Shown piece by piece: positions 1 through 38,387 of a stretch of DNA of 38,387 nucleotides (positions within the stretch are counted from its first letter, which is position 1; each line of letters starts with the position of its first letter). The position numbers and the translations under genes were made by a program. This DNA comes from Blastocatellia bacterium. Lineage in GTDB: Bacteria; Acidobacteriota; Blastocatellia; HR10; J050. The notes below the pieces were generated by a model. The model saw only the letters and a list, made by a program, of their open reading frames with translations, had not been told where the DNA came from and made no database searches. The stretch spans positions 1 through 38,387 of the forward strand of contig JALSQX010000063.1 of assembly GCA_026985075.1 (NCBI GenBank), read 5' to 3'.

Positions 1-125
1 GGTCGAAGCCTGGGTTGAAGCGCGCAATGCCACGCAAGCCATCGTGAGTTGGCAGTTTACCACGGCAGACGCTCGACGCAAGCTCCATCGCCTATACCCT
101 CAATAATCACTGTGGTAAAGTACTA
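1..125 (+). mobile_element. Right end of an IS630-type insertion
   Basis: This covers the transposase 3' end plus the short non-coding tail after its stop codon (about TCACTGTGGTAAAGTACTA, 107-125). IS630 elements end a few tens of bases after the transposase stop and duplicate a TA target, and TA dinucleotides occur at 121-122 and 124-125. The exact border is inferred: from about 123 onward the sequence reads as a CRISPR spacer instead (see 123-149). The left inverted repeat lies outside the window. Confidence 0.55.
2..106 (+). CDS. IS630-family transposase, C-terminal fragment
   Basis: The window opens inside a reading frame that ends in TAA at 104-106. Its last residues are VEAWVEARNATQ, then SWQFTTADARRKLHRLYPQ. 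The block WQFTTADAR.KL.RLYP is the usual C-terminal end of IS630/Tc1-mariner-type DDE transposases, as I know the family. Only 34 residues are visible, so the catalytic DDE triad lies upstream and the integrity of the element cannot be judged. The stop codon is only 43 bases from the first CRISPR repeat, so the element ends next to or inside the CRISPR array. Confidence 0.75.
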   Translation, partial: VEAWVEARNATQAIVSWQFTTADARRKLHRLYPQ

Positions 126-149
126 GTCCAATTGTAAATTGAAAAACGA
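123..149. other. Probable truncated CRISPR spacer next to the IS end
   Basis: The bases just before the first repeat read VFQFTIGLV on the reverse complement (frame as in the antisense spacers). That is the same peptide family (FVFQFVVGIVR) encoded by at least ten intact spacers in this array. A leader would not be expected to encode this. The simplest reading is that this is the 3' part of a spacer whose other half, and the rest of the array, were separated by the IS630 insertion. The inference rests on about nine residues. Confidence 0.55.
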
Positions 150-3100
150 GTGGGAATTCAGGACTCGCTTCAGAGAGGATTGCGACGTCATATCTCTTCA
201 CCTCCATCAAGATTTTTCACGCTCCCATTATGTGGGAATTCAGGACTCGCTTCAGAGAGGATTGCGACTCAGCCCAATTCGTATTTCAGTTTGCGGTGAA
301 CATTGGTGGGAATTCAGGACTCGCTTCAGAGAGGATTGCGACACGATGCTCCCAGTACTCCCCTAGTATTGGGTGGGAGACGTGGGAATTCAGGACTCGC
401 TTCAGAGAGGATTGCGACGCTTAATCATGGCTTCGGCTAGGACGTTGAAGCGTTCGGGTGGGAATTCAGGACTCGCTTCAGAGAGGATTGCGACCGTAAG
501 AGTCAGCAAAGCTAGACCACCGCTTAATCATGGTGGGAATTCAGGACTCGCTTCAGAGAGGATTGCGACACGAACTGGAACACAAACTGAGCACAAAGTC
601 GACCCTCACGTGGGAATTCAGGACTCGCTTCAGAGAGGATTGCGACGCCCCGTGGAGGACTCCGAAGAATATTAAGAGATTGTGCGTGGGAATTCAGGAC
701 TCGCTTCAGAGAGGATTGCGACTTCGTCTGCTTCTTCGAGCACGTCGTCAGACGGCGTGTAGTGGGAATTCAGGACTCGCTTCAGAGAGGATTGCGACCG
801 GTATGACCGATATCCGTCCCCTCATGACCGATGCCGGAAAGTGGGAATTCAGGACTCGCTTCAGAGAGGATTGCGACCGAGCGCCGCTGCAAGACCCCCT
901 CCACGTCGATCTCGTAGAGGGTGGGAATTCAGGACTCGCTTCAGAGAGGATTGCGACTCGGCATCTCCGCTTTTGGAGGCCCGTCTCTCGTAGCAGGTGG
1001 GAATTCAGGACTCGCTTCAGAGAGGATTGCGACTTAAGCGCGCCGCGACTTTGTTGGCGATCTCCCGTTTGACCTGTGGGAATTCAGGACTCGCTTCAGA
1101 GAGGATTGCGACACGCTAGTTGTCTAGTTGTAGAGTGCCCTCAGTTCCGGGGCAGTGGGAATTCAGGACTCGCTTCAGAGAGGATTGCGACCGGTATGAC
1201 CGATATCCGTCCCCTCATGACCGATGCCGGAAAGTGGGAATTCAGGACTCGCTTCAGAGAGGATTGCGACCGAGCGCCGCTGCAAGACCCCCTCCACGTC
1301 GATCTCGTAGAGGGTGGGAATTCAGGACTCGCTTCAGAGAGGATTGCGACTCGGCATCTCCGCTTTTGGAGGCCCGTCTCTCGTAGCAGGTGGGAATTCA
1401 GGACTCGCTTCAGAGAGGATTGCGACCGCTACTAGTTATAAAGCGCCTTCAGCTCTGGCGCATAGTGGGAATTCAGGACTCGCTTCAGAGAGGATTGCGA
1501 CAATCCAACGACGCCGGTCGGGGTCCAAGGATTGCCCCTTGGTGGGAATTCAGGACTCGCTTCAGAGAGGATTGCGACGCCCCTTGCTTCAACAGAACGA
1601 ACACAATGTTCACAACTAGTGGGAATTCAGGACTCGCTTCAGAGAGGATTGCGACTAATCATGATTCACCTCCTTCACCTTGAGATGGGGATCGTGGGAA
1701 TTCAGGACTCGCTTCAGAGAGGATTGCGACCGGTACTCGGACCGAAACCATCGTTAGATGAGCGTGAGGACGTGGGAATTCAGGACTCGCTTCAGAGAGG
1801 ATTGCGACGGTCACAGATATAGACTCTCTGTGGTCTATCCCCTAGCGTGGGAATTCAGGACTCGCTTCAGAGAGGATTGCGACATCCCCGGAGAGCCGAG
1901 GACTCTCCGGGGAGTTGAGGGCGTGGGAATTCAGGACTCGCTTCAGAGAGGATTGCGACCAGTTTGCAAACTGTGTGGGACAGTGACTCCGTCCCACGCC
2001 GTGGGAATTCAGGACTCGCTTCAGAGAGGATTGCGACACAACGAATTGGAAGACGAACGCGGGCGTGAGTTTGCCGTGGGAATTCAGGACTCGCTTCAGA
2101 GAGGATTGCGACAATAGAGCGATAAAACCGCCGCCCTTTCGTCCTCCGGTAGGTGGGAATTCAGGACTCGCTTCAGAGAGGATTGCGACGCTCCGGCTCC
2201 GGGCCCCGACGGTCGGGGTTCTGTGGTGTGGGAATTCAGGACTCGCTTCAGAGAGGATTGCGACAGCTCGATTGGATTTTTACTATCATGCTACCTCCCT
2301 TCACCCGTGGGAATTCAGGACTCGCTTCAGAGAGGATTGCGACAGTGTCCTAACAACTCCCACCACTAGCTGGAAGACGAGCATGTGGGAATTCAGGACT
2401 CGCTTCAGAGAGGATTGCGACGGACCCCGAAGTAAATTCGGAGTCCTTTATCCATCTGCCTGTGGGAATTCAGGACTCGCTTCAGAGAGGATTGCGACAC
2501 AACTTGCCCTCTGCTTCCCAGGATTGCAGGACAGCGTGGGAATTCAGGACTCGCTTCAGAGAGGATTGCGACAGACGTAACGGCGGCTCTCTCGTCCTCG
2601 GGAAGTAAGTCCGTGGGAATTCAGGACTCGCTTCAGAGAGGATTGCGACGCCTAGCGGTCTGGCGCTAGGCAAAAAAAAATCCCCTGGGAGGTGGGAATT
2701 CAGGACTCGCTTCAGAGAGGATTGCGACAGCATGGATAATTCCAACAACAAACTGGAAAACAAAATTGGTGGGAATTCAGGACTCGCTTCAGAGAGGATT
2801 GCGACCCAGGTAAATTTGCGCCAACCCACCATCAAAAAAAATGTGGGAATTCAGGACTCGCTTCAGAGAGGATTGCAACTTGCCGATCCTCCAATCTAAC
2901 TTCTTGTCGCCACTTAAGGTGGGAATTCAGGACTCGCTTCAGAGAGGATTGCGACCCGAACCCTCAGACTCCATAATACGTATCACTTGATCAAGTGGGA
3001 ATTCAGGACTCGCTTCAGAGAGGATTGCAACACTGTCTTAATCCATCAGGAATAAACATCATATCATCACGTGGGAATTCAGGACTCGCTTCAGAGAGGA

Positions 3101-5035
3101 TTGCGACCTTCAGCTCATCAGAGTAAAGCGCTTTGACGGCGCGCGTGGGAATTCAGGACTCGCTTCAGAGAGGATTGCGACATATTCTGATCGACGTTTG
3201 GGAAATCTCTTCGAGTGCTGTGGGAATTCAGGACTCGCTTCAGAGAGGATTGCGACCAGTTTGCAAACTGTGTGGGACAGAGACTCCGTCCCACGCGTGG
3301 GAATTCAGGACTCGCTTCAGAGAGGATTGCGACCCTAAAATCCGCTCACGTAACTCATTGTGTGTCATCGCCGGTGGGAATTCAGGACTCGCTTCAGAGA
3401 GGATTGCGACTCCCCAGGGAAGTGAGTTGAGCTGAAGGCGACTCGACTAGTGGGAATTCAGGACTCGCTTCAGAGAGGATTGCGACTCCCCAGGGAAGTG
3501 AGTTGAGCTGAAGGCGACTCGACTAGTGGGAATTCAGGACTCGCTTCAGAGAGGATTGCGACCGTTCGTCCTCGGGCAGCTCTTCTAATCGCTCTCGCAA
3601 GTGGGAATTCAGGACTCGCTTCAGAGAGGATTGCGACCTTCCCCGTCCGGTGGAGAACCCCACGGACGGGGAAGGAAGTGGGAATTCAGGACTCGCTTCA
3701 GAGAGGATTGCGACCTAATCGCTCTCGCAATTCTTCGTGTGTCATCTCTACCGTGGGAATTCAGGACTCGCTTCAGAGAGGATTGCGACGGCTCCCGAGC
3801 GAGCGAGAGCCGGGGTCGGGTGGGGGGTGGGAATTCAGGACTCGCTTCAGAGAGGATTGCGACCCACAGCAAACTGGAAGCAGAAGTTTGCGTCTAACCT
3901 ACCGTGGGAATTCAGGACTCGCTTCAGAGAGGATTGCGACGAATTTCCCGTGTGGGACATACTCTGTCCCACACAACGTGCGTGGGAATTCAGGACTCGC
4001 TTCAGAGAGGATTGCGACGGTAACATTGCCTCGTAGTAGCCATGGACCTCGACGCGAGTGGGAATTCAGGACTCGCTTCAGAGAGGATTGCGACCACCGA
4101 CAACGAGTCGGTGGGGGACTTCGTCATGCCAATGCGGTGGGAATTCAGGACTCGCTTCAGAGAGGATTGCGACCGAACGATTCCCACTATGAGTTGAAAC
4201 ACAAACTGTGCGGTGGGAATTCAGGACTCGCTTCAGAGAGGATTGCGACCCTACGATGGCATCCGCTCCATCGTCCAGAGTGGTGGGCTTGTGGGAATTC
4301 AGGACTCGCTTCAGAGAGGATTGCGACCAGCTCTGTTGTGAACAGTTTTGACTCATCGACGGCGCTGTGGGAATTCAGGACTCGCTTCAGAGAGGATTGC
4401 GACTAGTGATAATAACGACGTAGATAATTCAGACTCACTTGTGGGAATTCAGGACTCGCTTCAGAGAGGATTGCGACGTCTTTTTGACCCCGATGGGGTA
4501 GCTTGATGTAATCTGTACGTGGGAATTCAGGACTCGCTTCAGAGAGGATTGCGACCTGAGAAATGTGGTTAATGGTGCCTTGCTTTTTCTACTCTGTGGG
4601 AATTCAGGACTCGCTTCAGAGAGGATTGCGACACACCGTGGGCAAAGATGCCCACGATGGCAGTCTCACTGCGTGGGAATTCAGGACTCGCTTCAGAGAG
4701 GATTGCGACGGTAAATTGAAAGACGAAGCTGGCCGTGAGTCGGCCCTCGAGTGGGAATTCAGGACTCGCTTCAGAGAGGATTGCGACCGTCACCTCCCTT
4801 TGATTTTTTTCACGACAATATTGTACTCAACGCAAGTGGGAATTCAGGACTCGCTTCAGAGAGGATTGCGACTCGTCGGGTGCTCCGATGGTCTTCAGGA
4901 TGCCGAGTAGTATGAGAGCCCGGGTGGGAATTCAGGACTCGCTTCAGAGAGGATTGCGACGCCTTGCATCAACAAGGCGCGTACGATTCCCACAACAAGT
5001 GGGAATTCAGGACTCGCTTCAGAGAGGATGGCGAC
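150..5035 (+). CRISPR. CRISPR array, 64 repeats and 63 spacers
   Basis: A 37-bp repeat begins GTGGGAATTC, has CAGGACTCGCTTCAGAGA in the middle and ends GGATTGCGAC. It recurs 64 times with spacers of mostly 37-43 bp (extremes about 45, 48 and 51 bp at 187-231, 4788-4835 and 4873-4923). Repeats are almost invariant. Those at 2843-2879 and 2995-3031 end TTGCAAC, and the last (4999-5035) has GGATGGCGAC. The degenerate copy on the right, and a 3' end (ATTGCGAC) that resembles the ATTGAAAC-type crRNA handle, suggest transcription left to right. No leader is seen, because the left edge is an IS end. The spacer triplet 799-840, 878-920, 958-996 recurs at 1192-1233, 1271-1313, 1351-1389. Spacers 3411-3449 and 3487-3525 are identical. 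No cas gene lies in the window, so the type is unknown. Long spacers and mRNA-antisense content favour type III. Confidence 0.99.
799..1426. repeat. Segmental duplication inside the array
   Basis: Three consecutive spacers with their following repeats (799-1033) recur exactly 393 bp downstream (1192-1426), separated by two unique spacers (1034-1075 and 1113-1154). This is best explained by unequal recombination between identical repeats. It could also partly be an assembly effect, but the unique spacers between the copies argue for a real duplication. Confidence 0.9.
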
Positions 5036-5080
5036 CGCTATAGGCGGAGCGATGTCGTCGGCGTGGAAGTCCGGGAAGTC

Positions 5081-5671
5081 ATGGGAGGCAACGATACGCG
5101 AATAGTGCATGCTCTTCGAGATAGGGGCATCGCACCGGGCGAGTGCTCTTCTCGCGCGAAGGTAAGACGCATTGACAAGGAAGGCAGCGGCTCTGCTCCG
5201 ATTGGGGAGACGCCTGTGCTCGCCATACCGGTATCGTTCGCCTTCATCGACGAGCGACTGGATGAATTTGACTTCTATCTTGTCCTGCTCGACCACAAGT
5301 ACTTCGTCGTCATCGAGAAGACGACCGGATACTGGCTGCATGGTTACGCGCAACTGTCGGCTCACCAGGCGCTCGTTACCGCGACGAGACAGTTGCGTAC
5401 ACATTCGTACCAGACGGTGAAGAATGCCGTAGAGACAAAGCCGAAAATACGCGGCCACGATGCGCGGTGTCCAAACTGCCTTAACAAGTACGATGCCGAG
5501 CGGCTCATTCGTCATCCGGCGCTCGTTCCCGGCATACTCAAGATGCCACCGGTGCTCATACATGGGACGGCGATACGAAAGAAGGAATTCTACCAACTTC
5601 CGGGATGGTGGTTGGTGGTTGATGGCGGCATCCAAACCGTGAGATACCTTCCACCGAAGGAGGTGCGATGA
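5081..5671 (+). CDS. Hypothetical protein, first gene after the CRISPR array
   Basis: This is a protein of 196 residues if it starts at ATG 5081. The open frame continues upstream through the last repeat into the last spacer, and GTG 5063 is an alternative start; neither has a strong ribosome-binding site. It is soluble-looking, with a core of alternating hydrophobic strands (VLAIPVSFAFID, FDFYLVLLDHKYFVVIEK), a helical middle (AHQALVTATRQLRTH), one CPNC pair at Cys130/Cys133, and an aromatic C-terminus (FYQLPGWWLVVDGG). I do not recognise the family. The single CxxC could bind zinc only with other ligands. Its stop overlaps the next start (ATGA at 5668-5671), so it is the first gene of a translationally coupled operon. 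A long frame on the opposite strand (5635-4895) runs into CRISPR repeats and is judged a shadow. Confidence 0.65.
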   Translation: MGGNDTRIVHALRDRGIAPGECSSRAKVRRIDKEGSGSAPIGETPVLAIPVSFAFIDERLDEFDFYLVLLDHKYFVVIEKTTGYWLHGYAQLSAHQALVTATRQLRTHSYQTVKNAVETKPKIRGHDARCPNCLNKYDAERLIRHPALVPGILKMPPVLIHGTAIRKKEFYQLPGWWLVVDGGIQTVRYLPPKEVR

Positions 5672-5859
5672 CCGAGAACATTCGTGATTACATCGCCGGA
5701 TATATCCAGATCGGATTGGTCGTCACTGCCATCGCGCTCACGCTGTCGCCGGAACGGTTAACGCCACGGCGCGTAGCCATGGCTTTCCTCATCGGAGCGA
5801 CGTGGCCCGTCGGCATCGTAATTCTCATGAGAAAGGAGGTGCTGAAAAATGACGAATAA
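5668..5859 (+). CDS. Small two-helix membrane protein, cassette A
   Basis: The product has 63 residues, starting at ATG 5668 directly behind AAGGAGGTGCG and overlapping the previous stop by 4 bp. Two hydrophobic helices are visible (IQIGLVVTAIALTL, about residues 13-26; VAMAFLIGATWPVGIVILM, about 37-55), with a basic, proline-containing loop between (SPERLTPRR) and a short charged tail. It is likely an inner-membrane hairpin protein. The second helix, with its WPV core, matches the second helix of the 89-residue protein at 7117-7386 (VLLTPVAWPVVVALII). In both places the next gene encodes an approximately 100-residue partner, so the pair is duplicated. No function is known to me. Holin-like or membrane-anchor roles are possible from size and topology only. 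Confidence 0.8.
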   Translation: MTENIRDYIAGYIQIGLVVTAIALTLSPERLTPRRVAMAFLIGATWPVGIVILMRKEVLKNDE

Positions 5860-6163
5860 GGGAATCATCGATCGCATTCTGGAAAACAAGCACAACCGCG
5901 AAGCACTCGGCATTCTCAAGCAACTGGTCAACGATCACTTTCGCGATGCAACGCCGGAAACGAAGGGCCTTATTACGGCTCTCGTTGTCTATGTCGTCGG
6001 ACGTATCGCAGATGCGTTAGGCGTGAGCGACGAGGATGTCGAGCGCGTAGCAGAGAAAGAGCCGATTGTCGCGCTCATCTCTGCCGAACGCGATCTCAGG
6101 TCGAACGCCATCCAGAGCGGTGATCTTCTCATTTATCTGAACAAATCTGACGAGCTCAACTGA
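5849..6163 (+). CDS. Small alpha-helical protein, cassette A (paralogue of 7403-7696)
   Basis: The product has 104 residues, with a strong site (AAAGGAGGTG) ahead of ATG 5849. The start overlaps the membrane-protein gene by 11 bp, implying coupled translation. It appears all-helical. The N-terminal half is charged (GIIDRILENKHNREALGILKQ). A conserved P-E-T motif is followed by a hydrophobic helix (GLITALVVYVVGRIADALG, about residues 47-65), then an acidic turn and a C-terminal helix. The 97-residue protein at 7403 has the same plan (DPETQAVIVGIVLSVVWRLADAFGL), so the two are paralogues. The hydrophobic helix could be membrane-inserted or pack against the upstream two-helix protein. I do not recognise the family. 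Confidence 0.8.
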   Translation: MTNKGIIDRILENKHNREALGILKQLVNDHFRDATPETKGLITALVVYVVGRIADALGVSDEDVERVAEKEPIVALISAERDLRSNAIQSGDLLIYLNKSDELN

Positions 6164-6192
6164 CGACCAAGTAAAGAAGGAAGGTGAAGACT

Positions 6193-6705
6193 ATGCATAT
6201 AGAGACAACGAGCTATGCCGAAGACGTACACGATGACTTCGTGTACATTTCTAACCCGTTCGGCGATCTGGTGACGATCACCGGAGCAGTCGAGGCGAAG
6301 ATCATCATGGCCACCGCTCCGGTGGTGTTCACCGGTCGGATCGATGCCGAACACGTTGAGGCTAACTCCATCGGTTTTGTCTACCGCAAGCCGGGCAACG
6401 TGCATGCAACCTGCCTTGCTGGGGGACGCCTGGTGCATATCTGCCGAGCCATAGTTGATGCCGAGACGATTATCAGCGAGGCCATCGTCGTCGATGGCGG
6501 ACTTGTCGAAGTCGAGCGAATGCACACTGAAAGACTCATTCTGGATCGTGGAAGCGCTATACGCGCCAGGAAGATTTTCGCCAATTCGATCGAAATCAGA
6601 GCGGCATCGATCATTCGGGCAAACCAGCTCGAAGCCGGATCGATCGTCGGCCATGCTGTGGATACGGGTGAACTCATCATACGCGACTACGTCAATCTCT
6701 CGTAA
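6193..6705 (+). CDS. Bactofilin-like right-handed beta-helix protein
   Basis: The product has 170 residues from ATG 6193 (AAGGAAGGTG upstream). GTG 6184 is possible but would bury the ribosome-binding site. After about 20 residues the sequence becomes a run of short beta-strand turns of the form G-x-I-x-A-x-x-I (GRIDAEHVEANSIGF, GSAIRARKIFANSIEIRAAS, NQLEAGSIVG). This is the pattern of bactofilins and related polymer-forming beta-solenoids. It lacks transmembrane segments and is slightly longer than a minimal bactofilin core. It closes the four-gene cassette, 29 bp behind the previous stop, and ends 25 bp before the isolated CRISPR repeat at 6731. No copy of it is present in cassette B. Bactofilin-like is a fold-level call; a filament scaffold role is inference. 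Confidence 0.65.
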   Translation: MHIETTSYAEDVHDDFVYISNPFGDLVTITGAVEAKIIMATAPVVFTGRIDAEHVEANSIGFVYRKPGNVHATCLAGGRLVHICRAIVDAETIISEAIVVDGGLVEVERMHTERLILDRGSAIRARKIFANSIEIRAASIIRANQLEAGSIVGHAVDTGELIIRDYVNLS

Positions 6706-6730
6706 CTGGCCGCGCGACTGTGCCGCGCAT

Positions 6731-6767
6731 GTGGGAATTCAGGACTCGCTTCAGAGAGGATGGCGAC
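6731..6767 (+). repeat. Isolated CRISPR repeat closing cassette A
   Basis: This is a full 37-bp copy of the array repeat, 1.7 kb beyond the array end. It carries the same T-to-G change (GGATGGCGAC) as the terminal array repeat 4999-5035. The shared mutation shows that the two copies descend from one another. The four genes between them sit exactly like a giant spacer. Confidence 0.97.
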
Positions 6768-6806
6768 GCCCTTCGTCGGGGCGATACGTTCCGGCGCAGC
6801 AAATTG

Positions 6807-6898
6807 GCCCACAGATGGATACGGGGAAAGCGGGATGAGCACTGATGAAAACGGCAAAATCTGTGAAAACCCTGCCATTAGCTGTGCCATCCGTGGGC
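6807..6898. repeat. Degenerate copy of a 95-bp inverted-repeat element
   Basis: It starts CCCACAGATGGATACGG and ends GCCATCCGTGGG, an imperfect inverted repeat. It has the same internal AAAGCGGGATGAGCAC block as the better copy at 9143-9237. It lies in the 349-bp gap between the isolated repeat and the next gene, where no other gene is seen. A further scrap (AGGCGCAGAAGAAATAGG, about 6954-6971) lies in the same gap. Confidence 0.7.
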
Positions 6899-7029
6899 TG
6901 TGGAGCAGGGGTTCAGGGCTTGCCGTGACGGGAGCAGGGGAGGAGTCCACAGATAGGCGCAGAAGAAATAGGTCGCAGATGCTTCATCTCCCGGCTCACT
7001 CTCAATGATCTCGGAAACGTTCACCGGTA

Positions 7030-7087
7030 GGCACAGAAGAAATAGGCCACAGATGGATACAGAAAGAGCGGGATGAGCACCGATGAT
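7030..7087. repeat. Half copy of the 95-bp inverted-repeat element
   Basis: This carries AGGCACAGAAGAAATAGGCC, then the left arm ACAGATGGATAC and AGAGCGGGATGAGCAC, but lacks the right arm. The same flank (AGGCAGAGAAGAAACAGGCC) precedes the complete copy at 9143. It ends just before the ribosome-binding site of the gene at 7117. Confidence 0.7.
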
Positions 7088-7116
7088 AATGAAATGAAAG
7101 GAAGGAGGTGATGCTG

Positions 7117-7386
7117 ATGAGCGAAATATACGACGGCGACGGTAAGGCTGGAGGTAGGCGGTGGAAGATCCCCCGACCCATCTATATCTGCTCACCCACC
7201 ACGAAGAATGACATAGGTGGGCGGTGGAAGATTCTCCCGACCCGTCTCTTCCTCGTCTCCCATGGCATCAGCATCGCCGCCGCCGGACTATGCGGAGCAC
7301 TCGATGAGGAGAATGCCAGAGCGGTCGCGCTGGTTCTGCTCACCCCAGTGGCGTGGCCGGTCGTGGTCGCCCTGATCATCCATTGA
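7117..7386 (+). CDS. Small membrane protein, cassette B (paralogue of 5668-5859)
   Basis: The product has 89 residues from ATG 7117, with AAGGAGGTG nine bases upstream (GTG 7108 and ATG 7111 overlap or crowd that site). The N-terminal 40 residues are polar and contain a short internal duplication (GGRRWKIPRP and GGRWKILPTR, also visible in the DNA). Two hydrophobic helices follow (LFLVSHGISIAAAGLCGAL and ARAVALVLLTPVAWPVVVALII). The second, with its WPV core, matches the protein at 5668. It sits 16 bp ahead of its approximately 100-residue partner, as in cassette A. It is probably an inner-membrane hairpin; function unknown. Confidence 0.75.
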   Translation: MSEIYDGDGKAGGRRWKIPRPIYICSPTTKNDIGGRWKILPTRLFLVSHGISIAAAGLCGALDEENARAVALVLLTPVAWPVVVALIIH

Positions 7387-7402
7387 GGAGGTGAGAGGAG
7401 CT

Positions 7403-7696
7403 ATGAACAGCATGTTACCGTTTCTGCTCAGCCCCGCGGCTCGAAAAGCGCTGGGCCAGTTGCACAAGATGATCCAGGACCAACTCCCCAAGGCCGATCC
7501 GGAAACACAAGCCGTGATCGTGGGGATCGTCCTCTCCGTCGTCTGGCGCCTGGCCGATGCCTTTGGCCTCGATGGAGACGTGGCCCGGGCCAAAGCAGAG
7601 GTGTTCCCTCTGGCCGGGCTCGTGCTGGCGGCCAGAGAGGTGGGTGACTACCTCAAGCTGACCGAAGCGGATAAGAAGATCACCGAGACTCACTGA
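7403..7696 (+). CDS. Small helical protein, cassette B (paralogue of 5849-6163)
   Basis: The product has 97 residues from ATG 7403 behind GAGAGGAGCT. The layout repeats that of the cassette A protein: N-terminal amphipathic helix (ARKALGQLHKMIQDQ), a D-P-E-T turn, a hydrophobic helix ending in RLADAFGLDGD (cassette A: RIADALGVSDED), then a helix with Ala-Leu-rich pattern and a K/E-rich tail. Identity is modest outside these blocks, so the duplication is old. Its stop lies 6 bp before the third isolated repeat (7703-7739). Together with the gene before it, it forms a two-gene operon that lacks the first and fourth genes of cassette A. Confidence 0.78.
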   Translation: MNSMLPFLLSPAARKALGQLHKMIQDQLPKADPETQAVIVGIVLSVVWRLADAFGLDGDVARAKAEVFPLAGLVLAAREVGDYLKLTEADKKITETH

Positions 7697-7702
7697 TCTC
7701 AA

Positions 7703-7739
7703 GTGGGTGTCCGGGACTCGCTGCAGAGAGAATTGCGCC
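7703..7739 (+). repeat. Decayed isolated CRISPR repeat closing cassette B
   Basis: This 37-bp segment matches the array repeat at 30 of 37 positions by my count. The blocks GGGACTCGCT and CAGAGAG are kept, and it ends AATTGCGCC. It lies immediately after the second small-gene cassette. Greater decay with distance from the array (identical, then one change, then seven changes) suggests the repeats are older to the right. Confidence 0.85.
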
Positions 7740-7832
7740 AGTGCGCTGAAGTGGGTCAGAATATCGCAGGTCGATATGAACTCCGCATCGATCTGGATAG
7801 CCTGTACAATCTGAATCCATAAGGAGGGCACG

Positions 7833-9071
7833 ATGGAATCCACACTGCTTTGGGTGATCGTCGTCTCCGTCTTTCTCCTCATCGGCCTCCTGATCGGATT
7901 CCGACTGGGAGGCCGGCTGGCGGCTTCGCCGGACCTCTCCTGGGAGTTGAAGAGGCTTCGGGAGGACATCGCCAGAATCGACGAGAAAGTCGTTGACTCT
8001 TCCGAGAAGCAACTGGAGCGAGGTGAGAGGCAGTCGACCGAGGTGCGACGCGAAGTGGAGCAGAAGCTGGCCGACTTCAGGACCCAGATCGAAAACACCA
8101 TCAGTCGGTTTCAGCAGTCCATTGGCGAATCGGATGAGCAGAGCCGACAACTCATCGATCGACTGCGGCAGTCGCTCCTTGAGCAAATCGAGCAGATCAG
8201 CCGGCAGGTGACCGAGAAGCTCTCCGGCACCGGCGAGATGATCCAGCAGTTGGGACAACAGCTTGGCGAGTTGGGCAAGGCTCAGAGCGAACTCGAACGC
8301 ATCACCAGGGGCCTGGAGCGGGCTCTGGGGAGTCCCAAGGCGATCGGGGAGTTCGGAGAGAAGATACTGGGCCATATTCTCCGGGATGTGCTGCCCCAAT
8401 CTATGTTTGAACTCCAGTACAACATTGCCGGCAACCTCGTTGATGCGGCAGTGAGGGTTGGGGATGATAAGTGGCTCCCTATCGACTCCAAATTCCCCCT
8501 GCAAAATCTTCGCCGGGCCTGGGAGGCAGACAACGATCAGGAGAGGAACAAGGCCATGAGGGAGTTCATCAAAGATTTCCGGCTCCGAGTGGACGAGATC
8601 AGTTCCAAGTACATCCGACCCGATAAGGGAACCCTGGATTTTGCGTTCATGTTCATACCGAGCGAGAGGGTTTATTTCGAGGTGCTCAGTCCCGGGATAA
8701 GCCGGGACACCGTGGGCTACGCCATGGAGAAGAAGGTCTTGCCGGTCAGTCCGAACTCCCTCTTCGCCTACCTGAGCGCCGTGGTCGTCGCTTTTCAGGG
8801 CAAGCAGATCGAGCGCCAGGCCCAAAGAGTGCTCAACTCCCTGAATCGGCTGAGTCAACTCCTGAGCGAGGTGGAAGAGAGTATTCAGAAGAGCGAGCGC
8901 CAGACCGGTCATGCCAAAAGTAACATCGAAGACGCTGTTGGCAAGATTCAGCGACTCAGAGAAGAACTCGATACCCTCCATAGGATGAAACTGGAGCGGG
9001 CTGAGGAGCGGGGAGCGCTATCCCATGCCGAGGCTCAGCCAGAACTGGTCGAGTTTGCCGAGGAGGATTAG
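7833..9071 (+). CDS. rmuC: RmuC family DNA recombination protein
   Basis: The product has 412 residues from ATG 7833 behind ATAAGGAGGGCACG. A single N-terminal membrane helix (LLWVIVVSVFLLIGLLIGF) is followed by a long Gln/Glu/Arg-rich coiled coil (about residues 35-165). The conserved RmuC domain follows (about 165-380), with LGHILRDVLPQSMFELQYN, PIDSKFPLQNL and FMFIPSERVYFEVLS. These motifs and the length are typical. RmuC limits inversion and recombination at short inverted repeats and has a nuclease-like fold. Its position directly after the CRISPR-flanked cassettes may be chance, as it looks like ordinary chromosome, but a link with the many inverted repeats here is possible. Convergent with the cytochrome gene. 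Confidence 0.95.
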   Translation: MESTLLWVIVVSVFLLIGLLIGFRLGGRLAASPDLSWELKRLREDIARIDEKVVDSSEKQLERGERQSTEVRREVEQKLADFRTQIENTISRFQQSIGESDEQSRQLIDRLRQSLLEQIEQISRQVTEKLSGTGEMIQQLGQQLGELGKAQSELERITRGLERALGSPKAIGEFGEKILGHILRDVLPQSMFELQYNIAGNLVDAAVRVGDDKWLPIDSKFPLQNLRRAWEADNDQERNKAMREFIKDFRLRVDEISSKYIRPDKGTLDFAFMFIPSERVYFEVLSPGISRDTVGYAMEKKVLPVSPNSLFAYLSAVVVAFQGKQIERQAQRVLNSLNRLSQLLSEVEESIQKSERQTGHAKSNIEDAVGKIQRLREELDTLHRMKLERAEERGALSHAEAQPELVEFAEED

Positions 9072-9142
9072 GAGTTTCTCTCTTGCATTGTAAGTTGATT
9101 CGGCGCCGGGAATGAGCCCGCAGACAGGCAGAGAAGAAACAG

Positions 9143-9237
9143 GCCACAGATGGACACGGAAAAAGCGGGATGTGCACGGGTGAAAAAATGGGAGAAGATC
9201 GGTGAAGATCCCGCCGTTCGCTGTGTCCATCTGTGGC
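9143..9237. repeat. 95-bp element with 15-bp perfect terminal inverted repeats
   Basis: GCCACAGATGGACAC at 9143-9157 is perfectly inverted at 9223-9237, enclosing an AAAAAGCGGGATGTGCACGGG block. Related copies lie at 6807-6898 and 7030-7087. The size and structure suit a short palindromic or MITE-like intergenic repeat. No ORF lies within it. Confidence 0.8.
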
Positions 9238-9277
9238 TGTTGGGCGAGACGGACAGAGAGGGATTCGATGCGGAGTC

Positions 9278-9319
9278 GGCAGGTCGGATGGCGCGCGCTT
9301 CGCACCGTGCCGACCTGCC
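9278..9319. terminator. Hairpin between convergent genes, possible terminator
   Basis: A perfect 10-bp stem (GGCAGGTCGG at 9278-9287, CCGACCTGCC at 9310-9319) lies in the 370-bp gap between the ends of rmuC and the cytochrome gene. There is no clear T-tract on either side, so a factor-independent terminator is only a possibility. Confidence 0.35.
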
Positions 9320-9443
9320 AACTCGTCAACCGACCAAGACTCACGAACCGGCCGCCACGCACCGTTCCTCTCGAGCCGTCACTCTCCCCGGCTCGATGAT
9401 CCCGAGTTCACCATCAGCGGGAGACGAGCGTCATTCCCCATCG

Positions 9444-12347
9444 TCAATGCTCGACCGTCCGCCTCCCGTGTCCGGCGGCTTTGCTCGCCAACCGGTCCAC
9501 GCTGATGTCGGCGCTGAGGATGCGGACGATGTCCTCTCGCGATAATGCTCGCGCTCCAGGATGAGAATTCTCCTTCAGCAAATGTCCCTGTTCATCGATG
9601 AACCGATCCATTTGCTGGACTTCCACCACCACGCGCGAGACGCCCGCTGAACCCACCGTCGCCACCAGCGCGGGATGACGCGGATCGGTGACATCGACGA
9701 CCTGCAGACCGGCATCGCTATTGGCGATGAGCGCATAATCGTCTACGCCCGGTGGATTCATTTGACTGGCGACGTCCACATCCAGCGCTCGCCCCCCGAG
9801 ATCGGTCAGAGCAGCGACCTCTACGATGTCGTCCGGTTGCGTGATGTCGAAAACGTGGAGGCCGGATGCGCCCGCGGCTACATAGAGATAATCATGCTCG
9901 CGCGAGGGCGTGACGCCATCAGTGACCAGCCAGCGCGTGTAGGTATCCAGGGCCGCGGCACCCGGCAGAGGAAGACCGCCCACCAGCTTCGGCGAAGAGA
10001 ACTCCGGGAGCAGATCGATGATACGCACGCCGAAGTCGGGATCGGCCACGTAAGCGCGAGCGGCAAACGCCGGGCCGATCTGATGATGAGCGTATAAGCG
10101 AACGTCCACCGCCTTGATCCCGCTCAATCCCCCGGCGATGCGCGGCGCGTGATGATCGGAAATGTCCACAACAACCAGGCCCGCCTCGCCGGCGGCCACG
10201 AACAGGTGAATGCCCCAGGGAACGGCGCGTCGGGCCGTGGGGATGGGGACGGTAGTCACCATTTCGGGATGGCGGGCATCCTCGGTGCTGTAGATGTTGA
10301 TACCCACGCCCCTGACCACGACGTAGAGATAATCGGCGGCTCGGCTGACGTCGATGGCCTCGATATCATCAATCACGGCCGCGGGAGCATCGGGGATTCC
10401 CTGGCGCAGATCGAAGACGAACAATCCCGATCGCCCCGAAGCAACATAGAGATAGTCGGCCCGGCCCGAGACGACGTTGGGCGTGATCGCCACGGCGAGA
10501 GGATGGCCGGCAGGAAGCTCATCAACCAATCGGGGCGATCGCGGATCGGTCCAGCGATCGAAGACGAGAATGCCGTCCGGGCCCGCGGCGAACGCATACG
10601 TGCGGGCCAGCGAATAATTGCCCGATCCCAAACCCAACGAGGGCGGCGATCGATGGCACTCGGCGCAGGTGCGCACTTCGCCGACCGATCGGATGGTGTG
10701 CGGATTGACCGGATTGAGCGCCAGACCGGAGAGGCCGTTGACCGTGGCCGGCATGACGAAATTCAGCTTCTTCGTTCCATCGGGCGCGGTCACGTCAGCA
10801 ATCGGTTGGCAGCCGACAATGTAGGGCGACACTCTCCCTTCGGCGTTGTAGCCGATGGCGAAGTGCTTCAACGAGACGTAGACCTTGTCACTCGTCCTCA
10901 CCTTCCCCACTTCCTCTTTCCGCGTGATGAGATTGATGCCCGTCTGGCGCTCATCGCGCTCGAAGTGACAACCGAAGCAATTGGGCATCCAGGCGGCATG
11001 ACAGGCATAACACTCCAGACCTCCTTGCGGCTTCAAGTGATTGGCGTTCATCGCCGCCGCCGCTCGCGGATTGAAGCGGGGAGAGTTCGGATCGACGATG
11101 TCTTTGACCTGGGGGATGAGATGCTGGCGACCATCCACCTTGGAGGTGAGCACGACCGTTCCATCGCTCTGCCGATGGGCGTTCCATAACGGTTTCCCAT
11201 CGGCATCGATGAGCGTTCCTTCCTGCCAGGGAACGCCATGGCACGTGCGGCATTCGATCTTGGTCGCCTGATCCATGTGCCCGTAGATGTTCCCATCGCC
11301 CATGACGCCGGCTTCGGTGTGACAATCGATGCAGTGCAGCCCTCTCTCGCGGTGAATGTCAGGGGGATTGGTGGCCGGGTCGGTGTAGTGATAATTGTTG
11401 TTGAACTTCACATCGGTCGTGCCGGGAACGCCGGGTCCGGCGGGGAGGCGCGGCGGCATCTGCGCTCGTCCGGTGAAGCTCAATCCGATGCGCGCTCCGC
11501 GATGATGACAATGCAGGCACTGGCCGGTGGGAATGGCTCGGGTGATGCGATGGACGAGCGGATGGCCCTGCTCCTGATGATCGATGGAGGCATCGGCGCT
11601 CTGGGAGCGACCATCATCGGCGTAGATCATGTGACAGGCGGCGCATCCGTCGGCGCGATAGGTTCCATCGACGTCCTCAGCGCCGCGATACCCCTTGCCG
11701 CGCGTCCAGAGATGGCAGCGCGCACAGGCTTGACCGGGAACCGCTCGATAGTGCGTCGAGACGAGCGATTGGTCGAGCGTGGGATCATATTCGATGAGAT
11801 CGCGCAATTCCTCCACCGCGCCCCTCTCCGTGGGGACGTCACCATCATCATCGCGAATGGCGAAATTCCCGTAGATCGGCGTCTTGGTATCGACCACGCC
11901 ATTTTGATAGAGCCCTCCGGCGTGATGACCGGCGGTGGTGGCCATCAGGCTCTTCTTCACCCAATCGACTTGCATGACGTGACAGATGCCGCAGGTGCGA
12001 TCCACCACGCGCAAATTCGACGGATTGACGAATTGCTGGTAGGGAAGATCGTAATCCAGCGGTGGCGTGGTGTTGTCCATGATCACCGGGAGCGTGGGTT
12101 GGACGTGGGCTTTCTCTTTGTCATCGGTGGAATAGTCACCACCGTGACAAAACGTGCAGGGGATTTGGACTCTGGTGTGAATGTTCTCGATCTTGTCATG
12201 GCATGCCAGGCATCCAGGATGAGCCAGATCGTAAGGTGGTCCCGTCGATTGCGAGGTGACGGAACGGGTCGTGGTGAGCATGAACGATATGATGGCCAGG
12301 CATCCCATGATAGGCAATTTGATGAATGTCGTTCGTCTGCGTATCAT
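9444..12347 (-). CDS. Secreted multiheme c-type cytochrome with LVIVD-type propeller
   Basis: The product has 967 residues. ATG at 12347 follows CAAGGAGGCGACC, and the first 30 or so residues are a signal peptide. The N-terminal part (about residues 45-565) contains eleven CxxCH heme motifs: CLACH, CTFCH, CGICH, CARCH, CAACH, CLHCH, CIDCH, CRTCH, CYACH, CFGCH and CAECH. The C-terminal part (about 590-940) is a series of repeats such as HLFVAAGEAGLVVVDISD, YLYVAAGASGLHVFDITQ and YALIANSDAGLQVVDVTD, the LVIVD pattern predicted to form a beta-propeller. It is probably a periplasmic or cell-surface electron carrier. The electron partner is unknown, and no quinol oxidase or c-type maturation gene is next to it. 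It appears monocistronic, convergent to rmuC. The fusion of a heme domain and a protein-binding propeller suggests a surface-anchored redox module. Confidence 0.88.
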   Translation of the reverse strand: MIRRRTTFIKLPIMGCLAIISFMLTTTRSVTSQSTGPPYDLAHPGCLACHDKIENIHTRVQIPCTFCHGGDYSTDDKEKAHVQPTLPVIMDNTTPPLDYDLPYQQFVNPSNLRVVDRTCGICHVMQVDWVKKSLMATTAGHHAGGLYQNGVVDTKTPIYGNFAIRDDDGDVPTERGAVEELRDLIEYDPTLDQSLVSTHYRAVPGQACARCHLWTRGKGYRGAEDVDGTYRADGCAACHMIYADDGRSQSADASIDHQEQGHPLVHRITRAIPTGQCLHCHHRGARIGLSFTGRAQMPPRLPAGPGVPGTTDVKFNNNYHYTDPATNPPDIHRERGLHCIDCHTEAGVMGDGNIYGHMDQATKIECRTCHGVPWQEGTLIDADGKPLWNAHRQSDGTVVLTSKVDGRQHLIPQVKDIVDPNSPRFNPRAAAAMNANHLKPQGGLECYACHAAWMPNCFGCHFERDERQTGINLITRKEEVGKVRTSDKVYVSLKHFAIGYNAEGRVSPYIVGCQPIADVTAPDGTKKLNFVMPATVNGLSGLALNPVNPHTIRSVGEVRTCAECHRSPPSLGLGSGNYSLARTYAFAAGPDGILVFDRWTDPRSPRLVDELPAGHPLAVAITPNVVSGRADYLYVASGRSGLFVFDLRQGIPDAPAAVIDDIEAIDVSRAADYLYVVVRGVGINIYSTEDARHPEMVTTVPIPTARRAVPWGIHLFVAAGEAGLVVVDISDHHAPRIAGGLSGIKAVDVRLYAHHQIGPAFAARAYVADPDFGVRIIDLLPEFSSPKLVGGLPLPGAAALDTYTRWLVTDGVTPSREHDYLYVAAGASGLHVFDITQPDDIVEVAALTDLGGRALDVDVASQMNPPGVDDYALIANSDAGLQVVDVTDPRHPALVATVGSAGVSRVVVEVQQMDRFIDEQGHLLKENSHPGARALSREDIVRILSADISVDRLASKAAGHGRRTVEH

Positions 12348-12559
12348 GGTCGCCTCCTTGTGTTCCTCCTCGTTGGAGGAGGCATGATCAAATCACGTCG
12401 TGAAAAGTGCCTCGTGGCAGGGAGGTTCTACTCTCTCCGGGAACGGTGTTTCAAGGACAGTTGTCGCAAAAGAAGTGGGACATATGTCTCATTGTGAGGA
12501 GTAACGGCGGGCTTCGCGGGTGGGAAGATGCAGTGAATGAGCTGGCCATGTAGCGTTCA

Positions 12560-12835
12560 ATTGACTCCTCCCCGCCGGCGAGCGGCGGGGCTTCTGGGAA
12601 GATGGAATATTGGCCTCTCTGCTAGCTGGCACCTGATTCCTCCCCGCCGACTGGCGGCGGGGTTTCCCTGTGGGGAGAGGTGTCTCGAGCGAGCTGGCAC
12701 CGTGACTCCTCCCCGCCGGCGAGCGGCGGGGTTTCTGGGAGATGGCATGCAGCTCTTTGGACGAGGTGACATCATGACGTTTCCCCGCGGACGAGCGGCG
12801 GGGTTTCCCTCCAGGCTCTGGGGCTTGTCCCCGGG
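12560..12835 (-). repeat. Hairpin-repeat island 1 (minus-strand orientation)
   Basis: On the minus strand this reads as at least four units of AAGCCCCGCCGCT-loop-GGCGGGGAGGAGTCA, about 70 bp apart. Stems lie near 12566-12590, 12640-12665, 12708-12730 and 12782-12802, with variable stretches between. Stem arms change together (GCCGGCGAGCGGC, GCCGACTGGCGGC, GCGGACGAGCGGC). Short ORFs here encode only the repeat (GKPRR..AGR) and are not genes. The unit resembles hairpins found at the right end of IS200/IS605-type elements, but no tnpA or tnpB is present. Confidence 0.85.
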
Positions 12836-12842
12836 GTCCGTG

Positions 12843-12978
12843 ACGTGCCAGCTCGTCCCCGGCGCGTTCCACATTCAGGAAAGCCCCGGAGCTGGACTCC
12901 GGGGATGGTTACGTGCCAGCTCGTCCCCGGCGCGTTCCACATTCAGGAAAGCCCCGGAGCTGGACTCCGGGGATGGTT
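12843..12978 (+). repeat. Exact 68-bp tandem duplication of a hairpin unit
   Basis: Two identical 68-bp units (12843-12910 and 12911-12978) each contain GTGCCAGCTCGTCC, GAAAGCCCCGGAG and CTCCGGGGATGGTTAC. The hairpin AGCCCCGGAG / CTCCGGGG is the plus-strand version of the units in 12560-12835. The remaining gap to the S9 peptidase gene (12979-13337) shows no gene; I see nothing firm in it. Confidence 0.9.
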
Positions 12979-13337
12979 ACTTTGTCAGCGGTGACGGGCG
13001 AGTGTTCAAGGGCGCTCTCATAGCATCCCTTCAGAGCCTCGCACGTCTGGAGAGTTGAATGCGCCTTGATCTCGCTCTGGACTTGTCCACCCCGGTAGTG
13101 TATTTTTTGCCTCCATGTGGTTCCCCCAACGTCATGAGATCGCGTTCAACCCACCATTATGGTCGGTGCGCCGGGGCAGCACGCTTCTTCAAGACACCGA
13201 TCAGGCGAGCATAGCTCAATCTCATGCTCGGCGCGCCGATGGCCAATGGCAGGTTGAACCGTCGATCGCAGGCTGAGTAGTCGGCGCGAGCTGGGGAACC
13301 CTCTCATGACCATCGACTTCAACTCGAGGAGGGCATC

Positions 13338-15335
13338 ATGAAACGAAGAGCGCTCATGCCACTCACTCTCTTCTGGCTGGTGAGTCTCAGCCTGGCCATT
13401 GCCGCCGCTCCGGCCAATCGCACCATCACGCCGGAGATCGTCGCTTCCATGAAACTGGTCACCGAAGTGGCCCTCTCTCCCGATGGCCAGTGGATCGCCT
13501 ACGTCGTGCGTTCGCCGCGCCAGGAGGGCGAAAAACCCGGCGGCTACCATTATCAGCTCTGGCTGGTGGATACCGAAGGGAAAGATCCCCATCCCTTGAC
13601 GGCCAGGGAATACAATGCCCGCTCCATACATTGGTTCAAGGACAGCAAGCGGATCGCTTTCCTCAGTCGCCGAGGGAAGAAGACTCAGCGGATCTACACC
13701 ATCCGCATCGATGGCGGCGAAGCGCAACCGCTCACGTCGGAAAAGCACAGCATCGCCAATTATGCCTTCTCTCCCGATGAGCAGCTCATCGCCTTCACGC
13801 GCCGGGACGCTCCCACTCCCGAAGAGGAAGAGAACAAGAGGAAAGGCCGGGACTGGCGCGTCGTCGGCCAGGATTTCAAGTATCTGCGCCTCTACATTCA
13901 CGATCTGGGAACCCGAGAGACGCGATTGCTCACCGATGAGAATCTCCACGTGACCGGATTCGACTGGTCGCCCGATGGTCGAGAAGTGATCTTCACCGCC
14001 AGTCAAACGCCGCTCACCGATCACACCTACATGTATCAGAAGATCTATCGCATCTCCGCCGCCGGCGGTCGCGCCGAGGTCGTCGTGCCCACCGAAGGGA
14101 AGTTGAGCCACGTGGCCTACTCGCCGAACGGTCGGCGCATCGCCTGGCTGGGCGCCGTCGATATCCACGATCCATCGGCGCAGAACGTGTTCATCGCGCG
14201 CCGGGATGGTCAAGGGAAGCGCAATCTCACCACCGATTATCAGGGCTCGGTCATCTGGTTCCACTGGCTGGACGATGAGACCATCGCCATGATCGGCATC
14301 GAAAAGACGGCGACGCGCGCCTATCGCCTGGACGTCAGCACGGGACGGAGAGAGCTCCTGTTGAGCAGTCGCCCGGTGTTCTCGGCGCTGAGCTTCGACG
14401 CCGACCATCGCGCCGCCGCATTCGCCGGCAGCACGCCGGTTCATCCCTCGGAGGTCTTTTATCTGGCTGGCAGGGACGAGCCGCGTCGATTGACGAACAA
14501 TAATCCCATCCTCGACGAACTGGAGCTGGCCGATCAATTCACCATCGAATATCAAGCTGACGACGGAACCACCATCACCGGGCTGGTCATGAAGCCGGTG
14601 GGATATCAAGAAGGACGACGCTATCCGCTCATCGTGAGCGTGCACGGAGGACCGGAAGCCGCCGTCCTCGATGGCTGGAACACCTACTACATTCGCTGGG
14701 GACAATTGCTCGCCGCTCACGGCTACGTCGTCTTCTGGCCCAATTATCGTGGCAGCACGGGCCGCGGCGTCGCGTATTCCAAGAAAGATCAGAAGGATCT
14801 CGGCGGCGCCGAATTCCGCGATGTGCTCGCGGGCATCGCTTATCTGGCCGATGAATTAGGCCTGGTCGATAAATCGCGCGTCGGCATGGGAGGCGGCTCT
14901 TATGGCGGCTACTTCTCGGCGTTGGCGGCGACACGGTATTCGGAGCATTTCAAGGCGGCCATCGATTTCGCCGGAATCACCAACTGGGTTTCTTTCCTCG
15001 GCACGAGCGACATTCCCATGGAGAACACGCTCGTCCACTGGGGATTCGAGCGTCCGTACGATCACCTGGAGGAGATGTGGAATGCTTCGCCGATGAAGTA
15101 CATCAAACAGAGCAAAACGGCCCTGCTCATCGCTCACGGCGCTGAGGATGAGCGCGTGCCCATCGGCCAGGCGTGGGAGATCTACACGGCGCTCCGCATC
15201 CTTGATCAGACGCCATACGAGTTCGTCATCTATCCCCGCGAAGGGCACGGGCTGGCCGAGCGCGAGCATCAGATCGATTTCATGAAACGCGTGCTCCGGT
15301 GGTTCGATACCTACGTGAAGGGAGCGAGCCGTTGA
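13338..15335 (+). CDS. Secreted S9-family (prolyl oligopeptidase-type) serine peptidase
   Basis: The product has 665 residues from ATG 13338 behind CGAGGAGGGCATC. A signal peptide (about 1-24) precedes a TolB/WD-like propeller (about 40-400, with repeats of the form SPDGQWIAYV, SPDEQLIAF, SPDGREVIF). The C-terminal alpha/beta-hydrolase domain (about 430-665) contains the nucleophile motif GGGSYGGYF (Ser521), the Asp of HGAEDERV (Asp604) and the His of REGHGL (His637), so the triad is complete. Members of this family cleave short peptides, often after proline, and the propeller restricts access to the site. It is probably periplasmic. It opens a run of four exported hydrolases, each with its own ribosome-binding site. 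The exact subfamily and specificity cannot be read from motifs. Confidence 0.93.
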   Translation: MKRRALMPLTLFWLVSLSLAIAAAPANRTITPEIVASMKLVTEVALSPDGQWIAYVVRSPRQEGEKPGGYHYQLWLVDTEGKDPHPLTAREYNARSIHWFKDSKRIAFLSRRGKKTQRIYTIRIDGGEAQPLTSEKHSIANYAFSPDEQLIAFTRRDAPTPEEEENKRKGRDWRVVGQDFKYLRLYIHDLGTRETRLLTDENLHVTGFDWSPDGREVIFTASQTPLTDHTYMYQKIYRISAAGGRAEVVVPTEGKLSHVAYSPNGRRIAWLGAVDIHDPSAQNVFIARRDGQGKRNLTTDYQGSVIWFHWLDDETIAMIGIEKTATRAYRLDVSTGRRELLLSSRPVFSALSFDADHRAAAFAGSTPVHPSEVFYLAGRDEPRRLTNNNPILDELELADQFTIEYQADDGTTITGLVMKPVGYQEGRRYPLIVSVHGGPEAAVLDGWNTYYIRWGQLLAAHGYVVFWPNYRGSTGRGVAYSKKDQKDLGGAEFRDVLAGIAYLADELGLVDKSRVGMGGGSYGGYFSALAATRYSEHFKAAIDFAGITNWVSFLGTSDIPMENTLVHWGFERPYDHLEEMWNASPMKYIKQSKTALLIAHGAEDERVPIGQAWEIYTALRILDQTPYEFVIYPREGHGLAEREHQIDFMKRVLRWFDTYVKGASR

Positions 15336-15549
15336 CCGAGTGGTTCGGGGATGGGAAGAGGCGAGCAGGCCGCTCACGTCATCCCATCCCTTTCTCGGGA
15401 ATCGTTCACCCGAACGGGGGAATGAAACCACCGAGATCGCCGGAGCCCGAGAGCGTCTTTTCCTGGCGTTCTCCACGTCCTTTGCGGTGACTTTTCCGGG
15501 GAATCGCCCATGAGCTCTTGCGCACGCCGAGCGACGAAAATGGAATAAC

Positions 15550-15566
15550 GCAAGCTGACAGCTTGC
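15550..15566. repeat. Small palindrome upstream of the M28 gene (copy 1)
   Basis: GCAAGCTG-A-CAGCTTGC forms an 8-bp stem 31 bp before the ATG of the M28 peptidase gene. It belongs to a small set of similar palindromes, each just upstream of a gene: 17110-17130, 19481-19505 and 29852-29876. Confidence 0.6.
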
Positions 15567-15597
15567 ACCACCCCTTTCCTTACAGGAGGCTGAAGAT

Positions 15598-17016
15598 ATG
15601 CATGTTCATAAGAGAGCCGTTGAACGTTGGATGAGGAACCGGTCTTGGATAGCCATGCTGGGTCTTTTCGTGGTGGGAAGTATGCTCTGGGGATCGGCAC
15701 GGTCGCCGATGCGCGCGCAGACGGTCATTCAGAAGCGCGACCCGGCCATCGTCGCCATGATCAATGAGGTCTCGGCCGAGCGCATCGAAGCGACCATTCG
15801 CAGGCTGGTGCGTTTTCACACTCGTCATTCGCTCAGCGAGACCGAGAGCGACGAGCGGGGCATCGGTGCGGCGCGCCGGTGGATCAAGGCGGAGTTCGAG
15901 CGATACGCCGAAGCTTCCGGTGGTCGCCTGCAGGTGGAATTCGATCCCTTCGTGGTGGAGCCAGATGGTCGGCGCATTCCTCATCGCGTGGAGATGAAAA
16001 ACGTGCTCGCTCGGCTGCCGGGAAGCGATCCCAAGGACGATCGCGTGCTCATCGTCAGCGGGCATTATGACTCGCGCGCCTCCGATGCCATGGACACCAC
16101 CAGCTTCGCTCCCGGAGCCAACGATGATGGTTCGGGAACGGCGGTGGTCATGGAACTGGCCCGCATCATGAGTCGCCGACGGTTTCCTGCCACCATCATT
16201 TTCGCCGCCGTCGCCGGCGAAGAGCAGGGACTCTATGGGTCTCGCCATCTGGCCGAGCACGCCAAGCGGGAGGGGTGGAACGTGGTCGCCATGATCACCA
16301 ATGACATCGTGGGAAACACCCTCTCCAGCGAGACGAATCTCCGGGATAACACTCATCTGCGCGTGTTCAGCGAGGGCATTCCGGCGGCCAATGCCGAGGC
16401 CTTCCTTCGGCGCATTCGCGCGACCGGGGGCGAGAATGATAGTCCGGCGCGGCAATTGGCCCGTTACATCAAGGAGGTGGGCGAGCGATACGTCGATCAG
16501 ATGAACGTGGTCATGATCTATCGTCGCGATCGCTTCCTCCGCGGAGGCGATCATACGCCGTTCAGTCGACTGGGATTCACGGCGGTGCGCCTCTCGGAGA
16601 TGAACGAAGACTTTCGCCATCAGCATCAGGATGTCCGCGTCGAAGACGGCGTTCAGTATGGCGATTTGCCCGAATTCGTCGACTTCGCCTACGCTGCTCA
16701 AGTGGCCCGGGTCAATCTGGCCGTCCTGGCCAATCTGGCCATGGCGCCGGGCGCGCCGCGCTCGGTGGGCATCGTGGTGCGCGGCTTGACCAACAAGACG
16801 ACCTTGCGATGGCAGCCGCCTGCGGGCCGCGCTCCGGCCGGATATTACGTCCTCATGCGGGAGACGACCAGTCCCATCTGGCAGCGCAAGATCTTCGTCG
16901 GCGACACCACCGAGGTGACGTTGCCCTATTCCAAGGATAATTATTTCTTCGCCGTGCAATCGGTCGATGCCGAAGGACACGAGAACTTGCCCGTGTTTCC
17001 CATCCCGGTGCGGTGA
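15598..17016 (+). CDS. Secreted M28-family metallo-aminopeptidase
   Basis: The product has 472 residues from ATG 15598 behind ACAGGAGGCTGAAGAT. The N-terminus has a basic stretch and a membrane-crossing signal segment (WIAMLGLFVVGSMLWGS). Zinc ligands of the M28 fold are present: GHYDSR (His156, Asp158), GANDDGSG (Asp176/Asp177) and AGEEQGLYGS (Glu208/Glu209). Later ligands are probably Asp in MITND and His in GGDHTPFS. The C-terminal approximately 90 residues (NKTTLRWQPP, YYVLMRETTSPIWQ) look like a fibronectin type III-like domain. The predicted role is removal of N-terminal residues from peptides outside the cytoplasm, complementary to the S9 peptidases on both sides. A palindromic repeat precedes it (15550-15566). 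Confidence 0.92.
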   Translation: MHVHKRAVERWMRNRSWIAMLGLFVVGSMLWGSARSPMRAQTVIQKRDPAIVAMINEVSAERIEATIRRLVRFHTRHSLSETESDERGIGAARRWIKAEFERYAEASGGRLQVEFDPFVVEPDGRRIPHRVEMKNVLARLPGSDPKDDRVLIVSGHYDSRASDAMDTTSFAPGANDDGSGTAVVMELARIMSRRRFPATIIFAAVAGEEQGLYGSRHLAEHAKREGWNVVAMITNDIVGNTLSSETNLRDNTHLRVFSEGIPAANAEAFLRRIRATGGENDSPARQLARYIKEVGERYVDQMNVVMIYRRDRFLRGGDHTPFSRLGFTAVRLSEMNEDFRHQHQDVRVEDGVQYGDLPEFVDFAYAAQVARVNLAVLANLAMAPGAPRSVGIVVRGLTNKTTLRWQPPAGRAPAGYYVLMRETTSPIWQRKIFVGDTTEVTLPYSKDNYFFAVQSVDAEGHENLPVFPIPVR

Positions 17017-17109
17017 GGGGGCGCACGGCATCCCGGTGACGGAGAGGTCATTGATGGTCAGAGAATCATCCATGAGCTCGCCCGCGCCATGAACGATGAG
17101 AATGAAGTA

Positions 17110-17130
17110 GCGCGAGATGACATCTTGCGC
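17110..17130. repeat. Small palindrome upstream of the second S9 gene (copy 2)
   Basis: GCGCGAGATG-A-CATCTTGCGC, followed by CACATCTTCGGAGGAGT. The stem is kept with different bases from the other copies (one mismatch tolerated). The flank GATGAGAATGAAGTA resembles the flank of copy 1 (CGACGAAAATGGAATAA), so the repeated unit is longer than the stem. Confidence 0.7.
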
Positions 17131-17168
17131 CACATCTTCGGAGGAGTCTCTCATGGCCTTGCAAGCCA

Positions 17169-17280
17169 CACTGAGGGAGTGAAAAGAGAACGTCGGTCGT
17201 CCGTCATCTTCGGCGGATCACCGGAAAAGACGCCGATCAACACTGAGGGAATGAAAAGGGAACGTCGGTCGTCCGTCATC
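17169..17280 (+). repeat. Direct repeat (2 x 40 bp, 72-bp period) upstream of the S9 gene
   Basis: CACTGAGGGAGTGAAAAGAG, then CGTCGGTCGTCCGTCATC at 17169-17208, recurs at 17241-17280 with two changes, ending 32 bp before the next ATG. A small ORF across it (17089-17316) consists mostly of the repeat and is not believed. It could be an operator pair, or a remnant of an intergenic repeat. Confidence 0.8.
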
Positions 17281-17312
17281 GGTCGTCCGTCGTCTATTTT
17301 CGAAGGAGGTGG

Positions 17313-19448
17313 ATGATGATGAGGTATCACTTCCACTGGGATCGATTCATTCGTTACGTGATTCTGGTGACGGCGTTCGGATTGATGGGATCGAGCGCCG
17401 CTCGGGGTCAATCGTTCACTCTGGAGGATGTCCTCAGCGCGCCTTTTCCGACGCATCTGGTAGCAGCGCGGCGCGCCAATCGCATCGCCTGGGTGTTCAA
17501 CGAACGCGGCGTGCGCAACATCTGGACGGCGGCGGCACCGGACTTCGCGCCGGTGCGCCTCACTGACTATCGCCAGGACGATGGCCAGGAATTGAGCGAT
17601 CTGCAGTTGACGCCCGATGGATCGATTCTGGTCTACGTGCGCGGAGGAAATCCCAATCGCGCCGGCGAGATTCCCAATCCGACCAGCGATCCACGAGGCG
17701 CCGAACAGGCCATCTGGGCGATCAGAACCAGCGGAGGAGCGCCCTGGAAGCTGGCCGAAGGTCATCACCCGGTCATTGCGCCGAGTGGCGATCGCCTGGT
17801 CTTCATCCGACGAGGGCAGATTTATCAGCTCCCGCTCGTTCCGCCCGAGACGAATGCTGAGGGGAAATTGGAGCCGCTCTTCAGAGCGCGCGGTCGGAAT
17901 GGGTCGCCGCGCTGGTCGCCCGATGGTCGGCGCGTCGCCTTTGTGAGCGATCGAGGCGATCACAGTTTCATCGGCGTTTACGATCTCCGGGAGCAGCGCA
18001 TTCGCTGGATGGAACCCAGCGTCGATCGCGATATGCTGCCCGCCTGGTCGCCCGATGGTCGCCGGTTGGCGTTCATGCGCATGCCCGGCCGGCGCAAGCA
18101 CGAGCGACGCAGTCTGGTCACCGGATATCCTTTCGCCATCTGGGTCGTTGACGTAGAGACGGGACGAGGAAGCGAGATCTGGCATTCGCCGGGTCGGGAT
18201 GGCGGATTCGCTCAATATTATCCCGGTGAACCGCTCCGCTGGGCGAGCGATGATCGACTGTTGTTCTACTCCGAGCACGAAGGGTGGCTCCACATTTACG
18301 CCATTTCGGCATCCGGCGGCTCGCCGATCGATCTCACGCCCGGCGAGAGCATCGCCGAACAGAGCAGTCTCTCCGTCAATGGAACCGTCCTCTACTACAG
18401 CAGCAATCGAGGCGACATCGATCGGCGGCACATCTGGAAAGTCCCCACTGGAGGGGGATCGCCGGTTCGATTGACGGCGGGGACGGGCATCGAGACCTAT
18501 CCCGTGGTCTTGGCCGATGGAGAGCATGTGGCGTTCCTCGCTGCCACGGCCACGCGACCGCCGGCAGTGAGCCTCATCGCGACCGCCGGCGGGCGGCCCC
18601 GCCTCATTGCGCCGCAACGACTCCCTGAAGCTTTCCCCGAGAAGCAACTCGTCGCGCCGCAACCGGTGACCTTCCGCGCCGCCGACGGATGGGAGATTCA
18701 CGGCCAGCTCTTCCTGCCGCGGGGAGCCAAACCCGGCGATCGCCGACCGGCGGTCATCTTCATGCATGGTGGGCCCATCCGCCAAATGCTTCTCGGATGG
18801 CACTACATGGGCTATTACGCCAATGCCTACGCCATGAATCAATATCTGGTCAGCAAGGGAATGATCGTTCTCTCGGTCAATTACCGATCGGGCATCGGCT
18901 ATGGCCGGGCGTTCCGTCAGGCTCCGCATCAAGGGCCGCGGGGAGCGTCCGAGTATCAGGACATCGTCGCCGCCGGGCTCTATCTGCGTCATCGGCCGGA
19001 GGTCGATCCCGATCGCATCGGCCTCTGGGGCGGATCGTATGGGGGATACCTGACGGCGCTCGGGCTGGCTCGCGATTCCGATCTGTTCGCCGCCGGCGTC
19101 GATTTGCACGGCGTTCACGATTGGGCGTTCCGGGCGACGGACTTCTCGCCGGGCGGCGGATGGGGATTGGAGAAGCGCGATCTCGATCTCGCCTATCAGT
19201 CGTCACCGGTGGCCGATCTGGCGTCGTGGAGTTCTCCCGTGCTGCTGATTCACGGCGATGACGATCGCAATGTGCTGTTCGGGCAGACCGTCGATCTGGT
19301 CCAGCGGTTGCGCGAGCGGAACGTGCACGTAGAGGTTCTCGTGTTCCCCGACGAAGTGCACGGGTTCTTGCGCTACGAGAGTTGGCTGCGGGCTTATCGT
19401 CGGGCGGCTGAATTCTTCGAGCGCTTCCTGGGCGCTCGGAGAGAGTAG
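17313..19448 (+). CDS. Secreted S9-family serine peptidase (second copy)
   Basis: The product has 711 residues. ATG 17313 is the first of three in-frame ATGs behind CGAAGGAGGTGG. A signal peptide is followed by a TolB-like propeller (about 45-430; SPDGRRVAFV, SPDGRRLAFM) and an alpha/beta-hydrolase domain (about 450-711). The triad is Ser575 (GGSYGGYL), Asp651 (IHGDDDRNV) and His683 (DEVHGF). It differs clearly from the peptidase at 13338, so it is not a recent duplicate. It is closer in layout to dipeptidyl-peptidase-like members, but the exact specificity is not readable. It lies between the M28 peptidase and the deacylase in the same orientation; spacings of 297 and 82 bp argue for partly independent transcription. 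Confidence 0.93.
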   Translation: MMMRYHFHWDRFIRYVILVTAFGLMGSSAARGQSFTLEDVLSAPFPTHLVAARRANRIAWVFNERGVRNIWTAAAPDFAPVRLTDYRQDDGQELSDLQLTPDGSILVYVRGGNPNRAGEIPNPTSDPRGAEQAIWAIRTSGGAPWKLAEGHHPVIAPSGDRLVFIRRGQIYQLPLVPPETNAEGKLEPLFRARGRNGSPRWSPDGRRVAFVSDRGDHSFIGVYDLREQRIRWMEPSVDRDMLPAWSPDGRRLAFMRMPGRRKHERRSLVTGYPFAIWVVDVETGRGSEIWHSPGRDGGFAQYYPGEPLRWASDDRLLFYSEHEGWLHIYAISASGGSPIDLTPGESIAEQSSLSVNGTVLYYSSNRGDIDRRHIWKVPTGGGSPVRLTAGTGIETYPVVLADGEHVAFLAATATRPPAVSLIATAGGRPRLIAPQRLPEAFPEKQLVAPQPVTFRAADGWEIHGQLFLPRGAKPGDRRPAVIFMHGGPIRQMLLGWHYMGYYANAYAMNQYLVSKGMIVLSVNYRSGIGYGRAFRQAPHQGPRGASEYQDIVAAGLYLRHRPEVDPDRIGLWGGSYGGYLTALGLARDSDLFAAGVDLHGVHDWAFRATDFSPGGGWGLEKRDLDLAYQSSPVADLASWSSPVLLIHGDDDRNVLFGQTVDLVQRLRERNVHVEVLVFPDEVHGFLRYESWLRAYRRAAEFFERFLGARRE

Positions 19449-19480
19449 CATCAGGCTCGCCAGGAAGAGCGAAAGTGAGA

Positions 19481-19505
19481 TGGCGCAAGATGGCATCTTG
19501 CGCCA
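19481..19505. repeat. Small palindrome upstream of the deacylase gene (copy 3)
   Basis: TGGCGCAAGATG-G-CATCTTGCGCCA is a perfect 12-bp stem with a one-base centre, located 25 bp before the ATG at 19531. It is the best-preserved member of the four-copy family. Confidence 0.8.
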
Positions 19506-19530
19506 CACTCTCTGTTCGAAAGGGGGACTC

Positions 19531-21213
19531 ATGCGTCGTCGAACGTTTCTCAAGCAAAGTGCCTTTGCTCTCGTGGGAACGGCGTCATCTCGCTGGCCGT
19601 GGATTGAAGTGACGCCGTCATTCGATGTGGTCATCAAGGGCGGGACGATCCTCGATGGCACCGGTGGTCCGGCCTGGCGCGCCGATCTCGGTACCCGCGG
19701 CGATACCATCGCGGCCATCGGCGAGATCGCCGCTTCCCAGGGTCGACGCGCCGTCGATGTGACCGGATTGTATGTCGCGCCCGGATTCATCGACATCCAC
19801 ACGCACTCGGACGGTCAAATTCTGGCCTATCCCACGGCCGACAGCCGCGTGCGGCAGGGCATCACGACCGAAATCACCGGTAACTGCGGGTCTTCGGCGG
19901 CCCCACTGGTGGGCGTCAGAGCCGACGAGCGGCGGCGCGCCTGGCGAGAGCGAACGGGTCTGGACGCGTCCTGGACCGATGTCGCTTCGTATTTCGAGCG
20001 ACTGGAGGAAGTGGGCATCTCCATCAATCAGGCGTTGTTGCTCGGTCAGGGGACATTGCGTCAGAATCTCATCGGATTGGTCGACCGTCCGCTCACCGCC
20101 GATGAGTTGCGCGTCATTCTCAGAGCCGTCGAGGAGGGCATGGAGCAGGGAGCGCTCGGGCTCTCCACCGGCCTGGAGTACACCCCTGGCCAATATACGC
20201 CGACCGAAGAGATCGTGGCCATGGCGCGGGTCGTAGCGCGGCGCGGTGGTTTCTATGCTTCGCACATTCGCAATGAGGAAGCGGCGCTCCTGGAAGCCAT
20301 CGACGAAGCGATCGACATTGGCCGACAGACCGGCGTGCGAGTGGAGGTCTCTCATCTGAAGGCTGCCGGACGACCGAACTGGAGGAAACAGCGCGCGGCC
20401 ATCGAGCTCATCGAATCGGCGCGCAAGGATGGGGTGAACGTGCTCGCCGATGCCTACCCCTATACGGCCTATTCCACCGGTCTGACCATCTTCCTGGAAG
20501 CGTGGGCGCGGGAGGGAGGAGCGGCGGCCATCGTCGAGCGCTTGCGTCAGCCCTCGGCGCGGGCGCGCATCCGTAAGGAGGTCGAAGCGCGGGTGGAAAG
20601 CGATCCTGGAGATTACAAGCTCATCGTGATCAGTCGCGTTCAGACGACGGCGAATCAGTGGACGGTGGGAAAGAATCTGGTGGAGATCGCCGACCGGTGG
20701 CGCGTGGAGCCCGTAGACGCTTTATTGCGGTTGATCGAGGAGGAGCGCGGCGCCGTCTCATTCATCGGACACGGGATGAGCCCTCAGAACGTGGAGATGG
20801 TCCTCCGGCATCCGCTGGTGATGATCGGATCGGACGGATCGAGCATGGCTCCCGTGGGTCCGGCGGCGCGCACCCGGCCGCACCCGCGGTCTTATGGAAC
20901 CTGCCCGCGCGTACTCGGAGTGTATGTGCGCGAGCGGAAGCTCTTCGATCTGCCAACAGCCATCAGGAAGATGACCAGCATGCCCGCCGATCAAGCGGGC
21001 ATCGTGGATCGCGGGCGCATCGCTCGGGGCATGAAGGCCGATCTGGTCATCTTCGATGCGCGGACGGTGAGAGATCGAGCCACGTTCCAGAATCCGCATC
21101 AGTATCCGGTGGGAATCGTTCATGTTCTCGTCAATGGAACATTCGTCGTCGAGGACGGGGAACACACGGGAGCGCGCCCCGGCCGGGTACTCCGAGGATC
21201 GTGCCGGGGATAG
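19531..21213 (+). CDS. Exported N-acyl-D-amino-acid deacylase (D-aminoacylase)
   Basis: The product has 560 residues from ATG 19531 (GGGGGACTC upstream). The earlier in-frame ATG at 19480 would run through the palindrome at 19481-19505 and is rejected. The N-terminus MRRRTFLKQSAFALVG is Tat-like (RR-x-F-L). The amidohydrolase fold shows FDVVIKGGTILDGTG, HTHSDG (His90, His92), the cysteine metal ligand of D-aminoacylases in TGNCG (Cys119), His245 (SHIRNE), His275 (SHLK) and Asp435 (GSDGSS). The family hydrolyses N-acyl-D-amino acids, and some members act on related N-acyl or dipeptide substrates. Beside three peptidases it probably processes D-residue or acylated products from cell-wall or peptide debris. 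It ends the hydrolase run. Confidence 0.9.
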   Translation: MRRRTFLKQSAFALVGTASSRWPWIEVTPSFDVVIKGGTILDGTGGPAWRADLGTRGDTIAAIGEIAASQGRRAVDVTGLYVAPGFIDIHTHSDGQILAYPTADSRVRQGITTEITGNCGSSAAPLVGVRADERRRAWRERTGLDASWTDVASYFERLEEVGISINQALLLGQGTLRQNLIGLVDRPLTADELRVILRAVEEGMEQGALGLSTGLEYTPGQYTPTEEIVAMARVVARRGGFYASHIRNEEAALLEAIDEAIDIGRQTGVRVEVSHLKAAGRPNWRKQRAAIELIESARKDGVNVLADAYPYTAYSTGLTIFLEAWAREGGAAAIVERLRQPSARARIRKEVEARVESDPGDYKLIVISRVQTTANQWTVGKNLVEIADRWRVEPVDALLRLIEEERGAVSFIGHGMSPQNVEMVLRHPLVMIGSDGSSMAPVGPAARTRPHPRSYGTCPRVLGVYVRERKLFDLPTAIRKMTSMPADQAGIVDRGRIARGMKADLVIFDARTVRDRATFQNPHQYPVGIVHVLVNGTFVVEDGEHTGARPGRVLRGSCRG

Positions 21214-21389
21214 AGACGTCGTCCGCTGAAGGTGCTATTCAGAGATGAGAGCGTCAGGCGAGGAGGGCTGGCGGGTTTCGTGAGATGAAGCGGAGAAACC
21301 CTATCGCTTGCCGGCAGGGAGGGTCAGTAGCTTCTTCCAAAGGTTACTTCGCATGAGGAGGACACACCGCAGCTTGCTGGTGGGGGTCG

Positions 21390-22060
21390 CTTCACACCAG
21401 GGGGAACCCTCGCGGCAGGGCGGTGGGGAGGAGTCAGTTGGGCGCTCAGGGAGCGATGGAAGTAACGATCCCCGGAGGCGAGCTCCGGGGCATTCAAGGG
21501 GGGAGGCGGGTGAGAGTAGCTGACAACGTCACCAGACCCCGGAGGCGAGCTCCGGGGCTTGAAGCGGAGAAGCTCCCTGGCAGGACGGCGGGGGGAGTCA
21601 CGGAGATTGCTTCTCTCAAGGTCGCTTCACACCAGGGGGAAGCCTCGCCGCTTGCCCGCGGGGAGACGTCACGATGTCAGCTAGTCCAACGCCCTCTCCT
21701 CACACAATGAAGCCCCGCCGCTGGTCGGCGGAGAGGGATCGCTTGTCAGCCAGTCCGGAGGGATTTTTCTCCGCTTTGGGAAGCCTCGCGGCTCGTCCGC
21801 GGGGAGGAGTCATTATGACCAGCTCATTTGCCGTGCTCCTTTTCCACGAGGAAACCCCACAGCTTGTCTGTGGGGAGGAGTCAGAGAGTCGGCTAGTTCG
21901 AGACGTTCTTCTTTCCGCAGGGAAGCCCCGCCGCTGGACGGCGGGGAGGAGTCAGGTGTCAGCTAGTTCGAAGTACCTCCCTCCACAGGGAAGCCCCGCG
22001 GCTGGACGGCGGGGAGGAGTCATTATGACCAGCTCGTTCGCGGTGCTCCTTCAGGAGCCG
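21390..22060 (+). repeat. Hairpin-repeat island 2 (largest)
   Basis: The 864-bp gap after the deacylase gene holds about ten hairpins. From about 21638 six units follow at a period of about 70 bp: GGGAAGCC, stem, loop, stem, GGGGAGGAGTCA, three bases, TG-CAGCTAGT, then 16-22 variable bases. Stem arms covary (CCCCGCCG/CGGCGGGG, CCCCACAG/CTGTGGGG). Near 21463-21493 and 21536-21562 two copies with CCCCGGAG/CTCCGGGG stems lie in the opposite orientation. No protein gene is credible here; the ORFs seen translate the repeat itself. Confidence 0.9.
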
Positions 22061-22077
22061 CGTGATCGAATGCCCGT

Positions 22078-23751
22078 TCAGTTTCGACGGAGCCGGATGA
22101 GCCCGCGCGCCGGAAGAATCTCCAGCCGGGACTCCTCGTCGCGAGTCTCGATCATGATATCCATGTTTCCGTCATCATCGTCAAGGAGACTCAGAGGAAG
22201 GCTCACGGTCACCAATCCCGGTTGACCGAAGTCGAAGTGGATGAGCTGTTCGATCTCAAGCGGCCGTCCGTCACTTTCCTGGAGTTCGACGCGAATGGAC
22301 AAGGGCGCGTTGGGGAAAGACCGCTGAGCGGAGAAGGTGAGAACGTAATCGGCGCCAATTGTCGTATCAGCATTGGATACGGGCGAGCCGGTGAGCGGAT
22401 CTTGATCGCTATCCAGATACACGTTGGTGGTGACTGTGGCCGGATTGGGTGACAGCCGCGTGTAATCAATGCTGAGGAGCACGATGTCGCCATTCTCTCC
22501 CTGGGAAAAGGAGAGACAAGCGCGGGCGCCGATGAGGGCCATCTCCTGTGGGTTGGGCTCCGATTCAGGGCGCGCGTCGACCGGTTCGGTATCGCAACGG
22601 AACGGCGCTTGGACCCGTTTCTCTCCGAGGACGAGCGCGCCATCGTCGGGGAGAGCGTCGATCTCGCGTGTGCTCGTCAGGAGGCTGTCGACGCGGAAGA
22701 AGGCGTTCGCCATCGGATGAGCGAGGAGGGAGAGGGGCATCTGGAAATGCACGTTGCGGCCTTGACGCCAGGCCATGCAGTCGTTGGCGAAGGCCAGCCC
22801 GAATCCGAGTTCTACCGGTTGCTGGCGAGCAGATGGTCGCCGGATCAACACTGGAGCCAGGGGACGCTGAGGATGGATGGTGAATCGAATGACCTCGTCG
22901 GCTCCCATCAGCGGCGGCGAGAGCCCTCCGTTGGCAAACCCGGTGGCCAGCCGGCGGTCGCCGTCCAGGTAGATCTGACCGATGATCTGGCCGTTGCGCG
23001 GGAAGAGTCGGCGATCATCGAGATCATGATTGTAGGAGAGCATGATATCCAGGCGATCGCCGATGACGCGAAGAGTCACAGTGGCCAAATCAGGGAAACT
23101 CACCTCCTGAAGGGCATCGGAGACGACGAGATCGATGGAGTCGTCGCCCGGTTGGGGAACTTTCCATTGCGCCGAGCCACCGGCATAGTCGATCACGCCG
23201 AAGTCGGGAACGCGATCGAATACGGTGTCGCCCACCTCCCCCGTATCGGTGGCCACGAAGAAATCGAAGACCGACACCCCACCGAATAACTCGCCGAGGA
23301 GGCCGATGCGGATCACATTTCCATCGACTTTGAATCGCATCTTGTCAGTCTTGGGAGGGAAGAAAATCTGCATGCCTGAAGCGGTGGACACCTCGACGCG
23401 GACCTGGAGACCACGACCCGTATCGGTGAGCGTGTACTTGACCAGAGCATCGATGCCCGGGACGGGCGAGACTGTGGGGGCGCCGGTCGTGGGATCACGA
23501 TCTACATCGATGAACACGTAGCCGACCAGAGGGGGCTGGATGGGGGCAGCATAGGTCAGGCGCATGCGCATGCCCGATCCATCCGGCGTGGGCATGGCGT
23601 CGATTTCGACGATATCGGCTTGATTGTCGTGATCGCCGACGGCATCCATGACCTGAGCCGATGCATTCCCGGTCCAGACCGAGAGCCAGAACCAAACCAA
23701 AGCGAGCAGGAGTAATCGATCGTGCGTCGACGACGTCGTGATCAATTTCAT
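22078..23751 (-). CDS. Secreted hypothetical protein with three beta-rich D-x-D repeats
   Basis: The product has 557 residues. ATG 23751 sits behind GGAGGGAGGC, and an in-frame start 12 bases upstream is rejected because it would contain that site. A hydrophobic signal segment (LLLLALVWFWLSVWTGNASA) is followed by three similar modules. Each has a strand ending in an acidic turn: YVFIDVDRDPTTGAP (about residue 75), QIYLDGDRRLATGF (about 265) and NVYLDSDQDPLTGSP (about 430). The Y-x-D-x-D-x-x-x-TG signature suggests calcium-binding edges of a jelly-roll or CBM9/DOMON-like fold. No catalytic motif is visible. The gene stands alone between two hairpin islands. A carbohydrate- or matrix-binding role is a guess from fold pattern only. 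Confidence 0.75.
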   Translation of the reverse strand: MKLITTSSTHDRLLLLALVWFWLSVWTGNASAQVMDAVGDHDNQADIVEIDAMPTPDGSGMRMRLTYAAPIQPPLVGYVFIDVDRDPTTGAPTVSPVPGIDALVKYTLTDTGRGLQVRVEVSTASGMQIFFPPKTDKMRFKVDGNVIRIGLLGELFGGVSVFDFFVATDTGEVGDTVFDRVPDFGVIDYAGGSAQWKVPQPGDDSIDLVVSDALQEVSFPDLATVTLRVIGDRLDIMLSYNHDLDDRRLFPRNGQIIGQIYLDGDRRLATGFANGGLSPPLMGADEVIRFTIHPQRPLAPVLIRRPSARQQPVELGFGLAFANDCMAWRQGRNVHFQMPLSLLAHPMANAFFRVDSLLTSTREIDALPDDGALVLGEKRVQAPFRCDTEPVDARPESEPNPQEMALIGARACLSFSQGENGDIVLLSIDYTRLSPNPATVTTNVYLDSDQDPLTGSPVSNADTTIGADYVLTFSAQRSFPNAPLSIRVELQESDGRPLEIEQLIHFDFGQPGLVTVSLPLSLLDDDDGNMDIMIETRDEESRLEILPARGLIRLRRN

Positions 23752-23829
23752 GCCTCCCTCCAAGTGATGCAGGAGCTAGACTAGCACATCTCACTCTTCG
23801 TTGCCAGAGAGGTGATGCCTGCCGAGCAG

Positions 23830-24275
23830 AGGGAGCCCCCAGCTTGTCGGCGAGGGAGCGAAGGAAGTAACGATTCCCGGAGGCGAGCTGCGGGGCTTTC
23901 CCGAATGAAGTGAGCGCGTCGTGAACTAGCTCACACACGTCACCAGACCCCGGAGACGAGCTGCGGGGCTTGAAGCGGAGAGGCCTCGCCGCTTGACGGC
24001 GGGGGGAAGTCGCGGTGTCGGCTCGTTTCGAGGGTTCTTCCCTCTCTCACAGGGAAGCCCCCGTTCTGTGGGCTCGGCGTCTGCCGAAGCTGTCGTTCTT
24101 CCCTCTCTCACAGGGAAGCCCCTCGCATTCCGGAGACCGGCTCCGGGGCCTGAAGCGGAGGAGCTCCATGGCTGGTCCGTGGGGAGATATCACGGTGTCG
24201 GCTCGTCCCAAGGGATATGTCCTCCTCCGGGGAAGCCCCGCGGCTCGCTGGCGGGGAGGGTCAGGTGTCAGCTCG
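23830..24275. repeat. Hairpin-repeat island 3
   Basis: About eight hairpins of the same family fill the gap between the two divergently transcribed secreted-protein genes. Examples are CCCGGAGGCGAGCTGCGGGG near 23877, CCCCGGAGACGAGCTGCGGGG near 23947, CCTCGCCGCTTGACGGCGGGG near 23985, CCGGAGACCGGCTCCGGGG near 24130, and CCCCGCGGCTCGCTGGCGGGG near 24236. Conserved GTGTCGGCTCGT and GGTCAGGTGTCAGCTCG stretches follow some stems. A 55-bp segment (TCGTTTCGAGGGTTC or similar, then TTCCCTCTCTCACAGGGAAGCCCC) is partly doubled at 24039-24120. Confidence 0.85.
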
Positions 24276-24422
24276 TGCAGCTCATGATCGCACTCCCACT
24301 TCTGGAGCCTCACAGAACTCGGAGAGCGAAGCGAATCGATGAGGTTCTCGCCGCCGTCAGCGTCCCCTTGTGCCTTCGGGCTCCCAGCGTCTGGCTGATG
24401 CGAGGCGTTCCGTTCAATCCTC

Positions 24423-24452
24423 TTTACTCTGACCCTGGATTTTTGGTATGGT
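24423..24452 (+). promoter_or_regulatory. Possible sigma-70-type promoter
   Basis: TTTACT (24423-24428), 18 bases, TATGGT (24447-24452). If used, transcription starts near 24459, which excludes the upstream ATG 24448 and supports the start at 24493. Confidence 0.3.
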
Positions 24453-24492
24453 AAACGTGTTGACGGAAGGACATCACCAGGGGGAAAATCAC

Positions 24493-25623
24493 ATGATGCG
24501 CCGACGGCGATACATATACGGCTTCATGGGCGGGTTCCTTCTGCTCGCGTTCCTGGCATCCGGCGCGGGAGCCGTCGGATCGATTGCGCCTCCAGTTTTC
24601 GCCGGGCAAGGCTCGACGCCAACAGATACCATCCACCTGAAGAACGGCTCGATTCTTCACGGTCTCGTCGTTCGCTTCGAAAATGGCATCTTCACCATCG
24701 TGATTCCCGGCACGTTGAGTCGGGCCATGATTCACGTCAACGACGTCGATCGGATCGAGTTCGTGGAGGCGAAGACATCCGTCGGCGAGCAACAACAAGG
24801 GATGATCTCGCCGGCGCCTCGACGCGACGTCCGCTCAACGACTGTCCGCGCTGAGGCGACACCGGTCGAGCGGGCGCGCTCGGCATCCGTCCCGCGCCCA
24901 TCGACGCGCTCGGTGACGGAAGCACCGGCTCGGTCGGCAGTGACATCCGGGAGTGAGCCGGCGTTAGTCAGGCGGACCAGCGCGGCCTCGACGTCCCCGG
25001 CGTCTTCCCGATCCCAACGTTCCTCATCGGTGCGCGCGCCAACCGAGTCACCGGCGGTGGCGCGTCCATCATCTCCGCCAGCGACGTCGGACGTCGCCCG
25101 GGATCGTCAGTCAGTGACTCAAGTGACGCAACCGGCACGAACCATTCCCGTGAAGGAAACGGTGGAATCAGGAAGGAACGTCTCCGGCGCGCCTGGAGGT
25201 GAACCGACCGAGATCGCGCCACCAGAGAGGAAGCCGATCAACGTGCCGCTTCCCCGGTTCCGCGAGGTGACAGTCAACGTACCCGCCCGAGACGTGTGGA
25301 CTGATTCCGGCCTGGATATCTCCGCGGGCGATCGTATTCGATTCGCGGCCAGCGGGCGGGTGAATCTCTCTCCGTCACTGACCTCGGGCCCTGAAGGCGT
25401 CAATATTGCTGATCCGGGGAAGATGATCCCCAATCGCCCGACCGGCGGACTCATCGCCGTCATCGGCGATGATAATGACGATTTCATCTTCATCGGGCGC
25501 GCCGCCGAATTGGTGGCCGAGCGGAGTGGCCGGCTCTTCTTGATGGTGAACGAAGACAACCTGGATGATAATTCCGGCGCGTTCACCGTGCGCATTCAAG
25601 TGCAGAGTCCGCCACGGCCGTGA
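24493..25623 (+). CDS. Exported protein with C-terminal LecA-like lectin domain
   Basis: The product has 376 residues from ATG 24493 (CAGGGGGAAAATCAC upstream). A signal or anchor (RRRRYIYGFMGGFLLLAFLASGAG) precedes a small beta domain (about 50-90, DTIHLKNGSILHGLVV through DVDRIEFVE). A long Ser/Pro/Arg/Thr linker (about 95-250) follows. The C-terminal domain (about 255-376) contains VWTDSGLDISAGDRIRFAASG, GPEG, GGLIAVIG, GRAAELVAERSGRLFLMVNED and NSGAFTV. This is the pattern of PA-IL/LecA-type galactose-binding domains, as I recognise it. It is probably an envelope-anchored lectin-like protein. The linker has low complexity, so orthologues would vary in length. Sugar specificity cannot be read. 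It stands 62 bp before selA, with no functional link apparent. Confidence 0.72.
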   Translation: MMRRRRYIYGFMGGFLLLAFLASGAGAVGSIAPPVFAGQGSTPTDTIHLKNGSILHGLVVRFENGIFTIVIPGTLSRAMIHVNDVDRIEFVEAKTSVGEQQQGMISPAPRRDVRSTTVRAEATPVERARSASVPRPSTRSVTEAPARSAVTSGSEPALVRRTSAASTSPASSRSQRSSSVRAPTESPAVARPSSPPATSDVARDRQSVTQVTQPARTIPVKETVESGRNVSGAPGGEPTEIAPPERKPINVPLPRFREVTVNVPARDVWTDSGLDISAGDRIRFAASGRVNLSPSLTSGPEGVNIADPGKMIPNRPTGGLIAVIGDDNDDFIFIGRAAELVAERSGRLFLMVNEDNLDDNSGAFTVRIQVQSPPRP

Positions 25624-25685
25624 TGGCATCCAGAAGCCTTCGACGTCACTTTTCGATCCGATGAACCTCGCCCGATGGTGAATCG

Positions 25686-27089
25686 ATGAGCGGACAGGAC
25701 GAGACACGGCAACTTCTGCGCGCCATCCCTTCGGTAGAAGCGTTGCTCAACGAGCCGGCGATCGCCCGGTTCACCGAGCGGATGGACCGCGCGCGACTGC
25801 GCGATCATTTGCGGCGGATTTTGGACGATCTGCGGAAGGATATCCAGGAGGGGCGGTGGAATCATCCCGGCGAGACGATCGTTCCCGAGATCGTGCGCCG
25901 CCTTCGTGACCACATCGCTCTCGTTCATCAACCCTCGCTTCGGCGCCTGATCAATGCCACCGGCGTGGTCATTCATACTAATCTGGGTCGCGCGCCATTG
26001 GCCGAGGAGGCCGTGGAAGCGATGGTCGATGTGGCCCGGCACTACGCCAATCTGGAATATGACCTGTCGGAGGGACGGCGTGGCCGCCGCGATGTTCATT
26101 GCGAGAGATGGCTCGTCGAACTGCTCGGCTGCCAAGCGGCCCTGGTGGTGAATAATTGCGCTGCCGCCGTCTTGTTGACGCTGAACACGCTGGCCGAAGG
26201 AGGAGAGGTGATCGTCTCTCGCGGCGAGCTGGTGGAGATCGGCGGCTCGTTTCGCATCCCCGACATCATGGCCAAATCGGGGGCCATCCTTCGCGAAGTG
26301 GGGACCACCAACCGCACTCGCCTCAGCGATTATGAGAACGCGATCAATGAGAACACCCGCTTGTTGTTGCGCGTCCATCAGAGCAACTTCCGTATTACCG
26401 GATTCACCGAACAGCCGCCGTTGGACGAATTAGTGCGCTTGGGTCGCCAGTACGGGCTGCCGTGTTATCATGATCTGGGAGGCGGCTGCCTGGTGGATGT
26501 GAGTGCCTGGGGCATTCACGATGAGCCGCGCGTTCAAGACTCGCTGAGGGCTGGCGTGAGCCTCTGTTCGTTCAGTGGCGATAAACTGCTCGGCGGTCCT
26601 CAGGCGGGCGTGATCGTTGGCGAACGAGCGCTCGTCGATCGACTGCGGCGGAATCCGTTGATGCGGACGGTCCGTCCCGACAAGCTCACGCTGGCCGCGT
26701 TGGAGGCGACGCTGCGACTCTACTATTCCGGTCGCGCAGAGACCGAGGTGCCCGTGCTCTCCATGCTACGATCACCGGTGGATGCATTGCGTCGGCGAGC
26801 GCGACGATTCATCCGGAGGGGACGTCGGCTCTGTCCGCACATCCGGTTCCATCTTCGCCCCGGCGCGTCGGTGCCTGGCGGCGGCACGGCACCCGATGCC
26901 CGGGTGGAGACGGTGCTCATCGCCGTGGACGTTCCTTCGTTTCCCGCCGATGCCGTCGAGCAGAGATTGCGCGCGCACGATCCGCCCATTCTGGCGCGCA
27001 TCGAGGACGATCGGGTCGTGCTCGATCTTCGCACGGTTCGTCCCGATGAAGAGAGGACGATCCTCGACGCCTTCGCCGCCATGGCCTGA
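25686..27089 (+). CDS. selA: L-seryl-tRNA(Sec) selenium transferase
   Basis: The product has 467 residues and a typical SelA length and layout: an N-terminal helical tRNA-binding part (about 1-70), the motif INATGVVIHTNLGRAPL, NNCAAAVLLTLNTLA, DLGGGCLVD, and the pyridoxal-phosphate lysine in SFSGDKLLGGPQAG (Lys300). The enzyme converts seryl-tRNA(Sec) to selenocysteyl-tRNA(Sec) using selenophosphate. No selB, selD or tRNA(Sec) is seen in the window, although selB is often adjacent. A strain with this gene should decode UGA as selenocysteine, so in-frame TGA codons in its redox genes deserve care. The ribosome-binding site is weak (GGTGAATCG). Confidence 0.95.
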   Translation: MSGQDETRQLLRAIPSVEALLNEPAIARFTERMDRARLRDHLRRILDDLRKDIQEGRWNHPGETIVPEIVRRLRDHIALVHQPSLRRLINATGVVIHTNLGRAPLAEEAVEAMVDVARHYANLEYDLSEGRRGRRDVHCERWLVELLGCQAALVVNNCAAAVLLTLNTLAEGGEVIVSRGELVEIGGSFRIPDIMAKSGAILREVGTTNRTRLSDYENAINENTRLLLRVHQSNFRITGFTEQPPLDELVRLGRQYGLPCYHDLGGGCLVDVSAWGIHDEPRVQDSLRAGVSLCSFSGDKLLGGPQAGVIVGERALVDRLRRNPLMRTVRPDKLTLAALEATLRLYYSGRAETEVPVLSMLRSPVDALRRRARRFIRRGRRLCPHIRFHLRPGASVPGGGTAPDARVETVLIAVDVPSFPADAVEQRLRAHDPPILARIEDDRVVLDLRTVRPDEERTILDAFAAMA

Positions 27090-27251
27090 CCGGCGGCAGA
27101 GGTGGTGAAAAGAGCTTTTCACCGATGTAATGGTCACCCCAGAGTTGAGACGCGCCAAGAGGGCGCATCCCGGCTGCGGCGTTCTCTGGCCATCGCGCTA
27201 ACCCGCTCAGTGAGAGTTGGTTCCAGCATTTCGACACGGGCTGTCATGGCG

Positions 27252-27267
27252 TGGCACATCATTTGCA
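27252..27267 (+). promoter_or_regulatory. Sigma-54-type (-24/-12) promoter
   Basis: TGGCACATCATTTGCA matches TGGCAC-N5-TTGCA with the GG and GC elements ten bases apart, as sigma-54 requires. Transcription would start near 27279 and run into a structured 370-base leader before the secreted-protein gene at 27652. No activator gene or enhancer site was identified. Confidence 0.6.
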
Positions 27268-27307
27268 TGACTCACGGCGTGAAAGAAGAGAAGACACATG
27301 GGGCAAC

Positions 27308-27424
27308 CGTTAGTGAGCTGACGGGTTAGCCCACTGACGACCCCGCAGACATTCACCTCCTCCTTCAAGGACGGGCCGCTGGGCCGGTTGCCCTCCCCCC
27401 CGGGGCAACCGAGCCCCAGCGGCC
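27308..27424 (+). other. Structured leader or small RNA candidate downstream of the sigma-54 site
   Basis: Two strong hairpins lie in the 562-bp gap between selA and the next gene. The first is CGTTAGTGAGCT / AGCCCACTGACG (27308-27339). The second is a 51-base two-part stem with GGCCGCTGGG / CCCAGCGGCC outside and CGGTTGCCC / GGGCAACCG inside (27374-27424). A smaller GGAGC / GCTCC stem follows near 27452. I could not match this to tRNA(Sec), SRP RNA or a known riboswitch. It may be the leader of 27652, a free RNA, or DNA secondary structure. Confidence 0.45.
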
Positions 27425-27651
27425 ATGTTCTCTCCCGGCTGAAGGCAGCATGGAGCTGGGCTCCCGGGGGAATCCCCGCGCCGCTCGGTGGCCCATCTGT
27501 TGCTCCACATCCGACGTCGAGCTATAATCTCGGTTCCGTATGTCACTGAAGAAGCACGTCGATCGCTCCTGGACCGCCTGGCGAGTGTTCGACTGCTCTG
27601 ATCACCCCCGATGAATACCTGTAATCCGAAACTCACCATGGAGGAGGATTG

Positions 27652-29538
27652 ATGACTCGATCTGAACGGCTTCTCGTATGTGCAACTTTTCTGTTGGTGA
27701 TCGTTGTTTCCGTTTTCGCCCGCGCGCCACTGGTTGGCTCGTTTCCTGGAAGCAGTCACCAGGAGGCTGACGTGACCGCCCGCTATCGAGCTGAGAAACT
27801 CGCTCAACTCGGCGGCGAGACGTTCGTTTGTGGCACGACCATTGATGGGAGCCTCGAGAAACGGTATCTCGAAGAGAAGCTTCGTCACGAACGGAATCTC
27901 CAGCGATTGGCGCGGCTCCGTCAGCGGGGTATAACGCCGCAGAAACAAGCGGCGCTCCGCGCCGATATTGGGGACATCGCCGTCATCGAAGATGATGGGC
28001 GGTTGATTCTGCCCGCCAACCCGTTCGATCTCAATCGATCGACGGTGGTCTTCACGCCGGTGACCGATCAGGAGTACGAAGTTCGTTTCATCGACGAGGT
28101 CGATTTCGACGATGATCTGGGAACCAAAATCACGACCTTCCGTGGCGGTCAAGCTCCTGCAGACGATGGCTTCGCTCAGGTGGATTTCCAGGATGGATTC
28201 GCCTTCACCTTCTATGGGCGCACCTACGATAAGATCTTCGTCGGCACCAACGGATACCTCACGTTCCGTCGAGGCGATTTTCGCCCCGAGATCAACGTGA
28301 CGCGTTTCCTCATCGGACCGCGCATCGCGGCTCTCTGGCAGGATCTCGATCCCAGTCGCGTGAATCGATCGCCGACGGCGGGCATTTTCGTCAAGCAATT
28401 ACCCGATCGATTGGTCGTCACGTATCGGAACATCCCGACGTTTGGCACCGGATTGTTCAACACCTTCCAGGTGACCCTCCGCGATACGGGGGAAATCACC
28501 ATCGGCTATCTTCGCGTGCGCAGTGAATCGGGATTGGTGGGTATTTCGCCGGGGCGCACCTCGCGGCAGAACGCCATCGACTTGAGCGATCCTCCTGCCG
28601 AGGCGTTGGGGAATGCCATCCTGGAGGTCTTCCGTGACATCGCTCAAGTCGACGTATTGCAGGTGCCCGAAGTGTTCTACGAGACGCACGAGGATCGATA
28701 CGATTTCGTGTACATCTGGACGGACTTTGATTTTGATCTCGGCGGCGCGTTCGCCTTCTATTTGGGAGCGCGGAACGACGCCGAGGGCATCGGCGTGCCC
28801 GTTTTCGATCGGGCCAGCAGCTTCGGCAGCGACGGTCGATTACAGGGCTTGCTCGTGCTCAATAACATCGTTCGCGCCTACCCGCCATCGCCGACCCGCC
28901 GCTTTCTCGGACTCAACTCGGCGCTCTCCATCCTCGGTCAGGAGCAAGGGCATCGGTGGCTCGCTTTCGTCGAGTTCCCCGGCGACGACCCCACGCTGCT
29001 TCTTGGCCGCCAACTGGCTCATTGGAGCTTTTTCTTCAACACCGAGAGCACCAATGCGTTCAGTCAATTCGGCGCTCCCCGATCATCGTCGATGGAAGGC
29101 AATGTGTGGCGGGATCTGGGCGACGGCCTGTTCAGCACGCCGAGCAATGAGCTCATCGACGGCTATAGCCAGCTCGATCAATACCTGATGGGATTGCGCG
29201 CCCCCGAAGAAGTGCAAGACACCTTCGTCATCGTCGATCCGGACGTCGCCGATCCCATGCGCATGCGTCGATTTCCACCGCGCCGGGACGTCACCATCCG
29301 CGGTCGTCGCCGCACGGTGACCATCGATGACATCATCGCCGCCAACGGTCCGCGCGTGCCCGATTATCGCCACGCGCAGCGCGTGTTTCGCGTCGCCTTC
29401 ATTCTGCTCGTTCAACAGGGGACGACGCCCAGTCAGGCGACGCTGGACAAGCTGAACGCTTACCGGACGGCGTGGGAAGAATACTTCTTGCGCGCCACTC
29501 AGTTTCTGGGAGCCATCGACACGCGGCTAGCTGGTTAA
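27652..29538 (+). CDS. Large secreted protein with degenerate metallopeptidase-like core
   Basis: The product has 628 residues from ATG 27652 behind GGAGGAGGATTG. A signal segment (LLVCATFLLVIVVSVFARA) leads into a charged region. A beta domain with FTFYGRTYDKIFVGTNGYLTF (about 180-300) resembles the NGYL-type modules of secreted proteins. The C-terminal half has ILGQEQGHRWLAFVEF (His434), SSSMEGNVWRDLGDGLFS and YSQLDQYLMGLRAPEEV. This order resembles secreted proteins in which HExGH would be a zinc site, but here the first histidine is glutamine (QEQGH). The enzyme may be inactive or use another ligand. No neighbour explains its job. It lies downstream of a sigma-54-type promoter. Confidence 0.72.
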   Translation: MTRSERLLVCATFLLVIVVSVFARAPLVGSFPGSSHQEADVTARYRAEKLAQLGGETFVCGTTIDGSLEKRYLEEKLRHERNLQRLARLRQRGITPQKQAALRADIGDIAVIEDDGRLILPANPFDLNRSTVVFTPVTDQEYEVRFIDEVDFDDDLGTKITTFRGGQAPADDGFAQVDFQDGFAFTFYGRTYDKIFVGTNGYLTFRRGDFRPEINVTRFLIGPRIAALWQDLDPSRVNRSPTAGIFVKQLPDRLVVTYRNIPTFGTGLFNTFQVTLRDTGEITIGYLRVRSESGLVGISPGRTSRQNAIDLSDPPAEALGNAILEVFRDIAQVDVLQVPEVFYETHEDRYDFVYIWTDFDFDLGGAFAFYLGARNDAEGIGVPVFDRASSFGSDGRLQGLLVLNNIVRAYPPSPTRRFLGLNSALSILGQEQGHRWLAFVEFPGDDPTLLLGRQLAHWSFFFNTESTNAFSQFGAPRSSSMEGNVWRDLGDGLFSTPSNELIDGYSQLDQYLMGLRAPEEVQDTFVIVDPDVADPMRMRRFPPRRDVTIRGRRRTVTIDDIIAANGPRVPDYRHAQRVFRVAFILLVQQGTTPSQATLDKLNAYRTAWEEYFLRATQFLGAIDTRLAG

Positions 29539-29589
29539 GTGATCGCGAACGTTACTCGGAGGTCACCAGCCCGCTGCGAACCATGAAAT

Positions 29590-29696
29590 GGAGCGTGAGC
29601 GGTCCTGCTTACGCTCCACGTCCTCTTCAGAGGGACGTGGGCGTGACGCCGAGAGGAGCGCGGCTATTCCCGGGAGCGAACTTCGGGGCATGGGGG
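29590..29696. repeat. Hairpins after the secreted-protein gene
   Basis: Stems GGAGCGT / ACGCTCC (29590-29617) and ACGTCCTCT / AGAGGGACGT (29618-29638) follow the stop codon at 29538. They are followed by CCCGGGAGCGAACTTCGGGG (about 29670-29689), a degenerate member of the hairpin family of the three islands. One of these may act as the terminator. The rest of the 439-bp gap holds only the palindrome at 29852-29876. Confidence 0.5.
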
Positions 29697-29851
29697 TGAG
29701 ACATGTGAGGGGAGATCGCTGGCGAGCGTGAGGAACTCCGGAGGCGCGCTTCGGCGGCCTGCGCGCGCGCTCTTTTCATCGAAGTCATCCCTGAATCCGC
29801 GGGCCAGAGCGGGTGAAACCGAACTCTTTTCGAAGGAGTATCAAAGTGACG

Positions 29852-29876
29852 TGGTGCAACATGGCATCTTACGCCA
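29852..29876. repeat. Small palindrome upstream of the aminotransferase gene (copy 4)
   Basis: TGGTGCAACATG-G-CATCTTACGCCA is an imperfect version of the 19481-19505 stem (two mismatched pairs plus a wobble), followed by CATTTTCGGGGGAGT as copy 2 is followed by CATCTTCGGAGGAGT. It lies about 100 bp before the aminotransferase start. Confidence 0.7.
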
Positions 29877-29977
29877 CATTTTCGGGGGAGTTGCTCATGA
29901 TCTCGCGGGCCTGCCACGAGGAGCGAGAGTGATGTTGCGCAAGTCGGCGATTTGCGTTATGCCTATTGACGGAGGAC

Positions 29978-31183
29978 ATGGCTCCGAGAGAGAAATTAGC
30001 CATTGAAGGGGGACCACCGGTGCGGTCCACGTTTTTGCCGTTCGGTGCACCCTGTCTGGGCGAGGAGGAGATCGCCGAGGTCGTCGATACGCTGCGCTCG
30101 GGATGGATCGGAACGGGCCCCAAGACGCATCGATTCGAACGAGCATTCGCCCAGCTCGTCGGCGCGAGGTATGCCGTCGCCGTCAACTCCTGTTCATCGG
30201 CCCTCCATCTGAGTTTGATCGTCGCCGGCATCGGTCCCGGCGATGAGATCATCACCACGCCATTGACGTTCGCGGCCACGGCGAACGCCATCGAGCATGT
30301 GGGCGCTCGCCCCGTCTTCGTGGATATCGATCGTCGCACGTTGAATATCGATCCGCAGCGCATCGCCGACGCCCTCACGCCGCGCACCCGGGCGATCGTA
30401 CCGGTTCATTTTGGCGGCTTGCCCTGTCCCATGGATGAGATCGGTCGATTGGCCGCCGAGCACCGGCTCATCGTCATCGAGGATGCCGCTCATGCGTTGG
30501 GCGCGCGATACCGGGGTCGGATGATCGGTTCATTGAGTGCCTTCACCTGCTTCAGTTTTTACGCCAACAAGAATGTGACCACCGCCGAAGGGGGCATGGT
30601 GACCACCAGTGATCCGACGATCGATGAGCGATTGCGTCGACTCCGGCTCCATGGGCTCCGTCATGATGCCTGGCAGCGATTTCAAACGCGGCGATTCATG
30701 CCCAGCGATGTCATCGAGCCCGGTTTCAAGTACAATATGCCCGACCTGGCTGCCGCCTTGGGTCTGGCGCAGTTGCCCAAACTGGAATCGTTCCTGGACG
30801 CGCGCGAGAAGATTGCGCGGCGCTACGATGAAGCCTTCGCCGATTTGCCGGTGAGGACTCAGCCGCGCCCATCCGATGGCGATCGCCACGCCCTTCATCT
30901 CTACGTTCTCATCCTCGAGCCGGGTCGCTTTCGCGTGCATCGCAACGCCATCATCGAAGCGCTTCGGGCCGAGAATATCGGTGCCGCATTGCACTATCGG
31001 GCGCTCCACACCCATCCCTACTATCGAGAGAAATATCATCACCGCCCGGAGGATTTCCCTGAGGCTCTCCAGGTGGGAGAGCATATTCTCTCGCTCCCGC
31101 TGACGCCGGCGATGAATGATCAGGACGTGGACGATGTGATTCGGGCGGTGCACAAGGTTCTCCGAGCCTATCTCATCGAGTGA
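29978..31183 (+). CDS. DegT/DnrJ/EryC1/StrS-family aminotransferase
   Basis: The product has 401 residues. ATG 29978 has GGAGGA immediately upstream, closer than ideal; a TTG at 29966 is the alternative and has no site at all. The fold-type I motifs are present: GTGPKTHRFERAFAQLVGA, NSCSSALHLSL, GDEIITTPLTFAATANAI, HFGG, EDAAHALGA, and the pyridoxal-phosphate lysine in FYANKNVTTAEGGM (Lys198). GFKYNMPDLAAALGLAQL closes the domain. Members transfer amino groups to keto-sugar nucleotides for surface polysaccharide, or act in related pathways. The sugar is not readable, and no other sugar-nucleotide genes except glmS are nearby. The two could share a role in amino-sugar supply for the envelope. 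Confidence 0.93.
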   Translation: MAPREKLAIEGGPPVRSTFLPFGAPCLGEEEIAEVVDTLRSGWIGTGPKTHRFERAFAQLVGARYAVAVNSCSSALHLSLIVAGIGPGDEIITTPLTFAATANAIEHVGARPVFVDIDRRTLNIDPQRIADALTPRTRAIVPVHFGGLPCPMDEIGRLAAEHRLIVIEDAAHALGARYRGRMIGSLSAFTCFSFYANKNVTTAEGGMVTTSDPTIDERLRRLRLHGLRHDAWQRFQTRRFMPSDVIEPGFKYNMPDLAAALGLAQLPKLESFLDAREKIARRYDEAFADLPVRTQPRPSDGDRHALHLYVLILEPGRFRVHRNAIIEALRAENIGAALHYRALHTHPYYREKYHHRPEDFPEALQVGEHILSLPLTPAMNDQDVDDVIRAVHKVLRAYLIE

Positions 31184-31330
31184 GCGCTCTCGTCGGGTGA
31201 GGGCGCGCTGGCAGGGAGCTTAGCAAGGCCGTGTCCGGGGATGGCCATGGTCGTCCTCACCGACCTCGAGCCAACGGCGAGAGCGATGGCCTCGAGCCAC
31301 CTCTACCCGGCAGCGATGGTGGAAAAAAGG

Positions 31331-31360
31331 CTGACAAGGCTTCGTTCTCCATGATAAACT
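31331..31360 (+). promoter_or_regulatory. Possible glmS promoter, near-leaderless
   Basis: CTGACA (31331-31336), 18 bases, TAAACT (31355-31360). Transcription would begin about 31367, just before ATG 31370. There is no ribosome-binding site in front of this ATG, which fits a leaderless mRNA. The -10 match is moderate. Confidence 0.4.
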
Positions 31361-31369
31361 GACATCGTT

Positions 31370-33229
31370 ATGTGTGGGATCATCGGCTATGTTGGAGATA
31401 AGCAGATCGTCCCCGTCATCCTGGAGGGATTGAAGCGCCTGGAGTATCGCGGATACGACTCGGCGGGCATCGCCGTGGTCGATGATGGGGGAAGACTGGA
31501 GATTCGTCGCGCGGCGGGGAAGCTCCGCAACCTGGAAGAGACCATTCGATTGCATCCCATGGATGGGTCGTTCGGCATCGGTCATACGCGCTGGGCGACT
31601 CACGGTCGGCCCACCGAGGAGAACGCTCATCCTCATCGTGATTGCAGCGGTCAACTGGTCGTCGTCCATAACGGGATCATCGAGAATTACCTGCCGATCA
31701 AAAAATCGTTGCAGCAACAGGATCATCGCTTCGTGACGGAGACGGACACGGAAGTGATCGCTCACCTGATCGAGCAGTACCGGCGGGAGGGCATGGCCTT
31801 AGAAGAGGCGGTGCGAGCGGCGGCTCGGGATTTGCAGGGCATTTTCGCCCTGGCCATTCTCTCGGCCGACACGGCCGATACGATCATCGCCGTACGGCAA
31901 GGGCCGCCCGTGGTCATCGGCGTGGGCAACAACGAGTATTTCGTCGCCTCGGATGTGCCCGCCGTGCTCTATCACACGCGGGATGTGTTCTTCCTGGGCG
32001 ATGGAGAGATGGCTGTGCTCACTCGCCAGGGCGTGCGGGTGACTGACTTTCAGGGGAATCCGGTGACCCCTTCGCTGCAACGGATCACCTGGGACCCCAT
32101 CATGGCCGAGAAGGGCGGCTTCAAGCACTTCATGCTCAAGGAGATTTACGAGCAACCGCGCGCCGTCCGCGATACGGTCAAGGATCGTCTGTCGCTGGAA
32201 ACGGGACGGGTCTATCTGGACGAACTGGACATCTCGGAGGAAGAATTTCGCCAGCTTCGCGACCTGATGATCGTCGCCTGTGGCACCAGCTATCATGCCG
32301 CGCTGGTCGGAAAATACGTGATCGAAGACATCGCCCGGATTCCCGTCTACGTAGACTATGCCAGCGAGTTCCGGTATCGCTCGCCGTTGATCGGCGACCA
32401 TACGCTCGTCCTGGCCATCTCCCAATCGGGCGAGACGGCCGACACGCTCGCCGCCGTGCGTGGTGCGCTCGATCGCGGGGCGCGCGTGATGGGTATTTGC
32501 AATGTCCAGGGTTCCACATTGACGCGCGAGGTGCACGGGACGATCTACACCCACGCCGGTCCCGAAATTGGAGTGGCCTCGACCAAGACGTTCACCACCC
32601 AACTGGCCGCCCTCTATCTATTGGCCGTCTATCTGGCCGATATCCGGGGCACCATCGATCGCCAACGCTCGCGCGAGCTCCTTCAACACCTGCAGGAATT
32701 GCCCATCAAACTGGAAGCCGTTCTGGGCAGCGATGATCAGATGGATGAGCTGGCCCGCGAATTCTTCCGTTGCCAGGATGCCCTCTATCTCGGCCGCGGC
32801 GTGAATTATCCCATCGCGCTGGAGGGCGCATTGAAATTGAAGGAGATCAGCTATATTCACGCCGAGGGATATCCGGCGGGAGAGATGAAACATGGTCCCA
32901 ACGCTCTCATCGACGAAGAACTGCCGGTGGTGGTGGTGAATCCTTATGATCCGCAGTCGCCAGCCTCGCGCATCCGCTACGAGAAGACGCTCTCCAACAT
33001 GGTGGAAGTGAAGGCTCGCGATGGCGTTGTCATTGCCGTGGTGAACGAGGGCGACCGGGAAGCGCGAGAAATCGCCGATCACGTGATCGAAGTCCCTCCA
33101 ACCACCGAGTGGCTCTCTCCCATCCTGTCCATCGTGCCGCTGCAATTGCTGGCCTATCACATCGGCGTTCGTCGTGGATGCGATGTCGATCAACCGCGCA
33201 ATCTGGCCAAGTCGGTGACGGTGGAATGA
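31370..33229 (+). CDS. glmS: Glutamine-fructose-6-phosphate aminotransferase (isomerising)
   Basis: The product has 619 residues and begins MCGIIGYVG, so Cys2 becomes the N-terminal nucleophile of the glutaminase domain (about 1-240, with [19 protein letters not shown] and HNGIIENY). Two sugar-isomerase (SIS) domains follow (about 285-425 and 460-600, with [31 protein letters not shown] and [13 protein letters not shown]). It ends LAKSVTVE as usual. It makes glucosamine-6-phosphate, the entry step to peptidoglycan and lipopolysaccharide precursors. No ribosome-binding site precedes the ATG. The gap upstream is too short and unlike a glmS ribozyme. It ends 22 bp from the converging glcF gene, with no clear terminator. 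Confidence 0.97.
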
Positions 33230-33251
33230 ACGGAACGCCCGCGTTCCTCGG

Positions 33252-34541
33252 TCAATACGTTTGAGCGATCAGTTCCACCGGGTGCAGGAGAGTGAACGAG
33301 AAACCCGCCAGTCGTGCTCCACTGCCGATGTGCATGAGACAACCGGCGTTTCCGGTGAGCACGATGTCGGCGCCAGTGGATCGAATGGCCTCCAGTTTCC
33401 TGGCCAGGATGTCATCGGCCAGCTCCGGGTGCATGAGGTTGTATATGCCCCCACTGCCGCAACACATCTCGGCGTGGGGCAATGGCACGAACTCCACTCC
33501 GGGAAGTTGTGTGATGAGCGCGATCGGCGCGTCTGTGATCCGTTGAGCGTGGTAGAGGTGGCAGGGAGCATCATACGTGACGCGCACATGCAACGGTCGA
33601 GGACCCGGCCGGAATCCACGTTCGATGAGGAATTCGCAGATGTCCTTGACGCGAGCGCTGAACGCCTCGGCTCGTTGGCGGTAGGCCGCATCATCGGCCA
33701 GGAGAGCAGGGTATTCTTTCAGCATAGCGCCGCAGCCGGCGGCATTGACGATGATGGCGTCGTAATCTCCTCTCTCGAATATCTCGACGTTCCGGCGCGC
33801 CAATCGCTGCGCCGTCTCTCTCTCACCGGCGTGGGCGTGGAGCGCGCCACAGCAAACCTGATCGGGGGGATCATCGACGTCACATCCGTGCTCGACGAGG
33901 ACTCGCTCGGTGGCCTGGTTGGTGTGAGCGAAAAGCTCGCGAACGACGCAACCGGCAAACAGAGCGACCCGGGTGGACCCTCCGTGAGAATGCGTCGCCG
34001 ATGACGCGGCCACTGGTGGGCCGGAGGGTTGCGTGGCCAGCACCATGGCCAATCCTTTGCGGACGCGCCCGGGGAGCGAGGCGAGCAGCCCGCTCTCCAG
34101 CAGAAGCTCGATGAGTCCGCGATCGCGCAGCCGGCGGACGAACCCCAGCACGAGGCGTAATCGACGGGGTGAGGTGAACAGGTGGTTGAGGACGAAACGC
34201 GTCACTCGGGTGAGTCCGCGATCAGGCGTCGCAGCCAGCCGGACGATGTCCCATCGCGCTATTTCCAGGAGATGCCCGTAATGGACGCCGGATGGACAGA
34301 CCGTTTCACAGGCGCGACAACCGAGACAGAGATCGAGGTGACGGACGAACGCGCGGGAATCGGGCGAGAGACGCCCCTCGGCCACCGCGCGCATGAGATA
34401 GAGTCGGCCGCGCGGCGAATCGTTTTCATCGCCAAGGGCGGCATACGTCGGACAGTGCGGTAAGCACAATCCACAGTGAACGCAGGCCAGCAACTTATCG
34501 GCTTCGGCTTTCAACTCTCGGACCAGCGAAGGTTTCTCCAT
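33252..34541 (-). CDS. glcF: Glycolate oxidase iron-sulfur subunit
   Basis: The product has 429 residues and lies third in the minus-strand glcDEF order. Two 4Fe-4S motifs lie near the N-terminus (CVHCGLCLPHCPTY, about 20-33, and CLGCRACETVCPSG, about 72-85). Two CCG-type cysteine-rich domains follow (FAGCVVRELF with CCGALHAHAG, then CHLYHAQRI with CCGSGGIYNL), as in GlcF and LutA. It passes electrons from the flavin subunits to the quinone pool in glycolate oxidation. It starts 78 bp after the glcE stop. Archaeal-type glycerol-3-phosphate or lactate oxidases share this layout, so the substrate depends on the partner subunits. Confidence 0.93.
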   Translation of the reverse strand: MEKPSLVRELKAEADKLLACVHCGLCLPHCPTYAALGDENDSPRGRLYLMRAVAEGRLSPDSRAFVRHLDLCLGCRACETVCPSGVHYGHLLEIARWDIVRLAATPDRGLTRVTRFVLNHLFTSPRRLRLVLGFVRRLRDRGLIELLLESGLLASLPGRVRKGLAMVLATQPSGPPVAASSATHSHGGSTRVALFAGCVVRELFAHTNQATERVLVEHGCDVDDPPDQVCCGALHAHAGERETAQRLARRNVEIFERGDYDAIIVNAAGCGAMLKEYPALLADDAAYRQRAEAFSARVKDICEFLIERGFRPGPRPLHVRVTYDAPCHLYHAQRITDAPIALITQLPGVEFVPLPHAEMCCGSGGIYNLMHPELADDILARKLEAIRSTGADIVLTGNAGCLMHIGSGARLAGFSFTLLHPVELIAQTY

Positions 34542-34619
34542 AGCTCTTCCGCTCGACGCCGGGTCAGCCCGGCGAGAGGCATCGACGTCTCTCGGGAACG
34601 GCGACCCGGCGATCCTCTT

Positions 34620-35930
34620 TCAGATCCCGGCGACGAATCGCCCCGGATTCAGAATGCCATGGGGATCGAATTGCTGTTTGAGCGCCCGCATGAGCCCGGC
34701 CGTCGCCCCCACTTCGCCCCAGACATCGAGCTCGCGCTTTACGGCGCGAGGCGCTCGATAGAGGATGAGATGGCCGCGCCGACGCTCGCACTCTCGACGC
34801 AGCGCCTTCAGTGAAGCGACGAGCCGAGAGCGGGTGAACTCCGTGTCCTCATACGATGCCGAAACCCAGATCGTCCCATCGCCGACGCAGGCGATGACCT
34901 GGACGTCATCGGCGGCGCTCAGGGTGCGCTCAATGAGGCCAACCATCGAGAACGCCTCTGATCGAGGTACGCTCATGCGCACCGTGACGTCGCCGCCATC
35001 GACGGGGAAATCATCGATGGCCCGCCAGAGGGCCATCGCCGTTTCGGCGCCCACCGTCGAGACGTCCAAGCCGAGCCTGGCGACCCGTTGCTGGAGTTGG
35101 TCTGCTTGATACTGCACGACGGGCTCCAAATCCATGAATCGCACGAGCAGAACGGACCCGTCAACCGGCGAAGATGGCCAGCATCGTCGAACCGTCCCGG
35201 CGGGCAAGAGATTGAGCGCCACCGGCGCGAGTTCGGATCGAACGAGCTCGCGGGCCGCCTCCTCCAGACGGGCGAGAGCGCCGCCCGAGAGCGCATAGGT
35301 TGAATCCACCTCCGGTCGAGGACGCAGTTTGAAATTGAGTTGAGTGATGATGCCCAGCGTCCCGTGGCTGCCGACAAACAGCTTGTTGAGATCGTAACCG
35401 GCGACATTTTTCACCACGCGCCCCCCACTCTTGATGATCGTTCCGTCAGCCTGCACGATGGTCAAGCCGATGACGTAATCGCGCGTGAGGCCGAATCCCA
35501 GGCGAAGTGACCCGAAATCTTCAACGGCGGCAATGGCCCCCAACGTCGCCTGCTCCGGTCTCGGAGGATTCAGCGGCAGCCATTGCCCGTGTTCGCCGAT
35601 GATCTCGTTGAAGGTGGCCAATGAACAGCCGGCTTCCACACTGACGGTCAAGTCGGCCGGTTCGTGTTCGAGCACGCGATCGAGCCGCCGCGTGGAAATG
35701 ACCACATCGACTTTGGCCAGGGGATTGCCCAGATCCAGTCCGGTCCCGAATCCCGCCGGGGCGACGATCCATCGCGCTTCATGGGCTCGGCGGAGGACCT
35801 CGGCCACCTCATCCGCTGAGCCGGGAAAGAGCACCACATCGGGGACGACGCCATCGACCGTGTATTCCGGCGTCGCGTTTCCCGGACGGACCCACTCTTT
35901 CCCGACAATCGCTTCCAGTTCGTTATACAT
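34620..35930 (-). CDS. glcE: Glycolate oxidase FAD-binding subunit
   Basis: The product has 436 residues. An FAD-binding PCMH-type domain (about 30-210) is seen with PAGFGTGLDLG, ISTRRLDRVLEHE and GGRVVKNVAGYDLNKLFVGSHGTLGIITQ. It is shorter in its C-terminal cap than GlcD and lacks the GEHGVG end motif, as expected for GlcE. It starts behind GAGAGGCTGAAC, 54 bp after the glcD stop, so the three genes are probably one transcript. It forms the flavin part of the complex with GlcD and GlcF. Confidence 0.92.
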   Translation of the reverse strand: MYNELEAIVGKEWVRPGNATPEYTVDGVVPDVVLFPGSADEVAEVLRRAHEARWIVAPAGFGTGLDLGNPLAKVDVVISTRRLDRVLEHEPADLTVSVEAGCSLATFNEIIGEHGQWLPLNPPRPEQATLGAIAAVEDFGSLRLGFGLTRDYVIGLTIVQADGTIIKSGGRVVKNVAGYDLNKLFVGSHGTLGIITQLNFKLRPRPEVDSTYALSGGALARLEEAARELVRSELAPVALNLLPAGTVRRCWPSSPVDGSVLLVRFMDLEPVVQYQADQLQQRVARLGLDVSTVGAETAMALWRAIDDFPVDGGDVTVRMSVPRSEAFSMVGLIERTLSAADDVQVIACVGDGTIWVSASYEDTEFTRSRLVASLKALRRECERRRGHLILYRAPRAVKRELDVWGEVGATAGLMRALKQQFDPHGILNPGRFVAGI

Positions 35931-35984
35931 GTTCAGCCTCTCATCGCGACGCCCGACCGCGCCTCGACAGTCGATGATACTGGT

Positions 35985-37379
35985 TCAAAAGGCCCTACAG
36001 CGACGAATGGGAATGACTTTGCCGGGATTGCAGAGGCCTCGAGGGTCGAAACATCGACGCACCCGAACCATCGCCTCTAGATCGGCATCGCTGAAGATCA
36101 ATGGCATGTAATCGATCTTGTCCAACCCCACGCCGTGCTCACCGGTGATCGAACCTCCTTCCCGGACGCAGAGTTCCATGATCTCCCGGCTGGCCCGTTT
36201 GACGCGCTCGAGCATCTCCGGGTCGCGTCCATCGTAAGGGATGTTGGGATGGAGATTCCCGTCACCAGCGTGAAACACGTTGGCTACCTGCAAACCATAG
36301 TGTTCGGCAATGCGGTAGATCTGACTGAGCACGCGCGGGAGCTTACTGCGAGGAATGACGGCATCTTGAATCATCAAATCGGGGCTCAACCGTCCCATGG
36401 CGCCGAACGCCCCTTTCCGACCGGCCCAGAATCGCGCTCGTTCCGTCTCATTCTGTGCCACCCGCACCTCTCGCGCTCCATGAGCTCGGCAAATGTCGAT
36501 CACCCGAGCCACATCGCGCACGACAGCCGGCTCCAGTCCATCCAGTTCGATGATCAGCACGGCGGCGGCGTCGGTCGGATATCCGGCGGCGAAGATCGAG
36601 GCTTCCACGAGGCCGATGGTGGCCTTGTCCATCATCTCCAGAGCGGCCGGAATGATGCCGGCGGCGATGATCTCTGAGACGGTGTGGGTCGCCGCTTCGA
36701 TCGTCATGAAGTCGGCGAGCAAAGTCTCAACCGTGGGCGGACAGCGGAGCAATCGGACGGTGATCCTGGTGGCGATCCCGAACATGCCTTCCGAGCCGAT
36801 GAACAAACCGCGGAGGTCATAGCCGAGCGCGTCGGCACCATCGCCGCCGAGTTGGACGATCTCCCCGTCGGGCAAAACGACTTCCAGTCCCAGAATGTGA
36901 TTGGTGGTCATTCCGTATTTGAGGCAGTGCGGCCCACCGGAGTTCTCGGCGACGTTCCCACCGATGGTGCAGGCCGTCTGGCTCGATGGATCGGGGGCAT
37001 AGAAGTAGCCGGCATCGGCGACGGCTTGGGAGAGGTGGACGTTGATGACGCCCGGTTCGACGACGGCCCGTTGATTCTCGTAATCGATCTCCAGGATGCG
37101 GTTCATTCGCGCCAGCTCGATGATGACGCTCTCGGGAGAGGGCACAGCTCCCCCACTCAGCCCGGTTCCCGCCCCTCGAGGAAGAAAGGGAATCCCGCGT
37201 TCGGAGAGAAACCTGACGACGGCGGCGACTTCCTCGCGGGATTCGGGGAAGACGACCGCTCGTGGTCGGCGTTTATGATAGGTGACGGCATCCGATTCGT
37301 AGACGATCAGTTCATCGGGCTCGGACAGAACCCGATCCGGATCGAGAAGGTGGCGCAGTTGTTCGATGACCGGATCCAT
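35985..37379 (-). CDS. glcD: Glycolate oxidase catalytic FAD subunit
   Basis: The product has 464 residues. The N-terminal FAD-binding domain contains FPESREEVAAVVRF, PRGAGTGLSGGAVP, CTIGGNVAENSGGPHCLKYG and GSEGMFGIATRITVRL. The C-terminal cap contains HAGDGNLHPNI and the end motif GSITGEHGVGLDK, with ARRCFDPRGLCNPGK-like closure. This is a complete GlcD. It oxidises glycolate to glyoxylate, probably to recover 2-phosphoglycolate carbon or exogenous glycolate. It is the first gene of the glcDEF run. ATG 37379 has no strong ribosome-binding site, and I see no convincing promoter in the 180-bp divergent gap. Confidence 0.94.
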   Translation of the reverse strand: MDPVIEQLRHLLDPDRVLSEPDELIVYESDAVTYHKRRPRAVVFPESREEVAAVVRFLSERGIPFLPRGAGTGLSGGAVPSPESVIIELARMNRILEIDYENQRAVVEPGVINVHLSQAVADAGYFYAPDPSSQTACTIGGNVAENSGGPHCLKYGMTTNHILGLEVVLPDGEIVQLGGDGADALGYDLRGLFIGSEGMFGIATRITVRLLRCPPTVETLLADFMTIEAATHTVSEIIAAGIIPAALEMMDKATIGLVEASIFAAGYPTDAAAVLIIELDGLEPAVVRDVARVIDICRAHGAREVRVAQNETERARFWAGRKGAFGAMGRLSPDLMIQDAVIPRSKLPRVLSQIYRIAEHYGLQVANVFHAGDGNLHPNIPYDGRDPEMLERVKRASREIMELCVREGGSITGEHGVGLDKIDYMPLIFSDADLEAMVRVRRCFDPRGLCNPGKVIPIRRCRAF

Positions 37380-37556
37380 CAGGTATCATTGTGGCACGTG
37401 CCCTCTGGAAGGGTCAATGATGGTGACCGGTATGGGATGCGCCGAATGAGATGGAAGATCAGGATATCAGCGTCGTCTCCTCCGGTCGGCGGCTCTTCTG
37501 CAGGGCTATACCCTCTACCGGAGAATGTCCAAAAATTTTTCTACCAAAAAAATTTC

Positions 37557-37585
37557 TTGACACCAATACCGAGTATGTCTATTAT
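37557..37585 (+). promoter_or_regulatory. Near-consensus sigma-70 promoter
   Basis: TTGACA (37557-37562), 17 bases, TATTAT (37580-37585), preceded by an A/T-tract (AAAAATTTTT and AAAAAAATTT, an UP-like element). This is the strongest promoter in the window and points right, away from glcD. Confidence 0.85.
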
Positions 37586-37607
37586 GTGTAGTGACGTTGT
37601 GAAGGGA

Positions 37608-37826
37608 ATGAGAGGTATTATAAAGGCCACCTACTGCGGTAATAGTGAGGGGCTCAAATCACGGCTGGCAGTCAGGATGCACGCCGATGAGCGTTGCCTT
37701 GGTCGGTGGACGCCGGTGAGGAGGTTCTCCCACGGCGATCTGGTGGCGGTGAAGGCCTTGCGGAAAGCCGGTAGCAGGGTGCGAACCGCCAGTGACTGGA
37801 CCTTGTTGATGCAGGCTGTACTGTAG
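37608..37826 (+). CDS. Small hypothetical protein behind the strong promoter
   Basis: The product has 72 residues from ATG 37608, about 16 bases after the predicted transcription start, with GAAGGG directly upstream. It is basic (MRGIIKATYCGNSEG at the start, RCLGRWTPVRRF in the middle, VKALRKAGSRVR near the end). No domain is recognised. The open frame continues upstream opposite glcD, but that part is shadow. The match of promoter, short leader and ORF supports a real gene, although the transcript could also be a small RNA or run on to the next gene. Confidence 0.45.
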   Translation: MRGIIKATYCGNSEGLKSRLAVRMHADERCLGRWTPVRRFSHGDLVAVKALRKAGSRVRTASDWTLLMQAVL

Positions 37827-37953
37827 GATTTCCTCTCAGTTACGACGACACGGGATCAACCTCACGATTTGGACTCCCCACGGTCGGATGGTCTACGAAA
37901 TCATGGCCGTAGTGTGAGGCGTTGGCCTTGCGCTATGGGCGAAGGGGGAAGCG

Positions 37954-38387
37954 ATGAGGCATAGTGTCATTCACCTTAGGAAGCGGGGAGTCATTCACCT
38001 TACAAAGCAGGGCGTCATTCACCTGACAGTGCTCACCTTGATGGTGGTGATGGTGGGTGCGGTGATGAAGGAAGTGGGGATTGGTGTGAGGGTTGAGGCG
38101 ACCGGGGGTGTGGTTGTGGTGGCGGCCGGGCGGGGGCGTCCGTGGGTGAATTTGCGGGATGGGGTGGAGGTGGAGGCCGAGTATGCCGGGCCGGCAGGGT
38201 TGCGGCAGGTGATGGAGCAGGCCGTGGTGGTGCCGCGGGCGCTGGCGGCGGGCGATGTGGATGAGGATGGGGTATTGGATGTGGTGGTGGGGTATGCGGG
38301 GCCCCGGGGAGGGGTTTTGGCGGTGCATCGGGGGAATGTGGGGTTGCTGTTTCCCTATGGGGAGGGGGATCGGCGGCCGTTTATGCC
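37954..38387 (+). CDS. Secreted FG-GAP/VCBS-like protein, N-terminal part
   Basis: The frame is open from ATG 37954 (GAAGGGGGAAGCG upstream) to the window edge, giving 144 residues. The start holds a triple repeat, VIHLRKRG, VIHLTKQG, VIHLTV, encoded by three copies of GTCATTCACCT. A hydrophobic signal-like stretch follows (VLTLMVVMVGAVM). A mature part then contains LAAGDVDEDGVLDVVVG and GGVLAVHRGN, the D-x-D-x-D-G calcium-binding turn of FG-GAP/VCBS propeller repeats. Codon use is extreme (GTG and GGG dominate), unlike the other genes here, so recent transfer or unusual strand composition is possible. The other frame on the minus strand (38328-37933, His/Pro-rich) is a shadow. Confidence 0.6.
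   Translation, partial: MRHSVIHLRKRGVIHLTKQGVIHLTVLTLMVVMVGAVMKEVGIGVRVEATGGVVVVAAGRGRPWVNLRDGVEVEAEYAGPAGLRQVMEQAVVVPRALAAGDVDEDGVLDVVVGYAGPRGGVLAVHRGNVGLLFPYGEGDRRPFM

What the first reader, a model, noticed from the sequence alone, without database searches (positions are those of the whole stretch)
5036..7739. Gene cassettes bounded by CRISPR repeats, like giant spacers
Downstream of the array, two groups of small genes are each closed by an isolated CRISPR repeat. Cassette A is 5036-6730 (four genes) and cassette B is 6768-7702 (two genes). The repeat at 6731-6767 shares the GGATGGCGAC mutation with the array's last repeat, so they are related by descent. The repeat at 7703-7739 keeps 30 of 37 positions. 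Genes end 25 and 6 bp before the repeats. This layout could result from insertion of gene cassettes between repeats by recombination, or from an old array eroded by gene acquisition. Either way a gene operon sits where spacers should be. The products match no CRISPR ancillary protein I know.
Basis: partly seen in the sequence, partly recalled or inferred. Interest (0 to 1): 0.9.

Follow-up and report, generated by a model that had tools for sequence, protein, structure and literature searches.

The report
Gene-sized inserts between terminal CRISPR repeats
At the old end of a large bacterial CRISPR array, two stretches of foreign-looking genes sit where short spacers should be, each bounded by a real CRISPR repeat, and a relative carries a different insert at the same position, so array ends can occasionally take up gene-sized DNA.

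Summary
The repeats at 6731-6767 (36/37) and 7703-7739 (30/37) are real: shuffled sequence gives at most 25/37. Of about 170 repeats in this genome only the two flanking cassette A share the mutation GGATGGCGAC, so they are copies of one another. The window is the leader-distal end of an array whose repeat is that of a type III CRISPR locus. Cassettes A and B carry orphan genes with no relative found in any database searched, but share a diverged two-gene pair (small membrane protein plus helical protein). A has lower GC than the host; B does not. A relative in the same family independently has a 775-bp low-GC insert, beginning inside a truncated gene, exactly between its penultimate and terminal repeats. 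A second array end in that genome has an ordinary 38-nt spacer at that place. About 60 other array loci of the class show nothing similar. One published precedent exists (899 bp of plasmid DNA between two repeats, S. solfataricus locus F). Best reading: rare capture of foreign DNA at trailer repeats by recombination or repair, not a dedicated cassette system, not functional spacers. Which enzyme did it is undecided.

The parts
150..5035 (+). leader-distal part of a CRISPR array, 64 repeats of 37 nt, spacers 35-51 nt
   Evidence: same repeat as the 104-repeat array of contig C41, which lies beside cas1 and cas2
4999..5035 (+). last array repeat, carries T-to-G (GGATGGCGAC) in the presumed 8-nt crRNA handle
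5036..6730 (+). insert A (1695 bp, 55.4% GC against 61.3% for the window after 7740)
5081..5671 (+). 196-aa orphan protein, probably 5'-truncated; frame open from 4964 through the repeat
5668..5859 (+). 63-aa small membrane protein (two hydrophobic segments); weak similarity to phage protein family phrog_4955 and to GhoT/OrtT
5849..6163 (+). 104-aa all-helical orphan protein (HelA)
6184..6705 (+). 173-aa orphan protein, probably beta-repeat (judged from sequence only)
6731..6767 (+). isolated CRISPR repeat, identical to the repeat at 4999-5035
6768..7702 (+). insert B (935 bp, 58.4% GC); 6803-7106 mostly dispersed MITE-like repeats
7114..7386 (+). small membrane protein, homologous over 39 aa to the 63-aa protein of insert A
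   Evidence: alignment score 49 against shuffle mean 24.2, sd 4.5
7406..7696 (+). helical orphan protein (HelB), 40% identical to HelA over 75 aa
7703..7739 (+). degenerate isolated CRISPR repeat (30/37), probably the ancestral terminal repeat

Best explanation
This is the worn leader-distal (trailer) end of a large CRISPR array whose repeat belongs to a type III locus. On at least two occasions foreign DNA was captured between the terminal repeats. Shown: real repeats on both sides, a private mutation shared by the repeats flanking A, foreign-like composition of A, orphan genes, and an independent insert at the same position in a relative. Inferred: B came first and A later. At each event DNA of a mobile element was joined to the array at a repeat, by repeat-mediated recombination or by repair of a break at a repeat, which pushed the old terminal repeat outwards. 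The displaced repeats no longer serve crRNA production and decay (7703 is older than 6731). The genes lie in the same direction as the array and may be co-transcribed, but nothing suggests they work as spacers or as CRISPR accessory proteins. Retention by drift, or through an unknown benefit of the membrane/helical gene pair, is open.
For: Repeats far beyond chance. Private T-to-G mutation shared only by the two repeats flanking A. GC and GC3 of A genes 52-56 and 62-69 against 60-63 and 73-75 for neighbours, while B genes are host-like (60-61.5 and 71-76), so A looks younger. Genes absent from 118 relatives, 396 genomes of the phylum, GTDB and IMG/VR scans, phages and plasmids. Same-family genome G002: ordinary 40-nt spacer, perfect repeat, 775 bp at 47.7% GC (rest of that contig 56.1%) open from the repeat in a 245-aa orphan frame, terminal repeat (34/37), trailer. 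Its other array end (C46) has a 38-nt last spacer and the same terminal repeat plus trailer at 90% identity over 197 nt. Only these two genomes show gene-sized inserts past array ends among about 60 array loci of the class. Published precedent: 899 bp of pNOB8-like plasmid DNA between two repeats in S. solfataricus locus F; those authors suggest Cas1-assisted cleavage and repair as the cause of structural change (PMC4390879).
Against: No donor element was found, so 'foreign' rests on composition and on absence from relatives. No strain with an empty site for A or B exists in the data: the same-genus genome breaks before this region. The two inserts share a homologous gene pair, which random capture does not predict. 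The enzyme is unknown.
Confidence: 0.52

Rival explanations
1. In-place duplication or array collapse: the terminal repeat with its adjoining genes was tandemly duplicated, or intermediate arrays collapsed by recombination to single repeats, leaving repeat-genes-repeat-genes-repeat.
For: A and B share a homologous membrane/helical gene pair in the same order. Tandem copies of 'repeat 3' end plus trailer' do occur at both array ends of G002. Block duplications are present in this array: three spacers repeated at 799-1033 and 1192-1426, and one at 3411/3487. Recombination between repeats is the accepted cause of array deletions and duplications (PMC8047081).
Against: The paralogues are only 35-40% identical while the repeats between them are identical. 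The family is absent from all relatives, so an ancient in-place duplication is unlikely. A and B differ in GC. No DNA-level homology between A and B.
Confidence: 0.18
2. Oversized spacer integration: Cas1-Cas2, or an aborted integration that leaves a staggered break at a repeat, joined long DNA at the terminal repeat and duplicated the repeat in the process.
For: It would explain at once the flush junctions and the two identical mutated repeats around A. Ectopic integration inside arrays is known (PMC8047081). An active-looking cas1-cas2 pair sits beside the other array with this repeat.
Against: Known integrases measure spacer length (general knowledge); all 166 spacers here are 35-51 nt. Inserts are not multiples of the unit. 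In G002 the two flanking repeats differ, so no repeat duplication is visible there.
Confidence: 0.13
3. A mobile element carrying its own copy of the host repeat (as mini-arrays or single repeats of some viruses do) recombined into the array through that repeat.
For: Gives repeat-DNA-repeat by one crossover and would explain why both inserts carry the same gene pair before a repeat. Virus-borne mini-arrays and single repeats with host identity are known (PMC8730458).
Against: No phage, plasmid or viral contig holds this repeat or its relatives' repeats. The inserts are too small to be whole elements and hold no replication or integration gene.
Confidence: 0.12
4. CRISPR-associated function: the genes are accessory or addiction genes kept in the array on purpose, comparable to CreTA.
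For: Same direction as the array; small membrane protein with sub-threshold similarity to GhoT/OrtT toxins.
Against: No match to defence or CRISPR families; absent from every relative with the same kind of locus; no repeat-spacer-repeat element; the G002 insert is a truncated unrelated gene.
Confidence: 0.04
5. Assembly artefact: unrelated contigs joined at the 37-bp repeat.
For: Both genomes are fragmented, and contigs in them end within arrays.
Against: The assembly resolved an exact 273-bp duplication in this array and 265 units in another, so 37 bp is no obstacle. Two genomes show the layout. The private mutation marks just the two repeats around A.
Confidence: 0.02

Closest known systems
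899-bp pNOB8-like plasmid fragment between two repeats in CRISPR locus F of Sulfolobus solfataricus (PMC4390879)
   Same: Gene-sized DNA bounded directly by CRISPR repeats, attributed to structural change at repeats; a single reported oddity in its clade
   Different: There the donor plasmid family is known and the locus is leaderless. Here there are two successive inserts with apparently intact small genes, no known donor, and a second insert in a relative.
Spacer block deletions and duplications by recombination between repeats (PMC8047081)
   Same: Direct repeats as recombination substrate; such duplications are present in this array
   Different: The usual events only reshuffle spacer-repeat units and bring in no genes
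CreTA and other ectopic repeats (PMC9458426)
   Same: Diverged repeats outside the regular array, near cas loci
   Different: CreTA is a small RNA pair with a repeat-spacer-repeat-like guide for Cascade; here the repeats are 0.9-1.7 kb apart around protein genes in a type III setting
Virus-borne mini-arrays and single repeats (PMC8730458, citing Medvedeva 2019)
   Same: Could supply a repeat for recombination
   Different: No such element found carrying this repeat

Membership tests
CRISPR array of a type III locus | regular 37-nt repeats with 35-51-nt unique spacers | tested here: met
CRISPR array of a type III locus | adjacent cas1-cas2 plus RAMP and CARF-type effector genes | tested here: met
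   met for the same repeat on contig C41; the physical link to this window was not shown and the subtype was not tested
Large mobile-element fragment between two repeats (S. solfataricus locus F kind) | long DNA directly bounded by two array repeats | tested here: met
   also G002
Large mobile-element fragment between two repeats (S. solfataricus locus F kind) | insert matches a mobile element | tested here: inconclusive
   no donor found; lower GC and a weak phage-family hit for one small protein
CreTA addiction module | repeat - short guide - repeat producing a crRNA-like antitoxin beside a toxic RNA | tested here: not met
   isolated repeats are 935 and 1695 bp apart; no such element
Integron-like gene cassettes | recombination sites plus a site-specific integrase, cassettes exchanged as units | tested here: not met
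   no integrase recognised among the ORFs beside the inserts; no insert shared between genomes
CRISPR ancillary proteins | match to a known Cas, CARF or defence family | tested here: not met
Functional giant spacers | transcribed and processed into crRNA | not testable with these tools
   needs small-RNA sequencing; the mutated handle in both flanking repeats argues against it

The most novel reading that the evidence does not exclude
CRISPR arrays of this family have a second, length-unrestricted capture route at their trailer end: the adaptation machinery, or breaks it makes, joins kilobase pieces of invading DNA at the terminal repeat. The old end of the array then acts as an entry site for whole genes.
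Probability: 0.13. Interest if true: 0.8.

Novelty: new variant of a known kind. Interest (0 to 1): 0.42.

Why it matters
Arrays are thought to change only by adding, losing or copying short spacer units. Two independent gene-sized inserts at the trailer end in one bacterial family, with one old archaeal precedent, suggest a rare but recurring process that spacer-finding software would mostly overlook. It gives a concrete test: whether the adaptation enzymes or repeat recombination cause such insertions, and whether array ends serve as entry points for foreign genes.

Tried and rejected
Relatives of the insert genes were sought in GTDB contigs, IMG/VR, phages, plasmids, relatives and the phylum: none. 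One class-level hit to HelA/HelB (E 0.006, inside a 1092-residue open frame) was taken as chance. Spacers were compared with the inserts: only chance-level matches (best 13 nt exact). Similarity just after the two mutated repeats looked suggestive by eye but is not significant (12% of random pairs as good), so it is not used. DNA-level homology between A and B: none. Mobile-element copies of the repeat: none. Structure: HelA modelled as a helical bundle (pLDDT 84, only two sequences) with no meaningful PDB match; the 196-aa protein gave no usable model. Promoter and terminator scans are at shuffle level and Rfam finds nothing. Insert lengths as multiples of the repeat-spacer unit: not so. An apparent extra stray repeat in G006 is ordinary array erosion.

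Full report
Observation. The array runs from 150 to 5035 (64 repeats). Beyond it, allowing 13 mismatches on both strands, only two further copies of the 37-nt repeat exist: 6731-6767 (36/37) and 7703-7739 (30/37). In 300 shuffles of the 33 kb after the array the best chance match was 25/37. The T-to-G change shared by the repeats at 4999 and 6731 occurs in no other of the 169 close copies in the genome; all 104 repeats of contig C41 are perfect. It lies in the last eight bases, which in type III systems would form the crRNA 5' handle (general knowledge), as expected for a repeat that had become terminal. So one of these two repeats is a copy of the other.

Setting. The window is the whole contig C63. 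Its array has the same repeat as a 104-repeat array on C41 that lies next to cas1, cas2, RAMP and CARF-type genes and runs off that contig's end. The first 105 bases of the window encode a C-terminal tail also found at the ends of contigs C66 and C4, which looks like a multi-copy element interrupting the array at its left edge. In relatives of the same order the cas1-bearing loci have related repeats. The mutated last repeat and the displaced degenerate repeat put the trailer end on the right.

The inserts. Insert A (1695 bp) holds a 196-aa or longer frame that is open through the repeat from 4964, a 63-aa membrane protein, a 104-aa helical protein and a 173-aa protein. Insert B (935 bp) holds dispersed repeat sequence, then a membrane protein and a helical protein. 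The helical proteins of A and B are homologous (40% over 75 aa, E 5e-15), and so are the membrane proteins (score 49 against a shuffle mean of 24.2, sd 4.5). None of the genes has a confident family match in Pfam, NCBIfam, PADLOC or PHROGs, and the two larger proteins have none among PDB sequences. The helical pair is absent from 118 relatives and 396 genomes of the phylum, and close relatives of the tested genes were not found in GTDB, viral, phage or plasmid collections. GC of A genes is 52-56% (GC3 62-69) against 60-63% (73-75) for the neighbouring housekeeping-type genes; B genes match the host. So A looks recent, B old, in agreement with the state of their outer repeats (identical copy against 7 mismatches).

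Comparison with relatives. In G001 (same genus, Cas1 98% identical) DNA of the window from about 14.0 kb on is conserved at 91-92%, but its contig starts there. No nucleotide match to 5036-12.5 kb other than dispersed repeats was seen among the matches listed, and RmuC, the gene after the last repeat, is not detected in G001 or G002. In G002 (same family) contig C19 reads, in array direction: a 40-nt spacer, a perfect repeat, 775 bp of 47.7% GC (rest of the contig 56.1%), a terminal repeat with 3 mismatches, then trailer. The 775 bp are open from the repeat onward in one frame that ends after 245 aa, i.e. a gene without its start; it is single copy and has no relative in 57 other genomes, phages, plasmids or IMG/VR. 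Contig C46 of the same genome has another end of an array with the same repeat: an ordinary 38-nt last spacer, a terminal repeat, and the same trailer (90% over 197 nt with the repeat's end). This is an occupied/empty pair inside one genome, and it shows that the insert takes the place of the last spacer.

Base rate. I collected loci around Cas1 genes across the class and scanned about 60 array-bearing loci for displaced repeats. Apart from the window and G002, isolated copies were erosion within about 150 bp of the array, lone weak copies, or second full arrays separated by genes. Gene-sized inserts are therefore rare and both examples lie in one family.

Mechanism. Insertion of foreign DNA at the trailer repeats, by repeat-mediated recombination or break repair, explains most of the data. 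Simple in-place duplication would explain the shared gene pair and the copied repeat, but the pair is too diverged, and absent from all relatives, while the repeats between are identical. Oversized integration by Cas1-Cas2 would explain the copied repeat around A, but the spacer lengths are tightly kept (35-51 nt) and the repeats around the G002 insert are not copies. A mobile element bearing a repeat would explain the repeated gene pair, but none is known. No spacer matches the inserts beyond chance, so they are not leftovers of targeted elements as far as the present spacers tell.

Known relatives of the phenomenon. [quoted passage not shown] solfataricus and proposes Cas1-assisted cleavage and repair as a source of structural change (PMC4390879). 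Recombination between repeats is the usual explanation for array rearrangements (PMC8047081). The window is therefore a new and richer variant of a rare, known irregularity, not a new system. No paper describing genes in this position as a system was found in eight literature searches; the library covers open-access papers only.

Noticed in passing
L080:2450-2486 (G002): A lone degenerate repeat (30/37) lies between a small gene and a CARF-type gene upstream of cas1-cas2; possible ectopic regulatory repeat.
   Followed up: partly
L087:3711-3747 (G009): A lone repeat-like copy (5 mismatches to the G006 repeat) on the strand opposite to the array, upstream of cas1.
   Followed up: no
window 1-105: C-terminal 34 aa of a protein present at the ends of contigs C66 and C4 as well; probably a transposase of a multi-copy element that interrupts the array.
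   Followed up: partly
L136 (G000:C4): The same genome has another array with at least 265 repeats (GTCGTAATCGAACCAATGTGGGATTGAAAC) on the contig of a second cas1; with 104 + 64 repeats here, an unusually large spacer load.
   Followed up: no
window 761-1033 and 1154-1426; 3411/3487: Exact duplication of a three-spacer block and a tandem duplication of one spacer inside the array.
   Followed up: partly
window 6791-6902, 7029-7089, 9126-9240: Dispersed MITE-like repeat (CACAGATGGACACGG...), seen elsewhere in the genome.
   Followed up: no
window 12537-13058: Dispersed coding-like repeat 'TPPRRRAAGFLG' with many copies in G000 (contig C95 especially) and in G001.
   Followed up: no
window 7833-9071: RmuC family gene directly after the last repeat, not detected in the same-genus and same-family genomes; part of a variable island reaching to about 12.5 kb.
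   Followed up: partly
L127:553-749 and L128 (G002): Two array ends in different surroundings share the terminal repeat and trailer, and the repeat 3' end plus trailer is itself tandemly repeated.
   Followed up: partly

Follow-up and report, generated by a model that had tools for sequence, protein, structure and literature searches.

Three islands of short hairpin repeats with variable inserts lie between the genes of a contig from Blastocatellia bacterium (JALSQX010000063.1; the window is the whole stretch of 38,387 nucleotides that was analysed), and they raise the question of what kind of sequence multiplies in this manner and which enzyme would act upon it. A sequence-only reading had already located these islands, and a profile built from the units and run on both strands confirmed them in the same places with about 22 units in total, a few of them weak: 7 in Island 1 (12548-12989), 10 in Island 2 (21293-22041) and 5 in Island 3 (23865-24282), the weakest few being low-scoring. 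The features are as follows:

12540..13001, both strands: Island 1, between divergent genes.
12540-12598, 12612-12670, 12680-12739 and 12752-12811, minus strand: units of Island 1.
12876-12933 and 12944-13001, plus strand: units of Island 1, with a weak extra unit at 12820-12860 (plus strand).
12843-12910 and 12911-12978, plus strand: exact 68-bp tandem duplication with one hairpin per copy, by direct reading.
21400..22046, both strands: Island 2, between convergent genes.
21400-21458, 21635-21694, 21705-21763 and 21776-21836, plus strand: first four plus-strand units of Island 2.
21847-21906, 21918-21976 and 21986-22046, plus strand: last three plus-strand units of Island 2.
21918..21976, plus strand: best unit of the window (73.3 bits, model R1).
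21440-21498 and 21506-21565, minus strand: units of Island 2.
21293-21328, minus strand: further weak unit of Island 2.
23865..24285, both strands: Island 3, between divergent genes.
23976-24035, 24156-24215 and 24228-24285, plus strand: units of Island 3.
23865-23902 and 23919-23971, minus strand: units of Island 3.

Each unit is composed of a 4-nt foot, an 8-bp stem, a 5-nt loop, a conserved tail of about 20 nt with GCT[AC]GT, and a variable spacer; in the best unit, the foot is GAAG, the stem CCCCGCCG/CGGCGGGG, the loop CTGGA and the tail AGGAGTCAGGTGTCAGCTAGT. Alignment of the units bore out the layout proposed earlier, showed a foot and then CCCC-stem-loop-stem-GGGG followed by AGGAGTCA and then TG.CAGCT[AC]GT, and gave the consensus stem CCCCGNNG / CNNCGGGG with a foot that is mostly GAAG. 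Among 366 well-formed units, the most common feet were GAAG (172), CAAG (34), AAAG (27), CAGG (24) and AATG (23), and GCT[AC]G, when present, was mostly found 15-17 nt past the stem. The stem begins with CCCC in nearly all units; pairs 1-4 and 8 are near-invariant in the well-formed set, and pairs 5-7 vary in a compensating fashion. The earlier assertion that the stem arms covary is supported, given that 96.3% of cells were paired in the stem pair test, with changes on both sides in 35 cells, and that the covariation score reached 0.320, whereas shuffling gave 0.136, with none of the 500 shuffles attaining the observed value, and sliding the partner gave no more than 0.098. Moreover, both orientations do occur, since units were found on both strands in all three islands, and the exact doubling reported at 12843-12978 was verified as a repeated 68-bp unit. 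What the sequence-only reading missed is that the CCCCGGAG...CTCCGGGG hairpins (21459-21560, 23865-23971) belong to the same repeat family in reverse orientation. Each island thus mixes units of the two orientations, similar to BIMEs.

The units are widely spread in the genome. Our count, which covered 386 kb fetched around islands out of the 5.2-Mb genome and is thus a lower bound, yielded at least 395 units in 55 islands of 1 to 27 units each; 227 of the 340 neighbouring pairs were arranged head-to-tail, with a spacing most often of 66-75 bp. Genome-wide, GGGGAGGAGTCA with up to one mismatch occurred 193 times, compared with 50 occurrences of a reversed-pattern control, which exceeds what chance would give, and a covariance model recovered at least 150 units, all with E <= 7e-7. 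Unit midpoints fell in long ORFs in 24% of cases, vs. 78% of bases in the same 386 kb, as judged from crude ORF calls in which the repeats themselves create spurious frames. The genes nearest to the islands had a tandem (25 cases), divergent (14) or convergent (10) arrangement, so a strict link to gene ends is absent.

The regular period and the variable inserts of 16-30 nt adjoining a conserved hairpin had invited comparison with guide-bearing arrays, in which each unit would consist of an RNA scaffold (omega-RNA or similar) and a guide for a TnpB- or IscB-like nuclease. Our analyses did not corroborate this idea, which we regard as extremely improbable. For 60% of the 197 head-to-tail spacers, a counterpart with a similarity of 0.8 or more exists in a different island (2% for shuffled spacers); such recurrence between islands indicates that the spacers were copied along with the units rather than acquired, and it sets them apart from the unique acquired spacers of CRISPR arrays. 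The spacers are C/T-rich on the side of the following unit. A comparison of the inserts with viral and plasmid DNA had also been suggested; Island 2, the island compared with phage and plasmid records, matches none of them. Additionally, an Rfam scan of the window matched zero families, and the C-terminal domain of TnpB (PF07282) was absent from a genome search that gave matches in six control genomes; the corresponding IscB-domain search found no match in the genome or in its control and is therefore uninformative. Furthermore, the enzyme tied to the repeats is a Y1 transposase in every lineage, as described below.

The sequence-only reading had noted that no transposase lies in the window, and this holds for the window but not for the genome, since a Y1 transposase gene, although no TnpB, was found elsewhere in it:

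C95:24052-24912 (contig C95, outside the window; locus L003:6053-6913): gene of the putative cognate enzyme, 286 aa.

Both Y1_Tnp matches of the genome profile search, which are the sole two in the genome, fall in this one ORF, and the protein that it encodes comprises two tandem IS200-type Y1 (HUH-Tyr) domains. Units of the same family, which reach their highest density here, stand immediately on both sides of the gene (L003 2690-4350, 5750-6010 and 6880-7410). The last codons of the gene run into a unit. Its product scores above the cut-off of the IS200/IS605 TnpA model NF033573 (120.6 bits vs. 55) and stays below the cut-off of the RAYT model NF047646 (44.1 bits vs. 80). In the predicted structure of the protein (pTM 0.70, residues 98-129 at low confidence), the C-domain finds its best structural matches in the TnpA proteins of ISDra2 and IS608 (Z 15-16), and the N-domain helix bearing Tyr115 has a pLDDT of about 40; given this low confidence, the geometry of a composite site is not visible in the model. 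A match of the N-domain to the RAYT structure 4er8 (Z 8) was discarded, as it is at the same level as matches to unrelated ferredoxin-like folds. The enzyme is an IS200-type TnpA in sequence and fold, yet it is not part of an IS200/IS605 element.

This combination bears on two alternatives. One would be that the islands form a REP/BIME family of the usual sort, on which a conventional single-domain RAYT (class 2 TnpA_REP) acts, the enzyme offering nothing new. The high copy number of the intergenic palindromes, their two orientations and the Y1 gene lying in their midst are in line with such a system; however, the GT[AG]G foot is absent, the protein has two Y1 domains and it fails the RAYT model while passing the IS200 model. 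Moreover, a second, single-domain RAYT would have been revealed by the Y1_Tnp search, if recognisable by that model. For the enzyme as found, this explanation is already refuted, and we consider it very unlikely overall. The other alternative follows from the resemblance to IS200/IS605 ends pointed out earlier, which stands in that the enzyme is IS200-type (NF033573) and the units look like a right end: the islands might be solitary ends or degraded copies of an insertion sequence of the IS200/IS605 family, or a MITE that stems from such an element. The type of the protein and the layout of a hairpin with a downstream site agree with this possibility, but the gene is single copy, the same units stand inverted on both flanks instead of distinct left and right ends, and the units are multimerised, with covariation maintaining their stems; we thus hold it to be most improbable.

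Residues were compared across 11 aligned tandem proteins, 10 of whose C-domains reach the Tyr position. The two domains differ in the catalytic residues they retain. In the N-domain, the HUH motif is intact in 0 of 11 proteins (the second His is replaced by R, Q or L), and the Tyr is kept in all 11, whereas the C-domain keeps HUH in all 11 and the Tyr in only 1 of 10 (F in six others, W in one and V in two). The sole C-domain Tyr among the 10 belongs to the protein of this genome (AYLRKC) and is not followed by a Gln at the fourth residue. The C-domain Tyr is likewise retained in a frame-broken copy (L221). The residues Y115, Q119, H200 and H202 are invariant across the alignment. The N-domain carries the motif YLRHQETHH, and the HUH of the C-domain takes the form DHxH. 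In IS608 TnpA, the third metal ligand is a Gln about four residues past the Tyr (PMC6006769), which corresponds to the retained Q119, and assembly of the active site occurs in trans, one monomer contributing the Tyr and its partner HUH (PMC5934647). Hence, with Tyr and Gln in the N-domain and HUH in the C-domain, the fused protein would keep exactly one such site, and the residue pattern fits an active site shared in trans between the two Y1 domains. Consistently, when the solved single-domain TnpA 2f4f was compared with the profile, its HUH half aligned with the C-domain and its Tyr half with the N-domain. In the domain tree, all N-domains form one group (82/85, moderate support) and all C-domains another (100/99), which fits one ancient fusion.

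Relatives of the tandem gene occur elsewhere in the phylum. Full-length tandem homologues with 37-44% identity are present in other genera of the class, further ones in another family of the class, and two more distant ones come from a separate family within the phylum; the sole relative in named genomes (L034) was dropped, given that the matched stretch is without a Y1 ORF. In plasmid and phage searches with a tandem protein, the matches among the records listed each spanned only about 350-500 bp, the size of a single-domain TnpA. Of the 14 tandem-gene loci, which come from nine genomes of the phylum, 12 have hairpin arrays or inverted repeat units beside the gene, the two loci without an array being L122 and L218, the latter of which stops at a contig edge. 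The flanking arrays mostly have a period of 66-73 bp, and their stems are lineage-specific (e.g., CCACCAAC/GTTGGTGG, CCACCCAC/GTGGGTGG, CCCCCAAC/GTTGGGGG, CCACCTGC/GCAGGTGG and CCGCCGGG/CCCGGCGG). The layout is constant across lineages, with a 4-nt foot (A at position 2 nearly always; AATC, AATA, GATA or GATG in other genera), a 7-8-bp stem, a 3-5-nt loop and a tail of 19-21 nt that ends mostly in CTA[CG]. Wherever both flanks are readable, the tails are oriented towards the gene. At one locus (L090, G040:C533), the array has a period of 66 bp and a perfect stem was not recovered by a simple test.

Closer relatives show that the arrays change in length. A congener (G001) carries 96 units, with shared stretches about 85-93% identical, and orthologous islands of the two species differ in unit number (15 vs. 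1 at L155/L174, 1 vs. 4 at L157/L186 and 2 vs. 1 at L150/L187); the one genome searched from a neighbouring genus has zero units. The tandem Y1 gene was not detected in the fragmented assembly of G001, and its neighbouring genes were likewise not found; the G001 contig that shares synteny with the stretch preceding the gene terminates within the array. Hence, the gene may have been lost or may fall in an assembly gap.

The differences in unit number, together with the exact tandem duplication of Island 1, agree with the possibility that the arrays change solely by replication slippage or direct-repeat recombination, the units being inert relics or serving a host role (transcription ends, mRNA stability or gyrase binding), and hairpins with GC-rich stems could indeed act in RNA. 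However, the 55 dispersed islands exceed what local slippage explains, and gene and repeat sequences shift together between lineages with the layout unchanged. Islands are also not confined to gene ends, as the tandem, divergent and convergent settings listed above indicate. Hence, we find it very unlikely that these processes alone account for the arrays, even though array growth without the enzyme, via slippage or recombination, is also conceivable.

Taken together, our results make it probable that the islands are REP-like arrays, the DNA substrate of a stand-alone fused Y1 transposase encoded elsewhere in the genome. Binding, the cleavage site, strand transfer and their timing are taken here from what the enzyme family suggests. 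In this scheme, the hairpin would form in single-stranded DNA, e.g., in the lagging-strand template, and would be bound by the pseudo-dimer, whose N-terminal domain would supply the Tyr for catalysis along with the Gln as a metal ligand and whose C-terminal domain would supply HUH; the single composite site per chain would correspond to one of the two sites that the IS608 TnpA dimer assembles in trans. The cut would be made near the conserved CTA[CG] that closes the tail of about 20 nt, and the 5'-phosphotyrosine end may then be linked either to a different unit or to a new position between genes, so that units would be gained or lost head-to-tail with the spacer as a passenger. We did not rely on the rule for pairing between guide and cleavage site from IS608/REP work (PMC8266576), since it would give CT for the NANG feet found here, whereas the AATC feet seen in relatives would call for GT.

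Among known systems, the closest in organisation is the REPtron of REP/BIME sequences and TnpA_REP (RAYT), with which the present system shares hundreds of short footed palindromes, mostly intergenic, a single-copy Y1 gene embedded in the repeats and a conserved CT near the hairpin. It differs in the missing GT[AG]G foot, the conserved tail and the head-to-tail arrays, and in that the enzyme is a tandem fusion nearer to IS200 TnpA than to RAYT. The TnpA proteins of the IS200/IS605 family (IS608, ISDra2) share with it the family, the fold and, as the residue pattern suggests, a site distributed over two domains, and the units resemble the right end of these elements in having a foot, a hairpin and a conserved downstream site. 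Unlike their homodimers with two sites, the protein described here would form one composite site in one chain, and it is encoded by a single-copy gene outside any element with left and right ends, with TnpB not found. TnpB is, however, an optional accessory in this family.

Other Y1 classes are more distant. TnpA_Y1 subclass 1.2 comprises single-domain proteins of about 148 aa with the signature Y---Q--HH, which occur in low copy, mostly in Cyanobacteria and Bacteroidetes, and generally without hairpins (Quentin et al., 2018, PMC6006769); the N-domain carries the same signature and the copy number is low here as well, but the tandem architecture and the hairpin arrays set our system apart. Class 3, from Planctomycetes and Acidobacteria, contains single-domain proteins of about 178 aa with NHVH, Y----Q and a CnGA foot, and atypical structures in high copy, about 600 of them in Solibacter, lie on both flanks (PMC6006769). 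This class is likewise REPtron-like, but differs from the 286-aa tandem protein with DHxH, Y---Q and a NANG foot. The CGTC-tagged REPs have an AT-pair stem start, a CGTC foot and a CCA tail, lack a transposase link and rarely form clusters (Di Nocera et al., 2013, PMC3733652); their 8-9-bp stem and 4-5-nt loop are similar, but identity was rejected given the CCCC stem start and the different feet of our units. The system is best read as REPtron-like with a new kind of enzyme, outside the RAYT class.

We somewhat favour the broader proposal that this enzyme represents a new class of single-chain asymmetric Y1 transposases, which would have arisen by fusion of two IS200-type TnpA copies with complementary half-site loss and may make and remodel head-to-tail arrays of hairpins with a conserved 3' tail, a route from a selfish IS200/IS605 transposase to a REP-type system independent of the known RAYTs. 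A published census of TnpA_Y1 set aside proteins that were longer than expected, taking them for gene fusions or errors of annotation (PMC6006769), and could thereby have overlooked a tandem class. Our literature search, which covered mainly journals open without subscription, turned up no description of a Y1 transposase that is tandem or single-chain. The enzyme would bear on how REP sequences spread: E. coli TnpA_REP seems to be monomeric, while its IS200/IS605 relatives act as dimers that share their active sites. A naturally fused protein in which Tyr and Gln alone survive in one half and HUH alone in the other would provide direct evolutionary evidence for catalysis in trans. Moreover, it would offer an object for testing in which one chain, one site and a defined tailed hairpin can be studied along with congeners that differ in array length.

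Besides the hairpin units, the window carries a long CRISPR array (310-5035), built on a 37-bp repeat (GTGGGAATTCAGGACTCGCTTCAGAGAGGATTGCGAC), in which the final repeat copy is degenerate; inspection by eye of the list of window ORFs recognised no cas gene adjoining it. A second dispersed repeat, ACACTGAGGGAGTGAAAAGAGAACGTCGGTCGTCCGTCATC, is present in two similar copies at 17090-17290, and more than 20 matches to it, mostly of 80-91% identity, were found in the congener genome G001. Several copies of a short repeated motif, GTCATTCACCT, were also observed at 37950-38040. In the genome of a relative (G040), a separate array with a period of 48 bp (stretch L088, 5200-5890) contains the hairpin GCCCTCCGTTAGGAGGGC in both orientations, and is not a member of the hairpin unit family.

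Some contigs of G001 end within hairpin arrays, as seen at 2746-3201 of stretch L170; hence, the hairpin repeats may break assemblies and thereby conceal the transposase gene. In the source genome, a reverse-oriented repeat unit supplies the C-terminal codons of this gene (L003, the stretch that carries it, 6880-6913), and thus the array has run into the end of the transposase gene.
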